Assembly: GCF_000213055.1 (NCBI RefSeq)
Contig: NZ_CM001165.1
Coordinates: forward strand, 1,488,001 to 1,552,000
DNA length: 64,000 bases
Source of the DNA: Streptomyces sp. Tu6071
Lineage (GTDB): Bacteria > Actinomycetota > Actinomycetes > Streptomycetales > Streptomycetaceae
Direction of reading: 5' to 3'
Position 1 is the first letter of the stretch, and each line of letters opens with the position of its first letter. The notes beneath the pieces were generated by a model that did not search any database, had not been told where the DNA came from, and worked only from the letters and a program-made list of their open reading frames with translations. This document shows positions 1-64,000 of this stretch, one piece after another. A program made the position numbers and the translations under genes.

Positions 1-1158
1 CGCGACCTTGCCGCTGGCGCCGACGCGCACCCGCGCGCGCAGGCCGGTGCCCACGAGCGCGTTGTGCACCGTGATGAGTCCCTCGGTGAGCGGCATCCCG
101 AGGTGGTCGGCGAATTCGAGCGGGGCGGCCCCGGTCCCGCCCTCGGCGCCGTCCACGACGATGAAGTCGGGGGTGACGTCCTCCTCCCGCATCGCCTTGC
201 AGACAGCGAGGAACTGGCGGCGCGAGCCGACGCAGAGCTTGAAGCCGACCGGCTTGCCCCCGCCCAGCTCGCGCATGCGGGCGAGGAAGCGGACGAGTTC
301 GCGCGGTGTCGAGAAGACGCGGTGGTACGGCGGTGAGACGACCGTCTCGCCCTGCGGCACACCGCGCACGGAGGCGATCTCCGCGTTGACCTTGTCGCCG
401 GGCAGCACCCCGCCGATCCCCGGCTTGGCGCCCTGGCTGAGCTTGAGCGACAGGCAGCGCACCGCCGGGTGGGCGGCCTTCTCCGCGAACTGCTCCGGGT
501 CGAAGTCCCCGTCGGGCGTACGGCAGCCGAAGTAGCCGGTGCCGATCTCCCACACCAGGTCCCCTCCCGGACGCAGGTGGTACTCGGAGAGCCCGCCCTC
601 GCCCGTGTCGTGCGCGAAACCGCCGCGCGCCGCCCCGGTGTTGAGGGCGAGGATCGCGTTGGCGGAGAGCGAGCCGAAGCTCATCGCGGAGACGTTGAGC
701 AGCGCCATGTCGTAGGGCTGGGTGCAGTCCGGCCCGCCGATGCGCACCCGGGGCGCCTCCTCGGGCTGCCGGACGGGCGCGAGGGAGGGGACCAGGGACT
801 CGTGGCCCACCGCGTAGACGTCCCGCTCGGTGCCGAAGGGCTGCTCGGCGTCGACGCCCTTGGCCCGCTCGTAGACGATGCTGCGCGTGTCCCGGTCGTA
901 GGGGCGGCCGTCGAAGTTCCGCTCCACGAAGTACTGCTGGAGTTCGGGCCGGAGCGATTCGAGCAGGAAACGCAGGTGCCCGAGGACGGGATAGTTGCGG
1001 AGGATCGAGTGCCGGGGCTGGACGAGATCGGCCCAGGCCAACAGGGCGAGCGCGAGCAGCGGAGCCGCGCCGCACCACCACCAGGGGGAGACGGCGAGGG
1101 CGGCGACCGCCCCGGCGGCCCCGCATATCGTCAGGAGAACGACCACCACGAAACGCAT
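1..1158 (-). CDS. FMN-binding glutamate synthase family protein (3' end beyond window)
   Basis: The C-terminus lies beyond the left edge; 386 codons are visible. Two hydrophobic stretches fill roughly the first 45 residues, so the protein is probably membrane-anchored. The rest resembles the central FMN domain of glutamate synthase large subunits, including SLKLSQGAKPGIGGVLPGDK and the glycine-rich VVDGAEGGTGAAPLEF segment. The glutaminase domain of true GltB is absent at the N-terminus. This matches the stand-alone FMN-binding glutamate synthase family, whose substrate is generally not established. The chosen start is the ATG at 1156-1158; a GTG lies directly before it, preceded by the purine-rich GGACAGG. 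It is transcribed away from hemQ's 3' end in the same direction. Confidence 0.85.
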   Translation of the reverse strand, partial: MRFVVVVLLTICGAAGAVAALAVSPWWWCGAAPLLALALLAWADLVQPRHSILRNYPVLGHLRFLLESLRPELQQYFVERNFDGRPYDRDTRSIVYERAKGVDAEQPFGTERDVYAVGHESLVPSLAPVRQPEEAPRVRIGGPDCTQPYDMALLNVSAMSFGSLSANAILALNTGAARGGFAHDTGEGGLSEYHLRPGGDLVWEIGTGYFGCRTPDGDFDPEQFAEKAAHPAVRCLSLKLSQGAKPGIGGVLPGDKVNAEIASVRGVPQGETVVSPPYHRVFSTPRELVRFLARMRELGGGKPVGFKLCVGSRRQFLAVCKAMREEDVTPDFIVVDGAEGGTGAAPLEFADHLGMPLTEGLITVHNALVGTGLRARVRVGASGKVA

Positions 1159-1304
1159 CACGTTCAGGGCCTGTCCTGCCGCGATGCGTTCATGCCCCAC
1201 GGGATGCCCATGAAAAGGCAATCCGCGCGGCAACCTCCTCCCGCGCTCGCGCTACCGGGCGGCGGCGGAGCCCGTGGGGCCCGTCGCCGCCAAGTACCCG
1301 CGTC

Positions 1305-2021
1305 TCAGGCCAGGCCCCGCACCAGCTCCGCGACCGACCGGCGGCGCCCCGTGTAGAAGGGGACCTCCTCGCGGACGTGGCGGCGGGCCTCCGAGGCGCG
1401 CAGGTGGCGCATGAGGTCGACGATGCGGTGCAGTTCGTCGGCCTCGAAGGCGAGAATCCACTCGTAGTCGCCGAGCGAGAACGACGCGACCGTGTTGGCC
1501 CGCACGTCGGGGAAGCCCCGGGCCATCTTGCCGTGGTCCGCGAGCATCGTGCGGCGCTCCGCGTCGGGCAGCAGGTACCACTCGTACGAGCGCACGAAGG
1601 GGTACACGCTGACGTAGTCGCGCGCGTTCTCGTCGGCGAGGAACGCCGGGATGTGGGACTTGTTGAACTCCGCCGGGCGGTGCAGCGCCATGTTCGACCA
1701 GACCGGCTCCAGGGCGCGGCCGAGGCGGGTGCGGCGGAAGAGGTTGTACGCCTCCTGGAGCTCGTCCGAGGTCTCTGCGTGCCACCAGATCATGAGGTCG
1801 GCGTCGGCGCGGAGCCCGGAGACGTCGTACGTGCCGCGCACGGTGACGTCCTTGGCGGCGAGCTGGTCGAAGAGGTCCTGGACCTCCTCGGCGTACCCGG
1901 CCCTGTCCTCGGGCAGCACGTCGCGGAGCTTGAACACGGACCACAGGGTGTAGCGGATGACCTCGTTGAGGTCCTTGGCCTTCTTGCCCGCGTGGGGGAT
2001 CTTCTCAGGAGCAGCACTCAT
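1305..2021 (-). CDS. hemQ: Coproheme decarboxylase HemQ (chlorite dismutase family)
   Basis: This 238-residue protein belongs to the chlorite-dismutase-like family. In Gram-positive bacteria these enzymes oxidatively decarboxylate iron-coproporphyrin III to heme b, the last step of the coproporphyrin-dependent pathway. The family hallmark [20 protein letters not shown] lies near residues 16-35. The tyrosine of [12 protein letters not shown] (about Y140) aligns with the radical-forming tyrosine of the family, and the histidine of ADHGK (about H163) with the proximal heme ligand. Both assignments are by eye. An upstream ATG at 2028-2030 would add three residues; GGAGAAGGAG sits too close to that ATG and suits the inner one. 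hemY lies upstream on the same strand, 176 nt away, so co-transcription is possible. Confidence 0.93.
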
Positions 2022-2197
2022 GCCGTCCATTCTCCTTCTCCGCTTTCCGCCGTCCGACCCGGGCCGCTTCTTTCGCTGGCGTCGGCTTCGCCTCCGGGAG
2101 CGCCGATGCCGGCGCCGAGCCACCCGACGTGCTCGGCCGCTCGTCCCTCACGACCTGCGCGCGACGGGCGTCTCGGCACCGTCGCGCTCCCTTCGGC

Positions 2198-3676
2198 TCA
2201 GCCGATGGTCAGCAGGCTGTCCACCGCCTCCCGCGCGCTCGCCACGCACGCCGGGATGCCCACGCCGTCGTACGCCGCGCCGCACACCGCGAGGCCCGGG
2301 AGCTTCGCGACGTGCTCGCGCACCCGCGCGACGCGGCCCTGGTGACCCACCGGGTACTGCGGCAGGCCGTCGTTCCAGCGCGTCACGACGGAGGCGAGGG
2401 GACGCGCGTCCAGGCCCGTGGCGAGGCGCAGGTCGCGGCGCGACAGGCTCACGAGTTCCGCGTCGTCGCGCGCGAGGTCGGCGGTGTCGCCGTGCCGCCC
2501 GAGCGAGGTCCGCAGCACGAGCAGGTCGGGGTTCTCCTCGTCCACCCACGCCCACTTCTGGCTGCTGAACGTGGACGCCTTGATCGTGCGCCCGTCGACG
2601 GGCGGCACGAGGAAGCCGCTGCTCCCCGCGGGCAGCGCGGCCGTGTCGGCGCGGCGGTACGCGAGCGTGACGAGCGCCATCGACGCGTACTCGACGGCGC
2701 GCAGCTCCGCCGCCGCGGCGGGCGACTCCGCGTCGAGCAGGCGCGCGGCGCGCGGCGCGGGCAGCGCGATCACGACCGCGTCCGCTTCGAGGACGCCGCC
2801 GTCGGTGAGGACGACGCGCCAGGCGTCGGGCGTGCGGCGCAGCTCCTCGGCCGCCGTCCCCGTCCGGATCTCACCGCCCCGGTCGCGCACGGTGCGGGCC
2901 ACCGCGAGCGGCAGCGTGCCGAGGCCGCCCTTGAGGCCCTGGAAGACCGGCCCGCCCGGCTGCTTGCCGCCCGCCGCGTGCGCCGCGTTCGCCTGCGCGG
3001 CGCGCACCGCGTCGGTCAGGCGCGGGTGCTCCTGAACGGTCTTCCACAGCTGGGGCACGGCGGCGCGCATCGAGATGCGGTACGCGTTGCCCGCGTAGAC
3101 CCCGCCGAGCAGCGGCTCCACGAGCCGGTCGACGACCTCGCGGCCCAGGCGGCGTGCCACGTACTCGCCGATCGCGACGTCGTCGCCCAGGTCCTCCGGC
3201 GGCAGTTCCGCCTCCGCGTCGATCCGCCGCAGCCCCTCGTCCGAGAGCACCCCCGCGAGGCTTGCCGCCTCGGCCGGGACCCCCATGACGTGCCCCTTCG
3301 GCATCGGGCGCAGCGCGTCGCGCGTCCACAGCGAGGCGCTCGCCGTGTTCGGCGGCTGGAGCTTGTGGCCGAGCCCGGCCGCGCGCGCGAGGGCGACGGC
3401 CTCGGGGCGGCGGGCGAGCATCGACTCGGCGCCGAGATCGACCCGTACGCCCTCGATCTCGCCGGAGCGCAGCTTGCCGCCGAGCCGCGCGGCGGCCTCC
3501 ACGAGCGTCACGCGGGCACCGGCGTCGACCGCGTGCAGCGCGGCGGCGAGACCGGTGATGCCGCCGCCGAGGACGAGGAGGCGGGGAGCAGGGCCGGGCG
3601 CGGGCACGCCGGGGGACGGCGCGGGGGACGGTGAGGAAGTGGCGGAGACGGGGGTGCTGCTGGGGACTTCGCTCAT
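2198..3676 (-). CDS. hemY: Coproporphyrinogen III oxidase (HemY/CgoX type)
   Basis: A 492-residue flavoprotein. After a Pro/Ser-rich leader of about 30 residues comes an FAD-binding Rossmann motif, LLVLGGGITGLAAALHAV (about 33-50), followed by an acidic strand end, LVEAAARLGG. The C-terminus has the second FAD motif, GLAVCGAAYDGVGIPACVASA. The family oxidises coproporphyrinogen III to coproporphyrin III using oxygen. It used to be named protoporphyrinogen oxidase, but next to hemQ the coproporphyrin role is expected. The start ATG is at 3674-3676. A TACGGT -10-like hexamer lies at 3691-3696 (minus strand), which would give a very short leader. It diverges from the DUF4349 lipoprotein gene. 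Confidence 0.93.
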   Translation of the reverse strand: MSEVPSSTPVSATSSPSPAPSPGVPAPGPAPRLLVLGGGITGLAAALHAVDAGARVTLVEAAARLGGKLRSGEIEGVRVDLGAESMLARRPEAVALARAAGLGHKLQPPNTASASLWTRDALRPMPKGHVMGVPAEAASLAGVLSDEGLRRIDAEAELPPEDLGDDVAIGEYVARRLGREVVDRLVEPLLGGVYAGNAYRISMRAAVPQLWKTVQEHPRLTDAVRAAQANAAHAAGGKQPGGPVFQGLKGGLGTLPLAVARTVRDRGGEIRTGTAAEELRRTPDAWRVVLTDGGVLEADAVVIALPAPRAARLLDAESPAAAAELRAVEYASMALVTLAYRRADTAALPAGSSGFLVPPVDGRTIKASTFSSQKWAWVDEENPDLLVLRTSLGRHGDTADLARDDAELVSLSRRDLRLATGLDARPLASVVTRWNDGLPQYPVGHQGRVARVREHVAKLPGLAVCGAAYDGVGIPACVASAREAVDSLLTIG

Positions 3677-3882
3677 GGGTCCACTTTCTCACCGTACGGA
3701 CAGCGGGCGGCGGGAGGGTCGGGCTTGCGGGGGCGGGCGCGGGGGGCGCGCGCCGCGCTGCCGCGCTTCCGTCCCGTGTCCCCCTCGTGACCGCTTCGGT
3801 ATCGCGCGGACCGATCGTCGCGGCGTCCTCCTCCGTCCTGAGGACAGAGCCCCGCACGGGGGCTCGCCGACAAGGGGGAACC

Positions 3883-5016
3883 ATGACGAGGACACGCGGG
3901 ACCGGCGGGGACGGCGGACGCCACGGGGCGGGCCGCGCGGCGTACGGGTACGGGGCGCGCGGCGCCGGGGGGCGGGCCCGGCTGCTCGCGGTGCTCGCGC
4001 TGCCGCTCACCGCTGCGCTCGTGCTGGGCGGCTGCACGGCGGGCGGCGGCGCCGACAGCGCGGGCTCGAACGCCAAGCGGGCCGTGGCGGACGGGGCGAG
4101 CGGCGCGCGGCCGGGCGCGGACGGCGCGAAGTCCGGTGGTGGCACCGGCCGGACCACGAAGGCGGACGCCCCCACCCCCAAGGGCCTGCACCTCATCCGT
4201 ACGGCGACCTTGCGGGTACGGGTCGAGGACGTGGCCGAGGAGGCGGACCGCGCCCGCACGGCCGCCGCCGACGCGGGCGGTTTCGTGAGCGAGGAGACGA
4301 CGACCGGCGGGGGCGGAGAGCGCGCCCGCTCCCGGCTGACGCTGCGCGTCCCCGTGGACTCCTTCGACGCGGTGCACCGGACGCTCTCCGACGGGCCCGG
4401 CAGGCTCCTCGACGACGAGGTGCGCTCGCAGGACGTGTCCTCGCAGGTCGTCGACGTCGACAGCAGGGTCCGGACGATGCGCGCGAGCGTGAACCGGATC
4501 AGGGCGCTCATGGACGACGCGACGAAGATCGCCGACGTGACCGCGCTGGAGAGCGAACTGAGCACGCGCGAGGCCGACTTGGAGTCACTGCTGGCCCAGC
4601 AGGCGGGTCTGAGGGACCGCACGGCGCTCTCGACGCTCACGCTCACCGTCGAGGGCCCCGAGACCCCGCCCGAGAAGAAGAAGGAGAAGAAGGACGACAC
4701 GAGCTTCGGCGACGCGCTCGCGGGTGGCTGGCACGCGCTCACCGCGACCGTGCGCGTCATCGGCGTCGTCCTCGGCGCGCTCCTGCCGTTCCTCGCGGTG
4801 GCGGCCGTGGTGCTCCTCGTGGCCTGGGCGGTGCGCGGGCGCGTACGGGGACGGTGGGGGCGTACGGGAGGCACGGCGGACACCCCGGAGACGACGAGCA
4901 CCGCGCAAGGCCCGGACGCCCCGGACCCGGCGGACACCCCCGATGCCGACGGCGTGTCCGAGTCCCCCGCCGCCGACACCCCCGGCCGGGACCCCGAGCC
5001 CCCTGCCCGGCCGTGA
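3883..5016 (+). CDS. DUF4349 domain lipoprotein with C-terminal membrane segment
   Basis: 377 residues. A basic N-terminus is followed by a hydrophobic stretch and an LGGC lipobox, with the lipidated cysteine near residue 51. A low-complexity linker leads into a DUF4349 domain, about residues 100-270, ending in a predicted coiled coil rich in Asp/Glu/Arg. A hydrophobic segment near residues 295-320 and an acidic Pro/Thr-rich tail follow. The function of DUF4349 is unknown; related proteins are envelope lipoproteins. The start ATG has a strong purine tract (AAGGGGGAA) 3 nt upstream. The next gene starts 22 nt downstream but appears to have its own leaderless promoter. Confidence 0.85.
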   Translation: MTRTRGTGGDGGRHGAGRAAYGYGARGAGGRARLLAVLALPLTAALVLGGCTAGGGADSAGSNAKRAVADGASGARPGADGAKSGGGTGRTTKADAPTPKGLHLIRTATLRVRVEDVAEEADRARTAAADAGGFVSEETTTGGGGERARSRLTLRVPVDSFDAVHRTLSDGPGRLLDDEVRSQDVSSQVVDVDSRVRTMRASVNRIRALMDDATKIADVTALESELSTREADLESLLAQQAGLRDRTALSTLTLTVEGPETPPEKKKEKKDDTSFGDALAGGWHALTATVRVIGVVLGALLPFLAVAAVVLLVAWAVRGRVRGRWGRTGGTADTPETTSTAQGPDAPDPADTPDADGVSESPAADTPGRDPEPPARP

Positions 5017-5026
5017 TCACCCCGCG

Positions 5027-5032
5027 TAGCCT
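5027..5032 (+). promoter_or_regulatory. -10 element of a leaderless promoter for the flavoprotein gene
   Basis: TAGCCT (a TANNNT -10 hexamer) ends 6 nt before the ATG at 5039, and no ribosome binding site precedes that ATG. This spacing would place the transcription start on the A of the start codon. No convincing -35 is seen. Confidence 0.5.
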
Positions 5033-5038
5033 GCCCGC

Positions 5039-6412
5039 ATGAGTGAACGACTGGTCGTCATCGGCGGCGACGCGACGGGAATGGCGGCGGCCTCGCAGGC
5101 ACGCCGGCTCAAGGGCCCGGACGAGCTGGAGATCATCGCCTTCGAACGCGGGCGGCACACCTCGTACTCGGCCTGCGGCATCCCGTACTGGGTCGGCGGC
5201 GACGTCGCGGGCCCGGAGGACCTCGTGGCGCGGACGCCCGAGGAGCACCGGGCCCGCGACATCGACCTGCGCACGGGCACCGAGGTGACCGAACTGGACG
5301 TCGAGGGGCGGCGCGTGCGGGCGCGCGAACTGGAGTCGGGCGGCGAGTACTGGACTTCGTACGACAAGCTGGTCATCGCGACCGGCGCGGCGCCCCTGCG
5401 TCCGGACCTGCCGGGCATCGACGCCCCCGGCGTGCACGGCGTGCAGACGCTCGACGACGGCGAACGGCTCCTCGCCACGCTGACGCGGGCGCGCGGCAAG
5501 CGGGCCGTCGTCGTCGGCGCCGGATACATCGGCGTCGAGATGGCCGAGGCGCTGATCCGGCGCGGCTACGACGTCACCGTCGTCAACCACGCGCCGCAGC
5601 CCATGACGACGCTCGACGCGGACATGGGCGCGCTCGTCGACGAGGCGATGCGCGGCATGGGCATCACGATGGTCAACGGAACGGCGGTGACCGCGCTCGG
5701 CACGGGGCCCGACGGGCACGTGAACGCGGTGCGCACGGACGAGGCGGAGTACCCGGCCGACGTCGTCGTGCTCGGCCTCGGCGTCCGCCCGCAGACCGAC
5801 CTCGCGCGCGCGGCGGGCCTCCCGCTCGGGCCGTCCGGCGGGCTGCTCACGGACCTCGCGATGCGGGTGCGCGGGCACGAGGAGATCTACGCGGGCGGCG
5901 ACTGCGTCGAAGTCCTCGACCTGCTCGCCGGGCGCACCCGGCACATCGCGCTCGGCACGCACGCGAACAAGCACGGCCAGGTCATCGGCTCCAACATCGG
6001 CGGCGGCTACGCGACGTTCCCGGGCGTCGTGGGCACGGCGGTGAGCAAGGTGTGCGAGCTGGAGATCGGGCGCACGGGGCTGCGCGAGCGGGACGCGGCG
6101 GCTGCCGGGTACCAGTACGTGAGCGTGACGATCGAGTCGACGAGCCGCGCGGGGTACTACCCGGACGCGGCCCCGATGACGGTCAAGATGATCGCGGAAC
6201 GCGTCACCGGGCGGCTCCTCGGCACGCAGATCGTCGGCCGCGAGGGCGCGGGCAAGCGCGTGGACATCGCGGCGGTCGCACTCACGGCCGGGATGACGGT
6301 CGAGCAGATGACAGCACTCGACCTCGGCTACGCGCCGCCGTTCTCGCCGGTCTGGGACCCGGTCCTCGTCGCGGCCCGCAAGGCGGTCAAGGCGGTACGG
6401 GCGGCGGGATGA
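5039..6412 (+). CDS. FAD-dependent pyridine nucleotide-disulfide oxidoreductase, CoA-disulfide reductase-like
   Basis: 457 residues. The N-terminal FAD motif is VVIGGDATGMAAASQARR. At about residues 42-48 the protein has SACGIPYW, the single-cysteine active site typical of the CoA-disulfide reductase, NADH oxidase and peroxidase group, rather than a CxxxxC disulfide. A second Rossmann motif, VVVGAGYIGVEMAEALIRRG (about 158-177), binds NAD(P)H. The AGGDCVEV segment is the usual second FAD contact, and a C-terminal dimerisation domain follows. CoA-disulfide reductase is the likeliest activity, but NADH oxidase or persulfide reductase is possible. The start has no Shine-Dalgarno sequence and fits a leaderless transcript. 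Confidence 0.87.
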   Translation: MSERLVVIGGDATGMAAASQARRLKGPDELEIIAFERGRHTSYSACGIPYWVGGDVAGPEDLVARTPEEHRARDIDLRTGTEVTELDVEGRRVRARELESGGEYWTSYDKLVIATGAAPLRPDLPGIDAPGVHGVQTLDDGERLLATLTRARGKRAVVVGAGYIGVEMAEALIRRGYDVTVVNHAPQPMTTLDADMGALVDEAMRGMGITMVNGTAVTALGTGPDGHVNAVRTDEAEYPADVVVLGLGVRPQTDLARAAGLPLGPSGGLLTDLAMRVRGHEEIYAGGDCVEVLDLLAGRTRHIALGTHANKHGQVIGSNIGGGYATFPGVVGTAVSKVCELEIGRTGLRERDAAAAGYQYVSVTIESTSRAGYYPDAAPMTVKMIAERVTGRLLGTQIVGREGAGKRVDIAAVALTAGMTVEQMTALDLGYAPPFSPVWDPVLVAARKAVKAVRAAG

Positions 6413-6461
6413 CGGCTTGCGTACGGGCGGCGGGGTGACGGCGCCGGTACGGGGGCGGGGC

Positions 6462-6494
6462 GGCGGTACGGGGGCGGGGGCGGCCCGTACCGCC
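6462..6494. terminator. Bidirectional hairpin between convergent genes
   Basis: GGCGGTACGGG (6462-6472) pairs perfectly with CCCGTACCGCC (6484-6494) across an 11-nt loop. It lies between the converging ends of the flavoprotein gene and hemE. The flanks repeat the GTACGGGSGGC unit several times. Confidence 0.65.
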
Positions 6495-6520
6495 GCCCGT
6501 ACCCGTACCGCCCGCGCCGT

Positions 6521-7579
6521 TCAGCGTCGCGAGCGCTCGTGCACGTCCGCGACGAGGTCCGTCAGGACGCCGGGGTCCGTCGTGGGGAGCACGCCGTGGC
6601 CGAGGTTGAAGATGTGACCCTCCAGGTCGCGGGCCGCGTCCAGGACCTCCGTCGTCTTCTCGCGGATCGCGGCCTCGTCGGCGAAGAGCACCGCCGGGTC
6701 CAGGTTGCCCTGGAGGGCCTTGCCGGGACCGACGCGGCGGGCCGCCTCGTCGAGCGGGACACGCCAGTCGACGCCCACGACGTCCGCGCCCGCCTCGCCG
6801 AGGTCGTGGAGCAGTTCGCCCGTACCCACCCCGAAGTGGATGCGCGGCACGCCGTACCCGGCGACGGCGGCGAAGACCTTCGCGCTCGCGGGGCGGACGT
6901 AGCGGCGGTAGTCGGCCGGGGAGAGCGCACCGACCCAGGAGTCGAAGAGCTGCACGGCCGAGGCGCCCGCCTCGATCTGCACCTTGAGGAAGCCGGTGGT
7001 GATGTCGGCGAGGCGGTCCAGGAGCTGGGCCCACAGCTCCGGCTGCCCGTACATGAGCGCCTTGGTGCGCTCGTGGTTGCGCGAGGGACCGCCCTCGACG
7101 AGGTAACTCGCGAGAGTGAAGGGCGCGCCCGCGAAGCCGATGAGCGGGGTCGCGCCGAGTTCGGCGGTGAGGAGGCCGATCGCCTCGGTCACGTAGGAGA
7201 CGTCCTCGGGCTGGAGCGGGCGCAGGCGCGCGAGGTCGGCGGCGCCGCGGACCGGGTCCGCGACGACCGGGCCGATGCCCGGCTTGATGTCGAGATCGAT
7301 GCCGATCGCCTTGAGCGGGACGACGATGTCGCTGAAGTAGACGGCCGCGTCGACCTTGTGGCGCCGGACCGGCTGCATCGTGATCTCGGCGACGAGTTCG
7401 GGCCGCGTGCAGGACTCCAGCATCGGGATGCCCTCGCGCGCCTTGAGGTACTCGGGCAGCGACCGCCCGGCCTGGCGCATGAACCACACGGGCGTATAGG
7501 GAACGGGTTCGCGCCGGCACGCCTTGAGAAAGACGGAGTCGCGGGGGGTCACGGGCGGCGGCATGTCATTGGCACTCAC
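6521..7579 (-). CDS. hemE: Uroporphyrinogen decarboxylase
   Basis: A 352-residue cytosolic enzyme that removes four carboxyl groups from uroporphyrinogen III to give coproporphyrinogen III, the substrate of HemY. The first UroD signature, [15 protein letters not shown] (residues about 29-43), and the second, [17 protein letters not shown], are both intact. The length is normal for the family. The reading frame stays open far upstream, but similarity begins at VSANDMPPP, so the GTG at 7577-7579 is chosen; streptomycete HemE proteins typically begin with this kind of sequence. The start has only a weak, distant AGGTGA. It diverges from the DUF3000 gene, as in other streptomycetes. Confidence 0.95.
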
Positions 7580-7646
7580 GGGGATCAGTTTGTCACCTGC
7601 CGGCCCCACCCCTTCCCCGCTCCTCCACCATGCAGGAAGCAGGGCA

Positions 7647-7757
7647 CGGGGCGGAGCCCAGAATCTAAGCCCCTCCGGCGTTTGAGGAGCGGGGCCCGGG
7701 GCGGAGCCCCGAAGAACGGGCTGAGCCCGAAACGGGGCCCGGGGCGGAGCCCCGCGA
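7647..7757. repeat. Streptomyces-type intergenic GC repeat cluster
   Basis: Three variants of a GGGGCGGAGCCC(C) hairpin unit (near 7648, 7698 and 7741) surround the segment AAGCCCCTCCGGCGTTTGAGGAGCGGGG (7667-7694, shown in part here as its ends). This kind of unit is dispersed in many Streptomyces intergenic regions. It occupies most of the 263-nt hemE/DUF3000 intergenic region and can form several stems. Confidence 0.6.
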
Positions 7758-7829
7758 GGCGCCCCCCGACTTCGGGCCAAACCTCCCGCCACACGGCGAG
7801 CACCCCCCATTCCCCCGCGCGAATGCGCA

Positions 7830-7835
7830 TACGCT
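7830..7835 (+). promoter_or_regulatory. -10 element of a leaderless promoter for the DUF3000 gene
   Basis: TACGCT ends 7 nt before the ATG at 7843, and no Shine-Dalgarno sequence is present. It has the same TANNNT-N6/7-start arrangement as four other genes in this window. Confidence 0.5.
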
Positions 7836-7842
7836 TCGCCGC

Positions 7843-8505
7843 ATGGCTGCGGCTCAGGAACCACAATCCGGTGGTACGGACGGAACAGGCGGTACGGGTG
7901 GGACTGACTTTCAGGGGGCTCCGGCCGAGTTCGGGGCCGCCGTCGCGGCCTTGCGCGCGGCGCGCCCCCGCCCCGAGATCGAGCTGAGCCCCACGCGGGC
8001 CCCGCAGCGCCTCGCACCGTGGGCGTACGCGCTGGAGGCCGCCGTCGCCGACGGCGAGGACGACGATCTCGCGGACGGGCGGCTCGTACTGCTCCACGAC
8101 CCCGCCGGGCACGAGGCGTGGAAGGGCCGTTTCCGCCTCGTCACGCTCGTCCGCGCCGAGCTGGAGCCGGAACTCGCCGCCGACCCGCTGCTCCCCGAGG
8201 TGTGCTGGTCGTGGCTGACCGGCGCCTTCACCGCGCGCGGTCTCGCGTACGGGGAGGCAGGCGGCACGGTGACGCGGGCGAGTTCGCACTACTTCGGTGG
8301 CCTGCGCGAGCGCCCCTCCGCCTCGCAGATCGAGATCCGCGCCTCCTGGACCCCGCGCGAGTCGCCGAGCGGCGTGCCCGACACGACGGCGCACCTCGCG
8401 GCGTGGTGCGAGCTGCTCTCGCAGATCGCCGGGCTGCCCCCGGCGACGGGGCCGGGCGAGGCCGCGGTGGTCTCGCTGCCGCAGCGCAGGGGACCGCGCT
8501 CCTGA
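7843..8505 (+). CDS. DUF3000 domain protein
   Basis: 220 residues with a Gly/Thr-rich N-terminal tail of about 25, then the DUF3000 domain ([20 protein letters not shown] through the C-terminus). There is no signal peptide or membrane segment. The family is confined to actinobacteria and has no assigned biochemical function. Its position between hemE and a LuxR-type regulator is conserved in streptomycetes as far as I recall. The start is the ATG at 7843, which appears leaderless. Confidence 0.85.
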
Positions 8506-8847
8506 GGACGGGCGGGCGGGGCGGTGGCTCCGGCGGCGGGCTCGGCAGTAGGCCTCGGCACACAGTGGCTGACGATTACGGATCGGTTACGGACCGGTAG
8601 GGGAAGACATGACGTCGTTCACGAACGGATGACACGCGGGACCTGATTCGTTCGAGTTCTCGTTCCGATCTCTTCGTGATCGAAAACTCGTCCTAATCAT
8701 CCTGTTTTTTCCTCCCTCGTTCGTGATCATCCCCTAAAGGACTCCAGGCGTGCTGCCGACATTCATTTCGACCTTGTCGGCACGGTTCGCCCGGCTTCTT
8801 CCCCGGCCGGGACCGTCCCGCTCCTCTCCCCCACCACAGGAGGCCCG
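8506..8847 (+). promoter_or_regulatory. 342-nt AT-richer leader/promoter region of the LuxR-type regulator gene
   Basis: No gene is seen here. The region is clearly less GC-rich than its surroundings. It contains CGTTC-AC-GAACG (8616-8627), two direct copies of TTCGTGATC (8673-8681 and 8720-8728), and a -10-like TAATCA (8694-8699). A GTG with a purine tract at 8750 opens a frame that runs into the gene out of phase; I do not consider it a gene. Confidence 0.45.
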
Positions 8848-9507
8848 GTGTCCGTTCTTCTTGAGCAGCCCGCAAGCCTGGTCGCCTACCGTCCGAACAA
8901 GCCGACCGCGATGGTCGTCGTGGCCGACCCCCGGGTGCGCTCCACGGTCACCCGGCACCTCTGGGCGCTCGGCGTACGCGACGTCATCGAAGCCTCGTCC
9001 ATCGCCGAGGCCCGTCCCCGCATCGGCAATCCGCGCGACATCTGCGTGGCCGATGTCCACCTGCCCGACGGTTCCGGGCTCACCCTCCTCTCCGAGACCC
9101 GCGCCGCGGGCTGGCCCAACGGGCTCGCCCTCTCCGCGGCCGACGACATCGGTGCCGTGCGCAACGCCCTCGCGGGCGGGGTCAAGGGCTACGTCGTCAC
9201 CGGCACCCGTACCAACGTCGGGCTCCCCGGCCGCCCCGGCGCGGCCCAGCTCGGCGCCGCTTCCCGCACCCACCGTCGCCCCCCGGGTACCCCGAGCCAC
9301 CCGGGCGGCTACCGCGAGCTGTCGGGTCGCGAGGTCGAGGTGCTCAGACTGGTCGCGGAGGGCCAGTCCAACAAGGCCATCGGCGTCTCGATGGGCCTGT
9401 CCGCACTGACCGTCAAGAGCCACCTCGCCCGGATCGCGCGCAAGCTCGGCACCGGCGACCGCGCCGGAATGGTCGCCGTGGCCCTGCGTACCGGCATCAT
9501 CCACTGA
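8848..9507 (+). CDS. LuxR-family response regulator with degenerate receiver
   Basis: 219 residues. The N-terminal half is receiver-like, with a candidate phospho-aspartate in CVADVHLPDGSG. The usual acidic pair at the end of strand 1 is reduced to one residue (VVVADPR), and the conserved lysine position reads YVVTG, so normal phosphorylation is doubtful. After a Pro/Arg linker, an LuxR helix-turn-helix begins at ELSGREVEVLRLVAEG and contains the recognition helix region SALTVKSHLARIARKL. The start is a GTG with AGGAGG 6 nt upstream. It lies between DUF3000 and ribonuclease D genes. The target genes are unknown. Confidence 0.88.
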   Translation: MSVLLEQPASLVAYRPNKPTAMVVVADPRVRSTVTRHLWALGVRDVIEASSIAEARPRIGNPRDICVADVHLPDGSGLTLLSETRAAGWPNGLALSAADDIGAVRNALAGGVKGYVVTGTRTNVGLPGRPGAAQLGAASRTHRRPPGTPSHPGGYRELSGREVEVLRLVAEGQSNKAIGVSMGLSALTVKSHLARIARKLGTGDRAGMVAVALRTGIIH

Positions 9508-9536
9508 GTACCTGAGTCCTCTCCCCCGTCCCCCAG

Positions 9537-9572
9537 GGAGGCCACCGGCGGATCATTCCGTCGGTGGCCTCC
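9537..9572 (+). terminator. Hairpin terminator after the LuxR regulator gene
   Basis: GGAGGCCACCG (9537-9547) and CGGTGGCCTCC (9562-9572) form a perfect 11-bp stem with a 14-nt loop, 30 nt after the stop codon. Confidence 0.6.
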
Positions 9573-9586
9573 GGCACGTCCCCGGA

Positions 9587-9592
9587 TACCCT
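9587..9592 (+). promoter_or_regulatory. -10 element of a leaderless promoter for rnd
   Basis: TACCCT ends 6 nt before the GTG at 9599, and no Shine-Dalgarno sequence precedes it. Confidence 0.5.
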
Positions 9593-9598
9593 TGACCG

Positions 9599-10894
9599 GT
9601 GACCGATGCCACCGACGCCCAAGACAGCCCAGCAGCCACCGCACCGCAGGTCTCCGGGACGGACCCCGGGCCCGCCGAAGGCGCCGCGCATCCGGCACCG
9701 GTCCCCCTCCTCGAACCCCGCGAAGGCATTCCCCCCGTCATCGCGGACCCCGAGAGCCTCGCCACCGCGGTCGCCGCCTTCGCGAGCGGCAGCGGCCCCG
9801 TCGCCGTCGACGCCGAACGGGCCTCCGGCTACCGCTACGGCCAGCGCGCCTACCTCGTGCAGCTCCGGCGCGCGGGCGCGGGCACCGCGCTCATCGACCC
9901 CGTCGCCTGCCCCGACCTCTCCGGGCTCGGCGCGGCGCTCGCCAACGCCGAGTGGGACCTGCACGCGGCGACGCAGGACCTGCCCTGCCTGCGCGAGATC
10001 GGCATGGTCCCGCACTCCCTCTTCGACACCGAGCTGGCCGGGCGGCTCGCGGGCTTCCCGCGCGTCGGGCTCGGCGCGATGGTCGAGAACGTCCTCGGCT
10101 ACACGCTGGAGAAGGGGCACTCGGCCGTCGACTGGTCGACCCGGCCGCTGCCCGAGCCCTGGCTGCGGTACGCGGCGCTCGACGTCGAACTCCTCGTGGA
10201 CCTGCGCGACGCGCTGGAGAAGGAGCTGGAGCGGCAGGGCAAGCTGGAGTGGGCGCTGGAGGAGTTCGACGCGATCGCCTCCGCGCCGCCGCCGGCCCCG
10301 CGCAAGGACCCCTGGCGCCGCACCTCGGGGATGCACCGGGTGCGCAGGCGCCGTCAGCTCGCGGTCGTACGGGAGCTGTGGACGCTGCGCGACCGCATCG
10401 CGCGGCGCCGCGACGTCTCGCCCGGCAAGGTCCTGCCCGATGCCGCGATCGTCGAGGCCGCGCTCGCCGTGCCGGTGAACGTGCACGCGCTCGGCGCGCT
10501 CCCCGCCTTCGGGCAGCGCGCGCAGAAGCGGCAGCTCGACCAGTGGCAGGCCGCGATCGACCGGGCCAGGGAGCTGCCCGAGGGCGAGCTTCCGCAGCCG
10601 GGTGCCTCGGTCGCCGGGCCCCCGCCGCCCCGCGCCTGGGCGGACCGCGACCCGGAGGCTGCGGCCCGCCTCTCGGCCGCGCGGGCCGGGGTCAATACGC
10701 TCGCCGAGCGCCTGCACCTGCCGCAGGAGAACCTGATCACGCCCGACACCGTGCGCCGCGTGTGCTGGGAGCCCCCGGCCTCCCCCGACCCGGACGCGGT
10801 CGCGGAGGCGCTGCGGGAGCACGGGGCGAGGCGCTGGCAGATCGAGCACGTGACCCCCGTACTGACCCGAGCCCTCCAGGCCCACGCGGCCTGA
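9599..10894 (+). CDS. rnd: Ribonuclease D (DEDD 3'-5' exonuclease with HRDC domain)
   Basis: 431 residues. A Pro/Ala-rich leader of about 40 residues precedes the DEDD exonuclease domain. It contains VAVDAERASGYRYGQRAYL (the DxE of Exo I, near residue 70), then WDLHAATQDLPCL (Exo II), and RYAALDVELLVDL (Exo III). An HRDC domain follows at about residues 225-310, and a C-terminal helical extension completes the protein. The family trims 3' ends of tRNA precursors and other stable RNAs. The GTG start fits the leaderless pattern; an upstream in-frame extension lacks similarity. Confidence 0.92.
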   Translation: MTDATDAQDSPAATAPQVSGTDPGPAEGAAHPAPVPLLEPREGIPPVIADPESLATAVAAFASGSGPVAVDAERASGYRYGQRAYLVQLRRAGAGTALIDPVACPDLSGLGAALANAEWDLHAATQDLPCLREIGMVPHSLFDTELAGRLAGFPRVGLGAMVENVLGYTLEKGHSAVDWSTRPLPEPWLRYAALDVELLVDLRDALEKELERQGKLEWALEEFDAIASAPPPAPRKDPWRRTSGMHRVRRRRQLAVVRELWTLRDRIARRRDVSPGKVLPDAAIVEAALAVPVNVHALGALPAFGQRAQKRQLDQWQAAIDRARELPEGELPQPGASVAGPPPPRAWADRDPEAAARLSAARAGVNTLAERLHLPQENLITPDTVRRVCWEPPASPDPDAVAEALREHGARRWQIEHVTPVLTRALQAHAA

Positions 10895-11072
10895 GCCCGC
10901 GACGCGTCCCCTCCCCCGTTGCGGGCAGGCGTCCCGCAACGGGCGGGACGGGTGGGCGCGGCGGGACCCCGGCGAGCCGTTGCCGCTCCACGAGGCGGCG
11001 CCCCGCGCCCCCGTACGCCTGTGACCTACGCCGCTCCGCCCCGCAGGGGTGCACACATTGGTTACCCACGAG

Positions 11073-11078
11073 TAGCAT
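11073..11078 (+). promoter_or_regulatory. Candidate -10 and overlapping imperfect inverted repeat before fadAB
   Basis: TAGCAT lies 67 nt before fadA. It overlaps GTTACCCACGAGTAGC (11061-11076), an imperfect inverted repeat that could be an operator for fatty acid degradation. A weak TGCACA lies at about -35 distance. Confidence 0.4.
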
Positions 11079-11145
11079 GGCCGGGAGCGACACGCCCCGC
11101 CGTGCCGCGTGGCAGTTCCGTCCCGCACCCTGGAGGAGAGCCAAC

Positions 11146-12360
11146 GTGCCTCGTACCATCCGGGACGTCGTCTTCGTCGACGGCGTCCGCACCCCGTTCG
11201 GCAAAGCGGGCCCCAAGGGCATGTACCACGAGACGCGCGCCGACGATCTCGTCGTGAAGGCCATCCGGGAGCTGCTGCGCCGCAACCCGGACCTGGACCC
11301 GAAGAAGATCGACGAGGTCGCCATCGCCGCGACGACGCAGATCGGCGACCAGGGCCTGACCCTCGGCCGTACCGCCGGCATCCTCGCCGGACTGCCCCAG
11401 TCGGTGCCCGGCTACTCCATCGACCGCATGTGCGCGGGCGCGCTCACGGCCGTCACGACGACCGCCGGGTCGATCGCCTTCGGCGCGTACGACGCGGTGA
11501 TCGCCGGCGGCGTCGAGCACATGGGCCGCCACCCGATGGGCGAGGGCGTCGACCCGAACCCGCGTTTCGTCTCCGAGAAGCTCGTCGACGAGTCGGCGCT
11601 CTTCATGGGCATGACGGCGGAGAACCTGCACGACCGCTTCCCGCACCTGACGAAGGAGCGCGCCGACGAGTACGCCGTGCGCTCGCAGGAGAAGGCGGCG
11701 AAGGCGTACGCGAACGGCAGGATCCAGGCCGACCTGGTGCCGATCTCGATCCGCCGCACGTCCCCCGAGGGCGGGGAGACGGGCTGGGGCCTCGCGACGG
11801 CCGACGAGCCGATGCGTCCGGGCACGACGATCGAGCAGCTCGCGGGCCTCAAGACCCCCTTCCGCGCGCACGGCCGGGTCACGGCCGGGAACGCGGCCGG
11901 TCTCAACGACGGCGCGACCGCGTCGATCATCGCCTCCGAGGACTTCGCGCGCGAGAACGGCCTGCCGGTCAAGATGCGCCTTGTCTCGTACGCCTTCGCG
12001 GGTGTCGAGCCGGAGGTCATGGGCTACGGGCCGATCCCCGCGACGGAGAAGGCGCTCGCCAAGGCGGGCCTGAGCATCTCCGACATCGGTCTCTTCGAGA
12101 TCAACGAGGCGTTCGCCGTCCAGGTCCTCGCCTTCCTCGACCACTACGGCATCGCCGACGACGACCCGCGCGTCAACCAGTACGGCGGCGCGATCGCCTA
12201 CGGCCACCCGCTCGCGTCCTCCGGCGTCCGGCTGATGACCCAGCTCGCGCGGCAGTTCGAGGAGCAGCCCGAGGTGCGGTACGGCATCACCACGATGTGC
12301 GTCGGCTTCGGCATGGGCGCCACCGTGATCTGGGAGAACCCCCACTGGGAGGGCAAGTGA
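11146..12360 (+). CDS. fadA: Acetyl-CoA acyltransferase (thiolase) of beta-oxidation
   Basis: 404 residues, a typical thiolase length. It catalyses the thiolytic cleavage of 3-ketoacyl-CoA to acetyl-CoA and a shortened acyl-CoA. The acylated cysteine lies in IDRMCAGALTAV (about C96). The histidine of GGAIAYGHPLASSG and the second cysteine of TMCVGFGMG complete the catalytic triad. The GTG start has GGAGGAG 6 nt upstream. The stop overlaps the GTG of the next gene (GTGA), so the two subunits are translationally coupled and probably form the trifunctional complex. Confidence 0.93.
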   Translation: MPRTIRDVVFVDGVRTPFGKAGPKGMYHETRADDLVVKAIRELLRRNPDLDPKKIDEVAIAATTQIGDQGLTLGRTAGILAGLPQSVPGYSIDRMCAGALTAVTTTAGSIAFGAYDAVIAGGVEHMGRHPMGEGVDPNPRFVSEKLVDESALFMGMTAENLHDRFPHLTKERADEYAVRSQEKAAKAYANGRIQADLVPISIRRTSPEGGETGWGLATADEPMRPGTTIEQLAGLKTPFRAHGRVTAGNAAGLNDGATASIIASEDFARENGLPVKMRLVSYAFAGVEPEVMGYGPIPATEKALAKAGLSISDIGLFEINEAFAVQVLAFLDHYGIADDDPRVNQYGGAIAYGHPLASSGVRLMTQLARQFEEQPEVRYGITTMCVGFGMGATVIWENPHWEGK

Positions 12361-14486
12361 GCACCACCACCGAGCTGCTGCGGGAAGCCGCCGCGCTCTT
12401 CCCCGACGAGGTCGTCACGCAGGCGCACGTGCGCCACCTCGACCTCCCCGGCGCGGGCCGCTTCGCGCTCATCACGCTGGACAACGGCCTCGACCACACG
12501 AAGCCGACGACCTTCGGCCCCGCCTCGCTCGCCAACCTGAGCGCCGCGATCGACCAGGTCGAGCACGAGGCCGCGAACGGCGAGATCGTCGGCGTCGGCA
12601 TCACCGGCAAGCCGTTCATCTTCGCGGTCGGCGCCGACCTCAAGGGCGTCGGGCTGCTCGAGCGCCGCGAGGACGCGCTCGCGATCGGCCACGGCGGGCA
12701 CGAGGTCTTCAAGCGCCTCTCCGGCCTCGCCGTGCCGACGTTCGCGTACTACAACGGCGCGGCGATGGGCGGTGGCGTCGAGGTCGGTCTGCACTGCGCG
12801 TACCGCACCGTCTCCGCGGCGCTGCCCGCGTTCTCGCTGCCCGAGGTCTTCCTCGGCCTCGTCCCCGGCTGGGGCGGCTGCACGCTGCTGCCGAACCTGA
12901 TCGGCGCCGAGAAGGCCGTCAAGGTCGTCATCGAGAACTCGCTCAACCAGAACCGGCAGCTCAAGGGCGTGCAGGTCTTCGAACTCGGCATCGCGGACGC
13001 GATCTTCGAGGGCGCGGACTTCCTGGAGCAGTCGCTGCTGTGGACGGCGGCCGTCCTCAAGGGCGAGATCGCCGTCGAGCGTCCCGAGGTGGACCGGGGC
13101 GAGGCATGGGACCAGGCCGTCGCGACGGGCCGCTTCCTCGCGGACGGCAAGGTGCACGGCGCCGCCCCGGCCGCCTACCGCGCCCTGGACATCATCGCGG
13201 CGGCGAAGGACGGCGACCTCCAGGCCGGTTTCGACGCCGAGGACGAGGCGCTCGCCGACCTCATCATGAGCGGCGAGCTGCGCAGCGGCCTGTACGCCTT
13301 CGACCTCGTGCAGCGGCGCGCGAAGCGCCCGGCAGGGGCGCCCGACAAGTCGCTCGCGCGCCCGGTCAACAAAGTCGGCGTCGTCGGCGCCGGGCTCATG
13401 GCCTCGCAGCTCGCGCTCCTCTTCGTCCGCCGCCTCGAAGTGCCGGTCGTGCTGACCGACATCGACCAGGCGCGTGTCGACAAGGGCGTCGGCTACGTGC
13501 ACGCCGAGATCGACAAGCTGCTCGCCAAGGGCCGCGTCAACCAGGACAAGGCGAACCGCCTCAAGGGCCTGGTCAGCGGTGTCCTGGACAAGGCCGAGGG
13601 CTTCGCGGACGCGGACTTCGTGATCGAGGCCGTCTTCGAGGAGATCGGCGTCAAGCAGCAGGTCTTCGCCGAGGTCGAGGCGGTCGTGCCCGAGGGCGCG
13701 ATCCTCGCGACGAACACGTCCTCGCTCTCGGTGAGCGAGATGGCGTCGAAGCTCAAGCACCCCGAGCGAGTCGTCGGCTTCCACTTCTTCAACCCGGTCG
13801 CGGTCCTGCCGCTCCTGGAGATCGTGCGCGGCGAGGCCACGGACGACGCCTCGCTCGCGACGGCCTTCGCCGTGGCGAAGAAGCTGAAGAAGAGCGCGGT
13901 GCTCGTCAAGGACGCCCCGGCGTTCGTCGTGAACCGCATCCTGACGCGCTTCATGGGCGAGATCCAGAACGTCATCGACGAGGGCACCCCGGTCGCCGTC
14001 GCCGAGAAGGCCGTCGAGCCGCTCGGTCTGCCGATGTCGCCGCTCGTGCTCCTGGAGCTGGTCGGCCCGGCGATCGGCCTGCACGTCTCCGAGACGCTGC
14101 ACGGCGCCTTCCCCGAGCGCTTCACGGTCTCGCCGAACCTCAAGGCGGTCGTCGAGGCGGGCAAGCGCGGCTTCTACGTGTACGACTCCGGCAAGCCGGA
14201 GCTGGACCCGGAGGTCGCGGCGCTTCTCCAGCAGGGCGACAAGGCCCTGACGGAGGAGCAGGTGCGGGACCGCGTGCTCGATGCGGTGGCCGAGGAGATC
14301 TCGCTCATGCTCGCCGAGGGCGTCGTCGCCGAGCCGCAGGACATCGACCTGTGCCTCATCACGGGCGCGGGCTGGCCCTTCCACCTGGGCGGCATCACCC
14401 CGTACCTGGACCGCGCGGGTGTCACCGAGCGCGTCACGGGCAAGCGCTTCCTGGCGCCGGGCGTGGCGTCGGTACCGGCGGCCTGA
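12357..14486 (+). CDS. fadB: 3-hydroxyacyl-CoA dehydrogenase / enoyl-CoA hydratase (fatty acid oxidation alpha subunit)
   Basis: 709 residues. The N-terminal crotonase domain (to about 310) has oxyanion-hole segments in ITGKPFIFAVGADLKG and NGAAMGGGVEVGLHC. The 3-hydroxyacyl-CoA dehydrogenase domain starts at about residue 338 with the NAD motif VGVVGAGLMAS. It contains the catalytic histidine in VVGFHFFNPV (about 476) and the substrate-binding KDAPAFVVNRILTRF segment. A second C-terminal dehydrogenase half follows. It hydrates enoyl-CoA and oxidises the 3-hydroxyacyl-CoA for FadA. It begins at a GTG overlapping the fadA stop. A strong terminator follows 18 nt after the stop. Confidence 0.93.
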   Translation: MSTTTELLREAAALFPDEVVTQAHVRHLDLPGAGRFALITLDNGLDHTKPTTFGPASLANLSAAIDQVEHEAANGEIVGVGITGKPFIFAVGADLKGVGLLERREDALAIGHGGHEVFKRLSGLAVPTFAYYNGAAMGGGVEVGLHCAYRTVSAALPAFSLPEVFLGLVPGWGGCTLLPNLIGAEKAVKVVIENSLNQNRQLKGVQVFELGIADAIFEGADFLEQSLLWTAAVLKGEIAVERPEVDRGEAWDQAVATGRFLADGKVHGAAPAAYRALDIIAAAKDGDLQAGFDAEDEALADLIMSGELRSGLYAFDLVQRRAKRPAGAPDKSLARPVNKVGVVGAGLMASQLALLFVRRLEVPVVLTDIDQARVDKGVGYVHAEIDKLLAKGRVNQDKANRLKGLVSGVLDKAEGFADADFVIEAVFEEIGVKQQVFAEVEAVVPEGAILATNTSSLSVSEMASKLKHPERVVGFHFFNPVAVLPLLEIVRGEATDDASLATAFAVAKKLKKSAVLVKDAPAFVVNRILTRFMGEIQNVIDEGTPVAVAEKAVEPLGLPMSPLVLLELVGPAIGLHVSETLHGAFPERFTVSPNLKAVVEAGKRGFYVYDSGKPELDPEVAALLQQGDKALTEEQVRDRVLDAVAEEISLMLAEGVVAEPQDIDLCLITGAGWPFHLGGITPYLDRAGVTERVTGKRFLAPGVASVPAA

Positions 14487-14503
14487 GCCGGCGGAAGCGG
14501 GCA

Positions 14504-14552
14504 GGACGAGGGCGGGCCGCCCCGGGACATCCGGGGCGGCCCGCCCTCGTCC
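14504..14552 (+). terminator. Strong terminator after fadAB
   Basis: A perfect 22-bp stem (14504-14525 with 14531-14552) closes a GACAT loop. The arms begin GGACGAGGGCGG and end CCGCCCTCGTCC. There is no T-run, as is usual for streptomycetes. Confidence 0.8.
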
Positions 14553-14628
14553 GTCCCCGCACGCGTCCGCCGGAGCGGCCCGGGGAACCAACAACCGCTC
14601 GTCGTACATCTCTTCGATGGGGGTGGCT

Positions 14629-14634
14629 TATAGT
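14629..14634 (+). promoter_or_regulatory. -10 element before the LCP gene
   Basis: TATAGT in an AT-richer stretch (GGCTTATAGTTCTAGG) lies about 100 nt upstream of the LCP start. No clear -35 hexamer is seen. Confidence 0.45.
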
Positions 14635-14732
14635 TCTAGGCCACGCGCGGACCGGCGCCCCACTCCAGTCCCCCGCAGCGCACCTGTCGCCACCCCCACA
14701 GCGACCTTCGCCGAAGACCCGACTGGAGCAGG

Positions 14733-15836
14733 ATGAGCTACGACGACACGCCGCCGCCCGGCCCCCCGGCCACCCCTCGCGCCGCATCCCGCCGCAAGGA
14801 CCGCCGGAAGAGCGGGAAGCGCCACGTCGGCCGCTGGATTCTCATCGGTCTCGTGGTCGTCGTGCTCGCCGCAGGCGGGACCGGCTGGTGGTACTACGAG
14901 CACCTGAACGGCAATCTCAAGGGCGTGGACCTGAGCAAGCAGCTCGACGAGTCCACGCGCCCGAAGAAGACCGTCGCCGCCGGGAACGCGACCAACCTCC
15001 TGGTGCTCGGCTCCGACTCGCGCTCGGGCGACAACGGCAAGCTCGACGCGGGGAACGTGAGCGGGGCCCGCTCGGACACCGCGCTGCTCGTGCACATCCC
15101 CGAGGGCCGGCAGAAGGCCGTCGCGGTGAGCATCCCGCGCGACACGCTCGTGGACCGGCCCGAGTGCGAGAAGCACGACGGCGCGACGCTCCCGGCCGCG
15201 CACCGCGTCATGTTCAACTCGGTGTACTCGCTCGCGGGGCCCGCCTGCGTCGTCAAGACCGTCGAGAAGATGTCGGACGTACGCGTCGACCACCTCGTCG
15301 AGGTGGACTTCGCCGGATTCAAGGGGCTCGTGGACGCGATCGGCGGCGTCACCGTGACGACGGACGAGGACATCCACGACGCCAAGAGCGGCTTCGACCT
15401 GCCGAAGGGCACGCACAAGCTCGACGGCACCGACTCGCTCAAGTTCGTCCGCACCCGCTACGGCCACGGCGACGGCAGCGACCTCGGCCGCATCGGTCTC
15501 CAGCAGCAGTTCCTGCTGGCCCTGCTGAGCGAGGTGAAGAACCAGGACCTCCTCGGCAGCCCCACCAAGGCCATCAAGATGGCGAACTCCGCGACCAAGG
15601 CGCTCACCACGGACGAGGACCTCGCCTCGCTCACGTCCCTCGCCAAGTTCGCCCGGAGCATGCGGGGGATCGACCCGAACACGATGGAGACGATCATGAT
15701 GCCGGTCGCCTACGACAAGCAGGACGCCAACCGCGTCGTCCCCGCGGAACCACAGGCCGCCCAGCTGTGGAAGGCGATCCGCAACGACGTGGACATCCCG
15801 GAGTCGGCGAAGAAGTCGCCGGCGACGGGGGGCTGA
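14733..15836 (+). CDS. LytR-CpsA-Psr family cell-wall glycopolymer ligase
   Basis: 367 residues. A short cytoplasmic tail is followed by one membrane segment (about 34-54), then an extracellular LCP domain. LCP enzymes transfer undecaprenyl-linked anionic polymers onto peptidoglycan. Pyrophosphate-contacting positions are visible in NLLVLGSDSR, ARSDTALLVH, AVSIPRDTLVD and KFVRTRYGHGDGSDLGRIGLQQQ. The C-terminal LytR extension domain seen in some paralogs is absent. The ATG has AGCAGG upstream. It is monocistronic between two hairpin terminators. Confidence 0.9.
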   Translation: MSYDDTPPPGPPATPRAASRRKDRRKSGKRHVGRWILIGLVVVVLAAGGTGWWYYEHLNGNLKGVDLSKQLDESTRPKKTVAAGNATNLLVLGSDSRSGDNGKLDAGNVSGARSDTALLVHIPEGRQKAVAVSIPRDTLVDRPECEKHDGATLPAAHRVMFNSVYSLAGPACVVKTVEKMSDVRVDHLVEVDFAGFKGLVDAIGGVTVTTDEDIHDAKSGFDLPKGTHKLDGTDSLKFVRTRYGHGDGSDLGRIGLQQQFLLALLSEVKNQDLLGSPTKAIKMANSATKALTTDEDLASLTSLAKFARSMRGIDPNTMETIMMPVAYDKQDANRVVPAEPQAAQLWKAIRNDVDIPESAKKSPATGG

Positions 15837-15856
15837 GCCACCCTCGGCGTCGCGGA

Positions 15857-15885
15857 AAGGGCCGGTCCCCTCGGGGCCGGCCCTT
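15857..15885 (+). terminator. Hairpin terminator after the LCP gene
   Basis: AAGGGCCGG-T-CCCC pairs with GGGGCCGGCCCTT, with one bulged T, 20 nt after the stop. It may also serve the convergent gene ending at 15925. Confidence 0.65.
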
Positions 15886-15924
15886 CCTCGTGCGGCAAAG
15901 GGGCGATCCCGGCGCCCGGCCGCC

Positions 15925-17031
15925 TCACACCGTCAGTACGGGCCCCATCGCCAGTCCGTTTCCCGGCGCCTGACGGGCCAGCCTCAGCCGCCCGTCCCCG
16001 CCGAAGACGCCCACGACGACCCGCCCCGTGCCGTCCACCGCGAGCGCGGGGGCACCAGTACCGGTGAGCCCGGTCGGGGCCCACCAGACCCCGGACTGCT
16101 CGTCCTCACAGGGGTACGCGGTGGTCAGCACGCCCCCGGCCGCGTCCCGGTGCGCGAGCACCGTGCAGTCGCGCCCGTCGACCTCGGCGCGGAGCACTGC
16201 GGGCTGTCCGTCGTCAGGAGCCCCGCCGATGGGTATGAGCCAGCCGCCCGTCCGGTGCGCCACGATCGTGCCGCGCTCGGGATCGGTCCAGTACCACGTG
16301 ACCCGGCCCGGCGAGGTCTCCAGTCCGGTGAGACTGCCGGGGCGCACGGAGAGCGGGATGTCGGGGCGGCGGTCGAAGGCCCCGTGCGGCTTCTCCCGCA
16401 CCCAGTGGTAGGCCGGCTGGCCACCCGCCGCGAAGATCTCCACGGTCCCGGTGGAGGTGGCCACCATGGCGGGCGGGTCGTAGAGCTTCCGGCCCTTGAT
16501 GTCCTTCCACGCCTCCCACTTCCCGGTCTTGTCCTCCCGGCGCAGGTTCAGGCCCCCGTAGGGGTTGAGCACCACCACGTGCACGAAGCCGCCGTCGTCG
16601 ACGCCCACCGCCGGTGCGCCGAGACGGCGTTCGGGGTTCTTGGGGTAGGGGGTGCCCGCGGCGCGGAAGGTCCCGAGCGTGCGACCGGTCTGGTACTGGA
16701 CGGCGTGGACGATGTCCACGGCCTCGCTCCCGTCCTTCTTCTTCTGCACGCGCCGCCCCACCAGATGCGCGTAGCCGTTCGCGCCCTGGGACACGGTGAG
16801 ATGATCCAGGCCCGCGACCGGGAAGAAGTCGGGTCCCGCCCAGTCGGAACCGCCGGGCCGCTCCTCGGTCCAGCGCAGTACGCCCTCCGCGGTGAAGGCG
16901 AAGGCGGTGAGCCTTCCGTCCGTCCCTCGTACGAGCCAGCGGCCCGCTGGTACACGCACGGTGCCCACGGCGGGTGCGGACGCCTTGTCCGGCCGCGCGG
17001 GGGCTCCGTCCCTAGGTGCCGTTCTGGCCAT
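15925..17031 (-). CDS. Hypothetical protein, beta-propeller/lectin-like repeats
   Basis: 368 residues with no recognised family. Several repeating blocks of about 45-50 residues share short strand-turn patterns such as GAPAVGVDDGGFVHVVVLNP, DPPAMVATSTGTVEIFAAGG and GAPALAVDGTGRVVVGVFGG. This suggests a bladed beta-propeller like those of fucose-specific or tachylectin-type lectins (inference). No signal peptide is seen, so it is probably cytosolic unless exported by another route. The start ATG at 17029-17031 follows GGAAAGGGTGG. A long upstream open frame has no coding character. A -10-like TATGAT lies at 17102-17107 on the minus strand. Confidence 0.7.
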   Translation of the reverse strand: MARTAPRDGAPARPDKASAPAVGTVRVPAGRWLVRGTDGRLTAFAFTAEGVLRWTEERPGGSDWAGPDFFPVAGLDHLTVSQGANGYAHLVGRRVQKKKDGSEAVDIVHAVQYQTGRTLGTFRAAGTPYPKNPERRLGAPAVGVDDGGFVHVVVLNPYGGLNLRREDKTGKWEAWKDIKGRKLYDPPAMVATSTGTVEIFAAGGQPAYHWVREKPHGAFDRRPDIPLSVRPGSLTGLETSPGRVTWYWTDPERGTIVAHRTGGWLIPIGGAPDDGQPAVLRAEVDGRDCTVLAHRDAAGGVLTTAYPCEDEQSGVWWAPTGLTGTGAPALAVDGTGRVVVGVFGGDGRLRLARQAPGNGLAMGPVLTV

Positions 17032-17164
17032 CGGCCCACCCTTTCCTTCTCCTGACCGGACCGCCGGCCGCCCCGGACCGTCACGGGACCGGGCAGCGCC
17101 CATCATAAAAGCCGACTTGGTCAACGTGTTCGGGCACCCGTCCCCACCACGCGATGATGACCCC

Positions 17165-17536
17165 ATGAACGCACAGCGCACACTCGTCGTGGACGCCGCC
17201 AATGTCGTCGGCTCGGTGCCGGACGGCTGGTGGAAGGACCGCAAGGGGGCCGCCGAGCGGCTTCGGGACTCGCTCGCGCGGTTCGGGAGCGAGGGGCTGC
17301 CCGGCTGGCCGGCGCCGCTCGACGTGGTGCTCGTCGTCGAGGGCGCCGCGCGGGGCGTGGCGGAGGTCGAGGGCGTACGGGTCGTGGCCGCGCCCGGCAG
17401 CGGTGACGACCAGATCGTGGCGGAGGTCGAGCGGGCCCCGGGCCCGGCCCTCGTCATCACGGCCGACCGCGAACTGCGCGCGAGGGTCACGGCCTTGGGC
17501 GCCGAGGTGGCGGGCCCCCGCACCGTACGGCCCTGA
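17165..17536 (+). CDS. Small NYN/PIN-like protein
   Basis: 123 residues. The N-terminus TLVVDAANVVGSVPDGWW has the Asp-containing first strand and following Asn typical of NYN/PIN nucleases. APGSGDDQIV and VITADRELRAR provide further conserved acidic positions. A ribonuclease or RNA-processing role is an inference from fold motifs; the protein is short and no partner is evident. It is divergent from the propeller-like gene, with 133 nt between the two starts. The upstream open frame on this strand is antisense to that gene and is not coding. Confidence 0.7.
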   Translation: MNAQRTLVVDAANVVGSVPDGWWKDRKGAAERLRDSLARFGSEGLPGWPAPLDVVLVVEGAARGVAEVEGVRVVAAPGSGDDQIVAEVERAPGPALVITADRELRARVTALGAEVAGPRTVRP

Positions 17537-17586
17537 CACCGGCCCCGGGAACCTCCCCCGCCGGATGTCGGGGAGCGGCGACGCCC

Positions 17587-19083
17587 CTACTCCCCCCGCC
17601 GTACGTACACCACCGCCCCGTCCACCCCTCCCTCCCGTACGTATCCCTGCCGCAGCCATGACCGCAGGGTCGGGGTGCGCGAGAGGCGGTAGGGGGCGCC
17701 GCGGGCGTCGTCGACGACCAGGGCCGGGGGGCGGGTGGTGAGTTCGCGGCGGAAGGTGGGCCACGCGCCCCGTACCGCCCATTTCTCGCCCACCGCCGTC
17801 GTACCCGTGCGCCCGCCGCCGAAGTTGGTGAGAAGGCCCGCGGTCAGGTAGCGGCTCGCGGGCGGGCGGTGGGCGAGCCAGTACGTCTCGGGGTGCATGC
17901 CCCAGACGAGCACCGCTTCGCCGGGCGCGGTGCGGCGGGCGATCTCGGCGGCGACGCGGCGGGAGTGCTCGTAGCCGGTACGGGGCGCGAGCAGGCCCCA
18001 GGCGAGGAAGAGCGCGCAGCAGCCGGCGCAGACCGCGAGCGCGGTGCGGCGAGCACGGCGGGGTGCCTGGGCGAGGGCGCCCGCGCCGAGGAGCGCGAGC
18101 GGCGGTACGAGGTGCAGGAAGTAGTGGCCGAAGAAGCGCAGTCCCAGCGCCGTCGCGAGGGCCGCGCCCGCGAGCCAGAGCCACAGCCAGCCCGTGGCCG
18201 GGCCGAGTCCGGTGCGCCGGGCCCGCACCGCCGCGAGGGCGGCGGGGAGCACTCCGGCCACCGCCCCGGCGAGGAGCGCGGTGTTGACGAGGGCGCGGCC
18301 CGCGAGCGTCGCGAGGGAGCCGGAGAAGGCGAGGTAGTCGCCCGAGCCCGTGAGGGTCCAGAAGAGGAAGCCGCGCGGGGCCGTGGCGAGGGCCGCGAGG
18401 AGGACGGGCAGGGCGGCGGAGCCGAGGAGCAGGCCGAGGGCGCGCGCCCGGTCCCCGGCAGGGGCGCGGTGCGGGACGCACCACAGGAGCGGGAGCAGGA
18501 CGGCGAGCCCGGTCTGCTTGGCGAGGAAGGCGGCGGCGAGGGCGAGTCCGGCGCCGCACCAGTGGGCGCGGTCGGCGCACCACACCGCCGCCACGGTGGC
18601 CGGGAGCATGAAGACCTCGAAGCTCGCCGCCTGGGAGTCGGCCGGGCTGAGCCCGGCGGAGAGGAGGAGGCACAGGATTCCGGCGGCGATTCCGGCGCGG
18701 GGGCCCGCGTGGCGGCGGGCGAGCGAGGCGGTGAAGGCGGCCGTGAGGAGCCAGGAGAGGACCGCGAGGAGCCGGGGGCCGAGGAGCGTCGTGTCCCCGG
18801 TGAGGGCGAAGGACGCCTGGTAGAGCCAGGGGACGAGCGGCGGCTTGCGGTCCACGACGGTGTCGTAGAGGCTCCCGCCGGCGGCGAGCATGCGGGCCTG
18901 GACGGCGAGGTAGCCCTCGTCCGGGTTCCACAGGGGGCGGGTGAAGGAGGGGACCCGGACGAGGAGGGCGAGGGCCGCCAGGGCGGGGAGCAGGCGCCAC
19001 CAGTAGCGGTCGCGGACGGCGGGCGGCGGGAGCGCGGCGGTGGGGGCGGGGGCCGGGGACGGCGGTGGGGGCGGGGCGAGCAT
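17587..19083 (-). CDS. GT39-type (mannosyltransferase-like) integral membrane glycosyltransferase
   Basis: 498 residues with about ten hydrophobic segments. After a Pro-rich cytoplasmic leader and the first membrane helix comes the extracytoplasmic loop motif RPLWNPDEGYLAVQARMLAAG. Its Asp-Glu pair is the catalytic signature of GT-C enzymes such as protein O-mannosyltransferases and ArnT. KPPLVPWLYQ in the next loop is also typical. A soluble C-terminal domain follows. It probably transfers a polyprenyl-phosphate sugar to an envelope acceptor; the acceptor is unknown. The ATG at 19081-19083 is preceded by TAGGTT and looks leaderless; an in-frame TTG lies at 19090-19092. Confidence 0.83.
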   Translation of the reverse strand: MLAPPPPPSPAPAPTAALPPPAVRDRYWWRLLPALAALALLVRVPSFTRPLWNPDEGYLAVQARMLAAGGSLYDTVVDRKPPLVPWLYQASFALTGDTTLLGPRLLAVLSWLLTAAFTASLARRHAGPRAGIAAGILCLLLSAGLSPADSQAASFEVFMLPATVAAVWCADRAHWCGAGLALAAAFLAKQTGLAVLLPLLWCVPHRAPAGDRARALGLLLGSAALPVLLAALATAPRGFLFWTLTGSGDYLAFSGSLATLAGRALVNTALLAGAVAGVLPAALAAVRARRTGLGPATGWLWLWLAGAALATALGLRFFGHYFLHLVPPLALLGAGALAQAPRRARRTALAVCAGCCALFLAWGLLAPRTGYEHSRRVAAEIARRTAPGEAVLVWGMHPETYWLAHRPPASRYLTAGLLTNFGGGRTGTTAVGEKWAVRGAWPTFRRELTTRPPALVVDDARGAPYRLSRTPTLRSWLRQGYVREGGVDGAVVYVRRGE

Positions 19084-19090
19084 GACGCTC

Positions 19091-19096
19091 AACCTA
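19091..19096 (-). promoter_or_regulatory. -10 element of a leaderless promoter for the GT39-type gene
   Basis: TAGGTT on the minus strand ends 7 nt before the ATG at 19083. Confidence 0.4.
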
Positions 19097-19116
19097 TCCG
19101 CCCCCTTCGCCCTGGT

Positions 19117-20628
19117 TTACCCCTTGCCGGGTGCGCCGCCGGGGGTGTCGAGCCGGCTGTGGCGGTGCCCGTAGGCCCCGTACAGGATCGTGCCGAGGAC
19201 CATCCAGATGAGGAAGCGGAGCCAGGTCTCGGCCGGGAGGTTGAGCATGAGCCACAGCGAGGCGAGGACCGAGGCGATCGGCAGCCAGGGCACGAGCGGG
19301 GTGCGGAAGGAGCGGTGGAGGTCGGGGCGGGTGCGGCGCAGGATGATGACGCCGAGCGCGACGACGACGAAGGCGAACAGGGTGCCGATGTTGACGAGTT
19401 CGGCGAGTTCGTCGATCGAGGTGAACCCGGCGACGACCGCGACGACGCCGCCGAGCAGCGCGGTGGAGCGGTAGGGGGAGCCGAAGCGCGGGTGGACCTT
19501 GGAGAAGCCCTTGGGCAGCAGGCCGTCGCGGCTCATGGCGAAGAAGACGCGGGTCTGGCCGAGGAGCAGGATCATGCAGACGGAGGTGAGCCCGACCGCG
19601 GCGCCGAAGCTGATGAGCCCGGCCCAGAAGGGGTGCCCGACGGCCTTGAAGGCGTCGGCGAGCGGGGCGTCCACGGTGAGGTCGGTGTACTTCTGCATGC
19701 CGGTGACGACGATCGAGACGGCGATGTAGAGGACCGTGCAGATGGCGAGAGAGCCGAGGATGCCGCGCGGGACGTCGCGCTGCGGGTTGCGGGTCTCCTC
19801 GGCGGCCGTCGCGACGACGTCGAAGCCGATGAAGGCGAAGAAGACGACCGCGGCGGCCGTGAAGATGCCCATGACGCCGAAGTTCGACGGGGTGAATCCG
19901 GCGATGAGCTGGATGAGCGGGGCGGTGAGGCCGCCGCCGCCCCCGGTGGGCTCGGAGGGGGGCACGAAGGGCTTGTAGTTGGCGCCCGTGACGAAGAAGG
20001 CGCCGACGATCACGACGATCAGGACGACGGTCACCTTGACGGCGACGATGACGTTCGTGACCCGCGAGGAGAGCTTGGTGCCCGCGACGAGGATGCCGGT
20101 GAGGACGAGGACGAGGAGTGCCGCGAGGAGGTCGAAGCCGAAGTGCCCGTCGTGCGTGCCGCTGAGCCACTGCGGGAGGTGGAATCCCGCCGTGTCGAGC
20201 AGGGAGCGGATGTAGCCGGACCAGCCGACCGCCACCACCGCCGAGCCGAGCGCGAGTTCGAGGATGAGGTCCCAGCCGATGATCCAGGCGGGGAACTCGC
20301 CGAGCGAGGCGTAGGAGAAGGTGTACGCGGAGCCCGCGACCGGGACCGTCGAGGAGAACTCGGCGTAGCACAGCGCGGCGAGCGCGCACACGACCCCGGC
20401 GACGGCGAAGGCGATCGCGACCGAGGGGCCCGCGTTCTGCTTGGCGACCTTCCCCGTGAGCACGAAGATCCCGGTGCCGATGACGACCCCGACGCCGAAG
20501 ACGGTCAGGTCGAGAGCGGAGAGGGATTTCCGGAGCGCGTGCTCCGGGTCCTCGGTGTCCTTGATCGACTGCTCGATGTTCTTCGTGCGGAACAGGGTCC
20601 TCGCACGGAAGGGGCTGTGGCTGTTCAA
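19117..20628 (-). CDS. APC-family amino acid permease (cationic amino acid transporter type)
   Basis: 503 residues with about 12 membrane segments. The first helix carries the APC motif GVGVVIGTGIFVLTG, and FIGFDVVATAAEETRNPQRD is the conserved helix 6 to loop region of CAT-type permeases. It probably imports a basic or neutral amino acid by proton-coupled transport; the substrate cannot be read from the sequence. The start is a TTG at 20626-20628, chosen because GGGAGG stands 7 nt before it. A further upstream GTG would leave that Shine-Dalgarno sequence inside the gene. It lies downstream of dxs, separated by hairpins. Confidence 0.88.
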   Translation of the reverse strand: MNSHSPFRARTLFRTKNIEQSIKDTEDPEHALRKSLSALDLTVFGVGVVIGTGIFVLTGKVAKQNAGPSVAIAFAVAGVVCALAALCYAEFSSTVPVAGSAYTFSYASLGEFPAWIIGWDLILELALGSAVVAVGWSGYIRSLLDTAGFHLPQWLSGTHDGHFGFDLLAALLVLVLTGILVAGTKLSSRVTNVIVAVKVTVVLIVVIVGAFFVTGANYKPFVPPSEPTGGGGGLTAPLIQLIAGFTPSNFGVMGIFTAAAVVFFAFIGFDVVATAAEETRNPQRDVPRGILGSLAICTVLYIAVSIVVTGMQKYTDLTVDAPLADAFKAVGHPFWAGLISFGAAVGLTSVCMILLLGQTRVFFAMSRDGLLPKGFSKVHPRFGSPYRSTALLGGVVAVVAGFTSIDELAELVNIGTLFAFVVVALGVIILRRTRPDLHRSFRTPLVPWLPIASVLASLWLMLNLPAETWLRFLIWMVLGTILYGAYGHRHSRLDTPGGAPGKG

Positions 20629-20713
20629 CGGGCGACCTCCCACCCTCGGGTGCACGCATGATCGCGAAGGCGATGGGCCACGTGTGCCCGGCCGCGGCGA
20701 CTTTCACGCGAAT

Positions 20714-20756
20714 GGGCCGCCGATTCCACCCCGAAGAGGGGTTTCGACGGCGGCCC
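20714..20756 (-). promoter_or_regulatory. Inverted repeat in the dxs/permease spacer
   Basis: GGGCCGCCG (20714-20722) pairs with CGGCGGCCC (20748-20756), with an inner CCCC/GGGG pair. It may be part of the dxs terminator or the leader of the permease gene. Confidence 0.45.
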
Positions 20757-20772
20757 GTACCCGGAGGGAGCA

Positions 20773-20817
20773 GCGCGCGTTCCCGCGCGCATGTCCGGGG
20801 CGCGAGGGAACGCGCGC
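20773..20817 (-). terminator. Hairpin after dxs
   Basis: GCGCGCGTTCCC (20773-20784) pairs perfectly with GGGAACGCGCGC (20806-20817) over a 21-nt loop, beginning 12 nt beyond the dxs stop. Confidence 0.6.
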
Positions 20818-20829
20818 CCCGGTGCCCGC

Positions 20830-22761
20830 TCAGTCGCGCGTGCGCTCCACCCGCTCGTCGGCGGTGGCCCGCTCCGTCTCGTAGGCGCCCTGGAGGCCCG
20901 CGACGAGCCCTGTGACCTGGCGGGCGATGTCGGGGGCCGTGAGGCCGATCTCGGCGAGCACCTCCTTGCGCGAGGCGTGGTCGAGGAAGCGCGGCGGGAT
21001 GCCGAAGTCGCGCAGCGGGAGGTCGACGCCCGCGTCGCGCAGCGCCTGCGCGATCGCGGAGCCGACACCGCCGACGCGGCTGTTGTCCTCGACGGTGACG
21101 ACGATGCGGTGCTTCTCGGCGAGCGGGGCGAGCGCCTCGTCGACCGGCTTGACCCAGCGCGGGTCGACGACGGTCGTGGAGATGCCCTGCTTGTCGAGGA
21201 GCTTCGCGGTCTCGAGGCACATCGGGGCGAGCGCGCCCACGGAGACGAGGAGCACGTCGGGGTGCTCGGTGCCCGCCTCGCGCAGCACGTCCATGCCCCC
21301 GACGCGGCCCACGGCCGGTACGGCGGGCCCGACGACGCCCTTGGAGTAGCGGACCACGGTCGGCGCGTCGTCGACGGCGACGGCCTCGCGGAGCTGGGCG
21401 CGCAGCTGCTCGGCGTCGCGCGGCGCGGAGATCCGCAGGGACGGGACGATCTGGAGCAGCGACATGTCCCACATGCCGTTGTGCGAGGCGCCGTCGTCGC
21501 CGGTGACGCCCGCGCGGTCCAGGACGAAGGTCACTCCGCACTTGTGCAGGGCGACGTCCATGAGGACCTGGTCGAAGGCGCGGTTCAGGAAGGTCGCGTA
21601 CACCGCGAAGACGGGGTGCAGGCCGCCGGTCGCGAGCCCGGCGGCGGAGACCGCCGCGTGCTGCTCGGCGATGCCGACGTCGTAGACGCGCTCGGGGAAC
21701 GCCTCGGCGAACTTCTTGAGGCCGACCGGCTGGAGCATCGCCGCGGTGATCGCGACGAGGTCCTCGCGCTCGCGGCCGATGCGGACCATCTCGTCGCCGA
21801 AGACGGAGGTCCAGCTCGCCGCCGCGGTCTTGACCGGGAGCCCCGTGTCGGGGTGGATCGGGCCGATGCCGTGGAAGCGGTCCGCCTCGTCGTGCTCCGC
21901 GTGCTCGTAGCCGCGGCCCTTCTGCGTGATGCAGTGCACGATGACGGGCCCGCCGAAGCGCTTGGCGCGCGTGAGGGCGGACTCCAGGGCCTCCATGTCG
22001 TGGCCGTCGATGGGGCCGACGTACTTGAGGCCGAGGTCCTCGAACATGCCCTGCGGGGCGATGAAGTCCTTGAGGCCCTTCTTCGCGCCGTGCAGCGTCT
22101 CGTAGAGCGGGCGGCCCACGACGGGGGTGCGCTCCAGCATCTCCCTGCCGCGGGTGAGGAAGCGCTCGTAGCCGTCGGTGGTGCGGAGCGTGGCGAGGTG
22201 GTTCGCGAGGCCGCCGATCGTCGGCGCGTACGAGCGCTCGTTGTCGTTGACGACGATGACGAGGGGGCGGTCCTTGGCGGCGGCGATGTTGTTGAGCGCC
22301 TCCCAGGCCATGCCGCCGGTGAGCGCCCCGTCGCCGATGACGGCGACGACGTGGTCGTCCTTGCCGAGCACCTGGTTGGCCTTCGCGAGGCCGTCGGCCC
22401 AGCCGAGCACCGTGGAGGCGTGGCTGTTCTCGATGACGTCGTGCTCGGACTCGGCGCGCGAGGGGTAGCCGGAGAGACCGCCCTTGGTGCGGAGCTGCGA
22501 GAAGTCCTGGCGGCCGGTGAGGAGCTTGTGCACGTACGCCTGGTGGCCGGTGTCGAAGAGGACGCGGTCGCGCGGCGATTCGAAGACGCGGTGCAGGGCG
22601 ATCGTGAGTTCGACGACCCCGAGGTTGGGGCCGAGGTGGCCGCCGGTCTTGGAAACGGCCTCCACGAGGAAGGTCCTGATCTCCCCGGCCAGCTCGTCGA
22701 GCTGCTCAGGGCTGAGCCGGTCCAGATCGCGCGGTCCCGTGATGCGGGTCAGCAGCGGCAC
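20830..22761 (-). CDS. dxs: 1-deoxy-D-xylulose-5-phosphate synthase
   Basis: 643 residues, the normal length. It condenses pyruvate and glyceraldehyde-3-phosphate using thiamine diphosphate, the first step of the MEP isoprenoid pathway. [18 protein letters not shown] and [15 protein letters not shown] are the N-terminal signatures. The thiamine diphosphate/Mg motif [16 protein letters not shown] is intact. The pyrimidine domain has [18 protein letters not shown] with the catalytic Glu, and the C-terminal transketolase domain follows. The start is a GTG with AAGGAGG 6 nt upstream. It has its own candidate promoter and is not obviously co-transcribed with xylH. Confidence 0.96.
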
Positions 22762-22815
22762 CCGTGCCTCCTTGCAGTAGAGCTGTCGAGCCTTGCCGGG
22801 TCTGGCGGTCTTGCG

Positions 22816-22845
22816 AGTCTAATGTTCCGCCTCCGGGCCTCGTCA
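22816..22845 (-). promoter_or_regulatory. Candidate dxs promoter
   Basis: On the minus strand, TGACGA (22840-22845) and TAGACT (22816-22821) are separated by 18 nt, about 55 nt upstream of the dxs start. Confidence 0.45.
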
Positions 22846-23000
22846 CCGGTTCCGGGCGACCTGTGTCACTTCGTACGCGGTGGCGGGGCCGGTCCATGAT
22901 CCACCCTGCCGGGGGCGGGGGCCAGCCGGGGGGGGCCGTTCGCCCCGTGGCCCTCCCCCGCGCCACGGGGGAAGGACGACCACATACGGGTGCCCCGCCT

Positions 23001-23018
23001 CCTCGTCCGTAGACGAGG
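23001..23018 (-). terminator. Hairpin after the xyl operon
   Basis: CCTCGTC-CGTA-GACGAGG lies 31 nt past the xylH stop, giving a 7-bp stem with a 4-nt loop. Confidence 0.5.
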
Positions 23019-23048
23019 GGACGGGGCGACCCGTGGGCAGCGTGCCGG

Positions 23049-24404
23049 TCAGGCGCGACCCGCTGTCTTCTGGGTCTTGCGGGTGATCGCGTCGATGACG
23101 ACGGTGGCGAGGAGGACCGCGCCGGTGATCATGTACTGGACCGGGGAGGCGACGCCTTCGAGGGCCAGGCCGTACTGGATCGAGGTGATCACCAGTACAC
23201 CGAGCAGGGCGTCCCAGGTACGACCGCGGCCACCGAAGAGGCTCGTGCCGCCGATGACGGCCGCGGCGATGGCGTTCATCAGGAGGTCGCCGGCGCCGGC
23301 GCTCTGGTTGGCGGCAGTGATCTTCGAGGCGATGAAGATACCGCCGAGGGCCGCGAAGCCGCCGGAGATGGCGAAGACCGAGGTCCGCACGAGCGCCACG
23401 TTGATACCGGCGCGACGGCTCGCCTCGACGCTGCCACCGAGGGCGAAGACCTTGCGGCCGTAGGAAGTGCGGCGCAGGACGACATCGGTCACCAGAAGGA
23501 TCACGACGAAGATCAGGACGGCCAGCGGAAGACCGCGGTTCTGGTTGAAGAGGTACGCGATCAGGAAGGCGACGATCGCGAGGGCCACCGTGCGGACGAT
23601 GATCTCGGCGAGCGGCCGCGCCGGCACGCCCGCACGCTCGCGACGGCGGGAGTCGAAGAAGGAGCTGAGGAAGAAGACCACGACACCGACGACCGCGAGC
23701 CCGTAGGCGGCGGCGACATCGGAGAAGTAGTAGCCGGTCAGCTTGCCGACGAAGCCGTCGCCGTCGAGGTTGATCGTGCCGTTGTCGCCGAGCAGCTTCA
23801 GCATGAAGCCGTTCCAGAAGAGCAGGCCCGCGAGGGTGACGGCGAAGGCGGGCACCCCGATCTTCGAGAAGAAGAAGCCGTGGATCGAGCCCATCACCAC
23901 GCCGGAGACGATGGCGAGGACGAAGGCAAGCCATTCCGCCATGCCGTGGGAGACGGCGAGAACGGCGAACATCGCGCCCGCCACACCGCTGACCGAGCCG
24001 ACCGAGAGGTCGATCTCGCCGAGCAGCAGGACGAAGACGATGCCGACAGCGATCGTCCCGGTGCCGACCATCGCGACAGCGATGTCGGAGATGTTCCCCG
24101 CCGAGAGGAAGGCGCTGTTGAGGCTCTGGAAGATGATCGCGATGATCACGAGGGCACCGACGACCGGGATGTACCCCAGTTCACCGGCGCGGATCTTGCG
24201 CCCGAATTCGCTGATGTAGCCGCCGAAGCCCTGCTCCCGGACCAGGAGACGCGGGTCGATCGCGGTCGCGGCGCCCGCGGCAGCCGCAGGAGCCTCGACG
24301 GGCGCGTCGCTCTTGGCGGTGGAGGTCTGCCCGGGGACCTTGGTCCCGCTCTTGGCGACCGAGGTCTTCACCGGGGCCTGCTCGGGGGTCTTGTCGGTGC
24401 TCAC
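23049..24404 (-). CDS. xylH: Xylose-type sugar ABC transporter permease
   Basis: 451 residues. A Lys/Ser/Ala-rich cytoplasmic leader of about 70 residues is followed by about ten membrane helices of the RbsC/XylH type. The family's signature loop LLLGEIDLSVGSVSG and the AVIGGTSLFGGRGRTWDALLG segment are both present. It forms the channel for a pentose, most likely xylose, together with XylG and XylF. The GTG start overlaps the xylG stop (GTGA), so translation is coupled. This is the last gene of the operon. Confidence 0.9.
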   Translation of the reverse strand: MSTDKTPEQAPVKTSVAKSGTKVPGQTSTAKSDAPVEAPAAAAGAATAIDPRLLVREQGFGGYISEFGRKIRAGELGYIPVVGALVIIAIIFQSLNSAFLSAGNISDIAVAMVGTGTIAVGIVFVLLLGEIDLSVGSVSGVAGAMFAVLAVSHGMAEWLAFVLAIVSGVVMGSIHGFFFSKIGVPAFAVTLAGLLFWNGFMLKLLGDNGTINLDGDGFVGKLTGYYFSDVAAAYGLAVVGVVVFFLSSFFDSRRRERAGVPARPLAEIIVRTVALAIVAFLIAYLFNQNRGLPLAVLIFVVILLVTDVVLRRTSYGRKVFALGGSVEASRRAGINVALVRTSVFAISGGFAALGGIFIASKITAANQSAGAGDLLMNAIAAAVIGGTSLFGGRGRTWDALLGVLVITSIQYGLALEGVASPVQYMITGAVLLATVVIDAITRKTQKTAGRA

Positions 24405-25180
24405 TTGCCTGCCTCCACACCGCGCGCCGCCCGGCGGGTCACGGCATTGTCCGTGGCGCCTGTGATGGCGGAGATGATCTCTTCCTGCGAGGTGCTCTTC
24501 ACGTCGAAGACACCGTTGTTGCGGCCGAGGCGCATGACGGCGACCCGGTCGGCGACCGCCCTCACGTCCTCCATGTTGTGGCTGATGAGGATGACCGCGA
24601 GGCCACGCTCGCGCAGCCGCTCGACGAGGTCGAGGACCTGGGCGGTCTGCTCGACGCCGAGGGCGGCGGTGGGCTCGTCGAGGATCACGAGCTTCGGCTC
24701 GCCGAGCATCGAGCGCGCGATCGCGACGACCTGGCGCTGACCACCGGAGAGCGAGGCGATCGGGATGCGGACGCTCGGGATACGGATGGAGAGCGAGGTG
24801 AGCAGCTCGCGCGAACGGCGCTCCATCTCGACCTCGTCGAGGAATCCGTACCGGCGCAGCTCCCGACCGAGGTAGAGATTGCCGACGACGTCGATGTTGT
24901 CGCACAGCGAGAGGTCCTGGTAGACCGTCGCGATGCCCAGATGCTGGGCGTCCTGGGGCTTGTTGATACGGACCGGCCTGCCCTCCCACTCGATGACACC
25001 GTCATCGATGGGGTGGACTCCGGCGATCGTCTTGACCAGCGTGGACTTGCCGGCGCCGTTGTCGCCGACAAGGGCGACCACTTCACCGGCGCGGACCTCA
25101 AGCTCGACATCGGTGAGCGCCTGGACGGCACCGAATCGCTTGGAGACCCCGCGCAACGCCAACACGGGCGCAGCGGACAC
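24401..25180 (-). CDS. xylG: Xylose-type sugar ABC transporter ATP-binding protein (single NBD)
   Basis: 259 residues: one nucleotide-binding domain with Walker A GDNGAGKST, Q-loop TVYQDLSLCDN, signature LSGGQRQ, Walker B LVILDEP and the switch histidine in ISHNM. Most RbsA/XylG proteins are about 500 residues with two fused domains; here only one is present. The GTG at 25178-25180 is chosen because AAGGAG lies 9 nt before it. The ATG at 25187-25189 directly abuts that Shine-Dalgarno sequence and is less likely. The gene is separated from xylF by 267 nt with a strong hairpin. Confidence 0.9.
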   Translation of the reverse strand: MSAAPVLALRGVSKRFGAVQALTDVELEVRAGEVVALVGDNGAGKSTLVKTIAGVHPIDDGVIEWEGRPVRINKPQDAQHLGIATVYQDLSLCDNIDVVGNLYLGRELRRYGFLDEVEMERRSRELLTSLSIRIPSVRIPIASLSGGQRQVVAIARSMLGEPKLVILDEPTAALGVEQTAQVLDLVERLRERGLAVILISHNMEDVRAVADRVAVMRLGRNNGVFDVKSTSQEEIISAITGATDNAVTRRAARGVEAGK

Positions 25181-25406
25181 GTGAACCATCTCCTTCGCCG
25201 CCTGACCGGCGGGGATGCCACGGCCGCGCGAAGGATGGGCGGGGCCGTGGAGAGGTTGAGCAGAAGTGAGGAGGACCGCACCGTGGCGACGGTCCGTGGG
25301 GGGAACTCAGCCGCTCGGCGGCCATTCCCCCGCGGGGGAGATGCCGGGCCACCCCCGACCGCGCGCGGCGGGGCAGCGAGCGCGCGGGCGGGGGCGCCCC
25401 GGCGGG

Positions 25407-25440
25407 CGCCGGTGGCCGGGGCCGCGGGGCCCCGGCCACC
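25407..25440 (-). promoter_or_regulatory. Intercistronic hairpin between xylF and xylG
   Basis: CCGGTGGCCGGGGCC (25407-25421) and GGCCCCGGCCACCGG (25426-25440) form a perfect 15-bp stem with a GCGG loop, starting 7 nt after the xylF stop. It may act as a partial terminator or 3' stabiliser that keeps binding-protein mRNA in excess. Confidence 0.65.
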
Positions 25441-25447
25441 GGGCGGC

Positions 25448-26578
25448 TTACTTGAGCCCGGCCTTGGCGCAGGCGCTCGCGTACTTGCCGGCGCAGATCT
25501 CGTCCAGCGTGTAGTACTTCTCCTTGATGACCGTGTCCTTGACGTTGTCCTTGGTCAGGGAGATCACGGGGATGATCTTGGTGGGGACGGCGTCGTTGGT
25601 GCCGTTGTCCGCCTTGTCGGGCGCGATCGAGGAGAGGTCCTCGCCCTTGCCCACGGCGACCGCGAGCTGCGCGACGGTGTCGGCCTCCTGCGGGTAGGAC
25701 TTGTAGACCGACATGTACTGCTCGCCCGTCAGGATGCGCTGCACACCGGCGAGTTCCGCGTCCTGGCCGGTGACCGGCGGGAGCGGGTCGATGCCGGCCT
25801 TCTTGAGGGCGGTGATGATGCCGCCGGCCATGCCGTCGTTGGCGGAGTACACGCCGATGACGTTCTTCTTGCCGAGGGCCGAGATCGCCGCCTCCATGTT
25901 GGCGTTGGCGTTCTCCGCCTTCCACTCCTTGGTGTCGTACTCCTTGCCGATGTTCACCTTGCCATCGAGGACGGAGTGCGCGCCCTTCTTGAAGTCGGCG
26001 GCGTTCGGGTCGGTGATCGCCCCGTTCATCATGACGATCTTGCCCTTCTTGGCGTCACCGCCAAGAGCCTTCAGCAGCGCCTCGCCCTGGGCCTTGCCGA
26101 CCGCCTGGTTGTCGAAGGAGGTGTATGCGTCGATCGGGCCGGAGGCCAGACGGTCGTAGGCCACGACCTTGATGCCCGCCTGGTGGGCCTTCTCCACGGA
26201 GCTCTTGATCGCCTTCGCGTCGACCGCGTCGATGATCAGCACGTCGACCTTGTTGGTGATCATGGCCTCGACCTGCTGGTTCTGCGTGGTCGGGTCCTGC
26301 TTGGCGTTCTGGTAGATCACCTCGCCCTTGCCGCTGGTCAGCTCCTTGACCTTGGCGGTGATCAGCGGCTTGTCGAACTTCTCGTACCGCGCGGTCTGGT
26401 TCTCCGGGAGGAGCAGACCTATCTTCAGCGCGTCGCCCTTGGACTTGCTCGACGAGGACGCCTTGGAGTCGTCCTTCTTGCCGTCGTCGCTCTCCTTGGC
26501 GGACCCGCAAGCGGCCAGCGAGACGGCCAGACCGGTGGCGGCAAAGGCAAAGGCAGCACGACGCATACGCGTGTTCAT
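25448..26578 (-). CDS. xylF: Xylose-type sugar-binding lipoprotein
   Basis: 376 residues. The signal peptide ends in a lipobox, SLAAC (lipidated Cys near residue 24), followed by a Ser/Lys/Asp-rich linker. The mature part is a periplasmic-binding-protein type I fold: IGLLLPENQTARYEKFD opens it, and DVLIIDAVDAKAIKSSVEKA, VVAYDRLASG and GVYSANDGMAGG are sugar-site segments of the xylose/ribose family. It delivers the sugar to XylGH. The ATG has GGGAGG 8 nt upstream. The gene lies immediately downstream of a ROK regulator gene on the same strand. Confidence 0.92.
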   Translation of the reverse strand: MNTRMRRAAFAFAATGLAVSLAACGSAKESDDGKKDDSKASSSSKSKGDALKIGLLLPENQTARYEKFDKPLITAKVKELTSGKGEVIYQNAKQDPTTQNQQVEAMITNKVDVLIIDAVDAKAIKSSVEKAHQAGIKVVAYDRLASGPIDAYTSFDNQAVGKAQGEALLKALGGDAKKGKIVMMNGAITDPNAADFKKGAHSVLDGKVNIGKEYDTKEWKAENANANMEAAISALGKKNVIGVYSANDGMAGGIITALKKAGIDPLPPVTGQDAELAGVQRILTGEQYMSVYKSYPQEADTVAQLAVAVGKGEDLSSIAPDKADNGTNDAVPTKIIPVISLTKDNVKDTVIKEKYYTLDEICAGKYASACAKAGLK

Positions 26579-26657
26579 TGAAACCTCCCTGACGAGGCCG
26601 CGTCGCTGCGGCCGAGGTGGCTGGAAGTCAACTCGGCCGCGCGAGCGGCGTCAAGGA

Positions 26658-26670
26658 GTTAATACTTAAC
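26658..26670 (-). promoter_or_regulatory. Palindrome upstream of xylF (candidate ROK operator)
   Basis: GTTAA-TAC-TTAAC, an AT-rich inverted repeat about 80 nt before the xylF start, in a region of otherwise very high GC. Its position suits the ROK-family repressor encoded just upstream, but the assignment is inferred. Confidence 0.5.
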
Positions 26671-26696
26671 GAGATGGCAACGGTGTCATGCGTTTG

Positions 26697-27896
26697 CTAA
26701 GTGAAGGCATGACGTGCGGCCGGAACCGGCCCTTCCAAGAGGGTCGAATCCCCCATTTCACTCAGCGCGAGGGCCAGCGCTCCCAGGACCTCGGCCCGGC
26801 CCCCGAGGGCCCCGGGGAGGACGGAGAGCTGCCGCGCGGCGCTCGGGATCGCGTACCGCCCCACCGACTCGCGGATGGGCCCGAGGATCAGCTCCCCCGC
26901 CTCGGCGAGGTCCCCGCCGAGCACGACGCGGCTCGGGTTGAGCAGATTGCAGAGGTTCGCGACCCCGCTGCCGATGTGCCGCCCCACGTCGCCCACGACG
27001 CGCCTGCACCCCGGGTCGCCCTCGCGGGCGAGGCGCACCATGCGCTCCAGCGTGAGATCGGCGCCGTGGCTGGAGTGCAGCAGCGGCAGGACGTAGCGGG
27101 CGGCCGTGAAGGTCTCCAGGCAGCCGCGGTTGCCGCAGCGGCACACCGGGCCCGCCTCGTCGAGCGTGATGTGCCCGATCTCGCCCGCCGTGCCCCCCGG
27201 GCCCCGGTAGATCCGCCCGTCGATGACGAGCCCGGCCCCGACACCGCTCGCGACCTTGATGTACGCGAGGTCGCGCACCCCGCGGCCCGCGCCCCACACC
27301 AGCTCGCCGAGCGCGCCGAGGTTGGCGTCGTTGTCGACGTGCACGGGCACCCCGAGCCGCCCGCTCAGCTCCTGGGCCGGGCGGGTACCCGACCAGCCCG
27401 GCAGGATCGAGGTGGAGCCGAGCGTCCCGGACTCGACGTCGATCGGGCCGGGCACGCCGAGCCCCACACCGGCGATCTTCGCCTCGTCCACGCCGGTCGC
27501 CGAGATGAGCCGCGCGACGACCTCCTCGGCCCGGTCCAGGCCCTGCGCCGCCGAGGCGTCCACGTCGAGCGGCTCGGACTCCTCGGCGAGCACCTGGTGC
27601 GCGAGGTTGCCGAGCGCGACCCGCAGGTGCGTGTGGCCGAAGTCGACGCCGATGACGATGCCCGCGTTGCCGCTGAGCGAGACGCTGCGCGCCCGCCGCC
27701 CGCCCGCCGACGTGGGCGTGACCTCGACGGTGCCGATCTCGCGCAGCTCACGGACGATGTTGGAGACGGTGGCCGCGGAGAGCCCGGTCGTCCGCGCGAT
27801 CTCCGCCTGCGTCAGTGAGCCGGCGAGCCGCACCGCCCGTACGACGCGTTCCAGATTGGCCCGGTGCAGCGACGACTGCGACCCCGGAGTCTCCAT
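26697..27896 (-). CDS. rok7B7: ROK-family transcriptional regulator of the xyl operon (Rok7B7-like)
   Basis: 399 residues. The N-terminal winged helix-turn-helix is LTQAEIARTTGLSAATVSNI (about 30-49). It is followed by the sugar-kinase-like ROK domain, with phosphate motif VIGVDFGHTH and zinc motif CRCGNRGCLETF. In S. coelicolor the orthologous ROK protein next to xylFGH affects xylose use, carbon catabolite repression and antibiotic production (established knowledge; orthology here is inferred from context). The start METPGS at 27894-27896 is preferred over an upstream GTG four codons earlier. The stop lies 118 nt before xylF. Confidence 0.87.
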   Translation of the reverse strand: METPGSQSSLHRANLERVVRAVRLAGSLTQAEIARTTGLSAATVSNIVRELREIGTVEVTPTSAGGRRARSVSLSGNAGIVIGVDFGHTHLRVALGNLAHQVLAEESEPLDVDASAAQGLDRAEEVVARLISATGVDEAKIAGVGLGVPGPIDVESGTLGSTSILPGWSGTRPAQELSGRLGVPVHVDNDANLGALGELVWGAGRGVRDLAYIKVASGVGAGLVIDGRIYRGPGGTAGEIGHITLDEAGPVCRCGNRGCLETFTAARYVLPLLHSSHGADLTLERMVRLAREGDPGCRRVVGDVGRHIGSGVANLCNLLNPSRVVLGGDLAEAGELILGPIRESVGRYAIPSAARQLSVLPGALGGRAEVLGALALALSEMGDSTLLEGPVPAARHAFT

Positions 27897-27921
27897 TGCC
27901 CCATCCACTCCCGCCCTCGAC

Positions 27922-27946
27922 CGGGTGCCCCGCAGCGGGGCACCCG
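27922..27946 (-). promoter_or_regulatory. Leader hairpin before the ROK gene
   Basis: CGGGTGCCCCG-CAG-CGGGGCACCCG is a perfect 11-bp stem, 26 nt upstream of the ROK start codon. It could be a leader structure or a terminator for transcription arriving from ngc. The rest of the 341-nt space between the ROK start and ngcG holds the entries below and no gene. Confidence 0.5.
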
Positions 27947-28022
27947 CGACCGGTCACAAGGAGTGACGGCGGCCACGTACAAGTTGTGAACTCCAAGTTC
28001 CGCTGTCGGGGTTGCCGCAGTC

Positions 28023-28039
28023 AAGTCCTTGACGGACTT
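28023..28039 (-). promoter_or_regulatory. Inverted repeat in the ROK promoter region
   Basis: AAGTCC-TTGAC-GGACTT. On the minus strand it is followed by TTGACT (a possible -35) and by two ACTTG half-like units further on. It is a possible autoregulatory site. Confidence 0.35.
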
Positions 28040-28099
28040 CGTTGTACGGGCGTGAGCGGGCCGTCACCGGGCGCGGCACGGCCCGGGACACGCGGAAGA

Positions 28100-28139
28100 C
28101 CGCGTCCGCCGCCGCCCCGTGGGGCTGCGGCGGACGCGG
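28100..28139 (-). terminator. Terminator of the ngc operon
   Basis: CCGCGTCCGCCGC and GCGGCGGACGCGG enclose an inner GCCCC-GT-GGGGC pair, giving an almost perfect 19-bp stem, about 100 nt beyond the ngcG stop. Confidence 0.65.
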
Positions 28140-28237
28140 TGCGTTCCGGTCGGGCCGATGCTATGTCAGTTCGCTTGCGCGAAGGGTGAATCCCGGGGAG
28201 CGGGGCGGGCGTTCGCGCTCCCGCGCCGCTCGCTCCC

Positions 28238-29248
28238 CTACTTCACGGCCCCCGCCGTGAGCCCTTCCTGCACCTGGCGCTGGAAGAGGATGTACGCGGC
28301 GAGCACCGGGAGCATCGCCATCACGAGCCCCGCGAAGAGGCCCGAGTAGTCGCCCTTGTACCCCTGGCTCGTGGCGAGGGCCACGAGTCCCTGGGTGAGC
28401 ACCTTCTTGTCCTCGTCGGTGTTGAGCACCGTGGGCAGCAGGTACTGGTTCCACTGCCCGAGGAAGTTGAAGATCCCGACGCTGATGAGCCCGGGGCGGG
28501 CCATCGGCAGCATGATCTGGAAGAAGGTACGGGTGTGGGACGCCCCGTCGATCATCGCCGCCTCCGCGACCGAGCCCGGCAGGGTCCGGAAGAAGGAGGT
28601 GAGGAAGAAGACCGTGAAGGGCAGCGAGTAGGCGATGTAGACGAGGATCAGTCCGTGCGTCGTGTTGAGCAGCCCGAGGTTCTTCATGACGAAGAAGAGC
28701 GGCACCAGCGCGAGGATGACCGGGAAGCTCATCCCGCCCACGAACAGGTAGTAGATGAACCGGTTGCCGGGGAAGTCGAAGCGCGCCAGGACGTAGGCGC
28801 ACATCGAGCCGAGCAGCAGCGTGCCGACGAGCGAGAAGCCCACCACGACGACCGTGTGGAGGAAGTAGTCGCTCATGTGGGCGTTGGTCCACGCCCGCGA
28901 CCAGTTGTCGAAGTGCAGCGAGTCCGGCAGGGCCCACGGGTGGTTGAAGATCGACCCGTCGTCCTTGAAGGAGGTCATGACCGCCCACAGGAGCGGCATG
29001 ACGACGAGGATCGCCCAGAGCACGAGGAAGCCGTGCGAGAAGACGTTGAGCACGCCGCCCGTCTTCGTCCCGCCGCTCGGCCGGGGGGCACCCGCCGTGC
29101 CCGTACCGCCGGTTTCGCCCACCGGGCCCTCGGGGCCGCCCGGACCCTCCGGGCCGTCCGGCCCGTCCTGCCCGGGGACGAAGGCCCCCGGGGCCGCGTC
29201 GGCCGGCTCGCCGTGCTCCGCCGGGGATGGGGTGTCGGTGGTCTTCAT
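28238..29248 (-). CDS. ngcG: N-acetylglucosamine/chitobiose ABC transporter permease
   Basis: 336 residues. The first about 65 are a disordered Gly/Pro/Asp-rich cytoplasmic extension. Six membrane helices of the MalG type follow. The EAA loop EAAMIDGASHTRTFFQIMLP contacts the ATPase. No ATPase gene is present; streptomycete carbohydrate importers of this type usually share the MsiK ATPase encoded elsewhere. The ATG overlaps the ngcF stop by one base (TGATG), indicating coupling. Confidence 0.88.
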   Translation of the reverse strand: MKTTDTPSPAEHGEPADAAPGAFVPGQDGPDGPEGPGGPEGPVGETGGTGTAGAPRPSGGTKTGGVLNVFSHGFLVLWAILVVMPLLWAVMTSFKDDGSIFNHPWALPDSLHFDNWSRAWTNAHMSDYFLHTVVVVGFSLVGTLLLGSMCAYVLARFDFPGNRFIYYLFVGGMSFPVILALVPLFFVMKNLGLLNTTHGLILVYIAYSLPFTVFFLTSFFRTLPGSVAEAAMIDGASHTRTFFQIMLPMARPGLISVGIFNFLGQWNQYLLPTVLNTDEDKKVLTQGLVALATSQGYKGDYSGLFAGLVMAMLPVLAAYILFQRQVQEGLTAGAVK

Positions 29249-30285
29249 CAGAACTCCAGCCGCTCGCGCCTGCCCAGCCGCATCACGAGGCCGGAGAAGA
29301 TCAGCGTGATGACGAGCAGGGCGACGCCGATGGTCGTGGCGTAGCCCGCCTGTCCCTGGCCGAACGCCTTCTGGTAGACGAGCAGCGGCAGCACAGTGGT
29401 GGAGTCGGCCGGGCCGCCGGGGCCCACCGACATGATCTGGACGACGGCGAAGGCTTCCGCGCCGAGCGAGAGGATGCCCATGTAGACCCAGCCGGACTGC
29501 ACGGTGTCCCAGAGCAGCGGCAGGGTGAGGCGGAAGAAGGTCGTGAAGCGCCCCGCGCCGTCGAGCAGCGCGGCCTCGTACAGCTCCGAAGGGATCGAGG
29601 CCATCCCGGCCGAGAAGAGCACCACGAAGAAGCCGACCTGCGTCCACACGAGGACGGCCATGATGCACCACAGGGCGAGGTTCGGGTCCCCGAGCCACTC
29701 AGGCTGCACGCTGTCGAGACCGACGCCGCGCAGCACGGAGTTGAGCGCGCCGGTCTTCGGGTTGTAGGCGAACTGGAAGAGCAGGGCCACGATGGCGATC
29801 GAGAGGACCTGCGGGAAGAAGTAGACGATCTTGTAGAAGGACGAGCCGCGCACGCCTGCGATCGCCGAGCCCTTCCGGCGCCGCCCGCCCACGTTGACCA
29901 TGAACGAGAGGAAGAGGGCGATGCCGAGGACGACGACGGGCAGCAGGACGACGTAGGTGACGCTGTGCTGCGCCGACTTCCAGAAGGTGTCGTCGTCGAA
30001 CATCTTCTTGTAGTTGTCGAACCCGACCATCTTGAAGTCGGGGCTCAGGCCGGTCCAGTCCGTGAAGGAGTAGTAGATCGCCTGGATGAACGGCCAGATC
30101 ACGAAGACCGCGTAGAGCGCGAGCGGGACGATCAGGAAGCCGATGACGAAGGGGTACTTGCCGCGGTCGGCGGCACTGCGGGGGCGCTTGCTCGCGCGGC
30201 CCGGGGCTGTTTTCCGCGTACGCCCGGCGGCCGGGGCGGACGCGAGGTCCGCCCCGGCTCCGGGGTCGCTGTACTCGCTCGCCAT
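29248..30285 (-). CDS. ngcF: N-acetylglucosamine/chitobiose ABC transporter permease
   Basis: 345 residues with a basic, Ala-rich N-terminal tail, then six to seven membrane segments of the MalF type. The EAA motif is ELYEAALLDGAGRFTTFFRL. It pairs with NgcG to form the channel. The start ATG at 30283-30285 overlaps the ngcE stop by one base, which rules out the longer upstream extension. Identity as the Ngc system rests on the strongly recognisable NgcE and on the synteny next to the ROK gene. Confidence 0.88.
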   Translation of the reverse strand: MASEYSDPGAGADLASAPAAGRTRKTAPGRASKRPRSAADRGKYPFVIGFLIVPLALYAVFVIWPFIQAIYYSFTDWTGLSPDFKMVGFDNYKKMFDDDTFWKSAQHSVTYVVLLPVVVLGIALFLSFMVNVGGRRRKGSAIAGVRGSSFYKIVYFFPQVLSIAIVALLFQFAYNPKTGALNSVLRGVGLDSVQPEWLGDPNLALWCIMAVLVWTQVGFFVVLFSAGMASIPSELYEAALLDGAGRFTTFFRLTLPLLWDTVQSGWVYMGILSLGAEAFAVVQIMSVGPGGPADSTTVLPLLVYQKAFGQGQAGYATTIGVALLVITLIFSGLVMRLGRRERLEF

Positions 30286-31730
30286 CAGCGGTGCTTGTAG
30301 TGGGGGATCGAGTCGTCCTTGGCGGCGGCGTCGGCGAAGTCCTGGCACTTCTTGATCGCCTCGGCAGGGGTCATGCGCCCGGCCATCATCTCGCCGAGGG
30401 CGCCGACGCCGATCTTCTGCTTGTTGAGGTCGACGTACCAGTCCTGGAGGCGCGGGTTGAGGACGTTCTCGCCGGCCTTGTCCAGGGCGTCGATGCCGGA
30501 CTGGAGGGCGGTGGAGAGTTCGAGCCCGTCGGTGCCGCCGTTGAGGGCGGAGAGGGACTTCACCTTCTGCGTGAAGTTCTTCGAGCTGGCCTCGGAGAGC
30601 ATGACGCGGAGCTGCTCCATGCCGCCGTCGGGGTTCTTGGCGTTCTTCGGGACGATGAAGGGCTCACCGCCGGACGCCCACAGGGTGCCGAAGGGCAGCG
30701 CGTCCGAGCTGTCGAGGCTGGAGGGCGCGGCGACCTTCATCTGGAAGTTCTTCGGCGTGGTCTTCGCCGCCTCGTTCTCGACCCAGGAGCCGTTGGGGAT
30801 GAAGAGCGCGTTGCCCTTGGTCCACTCGGTCTGCGACTGGATGTGGTCGAGGCCGGGGGTGCCCTTGAGGACGTACCCCTTCTTGTACAGCTCGTAGTAC
30901 GCCTCGAAGCCGGCCTTGACGGCGGGGTCCTTCCAGGCGTTCGGCTCCAGGTTGTCGATCGCGTCGAGTACCTTGCGGCCGCCGATCTTGCCGATGAACG
31001 GGAAGAGCGAGAAGGGGAGGTAGTACGGGTACTTGCCGGCGTACGTCCAGCCCGCGATGCCCTTCTTCTTCGCCGTGGCGCAGACCTTGAGCATGTCGTC
31101 CCAGGTCTCGGGGTACTCCACGCCCAGCTTGTCGAGGTTGGTCTGCGAGTACCACACGCCGTAGACGGTGTAGGCGTAGTTGAAGACGTAGCACGCCTCG
31201 CCCTCGTACTGGCCCATCTCGACGATGCCGGGGCGCAGGGTGTCGCGCACCTTCTTGGCGGGGTCGTCGTAGGAGGGGGCGTCGAGGAGCGGGGTGAGGT
31301 CGGCGAGCTGCTTCTTGCCGACGAGGACGCCCATGTCCATCTGCTCGGCGCCGGAGTTGTCGATGAGGTCCGGCGGGGTGCCGCCGTTGAAGCGCGGCTG
31401 GAGCGTGGACTGGATCTTCTGGGTCGGGGTGAACTTCACCTTCGCCTTGGGGAAGTTCTTCTCGTAGACGGCGACGGCGTCCTTGCCGTACTCGCTGCCG
31501 AAGCCGCCGTCGAAGAGCACGAAGTCGAGCGGCGCGCTCTCGTTGACGCCGAGCGGGTTCTTCTTGCTCTTGGTGCCCTTCTTCTCGGGCTTGTCGTCGG
31601 AGCCGCTGTCGCTGCTGGCACAGGAGGCCAGGAAGCTCATCGTGGGCACGGTGACGAGACCGATCGCGGCGGAGCGCTTGATGAGGTCGCGCCGGCCGAG
31701 ACCGTGGCCGTTCGCTCGGGAAGATCCCAT
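30285..31730 (-). CDS. ngcE: N-acetylglucosamine/N,N'-diacetylchitobiose-binding lipoprotein
   Basis: 481 residues. The signal sequence contains twin arginines in GRRDLIKRSAAIGLV and ends in a lipobox, FLASC. It is therefore probably a Tat-exported lipoprotein. The mature part is an extracellular solute-binding protein of family 1, with the NgcE-type segments PPDLIDNSGAEQMDMGVLVG and WTYAGKYPYYLPFSLFPF. In S. coelicolor the ortholog binds diacetylchitobiose. The ATG at 31728-31730 is chosen because GAGGA lies 7 nt upstream; a TTG two codons earlier is too close to it. A DasR-like site lies about 210 nt upstream. Confidence 0.9.
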   Translation of the reverse strand: MGSSRANGHGLGRRDLIKRSAAIGLVTVPTMSFLASCASSDSGSDDKPEKKGTKSKKNPLGVNESAPLDFVLFDGGFGSEYGKDAVAVYEKNFPKAKVKFTPTQKIQSTLQPRFNGGTPPDLIDNSGAEQMDMGVLVGKKQLADLTPLLDAPSYDDPAKKVRDTLRPGIVEMGQYEGEACYVFNYAYTVYGVWYSQTNLDKLGVEYPETWDDMLKVCATAKKKGIAGWTYAGKYPYYLPFSLFPFIGKIGGRKVLDAIDNLEPNAWKDPAVKAGFEAYYELYKKGYVLKGTPGLDHIQSQTEWTKGNALFIPNGSWVENEAAKTTPKNFQMKVAAPSSLDSSDALPFGTLWASGGEPFIVPKNAKNPDGGMEQLRVMLSEASSKNFTQKVKSLSALNGGTDGLELSTALQSGIDALDKAGENVLNPRLQDWYVDLNKQKIGVGALGEMMAGRMTPAEAIKKCQDFADAAAKDDSIPHYKHR

Positions 31731-31941
31731 GCTCAAGTCCTCGCTTTCATCCAGGACTCAGGCGGTGAACCGGACCTTCCCCGGCACCGCGGTGAAGTGT
31801 GACTGGGGTCGTGCTGGAACTGCGGGGTGATGCGCGCCGGTTGGGTGCGGTACGGCGGCGTGCGGGCGTGGCGGCCCGCGTGTCCGTGTCCTTCTCCCCC
31901 GGTTCCGCGCGGGTCCGGCTTTCCGGACCGGGCGGTCGCCG

Positions 31942-31957
31942 ACAGGTATAGTCCACT
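31942..31957 (-). promoter_or_regulatory. DasR-responsive-element-like operator upstream of ngcEFG
   Basis: ACAGGTATAGTCCACT matches the 16-bp DasR consensus A(G/C)TGGTCTAGACCA(G/C)T at 13 of 16 positions. DasR is the GntR repressor of N-acetylglucosamine and chitin genes in streptomycetes. The reverse strand contains TATACC, which could serve as a -10. Confidence 0.6.
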
Positions 31958-32201
31958 TGCGGCACGGGGGGCAAGATCGAAAGCCTCATTGGCCTTGGAA
32001 CTTTCCCTAGTTGAGACATCCGGGAAACGCCAGGTAGCCGGACGTGTCGGCAACTTCCCAGTACAGAGGGCTTTTTACGGACGAGCGCGACGGCGATTGT
32101 TCCCCCGCGCAACGAAGTACGGGACGGGGCACGGGAATTCGCGAGGGCGCACACGGAATGGGCCGCGCCGTTTTCCGGGCTTATCCGGAAAGCACGCGAA
32201 A

Positions 32202-32231
32202 GGGCCCCTTCCCGGCGACGGGAAGGGGCCC
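32202..32231 (-). terminator. Terminator of the aconitase gene
   Basis: GGGCCCCTTCCC (32202-32213) and GGGAAGGGGCCC (32220-32231) form a perfect 12-bp stem with a 6-nt loop, 22 nt after the acn stop. Confidence 0.75.
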
Positions 32232-32252
32232 TCGGTCCTGCTCGGCTGAGCC

Positions 32253-35342
<3,090 letters not shown>

Positions 35343-36254
35343 TCAGTACGCGGGCGGGCCCGCCTCCACGCGGCGCAGGACGGGCGCGAGCCGGTCGATG
35401 TGCTCGCCGTCCCCGGCCTGGCGCTCGTCCCACCACGTCATCCCGGCCTCCGCGTACGGCGCGATCAGTTCGGCGGCCCGGTCCGGGTCGCGCGGCGAGA
35501 TGCCGCCGAGGACGAGGTCGAAGGGCGTCGCGGGCGTGGCGTGCTCCCGTACGTACGCCTCGGGGTGCTCGCGCGCGAAGGCGGCGCGGTGCTCCCGTAC
35601 GTACGCCATCAGCTCGCGGACCTGCGCGAGATCGGGCGGCGTGCCGTGCGACGCCTCGCGGAAGAGCGGGACCGCGCCGTCCCAGCGGGCGGCGCGGCGC
35701 ATGGGCGGGCGGCTCGGCCAGAAGCCGCCGATCCACACGGGCGGGCGCGGGCGCTGGACGCTCGCGGGCAGCAACTGGGCGTCGTCGACCGTCCAGTGGG
35801 TGCCGCGGTGCGTGACGCGCTCGCCCGACCAGTAGCGGCCGAGGAGTTCGAGGCCCTCGTCGAGCATCCCGGCGAGGACGCGCGGGTCGGTGGGCTCGCC
35901 GAAGCTGCCGTACTCGTCCTCGATCGGCCCGCCGAGACCGGCGCCGAGGACGACGCGACCGCCGCTGAGCGCGTCGAGCGTGGCGACCTGGCGGGCGAGT
36001 TGGTGGGGGCGGCGGCGCGGGACCGGGGTGAGGAGGGTGCCCAGGCGCAGGCGCGTGGTGGCGAGCGCGGCGGCGGTGAGCAGCATCCAGGGATCGCCGA
36101 ACGACACGCCGCGCCGGCTCTCCCTGTCGTGCAGGACGTGGTCCCAGACGAAGAGCCCGTCCCAGCCGGCGTCCTCGGCCGCGCGGGCGAGGCGGGCGAC
36201 GGTGCGCGGGTCGGCGAAGTCACCGAAGTTGGGGATGTTCACGGAGTAGCGCAT
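35343..36254 (-). CDS. LLM-class flavin-dependent oxidoreductase
   Basis: 303 residues, a luciferase-like monooxygenase (TIM barrel, F420 or FMN dependent). It begins with YSVNIPNFGDFADPRTVARL. The family signatures AGWDGLFVWDHVL, ATTRLRLGTLLTPVPRRRP and LSGGRVVLGAGLGG are present. No cofactor or substrate can be assigned. The ATG at 36252-36254 has GAGGA about 8 nt upstream; an upstream in-frame GTG is less likely. It sits between acnA and the HTH-MurA gene, facing away from the latter. Confidence 0.87.
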   Translation of the reverse strand: MRYSVNIPNFGDFADPRTVARLARAAEDAGWDGLFVWDHVLHDRESRRGVSFGDPWMLLTAAALATTRLRLGTLLTPVPRRRPHQLARQVATLDALSGGRVVLGAGLGGPIEDEYGSFGEPTDPRVLAGMLDEGLELLGRYWSGERVTHRGTHWTVDDAQLLPASVQRPRPPVWIGGFWPSRPPMRRAARWDGAVPLFREASHGTPPDLAQVRELMAYVREHRAAFAREHPEAYVREHATPATPFDLVLGGISPRDPDRAAELIAPYAEAGMTWWDERQAGDGEHIDRLAPVLRRVEAGPPAY

Positions 36255-36423
36255 GGGCGCATCCTCGGCCGGGCACACGAGTGGCGCAACGCCACGACGG
36301 AGAGGCCGCCCGTCACCCGAGTGGCGCGGGCGGCGTGGACGCGGTTGACTGAAATGCCCTCACCGCGCCCGGGGTTGTACGGGTATGACGCCTCGCGCGC
36401 CCCACACCCCCCAAGCGGCGACG

Positions 36424-36444
36424 ATCTCATATCTGAGATAGCCT
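36424..36444 (+). promoter_or_regulatory. Leaderless promoter with overlapping palindrome for the HTH-MurA gene
   Basis: ATCTCA-TATC-TGAGAT (36424-36439) runs directly into TAGCCT (36439-36444), a -10 hexamer 6 nt before the ATG. A protein bound to the palindrome would cover the promoter. The arms and the 6-4-6 spacing resemble the acnA palindrome. Confidence 0.6.
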
Positions 36445-36450
36445 GCACCC

Positions 36451-37980
36451 ATGGCAGACGATTACCTCGTACGCATCGGCAAGCTCATCCGTGACGCCCG
36501 TCAGCATCGCGGCTGGTCACAGGCGCAGCTCGCCGAAGCGCTGGCCACGAGCCAGAGTGCGGTCAACAGGATCGAGCGCGGCAACCAGAACATCAGCCTT
36601 GAGATGATCGCCCGCATCGGGGAGGCCCTGGACAGCGAGATCGTCTCGCTCGGGTACTCCGGCCCGATGCACCTGCGGGTCGTCGGTGGTCGCCATCTGT
36701 CGGGCGCGATCGACGTCAAGACGAGCAAGAACGCGTGCGTCGCGCTGCTGTGCGCGAGCCTCCTCAACAAGGGCCGTACGACGCTGCGGCGCGTGGCCCG
36801 CATCGAGGAGGTCTACCGCCTCCTCGAAGTCCTCTCCTCGATCGGCGTCAAGGCGCGCTGGATCAACGACGGCAAGGACCTGGAGCTGGTCCCGCCGGCC
36901 GAGCTGAACATGGCGGCGATCGACGCGGACGCGGCGCGCCGCACCCGCTCGATCATCATGTTCCTGGGCCCGCTGCTGCACCGCATGGACCACTTCACGC
37001 TGCCGTACGCGGGCGGCTGCGACCTCGGCACGCGGACCATCGAGCCGCACATGATCGCGCTGCGCCGCTTCGGTCTCGACATCACGGCGACCGAGGGCCT
37101 GTACCACGCGGCCGTGGAGCGGGCGATCGCCCCGGACCGCCCGATCGTGCTGACCGAGCGCGGCGACACCGTGACGGAGAACGCGCTGCTCGCCGCCGCG
37201 CGCAACAGCGGCGTCACGACGATCCGCAACGCCTCGTCGAACTACATGGTCCAGGACCTGTGCTTCTTCCTGGAGGCCCTGGGCGTACGGGTCGAGGGCA
37301 TCGGCACGACGACGCTCACGGTGCACGGCGTGCCCGACATCGACGTCGACGTGGACTACTCGCCCTCCGAGGACCCGGTCGAGGCCATGAGCCTCATCGC
37401 CGCCGCCGTCGTCACGGAGTCCGAACTCACCGTGCGCCGCGTGCCGATCGAGTTCCTGGAGATCGAGCTGGCCGTCCTGGAGGAGATGGGCCTCGACCAC
37501 GACCGCTCCACGGAGTACGTCGCGGACAACGGCCGCACCCGGCTGACCGACCTGACGGTCCGCCCCTCCAAACTGGAGGCGCCGATCGACAAGATCCACC
37601 CCATGCCCTTCCCGGGCCTGAACATCGACAACGTCCCGTTCTTCGCGGCGATCGCGGCCGTGGCCCAGGGCAAGACCCTCATCCACGACTGGGTCTACGA
37701 CAACCGCGCGGTCTACCTGACCGACCTCAACCGCCTCGGCGGCCGGCTCCAGCTCCTCGACCCGCACCGCGTCCTGGTCGAGGGCCCCACCCGCTGGCGC
37801 GCCTCCGAGATGATGTGCCCGCCCGCCCTGCGCCCGGCGGTCGTCGTCCTCCTCGCGATGATGGCGGCCGAGGGCACCTCGGTGCTCCGCAACGTCTACG
37901 TCATCAACCGGGGCTACGAGGACCTGGCGGAACGCCTGAACTCGGTGGGGGCGCAGATCGAGACGTTCCGCGACATCTGA
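36451..37980 (+). CDS. murA2: HTH-UDP-N-acetylglucosamine 1-carboxyvinyltransferase fusion (MurA-like)
   Basis: 509 residues. Residues 6-65 form an XRE-type helix-turn-helix (GWSQAQLAEALATSQSAVNR). The remainder is a MurA/EPSP-synthase fold, which in MurA transfers enolpyruvate to UDP-GlcNAc, the first committed peptidoglycan step. SKNACVALL matches the MurA substrate-binding Lys-Asn, and C190 in AGGCDLGTR aligns with the catalytic, fosfomycin-target cysteine. The enzyme domain therefore looks intact, with a DNA-binding domain added. It may be a second MurA, a regulator, or both. The leaderless promoter overlaps a palindrome, suggesting autoregulation (inference). Confidence 0.85.
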   Translation: MADDYLVRIGKLIRDARQHRGWSQAQLAEALATSQSAVNRIERGNQNISLEMIARIGEALDSEIVSLGYSGPMHLRVVGGRHLSGAIDVKTSKNACVALLCASLLNKGRTTLRRVARIEEVYRLLEVLSSIGVKARWINDGKDLELVPPAELNMAAIDADAARRTRSIIMFLGPLLHRMDHFTLPYAGGCDLGTRTIEPHMIALRRFGLDITATEGLYHAAVERAIAPDRPIVLTERGDTVTENALLAAARNSGVTTIRNASSNYMVQDLCFFLEALGVRVEGIGTTTLTVHGVPDIDVDVDYSPSEDPVEAMSLIAAAVVTESELTVRRVPIEFLEIELAVLEEMGLDHDRSTEYVADNGRTRLTDLTVRPSKLEAPIDKIHPMPFPGLNIDNVPFFAAIAAVAQGKTLIHDWVYDNRAVYLTDLNRLGGRLQLLDPHRVLVEGPTRWRASEMMCPPALRPAVVVLLAMMAAEGTSVLRNVYVINRGYEDLAERLNSVGAQIETFRDI

Positions 37981-38101
37981 GGCGCCGATGTCGTCCCCGC
38001 TCGGCCCCCGCTCCGGAGGCCGGGCGGGGGCGCGTGCCCGCGTCGAGCCGGTCGGCCCGCGCTCGGCCCGGCGGCGGGTCCGGCGGATCTGCTTCCGTCC
38101 G

Positions 38102-39667
38102 TCAGCGCTTCTGCAGGCGCACCGCGAGGAGGGCGACGTCGTCCTCGCCCTGCGGAGCGAGTCGCTCCAGGACGTGGGCACACGCCTCTTCGGGGCGCCC
38201 GGGCGCACTCTCCCATGCCTCGGTGAGGCGGCGTATGCCCTGCTCCAGGTCCTCGCCGCGGCGCTCCACGAGCCCGTCGGTGACGAGCAGCAGGAGCGAG
38301 CCGGCCGGCACGGTGACGCGGAGCGCGGGCGGATGGGGAAGGCCGAGACCGAGGAGGGGGCCGTGCTCGCGCAGGCAGTACGAGGCGCCTTCCGGCGAAC
38401 GCACGAGAGGCGGGAGGTGCCCGGCGTTCGCGACGTGCACCAAGTCTGTCGCGTGCTCGATGAGCAGGACGCAGAGGGTCACGGTGGCCTGCGGGTTGGT
38501 GCAGGCGAGGAGATGGTCGAGACGGGTCAGGATGTCCTCGGGACGGTGGCCCTCGGCGGCGTACGCGCGCAGCGCGTGCCGTACCTCGCCCATGACCATC
38601 GCCGCGTCGAGTGAGTGCCCGGCGACATCGCCGACCGCTACGACCAGGCCCCCGGGGGTGTCGATGGCCTCGTAGAAGTCGCCTCCGATCTCGGTGCGTT
38701 CGTTCGCGGGCAGGTAGCGCACCGCGAGTTCGGCGCGGGACGTCACGGGCAGGGCCGCGGGCAGAAAGCTGCGCTGGAGAGTGAGGGCCAGCGCGTGCTC
38801 CTCGCTGTAGCTGCGCAGTGCCTCCAGCGCGAGGGCGCTCGCCTGGGCGAGTTGGGCGAGCAGCCCGTGCTCGTCCTCGCCGGTGACGGCGTCGGCGGGA
38901 ACGAGAAGGGTGACCGGAGGGCGTTCGGGCTTGGCATGGCCGGTCACGGCGCGCAAGGGAACGGGGTCCTCGTCCACGCCCGGCCAACACGCGAGCAGGG
39001 GCAAGCGCTCGTTCGGCGGTACGGGGTGCACGCGGTGACCGGGGCCCTGGCCCTTCTCGGCGGGATCCTCCCAGGTGTGGGCGAGAAGGTGGCTGCCCTG
39101 CGGGGCGGTGAGACTGGCCGCCGCTCGGCAGTGCAGAAGGGCCCCGGCACCCTCGGCAGCCGCCCGCGCGAGTTCCTCGGCGTCACGGGCGTGGTAGAGG
39201 CGCAGCGTGCAGGTGTGCAGGAGACGCAGCCGGTCGGCGAGGTTCTCGGCGCGTCTGCGGGCGCGGGCGTAGCGCAGGGTCGCCGTGACCGTGGCCAGGA
39301 GCTCGGCAGGGGCGACCGGGTCCACGAGGTAGGCGTCCGCTCCCCGTGTGAGGCCCTGAGTGCGGTCGTCGGTGGTGATGGCCGAGGCGGAGATGTTGAT
39401 GACGGGCAGGGCCGTCGTGGCCGGGTCGCCCTTGATGCGTTCGCACACCTCGAAACCGGTCATGTCCGGCAGGCGTACGTCCACGAGGGCCACTTCGGGC
39501 GGTGGTCCGGGCGCCGCGAGAAGGGCGAGGGCGCTGGTGCCGTCCTCGGCCTCGGTGACGTGGTGTCCGGCACGGCGCAGCACGGTGGCGAGCACGTAGC
39601 GATTGGTCGGGGAGTCGTCGACGACGAGGATGCGGGCGGGACCCTGGTCGTGCGGGGAGAAGGTCAT
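38102..39667 (-). CDS. Receiver-SpoIIE (PP2C) phosphatase, RsbU-like
   Basis: 521 residues. A receiver domain (about 8-125) has phospho-acceptor LVDVRLPDMTG, but the conserved lysine position reads YLVDP. A helical/GAF-like middle (about 140-330) follows. The C-terminal SpoIIE-type phosphatase has metal ligands in EIGGDFYEAID, VAVGDVAGHSLDAAMVMG and LLVTDGLVERRG. It is expected to dephosphorylate an anti-sigma antagonist when the upstream kinase phosphorylates it. The ATG overlaps the kinase stop (ATGA). It is the last gene of a six-gene operon. Confidence 0.87.
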   Translation of the reverse strand: MTFSPHDQGPARILVVDDSPTNRYVLATVLRRAGHHVTEAEDGTSALALLAAPGPPPEVALVDVRLPDMTGFEVCERIKGDPATTALPVINISASAITTDDRTQGLTRGADAYLVDPVAPAELLATVTATLRYARARRRAENLADRLRLLHTCTLRLYHARDAEELARAAAEGAGALLHCRAAASLTAPQGSHLLAHTWEDPAEKGQGPGHRVHPVPPNERLPLLACWPGVDEDPVPLRAVTGHAKPERPPVTLLVPADAVTGEDEHGLLAQLAQASALALEALRSYSEEHALALTLQRSFLPAALPVTSRAELAVRYLPANERTEIGGDFYEAIDTPGGLVVAVGDVAGHSLDAAMVMGEVRHALRAYAAEGHRPEDILTRLDHLLACTNPQATVTLCVLLIEHATDLVHVANAGHLPPLVRSPEGASYCLREHGPLLGLGLPHPPALRVTVPAGSLLLLVTDGLVERRGEDLEQGIRRLTEAWESAPGRPEEACAHVLERLAPQGEDDVALLAVRLQKR

Positions 39668-41562
39668 CGTTGCGGGGTCTTCCTCGGGTCGCCTGCCGGG
39701 GCGGGGCGGCTGGGGCTCGGGGCGAGGGCTTCGGTGAGCGTGCGCAGCGTGAGGCGGGTCTTGTGGAGGACTGTGTGGGCGCCGGGGAGACGGCCGCGGT
39801 CCACGTCCTCGGCGGCGAGGGAGGTGAGCACGAGGACGGGGATGTGCCGGACGGCGGGGTGGGCGGCGCACTCGGCGTGGACCGTGTAGCCGTCCTTGCC
39901 AGGCATCGTGAGGTCGAGGAAGACGGCGTCGGGTTGCTCGCGGGCGATGACGCCGACGGCGCGGGAGCTGTCGGCGACGTGGATCACGTTCTCGCTGAGC
40001 CGGGCGAGCATCGGGCGCAGCGTGTTCACGAACACCGCGTCGTCGTCGACGACCACGACGGAACGCAGTGCCCGCTCGGGGGAGGTGCCCGGTGCGGTGG
40101 TCGCGAGCGGGGCCCGGTCCCGGTCGTGCCGGGCGGGCAGGTCGATGACGACGACCGTGCCCTTGCCGAGCGTGCTGCTCAGGGTGAGGCTTCCGCCGAG
40201 CAGCTGGGTGAGCCGGCGGGCGTAGGGGAGCCCGAGGCCGGTGCCGGCCCGGCCGCGCTGGTGGGGGCCGCGTACCTGGTAGAACTCCTCGAACACGCGG
40301 TCTATCTCGGGTTCCGGGATGCCGACGCCCGTGTCGGTGACGCGGAAGACGAAGCGCGCGTCGGCGTCCGTGCCGTGCTCCTCGATCTCCAGGCGCACGT
40401 GGCCGGTCCGCGTGAACTTGAGGGCGTTGGAGAGGATGTTGCGCAGGACGCGGGTGAGCATGACCTCATCCGTGTGGAGCGCCGAGGACTGACGGTGGTC
40501 GGGGACGTGGAGGGTGACCTCCGGGTGGGCTGTCCCGCGCAGGGTGCCCCGGAGCTGGTGGAGCAGGGGACGGAGGTCGACATCTGCCACGAGCGGTTCG
40601 AGCCGCCCCGACTCGGCCTTCGCGACGTCGAGGAGTTCGTCGACGAGGGCGAGCAGGGTGCTGCCGGAGGCGCGCATGAGGGACACCTGCTGGCTCTGTT
40701 CCTCGGAGAGCGGGTCTCCCGCCGGATCGAGGAGGAGCTGGGCGAGAGCGATGACCGAGTTGACCGGCGTGCGCAGCTCGTGGCTCACGTTGGCCCAGAA
40801 GCGGGCGCGGTACGCCTGCACCAGCTCCAGTTCCTGGTTCTTCTCCTCCAGTTCGGCGTAGAGGGCGACCACACCGCTGTTGGTCTCCTCCAGTTCGCCG
40901 GCGAGTTCCCGGTAGAGGGCGAGGACGCCCGCGTTGGTCTCCTCCAGCTCGCCGTTGAGCCTGCGCAGTTCCTCTCCTTGCTGCTGGGACTCGTCCAGGG
41001 CGGCGAGGAGTTGCCGGTTCTGGGTGCGCAGGGTCTCGATGAGGTCGGCGGCGGTCCCCGGGACGGCGAGCGCGGTACGCACCTCGTCGGCGAGACCGTC
41101 CGAGCACGCGGCGTGGCCGGGCAGGAACTGGGCGAGGAGCAGGGCGTGGGCGGGCGCGCCGGGCGGACGCGGGCTCGTGCGGGCCGGGGATTCCGTACGG
41201 GCCGTCGTCGCGTCCCCGGTACCGGTCGTCGCCTCGGGCGCACGGTAGGTGCCGCGATCGAGCAGTCGCGCGGCGGCGGAGAGCAGAGCGGAGGTGGGGG
41301 ATGGGCCGTCGCCCCAGCCGAAGTGGACACTGAGCGCGGCGCCGCCGTGCGGCCCGATGTCCTCCAGGCGGAGCCGGGCGGTCAGGCCCGTGGCCCCGAG
41401 GAGTTGTTCCCCGGCCTCGCTGGCCACGGTGGTGAGCCGGACGAGGGCGCTGCCGCTGATGCCGGCGGCGCGGCACGCGGTCTGTGCGCAGCGCCGCAGG
41501 ACGTGGACGTCGCCGGGCTCGCGCAGGCGGAGCTCCAGGAGGTCGTGCGCGGCGGGGCTCAC
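39664..41562 (-). CDS. Hybrid histidine kinase with coiled coil and C-terminal receiver
   Basis: 632 residues. The N-terminal about 100 resemble a degenerate RsbW/RsbT-type ATPase (LTTVASEAGEQLLGATGL). A long coiled coil (about 155-260, ELEETNAG/ELEETNSG repeats) leads to HisKA with FWANVSHELRTPVNS. The HATPase domain has NILSNALKFT, DTGVGIPE and GTGLGLPYA, and a receiver has FLDLTMPGKDG and the LHK lysine. There are no membrane segments. Signals probably arrive through protein contacts. The GTG start overlaps the previous stop (GTGA). Confidence 0.87.
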   Translation of the reverse strand: MSPAAHDLLELRLREPGDVHVLRRCAQTACRAAGISGSALVRLTTVASEAGEQLLGATGLTARLRLEDIGPHGGAALSVHFGWGDGPSPTSALLSAAARLLDRGTYRAPEATTGTGDATTARTESPARTSPRPPGAPAHALLLAQFLPGHAACSDGLADEVRTALAVPGTAADLIETLRTQNRQLLAALDESQQQGEELRRLNGELEETNAGVLALYRELAGELEETNSGVVALYAELEEKNQELELVQAYRARFWANVSHELRTPVNSVIALAQLLLDPAGDPLSEEQSQQVSLMRASGSTLLALVDELLDVAKAESGRLEPLVADVDLRPLLHQLRGTLRGTAHPEVTLHVPDHRQSSALHTDEVMLTRVLRNILSNALKFTRTGHVRLEIEEHGTDADARFVFRVTDTGVGIPEPEIDRVFEEFYQVRGPHQRGRAGTGLGLPYARRLTQLLGGSLTLSSTLGKGTVVVIDLPARHDRDRAPLATTAPGTSPERALRSVVVVDDDAVFVNTLRPMLARLSENVIHVADSSRAVGVIAREQPDAVFLDLTMPGKDGYTVHAECAAHPAVRHIPVLVLTSLAAEDVDRGRLPGAHTVLHKTRLTLRTLTEALAPSPSRPAPAGDPRKTPQR

Positions 41563-42599
41563 GCCGGTACGTGGCCGATCACGACGAGGCCCGCGTCGTC
41601 GCGGCGAATCGCGGCCTGGTTGAGGAGCTGCGCCGCGACGAGAAGGGGTTCGCGGCTCGGGGGGAGCGGGGTCGCGGGGTCGCGACGGCGCTCGGAGAGC
41701 CCGTCGGAGTGCAGGACGAGGACGGCACCGGGCGGATAGGGGGCCTCGAAGACGCGGGGGGCGGGCAGCACGGAGCCGACGATCCCGGGGAGCGAGGCGA
41801 GGCTGTGGCGCGACGCGTCGGCCGCGGTCACGAAGGCGGCGATGTTCCCGACTCCGCCCAGCCTGACGCGGTGCGTGTCCGGAGTGACGAGGGCGAGGGC
41901 GAGCGCGGCGCCCCGGGTACCGCGCATCCCTTCGTGCAGCAGCCGGAGCAGGGGGGCGGGGTCGGTGGTGGGGGCGTCGCGGAAGACCTCGAGGGCCCGG
42001 GAGGCGGCCAGGGCGGCGAGGGGCCCGTGGCCGAGTCCGTCGCACATGAGGACCAGGACGGCGTCCCGGCCTTGCTCGGGGGCCTCTCGTACCGCCCAGG
42101 CGTCCCCGACCACGTGCTCGCCCGGGTAGGGCCGGGTCAGCCCGGCGAGCCGGAGCGGCGCGGGCGGTGGCGGTGCGGCGAGCCAGGACCGGGCGCAGGC
42201 CACCGTGCCGCCGCGCGCACTGTGCAGGACGAAGCTGTCCACGAGCCCTTCGAGTCCGGAGAACCGGGGAACGAGGGGCGCGGGCCGAGGGGCGAGAGGG
42301 GCGGGGGCCCCGGGCTGCGGTACGCGAGCACCGGGGCCGCCGTCGATGCTGAGGCATTCGACCGCCCCCTGACCGCGGACCCGCGTGGCGCGCAGCGCGA
42401 GCACCCCGTCCGGGGCGTGCGCGAGCAGGTCGCCGGCCATCGCGGTCGCGCACTGTTCGAAAGCGGCGGCACGGGCCGCGTCGGTGAGCAGGGCCGCGAG
42501 GCCGGCGGCCACTTTGCGCGCGGCCGTCGGCAGGGAGGGCCCCGCCGGCAGCCAGTGCACCTCCGCGGACTCCGCGACGAGCGAGGTCACCGCCATCAT
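41559..42599 (-). CDS. ATPase-like/SpoIIE family protein phosphatase (RsbX-like)
   Basis: 346 residues. The N-terminal part is a weak HATPase-like region (about 10-95). The C-terminal half is a SpoIIE/PP2C phosphatase with VGDAWAVRE, VLMCDGLGHGPLAALAA, LGGVGNIAA and LVLHSDGLSERR. In stressosome systems a phosphatase at this position resets phosphorylated RsbR/RsbS (RsbX role). Two adjacent ATGs (42597-42599 and 42594-42596) both overlap the upstream stop; the first is annotated. Confidence 0.83.
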   Translation of the reverse strand: MMAVTSLVAESAEVHWLPAGPSLPTAARKVAAGLAALLTDAARAAAFEQCATAMAGDLLAHAPDGVLALRATRVRGQGAVECLSIDGGPGARVPQPGAPAPLAPRPAPLVPRFSGLEGLVDSFVLHSARGGTVACARSWLAAPPPPAPLRLAGLTRPYPGEHVVGDAWAVREAPEQGRDAVLVLMCDGLGHGPLAALAASRALEVFRDAPTTDPAPLLRLLHEGMRGTRGAALALALVTPDTHRVRLGGVGNIAAFVTAADASRHSLASLPGIVGSVLPAPRVFEAPYPPGAVLVLHSDGLSERRRDPATPLPPSREPLLVAAQLLNQAAIRRDDAGLVVIGHVPA

Positions 42600-43015
42600 C
42601 GTCCCCACTTCACGATACGTACCGTCGTCCCGACAGAGGAGGACTCGAGGCTGAATTCGTCGACGAGCCGGCGGGCGCCGCTCAGGCCCAGCCCCATGCC
42701 GTTGCCCGAGGTCCAGCCGTCCGTCAGGGCGAGGCCGAGATCCGGGATGCCGGGACCCTCGTCGCGGAACTCGACCCACACCGCGTGGCGGCTGCCCTCC
42801 TCGAAAGTCGCCACGCTGACAGTACCGCCGCCACCGTAGACGACCATGTTGCGGCCCAGTTCGCTGGCGGCGGTGACGAGTTTCGTCTGGTGGATGAGGG
42901 ACAGCCCGGCACGCTGGGCCTGCGCGCGGACCGCCTGCCGTGCGGTCACCACGTCGGCGCTGGACGCGACCGGGAGGACTTCGGCGCGTTCGCGGGCCTG
43001 CGGATACTCCTTCAT
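42596..43015 (-). CDS. rsbT: RsbT-like serine kinase (GHKL ATPase)
   Basis: 139 residues, of the RsbT/RsbW class. The N-box is SELGRNMVVYGGGG, the G1 box DEGPGIPDL and the G2 box GMGLGLSGARRLVDEF. RsbT phosphorylates RsbS and RsbR when the stressosome is triggered and then activates an RsbU-type phosphatase. The short length and the position after rsbS favour RsbT over an anti-sigma RsbW. Both gene ends overlap their neighbours by 4 nt. Confidence 0.82.
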   Translation of the reverse strand: MKEYPQARERAEVLPVASSADVVTARQAVRAQAQRAGLSLIHQTKLVTAASELGRNMVVYGGGGTVSVATFEEGSRHAVWVEFRDEGPGIPDLGLALTDGWTSGNGMGLGLSGARRLVDEFSLESSSVGTTVRIVKWGR

Positions 43016-43380
43016 TCCGTCTCCGCGGACAGCCGCCGTACGAGCACGAGTCCGCGTTCGAGGTTGAGCGCGGTGCGCACCCCGGGCAGCGAGAGACCGA
43101 GTTCGACGAGGGTCATGGCCACCGGCGGGCGCATGCCGACCACCACGGTCTCGGCGCCGAGCAGCCGGGAGACCGCGGCGATGGTGGCGAGCATCCGGCC
43201 GACGAAGGAGTCGACGATCTCCAGTGCGGAGATGTCGATGACGACGCCTGCGGCGCCCGAGGTGACGACCCGCTCGGAGAGGTCCTCCTGGAGGTCCAGG
43301 ACCGCCCGGTCGTCGAGGTCCGTCTGGATCGAGACGAGCAGGACCCTGCCGATCTTCAGGACCGGCACACGCTCGCTCAC
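43012..43380 (-). CDS. rsbS: RsbS-like STAS scaffold protein
   Basis: 122 residues, a single STAS domain. VVIDISALEIVDSFVGRML carries the conserved serine that RsbT phosphorylates in RsbS (S of VDSF). PVLKIGRVLLVSIQTDLDD is the typical N-terminal strand pair. It forms the core of the 1.8-MDa type stressosome with RsbR proteins in Bacillus. The GTG start has AGGAGG upstream and overlaps the rsbR stop. Confidence 0.85.
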   Translation of the reverse strand: MSERVPVLKIGRVLLVSIQTDLDDRAVLDLQEDLSERVVTSGAAGVVIDISALEIVDSFVGRMLATIAAVSRLLGAETVVVGMRPPVAMTLVELGLSLPGVRTALNLERGLVLVRRLSAETE

Positions 43381-44222
43381 AGGAGGTTCCCCGAGGTGTC
43401 GTTCTCGCTTGCGCTCTCCTGGAGTGCCTGGCGCAGCGCGTCGGCGAGCGTGGCGTTGGTGGGGATGTCGCCGAACTCGATCCCGAGCGCGACGATCGTC
43501 TGCGCGATCTGGGGGCGGATGCCGGAGACGATGCAGCGCGCGCCCATGAGCCGTGCGGCGACGACGGTCTTGAAGAGGTGCTGGGCGACCTGGGTGTCGA
43601 CGGTCGGCACGCCGGTGATGTCGATGATGGCGTGCGTCGAGTCGCTGTCCACGAGGGCCTGGAGCAGCTTCTCCATCACGACCTGGGTACGGGCGGAGTC
43701 CAGGGTGCCGACGAGGGGCACCCCGATGATGCCGTCCCACAGCTTGACCACGGGAGTGGAGAGTTCGAGAAGCTGCTCGGCCTGGGCGGAGATGATCTCC
43801 TCCCGGGTCCGTATGTACGCCTCGGTGGTGAGCAGACCGAGGTCGTCCAGGAGACGGGCGAGTTGCAGGTAGGCCCGTGCGCCCGCGGGATTGGTGGCGA
43901 GGGTCGGTTCGAGGACGTCCTTCAGCGCGAGCACGCAGCGCGCCGTCTCGGAGGGGGTGAAGCCGTGCCTGGCCCGGGTGCGGGAAAGCTCGATCAGCAG
44001 TCCGCGGACCTCACCGAAGGTTTCGGCACCGCTGTCCAGTCCTCCGTCGCGGATGGCTTGCAGGAAGGCGTCGTACAACTCCCCCAGCTCCTGGCCGAGC
44101 TCGGCCCTGGAGAGCCGGCCGCGCAGCCCCTCGCTCACGGCACCGACCCAGTGTTCAAGAAAAGCGTCCCGCTGCTCGGCCAAGACGCTGACCAGGAGAT
44201 TCGTACCGCTCTGCGCCGTCAC
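43377..44222 (-). CDS. rsbR: RsbR-like stressosome sensor (N-terminal helical domain plus STAS)
   Basis: 281 residues. Residues 1 to about 150 form a helical, globin-like sensor domain of the RsbRD type. A linker helix REEIISAQAEQLLELSTPVV follows, then the STAS domain with IIDITGVPTVDTQVAQHL, where the threonines are the expected RsbT targets. No heme or flavin site can be recognised. The GTG at 44220-44222 is chosen because GAGGA lies just upstream. It is the first gene of the operon, divergent from the iron-regulated transporter operon across 219 nt. Confidence 0.85.
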   Translation of the reverse strand: MTAQSGTNLLVSVLAEQRDAFLEHWVGAVSEGLRGRLSRAELGQELGELYDAFLQAIRDGGLDSGAETFGEVRGLLIELSRTRARHGFTPSETARCVLALKDVLEPTLATNPAGARAYLQLARLLDDLGLLTTEAYIRTREEIISAQAEQLLELSTPVVKLWDGIIGVPLVGTLDSARTQVVMEKLLQALVDSDSTHAIIDITGVPTVDTQVAQHLFKTVVAARLMGARCIVSGIRPQIAQTIVALGIEFGDIPTNATLADALRQALQESASENDTSGNLL

Positions 44223-44393
44223 GTGGTCCTCACGAAATGAAGTGAATATGTCAGCGCACACCATACGTGGCGGCTTTCTCCACTCATCCCTCAACTTCCC
44301 TCCGCATCCGTCGCGGGGCGGGCGAGGTCGGGTGGCGGGGCTTCGCGCGGGCGGCCGACGGGAGTTGGGGGGCTCGGACCGCTGGGCCCGCGA

Positions 44394-44418
44394 AACTTAG
44401 AATAGGCTTCCCTAAGTT
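44394..44418 (+). promoter_or_regulatory. Iron box (DmdR1/IdeR type) upstream of the siderophore transporter operon
   Basis: AACTTAG and CTAAGTT arms flank AATAGGCTTCC. The core TTAGAATAGGCTTCCCTAA (44397-44415) matches the actinobacterial iron-box consensus TTAGGTTAGGCTAACCTAA at 15 of 19 positions. It contains a -10-like TAGAAT (44398-44403), so iron-loaded repressor would block the promoter. It ends 23 nt before the GTG at 44442. Confidence 0.8.
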
Positions 44419-44441
44419 GAACCGTCTTCGGAGGGTGCGCG

Positions 44442-46142
44442 GTGGGAGCAGAGGCAGTGTCGGGGCGGGATGTCCTGCGGGGCACCGTCAGGGGGCAGGG
44501 GCGTCGTGTCGGTGTTGCCGCCGTTCTCGGGTGTGTGCACCAGCTCGGTGAGGCGATGACCCCGGTGCTCATCGGGGTGGTCATCGATCAGGCGGTGGCG
44601 GGGCGGGACGGAGGACGGCTCGTGCTGTGGCTCGTGGTCCTCGCCGTCGTGTACGTGTGCCTGTCGTGGAGCTTCCGGCTCGGGGCGCTCGCCGGGGAGC
44701 GCAGCGCCGAGGAGGCCGGGCACGTCTTGCGGCTCGCCGTCGTGCGCCGGGTGCTCGACGCGCGGGGCGGCGCCGGGAGCGACCGGCTCTCGGGGGAGCT
44801 GGCGAACGTGGCGACCGAGGACGCGAAGCGCGTCGGCGCGGTCACCATGGCGCTCATGAACGGCATCTGGGCCCTCGCCGGGATCACCGTGAGCGCCGTC
44901 GCGCTGCTCCTCACCTCCGTTCCGCTCGGGCTCGTCGTCCTCCTCGGCACCCCCGTGCTGCTGTGGCTCGGGCACCTGCTCAGCAAGCCCCTGGAGCGGC
45001 GCAGCGAGGCCGAGCAGGACCAGGCGGCGGGTGCGGCGGGCGTCGCCGCCGACCTCGTCGCGGGGCTGCGGGTGCTGCGGGGGCTCGGCGCGCAGGGGGC
45101 CGCCGTGGAGCGGTACCGCCGTACGAGCCGGGTCTCGCTGGTCGCGACGCTGCGCGCCGCGCGGGCCGAGTCCTGGCAGTCGGGGCTCGTTCTCGCGCTC
45201 ACCGGTTGTTTCCTCGCCCTGATCGCCTGGGTCGGCGGGCGCCTCGCCCTCGACGGCTCGCTCAGCCTCGGGCAGCTCGTCTCGGCAGTGGGGCTCGCGC
45301 TGTTCCTCGTGGGGCCGCTGGAGACCTTCGCATGGGTCAACGCCGAGCTGGCGCAGGGGCGGGCCTCCGCCGCCCGGATCGCCGAGGTGCTCGGCGCGGG
45401 GCCCGCCGTCGCGGGCGGCGAGGAGCCCGTACCGGCCGACGCGCGCGGGGAGTTGCGGCTCAGCGGGGTGCGGCTGCGGGCGCTCGACGGGGTGGATCTG
45501 CGGGTGCCCGCCGGGCGGCTGACCGGGATCGCCGTGAGCGATCCGGCGCTCGCCGACGCCCTGCTCGACTGCCTCGGGCGGGAGGCCGATCCGGAGGCGG
45601 GCGCGGTCGAGCTGGACGGGGTGCCGCTGACCCGGGTCGACCCGGCCGCGCTGCGCGCCGCGGTGCTCGTCGCGCGGCACGACGCCGCGCTGTTCGAGGG
45701 GTCCCTCGCCGCGAACGTCGTCGCGGCGGGCGAGGACCCCGACGGCGCGGCGGCCGGGCCAGCCATGGCGGCGGCCGACGCGGACGAGGTGGCGCGCGCA
45801 CTCCCGTACGGCGCGGGCACCGACGTCGGCGAGGGCGGCAGGTCGCTCTCCGGCGGGCAGCGGCAACGCGTGCTGCTCGCGCGGGCGTTGCACGCCGCGC
45901 CGCCCGTGCTCGTCGTGCACGACCCGACGACCGCCGTGGACGCGGCGACGGAGGCGCGGATCGCGCGCGGGCTCGGGGACTTCCGGCGCGGCCGTACGAC
46001 GGTCGTCGTGACCAACAGCCCGGCGCTGCTCGCCGTGACGGACCACGTGGTGTTCCTGGACGGCGGGCGGGTCGGGGCGGAGGGGACGCACGAAGAACTC
46101 GCGCGGACCCATGAGACGTATCGCGGGACGGTGTGGGCATGA
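44442..46142 (+). CDS. ABC transporter permease/ATP-binding fusion, degenerate ATP-site subunit
   Basis: 566 residues: membrane domain (about 1-310) fused to a nucleotide-binding domain, the architecture of type IV exporters and of IrtAB-like siderophore importers. The ATPase core is strikingly degenerate. The Walker A position reads GIAVSDPALADALL with no GxxGxGKS. Walker B ends in HDP (D494-P495), without the catalytic Glu. The switch His is replaced by Asn (VVVTNSP, about N525). The signature LSGGQRQ (469-475) is intact. The protein must therefore work with the next gene's product. The GTG start has GGAGGG 6 nt upstream. It is the first gene under the iron box; its stop overlaps the next ATG. 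Confidence 0.88.
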   Translation: MGAEAVSGRDVLRGTVRGQGRRVGVAAVLGCVHQLGEAMTPVLIGVVIDQAVAGRDGGRLVLWLVVLAVVYVCLSWSFRLGALAGERSAEEAGHVLRLAVVRRVLDARGGAGSDRLSGELANVATEDAKRVGAVTMALMNGIWALAGITVSAVALLLTSVPLGLVVLLGTPVLLWLGHLLSKPLERRSEAEQDQAAGAAGVAADLVAGLRVLRGLGAQGAAVERYRRTSRVSLVATLRAARAESWQSGLVLALTGCFLALIAWVGGRLALDGSLSLGQLVSAVGLALFLVGPLETFAWVNAELAQGRASAARIAEVLGAGPAVAGGEEPVPADARGELRLSGVRLRALDGVDLRVPAGRLTGIAVSDPALADALLDCLGREADPEAGAVELDGVPLTRVDPAALRAAVLVARHDAALFEGSLAANVVAAGEDPDGAAAGPAMAAADADEVARALPYGAGTDVGEGGRSLSGGQRQRVLLARALHAAPPVLVVHDPTTAVDAATEARIARGLGDFRRGRTTVVVTNSPALLAVTDHVVFLDGGRVGAEGTHEELARTHETYRGTVWA

Positions 46143-48076
46143 CGACCGAGGACGGCACCGAGCGGGACCTCCTCCCGACCGCCACGCCCGCGCGCACGCG
46201 CGCCGCCGTGCGCGAACTCCTGCGCCCGCACCGGGTGCTCGCGGGCGCGGGCTTCGCCGTGCTCGTCGTCGCCACGGCGGTGGGGCTGCTCACGCAGCCG
46301 CTCCTCGGGCGGATCGTCGACCTCGTGACGCGGCACCGCTCCCCCGACGCGCTGACCTGGCCCGTGCTCGCCCTCGCCGGGATCGCGCTCGTGCAGGGCG
46401 CCTCGACGGCGTGGGGCATGGCGCTCGTCTCGCGGCTCGGCGAGACGGCGCTCGCGCGGTTGCGCGAACTCTTCGTGGAGCGCGCGCTCTCGCTCCCGCT
46501 CGACCGCGTGGAGCGGGCGGGCTCGGGGGACCTCAACGCGCGCGTGACGCGGGACGTGTCGCGGGTCGCCGAGGCGGTCCGCACGGCGCTGCCCGAGCTG
46601 GCCAAGTCGGGGCTGTCGATCGTGCTGACGCTGGGCGCGCTCGCGCTCCTCGACTGGCGGTTCCTGGTGGCCGCGCTCGTCGCCGTACCCGTGCAGGCGT
46701 GGACGGCGCGCTGGTACGTGCGCCACGCGGTGCCGCTGTACGCCCGCGAGCGGATCGTGACGGGGGCCCAGCAGCAGCAGTTGCTCGACACGATCGGCGG
46801 GGCGCGGACGGTGCGCGCCTACGGGCTCCAAGCCGAGCACGACCGGCGGGTCACCGCGCGTTCGCGCGCCGCCGTCGACCTGACGATGCGCGGGGTGCGG
46901 CTCGTGCTGCGCTTCTACGGCAGGCTGCACGTCGCCGAGTACCTGGGCCTCGCCGCGGTGCTCCTCACCGGGTTCCTCCTGGTGCGGGACGACGCGGTGT
47001 CGGTCGGGACGGCGACGGCCGCCGCGCTGTACTTCCACAGCCTCTTCACGCCGGTCAACACCGCGCTCGTGCTCCTCGACGACGCGCAGTCGGCGACGGC
47101 GGGGCTCGCGCGCCTCGTCGGCGTGGTCGACGTACGCGCCGAGGAGGACGCGGCGGACGGCGCGGCGCCCGTCACGGGGCCGCCCGGGGTGGTGGTCTCG
47201 GGTGTCACGCACGCGTACGTGCCGGGGCGGCCGGTCCTGCACGGCGTGGACCTGGAGGTGCGGCCCGGGGAGCGCGTCGCGCTCGTCGGGGCGAGCGGCG
47301 CGGGCAAGACGACGCTCGCCAAGCTCGTCGCGGGGCTGCACCGCGCGGAGTCGGGGAGCGTCCGCGTCGGCAATGCCGAGCCGGACGCCTCGGGGCGGCT
47401 CGTGGGCCTCGTGACCCAGGAGGTGCACGTCTTCGCCGGGCCGCTCGCCGAGGACCTGCGCCTCACCCGGCCGGACGCCGACGAGGCGGAGCTGCGCGCG
47501 GCGCTCGCCGCCGTGGGGGCGCTGGAGTGGGTGGATCGACTGCCCGAGGGCCTGGACACCGTCGTGGGCGAGGGCGGGCACCGGCTCACCACCGACCGCG
47601 CCCAGCAACTCGCGCTCGCCCGGCTGCTGCTCGCCGATCCGCCGCTCGTCGTGCTCGACGAGGCGACGGCTGAGGCGGGGAGTTCGGGCGCGCGGGTCCT
47701 GGACGAGGCGGCCGAACGCGCCCTGCGCGGCCGTACGGCGCTCGTCGTCGCGCACCGGCTCGGGCAGGCGGCGGCGGCCGACCGGGTCGTGGTCATGGAC
47801 GCCGGGCGGATCGTGGAGCAGGGCACGCACGAGGAACTCCTCGCCGCCGACGGCGCGTACGCGACCCTGTGGCGGGCCTGGTCGGGCAGCCGCTCCCCCG
47901 GTGAAAGCGTCCGCGCGGCGGAGGGCGGCGTCCCGGCAGGTGACGCCACCCCGGCAGGGGGCGGCACCCCTGCAGGTGGCCGCGTCCCCGCGGCGAAGGG
48001 CCGCCCCGCGCCCGTACCGCCCCCGTCCTCCGCCCCCTCCCCCGCGCACCCCGAGATCTCCGAAGCCCCCCGCTGA
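46139..48076 (+). CDS. ABC transporter permease/ATP-binding fusion, catalytic subunit
   Basis: 645 residues: membrane domain (about 30-330) plus nucleotide-binding domain. Walker A GASGAGKTT (384-392), Walker B VVLDE (D507-E508) and the switch His (ALVVAHRL, H539) are intact. The signature motif is lost: RLTTDRAQQ (482-490) replaces LSGGQ. Combined with the preceding subunit, exactly one complete ATP site can form. The last about 60 residues are a Pro/Ala/Gly-rich tail with imperfect repeats. It is coupled to the upstream gene by ATGA; a GTG two codons earlier is less likely. It probably moves a siderophore across the membrane; direction is uncertain. Confidence 0.88.
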   Translation: MTTEDGTERDLLPTATPARTRAAVRELLRPHRVLAGAGFAVLVVATAVGLLTQPLLGRIVDLVTRHRSPDALTWPVLALAGIALVQGASTAWGMALVSRLGETALARLRELFVERALSLPLDRVERAGSGDLNARVTRDVSRVAEAVRTALPELAKSGLSIVLTLGALALLDWRFLVAALVAVPVQAWTARWYVRHAVPLYARERIVTGAQQQQLLDTIGGARTVRAYGLQAEHDRRVTARSRAAVDLTMRGVRLVLRFYGRLHVAEYLGLAAVLLTGFLLVRDDAVSVGTATAAALYFHSLFTPVNTALVLLDDAQSATAGLARLVGVVDVRAEEDAADGAAPVTGPPGVVVSGVTHAYVPGRPVLHGVDLEVRPGERVALVGASGAGKTTLAKLVAGLHRAESGSVRVGNAEPDASGRLVGLVTQEVHVFAGPLAEDLRLTRPDADEAELRAALAAVGALEWVDRLPEGLDTVVGEGGHRLTTDRAQQLALARLLLADPPLVVLDEATAEAGSSGARVLDEAAERALRGRTALVVAHRLGQAAAADRVVVMDAGRIVEQGTHEELLAADGAYATLWRAWSGSRSPGESVRAAEGGVPAGDATPAGGGTPAGGRVPAAKGRPAPVPPPSSAPSPAHPEISEAPR

Positions 48077-48131
48077 CCGACCCCTGTCGCCCCACCGACC
48101 GACCCCACCGACCGACCCCCCACCGCCCGCC

Positions 48132-48150
48132 GCCCCGAGTCCTTCGGGGC
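48132..48150 (+). promoter_or_regulatory. Hairpin between the ABC genes and the binding-protein gene
   Basis: GCCCCGA-GTCCT-TCGGGGC lies in the 108-nt gap. The gap also has a short tandem CCCCACCGACCGA repeat around 48094-48120. It may uncouple expression of the binding protein. Confidence 0.45.
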
Positions 48151-48184
48151 CCCTACCGCACCGACGAACAGAAGGATCCATCTG

Positions 48185-49255
48185 ATGTCCCGCGCCCCCA
48201 GAGCCCTCCGGCTGACCGGCCTGCTCGCCTCCACCGTGCTGCTGACGGCGACGGCCGCCGCCTGCGGCTCCGACTCGGACTCCGCCGCCGACAACGACAC
48301 GAAGGCGTCGCAGGACTCCGCCGCCGCCGGGGCCTTCCCCGTCACGCTCGCCCACAAGTTCGGCAGCACGACGGTGAAGTCCGAGCCGCGGCGCATCGTC
48401 ACCGTCGGGCTGACCGACCAGGACGCCGTCCTCGCGCTCGGCAAGGTGCCGGTCGGCACGACCGAGTGGCTGGGGGGCTACAAGGGCGCGATCGGGCCCT
48501 GGGCGCGCAAGGACCTCGGCGGTGCGAAGGCGCCGACGGTCCTCAAGGACAGCGGCACGGGGCCGCAGGTGGAGCGCATCGCCGCGCTCAAGCCGGATCT
48601 CATCCTCGCGGTGTACGGCGGGCTGACGAAGGCGCAGTACGAGAGCCTGTCGAAGTTCGCGCCCGTCGTCGCGCAGCCCAAGGAGTTCAACGACTACGGC
48701 GTGCCGTGGCAGCAGCAGACGGAGGAGATCGGGAAGGCGCTCGGCAAGTCCGCCGAGGCGAAGAAGCTCGTGGCGGGCGTCGAGGACAAGTTCGCGGCGG
48801 CGAAGAAGGAGCACCCCGAGTTCGCGGGGGCCACGGGTGTCGTGGCGACCCCGTACGAGGGCACGTTCGTCTTCGGCAGCCAGGACCCCCGCTCGCGGCT
48901 CCTGTCCGACCTCGGCTTCGAGCTGCCGAAGGACCTGGACAAGGTGATCGGGGACGAGTTCGGCGCCAACATCAGCAAGGAGCGGCTGGACCTGCTCGAC
49001 CAGGACGCCGCGCTGTGGATCGCGCCGGACACCACCTCGTCGGTGAAGAAGCTGCACGCCGACAAGATCTACGGGGACCTGGACGTCGCGAAGCAGGGGC
49101 GCGAGGTCTTCGTCAAGGAGACGAGCGACTACGGCAACGCCGTGTCGCTCTCGACGGTGCTGAGCATCCCGTACGTCCTGGACCGCCTGGTGCCGCAGCT
49201 CGCGGCGGCGGTGGACGGCAAGCCCGCCACGAAGGTGGAGAACCCGGCGTCCTGA
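48185..49255 (+). CDS. Iron-siderophore-binding lipoprotein (FecB/FepB-like)
   Basis: 356 residues. A lipoprotein signal peptide ends in TAAAC (Cys near residue 27), followed by an Asp/Ser-rich linker. The mature part is a class III periplasmic-binding fold: RRIVTVGLTDQDAVLALGKVP opens it, and IAALKPDLILAVYGGLTKAQYE and PYEGTFVFGSQDPRSRLLSDLGFELP are typical of ferric-hydroxamate binding proteins. It captures a ferric siderophore outside the cell. No FecCD-type permease or FecE ATPase lies nearby; the two exporter-like ABC subunits are directly upstream. GAAGGA lies about 12 nt before the ATG. Confidence 0.9.
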   Translation: MSRAPRALRLTGLLASTVLLTATAAACGSDSDSAADNDTKASQDSAAAGAFPVTLAHKFGSTTVKSEPRRIVTVGLTDQDAVLALGKVPVGTTEWLGGYKGAIGPWARKDLGGAKAPTVLKDSGTGPQVERIAALKPDLILAVYGGLTKAQYESLSKFAPVVAQPKEFNDYGVPWQQQTEEIGKALGKSAEAKKLVAGVEDKFAAAKKEHPEFAGATGVVATPYEGTFVFGSQDPRSRLLSDLGFELPKDLDKVIGDEFGANISKERLDLLDQDAALWIAPDTTSSVKKLHADKIYGDLDVAKQGREVFVKETSDYGNAVSLSTVLSIPYVLDRLVPQLAAAVDGKPATKVENPAS

Positions 49256-49272
49256 GGACCCGGCGGGGCGAC

Positions 49273-49314
49273 GGCGGAGGGGGCGGACACCCGGTGGTGT
49301 CCGCCCCCTCCGCC
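49273..49314. terminator. Bidirectional terminator between the transporter operon and mbtH
   Basis: GGCGGAGGGGGCGGACACC (49273-49291) pairs perfectly over 19 bp with 49296-49314 around a CGGT loop. It lies 17 nt from each of the converging stop codons. Confidence 0.8.
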
Positions 49315-49330
49315 GTACCGCCCGGTGCGC

Positions 49331-49537
49331 TCAGTCGCCGTCCACGAGGCTCTTGGGGCGCATGTCCGTCCAGTGCGTCTCGATGTAGTCGGCGCACTCC
49401 TGCCGGGGCGCCGGGCCGTGGACGACGCGCCAGCCGGCCGGGACGTCGACGAAGTCGGGCCACAGGCTGTGCTGGTTCTCGTCGTTGACGAGGACGGAGT
49501 AGTGGCCGTCGGGGTTCTCGAAGGGGTTGCTGCTCAT
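49331..49537 (-). CDS. mbtH: MbtH-like protein
   Basis: 68 residues with the full family signature: [21 protein letters not shown] and [11 protein letters not shown]. MbtH proteins bind NRPS adenylation domains and are needed for their solubility or activity. It is encoded 76 nt downstream of the NRPS on the same strand, so it is likely the last gene of the same transcript and serves that enzyme. AAGGAG lies 9 nt before the ATG. Confidence 0.95.
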
Positions 49538-49613
49538 GGTGTGCGCTCCTTGCTGGATCGGGACGGGGTGGGTCTGGACGGAGTCGGGCCGGGGCCGGGG
49601 CGGGGCGGGGCGG

Positions 49614-52600
49614 TCAGTCGCGGGGCTCCGCGTGCCGCACGAGGGCTTCCAGGGCGCGGAACCACGCCTCGCCGAGGTCCCGCACGGCGTCCTCGGTGAG
49701 GAGGTCCGCGGCGAAGGACCAGTGCGCCGCGAGGCGCGGTCCCTCCGGGCGGTCCTCGGTGAGGGCGTTGAGGGTGAGGGCGTGCGACATGGGCATGTCC
49801 GGGTCGGCGTCGAGGTCGGCGGCGTCCTCCTCGGGGGCGTAGGACCAGTCGGCGTCCTCCGCGTGCCCGAAGCGGCCCATGTAGTTGAACTCGATCTGCG
49901 GTTCCGCGAGTCGGGCGAGCGCGGGCGCGGTCTCCGGGTTCAGGTGGCGCAGCAGCCCGTGCCCCGTACCGGCACCGGGGAGGCCGGTGAGGTGGGCGCG
50001 GACGCGGGCCACGGCGGCCTCGGGGTCATCCGCGCCGGAGGGGCCGGGGTCGAGGCGTACGGGGACGACCGTGGTGAACCAGCCGACGGTGCGGGAGAGG
50101 TCCGCGTCGCCCGCGATGTCCTCGTCCCTGCCGTGGCCCTCCAGGTCCACCAGGACGGGGCCGCCGGTGCCGCCGAGCACGCGGGCGCGCCAGTCGGACA
50201 CCGCCTGGGCGAAGGCCGTGAGCAGCACGTCGTTGACGCTCGCGCCGAACGCGGCGGGCACGGCGCCGAGCAGGGGCCCGGTGAGGTGCGGGGGCAGGGT
50301 CAGCGAGACGTACCCCGTCGTCGCGACCGTGTCGCGCGCCGTGTCGAGCGGGCGGGGCAGCGGGAGCCCGGCGCCCTCGGCGAGCACGTCGGTCCACCAC
50401 GGCAGTTCGTCGGCCGTCGCGGGCTCCGCCGCCCGCGCGCCGAGCAGGCGCGACCAGCGGGCGAAGGACATCTCGACCGGGGCGAGCGCGGGGGCCCGCC
50501 CCTCCCGCACCGCGTCCCACGCGGCGGCCAGGTCAGGGAGGAGCGCGCGCCAGGACACGCCGTCGACGGCGAGGTGGTGGACGAGCAGGAGCAGCCGCCC
50601 CGCCCGCCCGGGACCGGCGTCGTACCAGACCGCGCGGACCATCGCCCCCGCCTCGGGGTCGAGGCCGGCCCGCGCCTCCTCGGCGTGCGCGGCGACGGCG
50701 GCGCGCAGCGCCTCCGGGTCGTCCGCCTCGGCCCGTACGTCCGCGCGCCGCAGCCAGTCGCGTACGTCGCACTCCCCCGCCGCCGGGACCGTGAGCGCGG
50801 GCTCGGGCGCGCTCACGAGGCGGGCGCGGAGCATGTCGTGGCGGGCGGCGAGGGCGCCGAGCACGGTGAGGAAGCCGTCCTCGGTGAGGTCGGCGGGGGT
50901 ACGGACCAGGGCGGCCTGGTGGTAGGCGGCGAGGGGGCCGCCGCGCTCCACGAGGGAGCGCATGATCGGGGTGAGCGGGACCGTGCCCGTGCCGTCGTCG
51001 TGCGTGGTGCCGCGCTCGGCGGGGGCGAGCGGGCTGGCGAGCGGGGCGAGCGCGACGACGGTGCGGTGCTGGAGCAACTGGCGCGGGGTCAGGCGCAGTC
51101 CGGCCGCGCGGGCGCGGGCGACGACCTGCATCGCGATGATGCTGTCCCCGCCGAAGGAGAAGAAGTCGTCGTCGGTGCCGACGGCGTCGGCGGGCAGGCC
51201 GAGCGCTTCGGCGAAGAGAGCGCGCAGGGTGCGCTCGGTGGCGTTCTCCGGGGCCCGGCCGCCGCCCGCCGCGGTGAAGTCGGGGGCGGGCAGCGCGGCG
51301 CGGTCGAGCTTGCCGTTGGGGAGCAGCGGGAGGCGGTCGAGGACGACGACGGCGGCCGGGACCATGTACTCGGGGAGCGTCGCGGCGGCGTGGGCGCGCA
51401 GCTCGGCGGGCTCGGGCGCGGGGCCGTGCGGGGCGGCGTAGGCGAGGAGCTGGTGGACGCCGGGGCGGGGCTCGCGGGTGACGACGACGGTGCGGGCGAC
51501 GGCGGGGTGGCTGTCGATCGCCTTCTCGATCTCGGCGAGTTCGACGCGGTAGCCGCGGATCTTGACCTGGTCGTCGGCGCGTCCCGCGAAGCGCAGGAGT
51601 CCTTCCTCGGTCCAGCGGGCGAGGTCGCCCGTGCGGTACATGCGCTCCCCGGCGGGGCCGTACGGGTCGGCGAGGAAGCGTTCCGCGGTGAGCGCGGGCC
51701 GGTCGAGGTAGCCGCGCGCGAGGCCGGGGCCCGCGAGGTACAGCTCGCCCGTGACGCCCGGCGGCACGGGGCGCAGCGCGGTGTCGAGCACGTAGGCGCG
51801 CGAACCGTGCACGGGGCGGCCCACGACGGGCTCCCCGGGGCTGTCCGCGACGCGGCCCACGAGCGCGTCGACGGTGGACTCGGTGGGCCCGTAGAGGTTG
51901 ACCGCCTCGGTGTGCGGGAGGGCCGCGAGCCTGCTCCACAGCGCGGGCGGCACGGCCTCGCCGCCGAAGCCGACGAGCGCGAGGGGGCAGTCGCCCTCCG
52001 GGCCGACGAGTCCGCTGTCCGCCATGCGGGCGAGGAGGGACGGGGTGACCTCGATGAAGTCGATCGCGTGGGTGCGGACGAAGGCGGCGAGGAGTTCGGG
52101 GTCGCGGCGCGTCTCCTCGTCGGCGATGTGCACGGCGTGGCCGTCCAGGAGCCACAACTGCGGTTGCCAGGAGGCGTCGAAGGCGAACGACCAGGCGTGC
52201 GCGACGCGCAGGTGGCGGCGGCCCGTGCGGCGGCGTGCCGTCTCGTGGAGGTCGTGGCGGTGGCTGTGGAAGAGGCTCGTGATGTTCCGCTGCGTGATGA
52301 CGACGCCCTTGGGGCGCCCGGTGGAGCCGGAGGTGAAGATGACGTAGGCGGGGTGGTCGGGCTCCGGCGGGGTGGGCTCGGTCTGGGGCAGAGCCGCGAG
52401 CGGGGTGTCGATGCGGAGGACGGGCGTCCCGGTCTCCGGGAGCGTCGTGCCCGCCGTGGTGAGGACGAGGACGGGGCGGGCGTCGGTGAGCTGGGCGGTG
52501 AGCCTGGACTCGGGGAGTTCGGTGTCGAGGGGCAGGTAGGCGGCGCCCGCGCGCATGACGGCGAGGATCGCGACCAGGTGCGCGGTGGTGCGGGGCAGGG

Positions 52601-55600
52601 CGAGGGCGACGGTGCGCTCGGGCGCGGCGCCGTGCGCGGCGAGGACGCGGGCCAGTTCCTCGGTGCGCCGGTCGAGTTCCGCGAAGGTGAGGCTCGTGCG
52701 GCCGTCCGTGACGGCCACGGCGTCGGGGCTCTCCGCGACCTGCGCGGCGAGGAGCTCGGGGATCGTGTGCGGGTGCGCGGGTTCCGGGAGCGCGGTGTCG
52801 TTCCAGGTGGTGAGGACCCGGTGGCGCTCGGCGGGCTCGAGGAGGTCGAGCCGCCCCACGGGCAGCTCGGGGTCCTCCGCCATGCCCGTCAGGAGCCCCG
52901 CGAGGGCGTCCGCGAGGCGCCGCGCCGTCGCCGCGTCGATGAGGTCGGGGCGGAACTCGGCGGTCAGGCGCAGGTGTGCGCCCGGCTCGACGGCCCACGC
53001 GAAGGGGTAGTGCGTGGAGTCCTCGTGGTCGCGCACGGTGGCGCGCGGGGCCTCGCCGCGCGCGGGGTCCTCGGCGACGGGGTACGACTCGAACACCACG
53101 AGGGTGTCGAAGAGTTCGCCGAGTCCGGCGGCGCGCTGGATGTCGGCGAGGCCGAGGTGCTGGTGTGCCAGAAGCCGGGACTGCTCGTCCTGGAGCCGCG
53201 CGAGGAGGGCCGCCGCGCTCTCGTCCTGGCGCAGGCGGACGCGCACGGGGACGGTGTTGATGAAGAGCCCGATCATCGATTCGGCGCCCGGGAGTTCGGG
53301 CGAGCGGCCCGCGACGGTGGCGCCGAAGACGACGTCGGTGCGCCCGGTGATCCGGCCGAGGAGGACACCCCAGGCGGCTTGCACGAGGGTGTTGAGGGTG
53401 ACGCCCCGGGAGCGGGCGAACGCCTCCAGCGCGGCGGTACGGGCCCGGTCCAGCTCCAGGGTGTGGGTGTGCGGGACGGCGGCGGCCCGGTCGGGGTCGG
53501 CGGGGGCGAGGCGTGTCGGTTCGGTGAGTCCGGAAAGGGCCTCGGCCCACGCGGTCGCCGCCGCTTCGCGGTCCTGCGCGGCGAGGTGGCGCAGGTGGGC
53601 GCGGTAGGGGGCGGGCGGGGGCGGGGTGCGGCCCTCGTAGCGGGCCCACAGTTCGGCGGTGAGCAGGGGCAGGGACCAGCCGTCGAGCAGGAGGTGCTGG
53701 TGGGAGAGGACGAGGCGGTGGCGGCCGGGTCCTGTGCGGGCGAGGAGGAGGCGCAGGAGCGGGGGGCGTACGGGGTCGAAGCGGCGGCGCTCCTCGGCGA
53801 GGAGGCGGGTCCAGTCGGCTTCGGCGTTCGCGGCGGGGCCCGTCAGGTCCACCGTGCGCCACGGCAGTGCCGCCGTGCGCGGGACGACGGCGACGGGGCG
53901 GCCCGTGGAGAGGTGCCGGAAGCCGCTGCGGAGGTTGTCGTGGGCGTCCAGGAGGTCCTGGGCGCTGGCGCGCAGGCGCGCGGCGTCGAGGGGGCCTTCG
54001 AGGTCGTAGGAGACCTGCACGGTGTAGACGTCGGGGCCCTCGTCGCCGGAGTCGAGCGCGGCGTGGAAGAGGAGTCCGGCCTGGAGCGGGGAGAGGGGCA
54101 GCAGCCGGGTCCCGGCCGGGAGGCCCGCGAGTTCGGCGCGCTCGGCGTCGGTGAGGGCGAGCAGGTCCGTGTCCGCGTCCGCGTCCGCCGCGGGGTCCGC
54201 TGTCGTGGCGACGGCGGCGAGTCCGGCGACGGACTTGTGGCGGAAGACGTCGCGGGGGCTGAGGGCGAGTCCGGCGGCGCGGGCGCGGGCGACGAGCCGC
54301 ATCGCGACGATGCTGTCCCCGCCGAGGGCGAAGAAGTCGTCGTCGACGCCGACGCGCGGCAGGCCGAGGACGTCCGCGTAGAGCGCGGCGAGGGTTTCCT
54401 CGCGCGGGGTGCGCGGGGCCGCGTCGCCGGTTTCCGCGGCGAAGTCCGGTGCGGGCAGGGCCCGGCGGTCGAGCTTGCCGTTCGGGGTGAGCGGGAGCGC
54501 GTCCAGGAGGAGCACGGCGGCGGGCACCATGTGCTCGGGGAGCGCCGCCGCGGCGTGGGCGCGCAGCGTCGTGGGGTCGGCGGCGGCTCCGGGCGCCGGG
54601 ACGACGTACGCGACGAGGCGGTCCTCACGCAGGACGACGGTGGCGTGCGCGACGTCCTCGTGGGTGCTCAGGGCGGCCTCGATCTCGCCGGGTTCGACGC
54701 GGAAGCCGCGCAGCTTGACCTGCTCGTCGGTGCGGCCGAGGTACTCCAGCTCGCCGTCGGCGGTCCAGCGCGCGAGGTCGCCCGTGCGGTACATGCGCTC
54801 CCCGGCGGGGCCGTACGGGTCGGCGACGAAGCGCTCGGCGGTGAGGGCGGCGCGGCCGAGGTAGCCGCGCGCGAGCTGGACGCCCGCGAGGTACAGCTCG
54901 CCCGCGACGCCCGGCGGGACCGGGCGCAGGCGCGCGTCGAGCACGTACGTACGGGTGTTGCGCACCGGGCGGCCGATCGGCACCGTGCCGCCGGGCGTGG
55001 CGCCCACCTCGTGCGCGGTGACGTCGACGGACGCCTCGGTGGGCCCGTACAGGTTGTGCAGGCGGCACCCGGGCAGGACCTCGTGGAAGCGCGCGGCGAG
55101 CGGCGCGGGCAGGGCCTCGCCGCTGCACACGACGCGGCGCAGGGACGCGCAGCCGGGCGCGGTCGGCTCGGCGAGGAAGGCGCGGAGCATCGAGGGCACG
55201 AAGTGGGCGGTCGTGACGCGCTCGCGGCAGATCAGGTCCGCGAGGTGGGCGGGGTCCTGGTGGCCGCCGGGGCGGACGACGACGAGCGTCGCACCGGTCA
55301 CGAGCGGCCAGAAGAACTCCCAGACGGAGACGTCGAATCCGGCGGGGGTCTTCTGGAGCACGCGGTCCCCGGCGCCGAGCCGGTGGTGGTCCTGCATCCA
55401 GCGCAGGCGGTTCGCGATGCCCGCGTGGGGCACCGTGACGCCCTTGGGGCGGCCCGTGGAGCCCGAGGTGTAGAGGACGTAGGCGGGGTGGCGGGGGTCG
55501 GGCGCGGCGGGGAGCGGCGCGTCGGCGGGGCGCTCGGGGGTGCCGTCGGGGTCGACGGCGAGGCGCGGGACCTCGCTGTCGGGGAGGGCGACGCCCCCGG

Positions 55601-58600
55601 TCGTGACGAGGCACGCCGGGCGGGCGTCGTCGAGCGTGTACGCGAGGCGGTCGAGGGGGTAGCCGGTGTCGAGCGGCAGGTAGGCGGCGCCCGCGCGGTG
55701 CACGGCGAGCAGCGTCACGACGAGGGCGACGGAGCGCGGGAGGGCCACGGCGACGGTGCTCTCGGCGCCCGCGCCGTGCGCGGCGAGGGTACGGGCGAGG
55801 GCGTCCACGCGCGCGTCGAGTTCCGCGTACGTGAGCGAGGCGCCCTCGAAGACGAGCGCGGTCGCCTCCGGGGTGCGGGCCGCCTGGGCCCGGAACGCCT
55901 CGGGGAGCGTGACGTCCCGCCCCGCCTCCTCGGTGGCGTTCCACGCGGTGAGGACGAGGGAGCGCTCGTCCTCGCGCAGGACGTCGAGCGTCGCGAGCGG
56001 GGCGTCCGGCGCGGCGACCGCCTGCTCCAGGAGCGAGACGAGGCGCTCGCCGAGGAGTGCGGCGGTGCGCGCGTCGAAGAGGTCGGCGCTGTACTCGATC
56101 CAGCCCTGGATGCCGCCGCCCTCACCCTGCTCCACGAAGTCGAAGCTGAGGTCGAACTTCGCGGTGTCCTGGCCGACGCTCTCGCGCCGCGAGGCGAGCC
56201 CCGGCAGGAGCGGCGCCTCGGCGCCCTCGCCCGCGAGGTGCACGACCATCACCTGGAAGAGCGGGTGCCGGGCGAGCGAGCGGGCGGGGTGCAGGGCCTC
56301 CACGAGGCGTTCGAAGGGGAGCTCCTGGTGGGCGTAGGCGGCGAGGTCGGTCTCGCGGACGCGGGCGAGGAGTTCGGCGAAGGTCGGCTCGCCGGAGAGG
56401 TCCGTGCGCAGCACGAGGGAGTTGACGAAGAAGCCGACGAGGTCTTCGAGGGCTTCGTCCGCGCGGCCCGAGACGGGCGCGCCGAGCGGGATGTCGTCGC
56501 CCGCGCCGAGCCGGTGCAGGAGGCCGGCGACGGCTGCCTGCGCGACCATGAACATGCTGACGCCGTGCGTGCGGGCGAGGGCGCGCAGGGCGCGCTCCAG
56601 GTCCGGGGAGACGGTGAAGCCGACGGTGCCGCCGCGCCCGCTCGACTCGGCGGGGCGGGGCCTGTCGGTGGGGAGGTTCAGCTCCTCGGGGAGCCCGGCG
56701 AGCGCGCGGGTCCAGTGGTCAAGGAGGGCGGGCCCGGTCTCGGCGAGGAGGTCCCGCTGCCACAGCGTGTAGTCGGCGTAGCGGGCGGGCAGCGGCGACC
56801 AGTCGGGGGCGCGGCCCGCGGCGCGCGCGGCGTAGGCGGTGGCGAGGTCGGCGCGCAGGGGGCGGTCCGACCACTCGTCGGTCGCGATGTGGTGGAGGAC
56901 GAGGAGGAGGACGTGCTCCCCGGGTCCGGTGGGCGCGAGCGCGGCGCGCAGCGGGAGGTCACGGGCCAGGTCGAAGGGCCGGGCGACCTCGGCGGACAGC
57001 TCCTCGTGCCCCACGGTCGTGAGCGGGACCGCGGCCTCCTCGGGTGTCAGGACCCGCTGGTACGGGATGCCTTCGACGGCCGGGAAGACCGTGCGCAGCG
57101 GGGCGTGGCGGGTCACGACGTCGTGGAGGGCGGCTTCGAGAGCGGCCCGGTCCAGCTCGCCGGTCAGGCGCCACGCGGTGGGGATGTGGTAGGCGGTGCC
57201 GGTCTCCTCGACCTGCTGGAGCAGCCACAGGCGCTGCTGCGCCGAGGAGAGCGGGAGGCGCGCGGGGACGGGGCGCGGGGTGGCGAGGGCGGGGCGTGCG
57301 GGGCCCGTCGCCGCGTCGATGCGGGCGGCGAGGCGCGCGGGGGTCGGCGCGTCGAAGACCGTGCGCAGCGAGAGGTCGGCGCCGAGTGCCGAGCGGAGGC
57401 GGGCGACGAGGCGCATCGCGGTCAGCGAGTGGCCACCGAGGGCGAAGAAGTCGTCGTCGGGGCCCACGTGTTCCTGGTCGAGCACGGCGGCGAAGAGCGT
57501 GCACAGCAGTTCCTCGCGCGGCGTGCGCGGCAGCCGGCCGCCGCTCGCGGCCGGGGACGGCGGGGCGGGCAGGGCGGCCGTGTCGAGCTTGCCGTTGACG
57601 GTACGGGGCAGGGCGGCCAGGGCGACGAAGGCGCCGGGGACCATGTGGTCCGGGAGGGTGGCGGCGGTGCGGGCGCGCAGCTCTCCGGGGTCGGTCGCGG
57701 TGCCGGGCGCGGCGACGACGTAGGCGAGGAGGCGGTCCTCGCGGACGACGACGGCGGCGGCCGAGACGGCGGGGTGGCGTGTCAGCACGGCCTCGATCTC
57801 GCCGAGTTCGACGCGGAAGCCGCGGATCTTGACCTGGTCGTCGGCGCGCCCGAGGAAGACGAGGGTGCCGTCCGCGTCGCGGCGCACGAGGTCGCCCGTG
57901 CGGTACATGCGCGCCCCCGCGACCGGGGCGTACGGGTCGGCGACGAAGCGCTCGGCGGTGAGCGCGGGGCGGCCGAGGTAGCCGCGCGCGAGGCCCTCGC
58001 CCGCGAGGTACAGCTCGCCGGGGACGCCGACCGGGGCCGGGCGCAGGGCTTCGTCCAGGACGTGGGCGCGCGTGTTGTCGAGCGGCGCCGCCCACGCGCC
58101 TTCGGGGGTGTGGTGCCAGCCGTAGGCGTCGACGGCGCACTCGGTGGGGCCGTACAGGTCGTGCACGGTGGTGTGCGGGAGCGCGGTGAGGCGCTGCCAC
58201 AGGGCGGGCGGCGTGGCCTCGCCGCCGACCGCGAGGACGGCGGGAACGTGGCGCGCGCGGTCGCCGGGGCCGGTCTCGGCGAGGAAGCCGTGGTGGAGGA
58301 GTTCGCGCAGGTACGTCGGCGTGAGGTCCGCGAAGTCGACGCGCGCGTCCGTGACGCGGTCGAGCAGCGCCTCCGGATCGCGCATCGTCGACTCGTCCAC
58401 GACGTGGAGTTCGTGCCCGGCCAGGAGCCAGAGCAGCGGTTCCCAGGAGCCGTCGAAGCTGAACGAGGCGGCGTGCAGGGCGCGCAGGGTCGCGCGGCCC
58501 GTCGTGCGCACGGCGGGGGTGATGAGGTCGCGCAGGTGGGCGGCGTAGAGGTTGGACAGGCCCCGGTGGGTGCCGATGACGCCCTTGGGGCGACCGGTGG

Positions 58601-61600
58601 ATCCGGAGGTGTAGATGGTGTACGCGGCCTGGTCGGGGCGGGGCGCGGGGGGTGCGGCGGACGCGGGCCCGGGTTCGTGGCGCGCGGGCTCGTCGAGGAA
58701 CAGGCGTGGCACTCCCGGGACTTCGGGCAGCTCCGCCGCGTACTCCGTGGTCGTCACGAGGCACACGGGTGCCGCGTCGGCGAGCATGAACTCCAGGCGC
58801 TCGGCCGGGTGCGCCACGTCGAGCGGGAGGTACGCGGCCCCGGCGGCGAGGACGCCGAGGAGCCCGGGGACCATCTCCTCGCGGGGCAGGGCGAGCGCGA
58901 CGACGGCACCGGGCGCGGTGACGTGCGGGCGCAGGCGGGCGGCGAGCGCGGTCACGGAGGCGTGCAGGGCGGCGAAGGTGGTGCGGCGCGGCGCGGCGTC
59001 GGGCCCGGTGACGAGGGCGGTGGCCGCGGGGGCGCGGCGGGCGGTGTCGGCGAGGATCTCGGGCACGGAGCGGGTCTCGACGGGGTGGGCGGTGTCGTTC
59101 CAGCCGCCCGTGCCGGTGCCGTCCCCGGTGCCCGTGCCGTCCCACGTGCCCGTGGCCTTCGCGTGCTCCTCGGGCGTCAGGATGTCCAGGTCGCGGAGCG
59201 GGACGCCGGGGGTGCGGGCCGCGCGGTCCAGGAGGAGGACGAGGCGTTCGGCGAGGAGCGCGGCCGTCTCCGGTGCGGCGAGGTCGGTCGCGTACTCCAG
59301 GAGCAGCGTGATGCCGCCGTCCGCGTCGGAGGCGTCCACGAAGGTGAAGTCGAGGTCGAACTTGGCGGTGCCCGTGTCCATGTCGTACCACTCGGCGGGC
59401 AGCCCGAGGAGAGTGGCCGCGTCGCCCTCGGGGCGGTGGTGGTAGCCCAGCATGACCTGGAAGAGCGGGTTGCGCCCGGTGACGCGGGGCGGGTTGACGG
59501 CCTCCACGAGCCGGTCGAAGGGGAGGTCCTGGTGCTCGAAGGCGGCGAGGGACGACTCCCGTACCCGGGCGAGGAGTTCGGTGAAGGTGGGGGTCCCCGA
59601 GAGGTCGGTGCGCAGGACGAGGGTGTTGACGAAGAAGCCGACGAGGTCGTCGAGTCCGCCGTCGGTGCGCCCGGCGATGGGCGCGCCGAGCGGGATGTCC
59701 TCGCCCGCGCCGAGCCGGTGCAGGAGCGCGGCGGTCGCGGCCTGGAGGAGCATGAACATGCTCGTGCCGCTCGCGGCGGACAGCTCGCGCAGGGCGCGCC
59801 CGGTCGCGGCGGGCACCTCGCGGCGCACGACGGCGCCGTGCCCGGTGGGCGCGGCGGGGCGCGGCCGGTCCAGGGGCAGGGCCAGCTCTTCGGGGGCGCC
59901 GTCAAGGGCCTCTGTCCAGAAGGCGAGTTGCCGGGCGCCGAGCTGGTCCAGGAGCTGTTCCTGCCACAGCGTGTAGTCGGCGTACTGGACGGGAAGCGGG
60001 GCCCACTCGGGCGCGGTGCCCCGCGCACGCGCCGCGTAGGCGGTGTCGAGGTCGGCGAGGAAGGGCCGGTCGGACCACTCGTCGGTCGTGATGTGGTGCA
60101 GGACGAGCGCGAGGACGTGTTCCTCGGGCGCGAGGGTGAACACCTCGGCGCGTACGGGTAGTTCGCGCGTGAGGTCGAAGGGGCGGCGCTGCGCGGCCTC
60201 GATGAGCGCGGGCAGGTCGGCCTCGGAGCGCTCGCTCACGGTGAGCGGCGGCCGGGCCTCGTCGGCGGGGACGAGGAGCTGGTACGGCTCCCCTTCGTGC
60301 ACGCCGACGAGGGTGCGCAGCGACTCGTGACGCACCGTGACGTCGTGGAGAGCCCGGCGCAGGGCCTCGGTGTCGAGGGCGCCGCGCAGCCGTACGACGA
60401 GCGGGAAGTTGTAGGCGGGGCTCGCGCCTTCGAGCTCCTGGACGAGCCACAGGCGGCGCTGCGCCGCCGAGAGGGGGACGCGGTCGGGGCGCTCCGCGCG
60501 GGCGGTGAGGGCGGGGCGGGCGGGCTTCCCGGTGTGCGCGCGGGCGGCGAGGAGCGCGGGGGTGGGGGCCTCGAAGAGGTCGCGGATGGCGAGTTCGGCG
60601 CCGAGTTCGGCGCGGGCGCGGCTGATGAGGCGGGTGGCGAGCAGGGAGTGGCCGCCGAGATCGAAGAAGTTGTCCTCGGCCCCGGCCTCCGCGAGCCCGA
60701 GCACGTCGGCGAAGAGGCGGCACAGCACCTCCTCGCGCGGGGTGCGGGGCCCGCGCCCGCCGCCGAGCGCGACGGCCGGCTCGGCCTCGGGCAGCGCGCG
60801 GACGTCGAGCTTGCCGTTGGCGTTCATGGGCAGCGCGTCGACGGTCACGAAGGCGGCGGGGACCATGTAGGCGGGCAGGGTGCGGCCCAGGTCCTCGCGC
60901 AGGGTGCGGACGAGTGCGGCGGTCCCGCGCGCGGCGGTCGGGTCGTTGGTGTACGGGGCGCCGGAGCCGCGCGGACGGAACAGGCCCCCGGCGAGCCGGG
61001 GTTCACCGCTCCCCGGCGCGAGGAACACGGCCTCGTACGCGCCGTCCCGCGCGGACCACGTGGTCAGGACGCGGCGGCCCGCGGCCTCTCCCATGCGGTG
61101 CACGGCCTCGGGCGCGACCCCGTCCGCGCGGGTGCGGCCGTCCGGGATGCCGGTGAGGCGCAGGGCCTCCCCGGTCCCGGCGAGGAGCTGGGCCGCGTCC
61201 TCCTCCGTCGTCCAGGCGGTCTCCCGCACCGCGCGCAGGTCCGTGTCCGCCGGGCCCGCGTGGAGGACGACGTCGTAGCGGTGCCGGGTCAGCTCGTTGT
61301 CGTGGTGGCCGCGCTTGGTGCGCAGATCGGCCCCGTACCCGAGGCTCGTGAAGTAGTCGGGATCGACGAGGAGTTCCTTCTCCAGGCGCAGCCCGCGCGC
61401 CACCGCGCGCTCCAGGTCCTCGGGGGCGGTGCCGCGCGCCCGCTGGATCTCGGTGTGGAAGGTGCGGGCGAGGCGCAGGTTGCGCACGTCGCCGACGAAG
61501 AGGGCGCCGCCGGGGGCGAGGAGGCCCATCGCGCCCTCGATGACGCCGGTCAGGTACGCGACGCCGGGGAAGTACTGGATGACGGAGTTGATGACGATCG

Positions 61601-64000
61601 TGTCGAAGAAGCCGGTGGGCAGGCCGCTCAGGTCGTCGGCGGGGCGGCAGCGCAGCTCCACGCGCGCGGCCAGCTCCGGGTCGGTGGACCGCAGTTCGGC
61701 CTCGATCTTGCGGATCACGGGTGCGGCGATGTCGGTCGCCCAGTACGCCTCCGCGTCCTTGGCGAGCCCGGAGAGGAGGAGCCCGGAGCCCACGCCGATC
61801 TCCAGGACGCGGCGCGGCCTGAGCGCGCGGACGCGGTCGAGTGTGGCCGCGCGCCACTCGCTCATCTCCGCGAAGGGGATGGGCTCGCCGTCGTAGGAGC
61901 TGTCCCAGCCGTCGTAGCGCTCGGTGGAGACGGCGGTGCCGATCTTCTCGTACTCGTCGGTGTAGATCTCGCGCCACTCGCCGACCTGCGCCTCCTCGGC
62001 GGCGGTGCGGGCGTCGGCGCCCGAGGGGACGACGTAGCCGACGAGGCGGTCCTCGCGGACGACGACGGCGGCCTGGGCGACGAGCGGGTGGCGGCTGAGC
62101 GCCGTCTCGATCTCGCCGGGCTCGACGCGGTAGCCGCGGATCTTGACCTGGTCGTCGGTGCGGCCCAGGTAGTCGAGGTTGCCGTCCGGGCGACGGCGCA
62201 GGAGGTCCCCGGTGCGGTACATGCGGGAGCCGGGCGCGCCGAAGGGGTCGGCGACGAAGCGTTCGGCGGTCAGCGCCGGGCGGTCGAGGTAGCCGCGCGC
62301 GAGACCGACACCCGCGATGTACAGCTCGCCGGGCACGCCGTCCGGCACGGGGCGCAGCCAGGCGTCCAGGAGGTGGGCGCGGGTGCCCCGGATGGGGCGG
62401 CCCACGGTGGGGGTCGCGCTGTCGGGGGTGCCGCCGCCGAGGGTGTTGATCGTGTACTCGGTGGGCCCGTACAGGTTGTAGCCGTAGGTGCCTTCGGTGT
62501 CGCGCAGCGCCGTCCACACGGTCTCGGGGACGGCCTCGCCGCCGAGCAGGACGAGCGGTGGCACGTGTCCTTCGAGCAGGCCCTGCTCGATGAGGAGGCG
62601 CGCGTAGGTGGGGGTCACGTTGACGACGTCCACGCGGTGTTCCGCGCAGTAGGCGACGAGGGCCTCGGCGTCGCGGCGCAGGTCCTCGTCGCACACGTGG
62701 ACCTCGTGGCCCTCGACGAGCCAGAGCAGTTCCTCCCACGACATGTCGAAGGCGAAGGAGACGGTGTGCGCGATGCGCAGGCGCCGGCCCCCGGCGGCGG
62801 CGACGGCCGGGGCGAAGACCTCCTTCTGGTGGTTGATCTGCATGTTCGTCAGTCCCCGGTACGGGGTGACGACGCCCTTGGGACGCCCGGTCGAGCCGGA
62901 GGTGTAGATGACGTACGCGGGGTGTTCGAGGCTGAAGCGGAGGCGTACGGGGGTGTCGGGCAGCGCGGCGAGTTCGGCCACCACGGCGGGGTCGTCGAGC
63001 AGGAGGCGCGGGGTGTCCCCGGCGAGGGTCGCGGAGACCTCCGTACGGCTGAGCAGGAGCAGCGGGCGGGCGTCGGCGAGCATGTCCGCGAGCCGGTCGG
63101 CGGGGTGGTCCAGCTCCAGGGGCAGGTACGCGGCGCCGGTGCGCAGGACGGCGAAGAGCGCCACGACCATGTCGAGCGAGCGGGGCAGCGCGAGCGCGAC
63201 GACGCGCTCGGGACCCGCGCCGCGCGCGAGGAGCAGGCGCGCGACGCGGTTGACGGCGGCGTCGAGCGCGGCGTACGTGAGCGTGCGCGCGCCGAAGACG
63301 AGGGCCGTGGCGTCAGGGGTGCGCGCGGCCTGTTCGGCGAGGAGGCCGGCGACGGTCTTCGCGGGCACCTCGGCCTCGCTCGCGGCCCGCTCGGCGCGCA
63401 GCGCGGCGTGCTCGGCGGGCAGCAGCGCGTCGAGGGAGCCGACGGGGGCCGCGAGGTCCTCGCTCAGGCGGTCCACGAGGAGCGTGAAGCGGTCGAGGAG
63501 GGCGCGGGCCCGCTCGGCGGGGATCAGGTCGGGGCGGTGGCTCAGCGAGACGGTGACGCGCTCGCCCGGGGTGACGACGAGGTTGGCCGGGTAGTGCGTC
63601 GCGTCGACGTTGGCGACGGCGGTCGCGCCGTGGCGGGTGCGCAGGGCTTCGAGGCGGTCCTCGGTGTCGTTGTCGCGCAGGACGAAGAGGGTGTCGAAGA
63701 GCTTGCGGTGCCCGGTCTCGGCCTGGAGCACGCCGAGGCTGAGGTGTTCGTACGGCATCAGGCCGAGGCGTTCGTCCTGGATGCGGCGCAGCAGGCCGAG
63801 GACGGGCTCGGCGGGGTCGAGCGCGACACGCGTGGGGACGGTGTTGAGGAAGAGCCCGATGATGTCGCCGACGTCGGGGACCTCGCTGGGGCGGCCCGCG
63901 ACGGTCGTGCCGAAGACGACGTCGGTGCGGCCGGTGGCGGTGGCGAGGGTCAGTCCCCAGGCGGCGTTGAGGAAGGTGTTGAGCGTCAGTCCGTGCACGC
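49614..64000 (-). CDS. Nonribosomal peptide synthetase, hydroxamate siderophore type (5' end beyond window)
   Basis: 4,794 or more residues; the frame is open to the right edge. Numbering here counts from position 63998. Domain order: partial C (1-190); A1 (205-1066) interrupted between cores A8 and A10 by an N-methyltransferase (about 660-1030, VLEIGVGSG at 731); T1 (S1118); C (HHITTDEWS at 1301); A2 (1640-2145); T2 (S2191); C (HH at 2369); A3 (2695-3180); T3 (S3229, GGDSI type); C (QHLLLDGWS at 3434); A4 (3740-4235); T4 (S4286); E ([11 protein letters not shown] at 4474). Specificity codes read by eye: A1 DMENLGLIN, the hydroxyornithine code of coelichelin and erythrochelin synthetases; A2 DGEDAGLVD, unassigned with two acidic positions; A3 DVWHVSLVD, serine; A4 DAQEGGLVD, unassigned. 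No thioesterase follows the E domain, so release or elongation must occur elsewhere. Adjacent mbtH, the transporters and the iron box make a siderophore product likely. Confidence 0.93.

Follow-up and report, generated by a model that had tools for sequence, protein, structure and literature searches.

The closest described counterparts of the synthetase analysed here are those making scabichelin in Streptomyces scabiei and turgichelin in S. turgidiscabies, both of them five-module nonribosomal peptide synthetases (NRPSs) of hydroxamate siderophores. The title of the scabichelin paper reportedly calls the compound a tris-hydroxamate. Scabichelin is given an exact mass of 647.36 and its line a hydroxyornithine (hOrn) code of DAWEGGLVDK (PMC7692728), and a source table lists the turgichelin ion as C24H43N8O11-, itself a putative annotation there (PMC10458595). 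A further known element is the catalytic second His of the HHxxxDG motif of condensation (C) domains, whose role a 2021 structural paper calls "a matter of debate", while reporting it as essential in fuscachelin C3 (H2697Q retaining ~1% activity); the terms hydroxyornithine and hydroxamate do not occur in that paper (PMC8097023).

The window examined here, 64,000 nucleotides of Streptomyces sp. Tu6071 (G000:C1:1488001-1552000 of a 7.5-Mb genome), had been read in an earlier note, from its letters alone, as encoding an NRPS for a hydroxamate siderophore that contains N-methyl-hydroxyornithine and Ser, related most closely to scabichelin and turgichelin; codes, methyltransferases (MTs) and domain order all agree with this. 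The NRPS occupies 49614..63998 of the minus strand, a frame of 4,794 residues that leaves the window edge and forms the last part of a single 7,355-residue, six-module protein (71681 -> 49614 in extended coordinates), modules 1 and 2 being read from the adjoining genome sequence (L007:1-7681). Pfam, motifs and our own HMMs give the layout (vestigial C)-A1-MT-T-C1-A2-T-C2-A3-MT-T-C3-A4-T-C4-A5-T-C5-A6-T-E. Scanned by Pfam as two pieces, the protein contains 2+4 AMP-binding, 2+4 PP-binding and 2+5 condensation stretches and 1+1 methyltransferases; the piece boundary splits one condensation copy, so that the NRPS holds six condensation-type domains, as our own HMMs also find. The two codes singled out earlier, DMENLGLIN (with an MT inserted between motifs A8 and A10) and DVWHVSLVD, are both present, and the domains then numbered A1-A4 are those of modules 3-6. 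The backbone proposed from them, (N-Me-hOrn)-X-Ser-(D-Y), is matched at its D-Y end by a terminal epimerisation (E)-like domain, but it missed two N-terminal modules, one of which is N-methylating.

Table 1. Features of the cluster (window numbering unless marked as extended).
Feature	Position	Strand	Basis
NRPS, C-terminal 4,794 of 7,355 residues	49614..64000, continuing to extended 71681	-	frame and Pfam
C2, domain end	63411..64000, start at extended 64724	-	motif RHLILWDGWS just beyond the window
A3, code DMENLGLIN (N5-hydroxyornithine)	62121..63335	-	own HMM and code
Methyltransferase nested in module 3	61227..61898	-	Pfam and own HMM
T3, LGGHSL	60552..60767	-	motif and own HMM
C3, L-type; nearest solved chains 5u89 and fuscachelin PCP-C	59142..60482	-	
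A4, code DGEDAGLVD, assigned Orn	57807..59048	-	
T4, LGGHSL	57333..57548	-	motif and own HMM
C4, L-type	55941..57260	-	
A5, code DVWHVSLVD (Ser); module without counterpart in scabichelin/turgichelin	54693..55889	-	
T5, LGGDSI	54222..54434	-	motif and own HMM
C5, D-type, catalytic His retained (QHLLLDGWS)	52827..54119	-	
A6, code DAQEGGLVD (DAWEGGLVD with W239), hydroxyornithine	51540..52745	-	
T6, FGGDSI	51051..51269	-	motif and own HMM
Terminal epimerisation domain, no thioesterase after it	49632..50984	-	
MbtH-like protein, downstream of NRPS	49331..49537	-	PF03621, 99.6 bits
Siderophore-type periplasmic binding protein	48185..49255	+	PF01497
ABC exporter half	46133..48076	+	Pfam
ABC exporter half	44442..46142	+	Pfam
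Iron-box-like site ahead of exporter genes	44397..44415		consensus scan
Ornithine N-monooxygenase	extended 75892-77211		PF13434, 352 bits

Upstream of the NRPS, and divergent from it, lie two FecCD permeases, an ATPase, a formyltransferase and the ornithine N-monooxygenase, the gene whose absence from cluster or genome would have spoken against the earlier assignment. The nearest relatives of this monooxygenase are Streptomyces records at 98% identity, and the 80 loci recovered through it carry a formyltransferase in 69 cases and an A1-MT module in 44, counted within the fetched stretch only. For the other strong PF13434 gene of the genome (C1:6158932), the surrounding 40 kb gave no NRPS-domain match. 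The genome's two IucA/IucC matches lie elsewhere. Scanning for iron boxes with a consensus sequence returned no match at up to 3 mismatches; at up to 5, five places in 104 kb matched once overlapping registers were merged, four of them (44397, 71684, 71740, 75838) directly before cluster genes and the fifth at 102163 (all but the first in extended coordinates); of ten 2-mer-shuffled versions of this 104-kb stretch, one had a single match and nine had none. We predict an iron-regulated cluster built around a one-protein, thioesterase-less NRPS.

The adenylation (A) domain codes, with their positions located by alignment, read DVWILGATN (A1), DVWHFSLVD (A2), DMENLGLIN (A3), DGEDAGLVD (A4), DVWHVSLVD (A5) and DAQEGGLVD (A6). 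Those of the scabichelin synthetase (S. scabiei P0167) are the same at A1 and A3, with Ser at A2, DGEDAGLVD at A4 and DAQEGGLVD last, and it shares the MTs in modules 1 and 3, the D-type C domains without E and the terminal E; it differs in having five modules and lacking the Ser module 5. The turgichelin synthetase (S. turgidiscabies L118) has the same order and N-methylation but five modules and a Ser code at A4. Codes, MTs, terminal E, missing thioesterase (TE), monooxygenase and formyltransferase thus all match the scabichelin/turgichelin type, and the module count, six instead of five, does not. The case in which near-identity to a characterised cluster would take away novelty is closely approached, these two lines being the same except for module 5.

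A peptide of N-Me-fhOrn, Ser, N-Me-hOrn, either Orn or Ser, and cyclic hOrn computes to 647.3602 with Orn and to C24H44N8O11 with Ser; the code rule therefore fits both published products, and DGEDAGLVD at A4 is read as Orn. Selectivity at A4 may be lax, given that S. scabiei is reported to produce turgichelin besides scabichelin (PMC8914351). Read with W at position 239, A6 (DAWEGGLVD) equals the published hOrn code and is accordingly assigned to hydroxyornithine. The residues X and Y that the earlier note had left blank can hence be filled, X as Orn from the P0167 code and mass and Y as hydroxyornithine. The predicted product, as far as codes allow, is very probably N-Me-fhOrn-Ser-N-Me-hOrn-Orn-Ser-cyclo-hOrn (C29H54N10O12, 734.392), a scabichelin-like compound carrying an additional Ser.

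Assembly would begin with the N-monooxygenase yielding N5-hydroxyornithine, part of which the formyltransferase would formylate. Module 1 would load and then N-methylate N5-formyl-N5-hydroxyornithine, module 2 add Ser, module 3 load N5-hydroxyornithine and N-methylate its alpha-amine, module 4 add Orn, module 5 (which has no scabichelin counterpart) add Ser, and module 6 load N5-hydroxyornithine, to be inverted by the terminal E domain; attack of the N5-OH of residue 6 on its own carbonyl would then free the product as a cyclic hydroxamate. In a tris-hydroxamate with three hydroxyornithines but a single formyl group and a single terminal lactam among them, the third hydroxamate should join the Ser2 carbonyl to the N5-OH of residue 3, a connectivity that we infer from composition; C2 would accordingly transfer the dipeptidyl chain to this N5-OH and not to the alpha-amine, creating the middle hydroxamate. 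The MTs, located in modules 1 and 3 in 175/175 proteins of the family defined below, would then belong to the two residues left with a free alpha-amine. Taken as a whole, this account (an iron-regulated six-module NRPS of the scabichelin/turgichelin kind, a hydroxamate made by C2 and a tris-hydroxamate product) is one in which we place good confidence.

We analysed 192 proteins, comprising the query, 186 from the database and five taken from genomes; 175 have the A1 and A3 codes in common, and the other 17 lie outside the family. The database proteins were drawn from the best 120 of 831 and the best 120 of 754 matches, and near-duplicates occur among the 175 (e.g. CANI_G002 and P0121). Counted by A domains, 115 family proteins have six modules and 60 have five (116 and 59 by carriers). 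A Ser code stands at A4 in 61/115 six-module lines, with other codes in 54, and in 52/60 five-module lines. When six-module lines with Ser are compared with those with Orn, identity drops to 0.26-0.54 over the stretch between the C3 end and roughly motif A5 and is 0.60-0.75 past it, the pattern expected had the A core been exchanged.

Throughout the family (175/175), the C domains after carriers 1 and 2, and after carrier 5 in six-module lines, are D-type with no E domain ahead, and those after carriers 3 and 4 are L-type. C1, C2 and C5 also group by sequence with C domains that follow E; since the D/L labels of our own HMMs derive from the window's domains, independent support comes from solved structures and from orthologues following E. 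Every one of the 175 proteins ends in an E domain. The terminal E is similar to solved E domains, with HHxxxDxxSW and EGHGR present; across the relatives the HHxxxD motif is found in 175 and E[GAR]HGR, by pattern, in 165. At most 67 residues follow it in the family, leaving no TE. Carriers 1, 2, 5 and the last bear GGDS, carriers 3 and 4 GGHS (in three proteins one carrier motif was missed by the pattern).

Two other lines bear on how this arrangement arose. Amycolatopsis nigrescens P0145, albachelin-like going by its Ser codes, resembles the window NRPS in having six modules, in the orthology of its C and E domains and in its A3 and A6 codes; it differs in its full starter C, a module 1 without MT, Ser at A4 and E domains after modules 1 and 2, such that its C1 and C2 orthologues follow E and its C5 orthologue does not. 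The five-thousand-residue G815 line, in which modules 2-5 have the scabichelin order and the C2-type domain reads HHLLLWDGWS, differs in that its first module lies outside the protein and an E follows the Ser module, ahead of the C2 orthologue; the module-2 E domains of P0145 and G815 group together with 100/100 support. E domains ahead of these orthologues imply that E1 and E2 were most probably lost in the family, their partner C domains being retained, with gain of E in the other lines a possible alternative.

The same absence of any E domain ahead of C1, C2 or C5 (0/175) could mean that these domains epimerise themselves, as Dual C/E domains, or that residues 1, 2 and 5 are plain L and the D-type character a relic, a pair of explanations that together we would put only just below an even chance. 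Dual C/E identity was rejected on the carriers, which read GGDS and not LGGHSI, and on the spacing from carrier to C1 motif, 70-73 aa in the window vs 95-105 aa described for Dual domains. Plain L residues sit poorly with the E domains preceding the C1 and C2 orthologues of P0145 and the C2 orthologue of G815, and with scabichelin and turgichelin being said not to be all-L (PMC6024995).

The reading of the architecture as a rare new line was dropped in view of its presence in 175 of the 192 proteins analysed and 34/392 genus genomes. The genome count refers to an A1-MT module at E <= 1e-250 and takes in the genome that carries the window as well as a single partial match (G415); at the same threshold a phylum-wide draw gave 2/396 genomes, the window's own among them. 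Tsukubachelin contains hydroxyornithine, N-methylation and Ser. A line this common may well have been isolated before, and the product could be an already described hexapeptide siderophore, for instance a tsukubachelin (Streptomyces TM-34, TM-74), which is cited as an NRPS-type Streptomyces siderophore (PMC6011815); set against this, a literature search by formula and mass for C29H54N10O12 gave no relevant report, and no occurrence of the formula strings, among the matches listed, and we rate the identity as conceivable, somewhat more doubtful than not.

The C domain placed ahead of the DMENLGLIN module departs from the canonical motif. In the window's C2 (RHLILWDGWS) Leu replaces the catalytic second His of HHxxxDG, which is missing from C2 in 175/175 family members. 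Among 986 C-A pairs this His is absent from 216/220 C domains preceding DMENLGLIN-type modules (L195, with code DMENLGL--, counted as such) and present in 766/766 preceding others; 180 of the latter precede DAQEGGLVD hydroxyornithine modules, where the proposed scheme would have the alpha-amine acylated. Leu, Val or Phe fills the vacant place, the motif residues Asp, Gly, Trp and Ser are retained in 220/220 (the window C2 also scores as C-domain family), and a Trp directly precedes the motif Asp (WDGWS) in 215/220 vs 0/766. Mean pairwise identity within the family is 0.82 for C2 vs 0.74-0.78 for the other C-type domains; as the most conserved of them C2 is not decaying, and that explanation was rejected.

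The pattern extends past the family. Outside the 175, 41 non-duplicate rows (one of which, L153, belongs to the family but is truncated where its contig ends) include 37 His-less domains, 15 of these without any His at positions 3-5. Of 98 matching places 50 were used (30 loci returned and 20 fetched, covering every place listed at >=60% identity), and three lines were taken from a further genome screen matching 52/394 genomes. Most His-less domains fall in one clade (41 rows, support 100/100), suggesting perhaps a single event. L172 (SELILLDGWS) is placed outside it, but its inclusion is not rejected (AU p 0.19), and a second independent loss there is not established. Five proteins of ~3,650 aa that we take to be coelichelin-like (L179, L182, L183, L185, L186) likewise have a His-less C (YHLLLWDGWS) ahead of a DMENLGLIN module, differing in their shorter length and separate subclade.

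Four DMENLGLIN-type C domains (L177, L178, L181, L184) retain the canonical His, as HHIVMDGWS, on a branch adjoining the His-less clade; unlike in the window, their acceptor hydroxyornithine module stands in a separate frame, with no MT match. Three of the exception loci show a starter C-A-T-E, two like modules (presumably Gly), a Ser module and the hydroxyornithine module in its own frame, and in the fourth, L202, only the later part of that order is visible. The order presumably matches that of fuscachelin, and we take the four to be fuscachelin-like. Both nitrogens of the hydroxyornithine are acylated in fuscachelin, and this would account for the retained His of these four.

Our own reading is that a hydroxylamine acceptor, largely unprotonated at neutral pH, would need no general base, so that in C domains acylating it the catalytic His may have become dispensable and then been lost. 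It is unlikely, in our estimate, that C2-type domains instead keep a working His, the pair having shifted one residue upstream (RH/HH before LxLWDGWS) with a kink restoring its placement: a His does stand at motif position 4 in 205/220, with HH directly one place upstream in 15 others, and the one remaining in the window C2, one place upstream, could have taken over, but 15/220 have no His at positions 3-5 (RQV, RQF, RRF and SEL types), the 12-residue motif stretch shows zero net indel in all 986 domains, and a HMMER alignment with PvdL sets the Leu of C2 opposite the second His with no gap at that place. An earlier form of this idea, a one-residue insertion suggested by P0145, was withdrawn because, in the larger alignment, there was no net indel and some domains had no His. 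Equally improbable is that the absence has nothing to do with the hydroxylamine and reflects shared ancestry or acceptor N-methylation, the bond forming without chemical help from C2, for although most His-less domains share a clade and the window's A3 carries an MT, 13/28 His-less loci (those with >=250 residues read past A) have no MT match, by which N-methylation as the cause was rejected, and the clade covers five family codes (f1, f3, f85, f89, f90) with the motif Asp, Gly, Trp and Ser kept in 220/220, which decay would not give. We propose, tentatively and at slightly less than even confidence, that hydroxylamine acylation defines a distinct and ancient C-domain class, which would act on the N-hydroxy side chain of hydroxyornithine, lack the HHxxxDG His, the hydroxylamine providing the nucleophilicity itself, and bear WDGWS, with the His staying where the alpha-amine is acylated too, as in fuscachelin-like lines, and that the single terminal E may set the D-residues of E-less modules.

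Judged by its sequence, the synthetase is real, conserved and one module longer than its characterised relatives, and the cluster is an extra-module variant of a widespread siderophore family, with an exact mass as a search target, although the molecule may already be known under another name. The family offers a natural experiment on the loss of E domains and on the swapping of the module 4 A domain between Ser and Orn, useful for NRPS engineering. The His pattern of the C domains is the part most worth following: if hydroxylamine-accepting C domains lost the His while their neighbours in the same protein keep it, natural enzymes would allow the role of this residue to be tested, and whether a siderophore is linked through N5 or alpha-N might be readable from sequence.

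The sharp difference between synthetase lines with a Ser-type and an Orn-type A code in module 4 (57333-60767) is confined to the A core of that module, a sequence pattern such as would be left after natural A-domain swapping. Residues 1-250 of the NRPS (L007:6932-7681, beyond the window edge) resemble the end of a C domain, whereas the six-module NRPS of Amycolatopsis nigrescens (P0145) carries a full starter C domain at its N-terminus. A C-type match was found at the N-terminus of 81 of the 175 relatives sharing the A1 and A3 codes, none of which (0/175) has an HHxxxD[GE] motif within its first 250 residues. The C domain that precedes the DMENLGLIN module in L172 / L204 (G981) reads TSELILLDGWS, lacking both motif histidines and also the Trp of WDGWS; its placement in the sequence tree is uncertain.

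The long frame antisense to the NRPS failed the GC-by-position filter that the NRPS frame passed, and it therefore appears to be a side effect of coding at high GC.

Features in the window, its flank and the genome of Streptomyces sp. Tu6071 (G000)
Feature	Position	Strand	Remark
3,544-aa open frame	49527-60161	+	antisense to NRPS
509-aa protein	36451-37980	+	N-terminal helix-turn-helix and EPSP synthase-like domain
Further iron-box-like site	extended 102163 (L008:18163)		4 mismatches; outside siderophore cluster
Second strong ornithine/lysine monooxygenase gene	G000:C1:6158932-6159978		
Two IucA/IucC genes	G000:C1:1826150-1829962		

The domain pairing of the 509-aa protein is uncommon, and the further iron-box-like site directly precedes a minus-strand frame with its end at 102157. 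Elsewhere in the genome, the second monooxygenase gene is distant from every NRPS domain match, and the IucA/IucC pair likely represents a second siderophore pathway of this organism.
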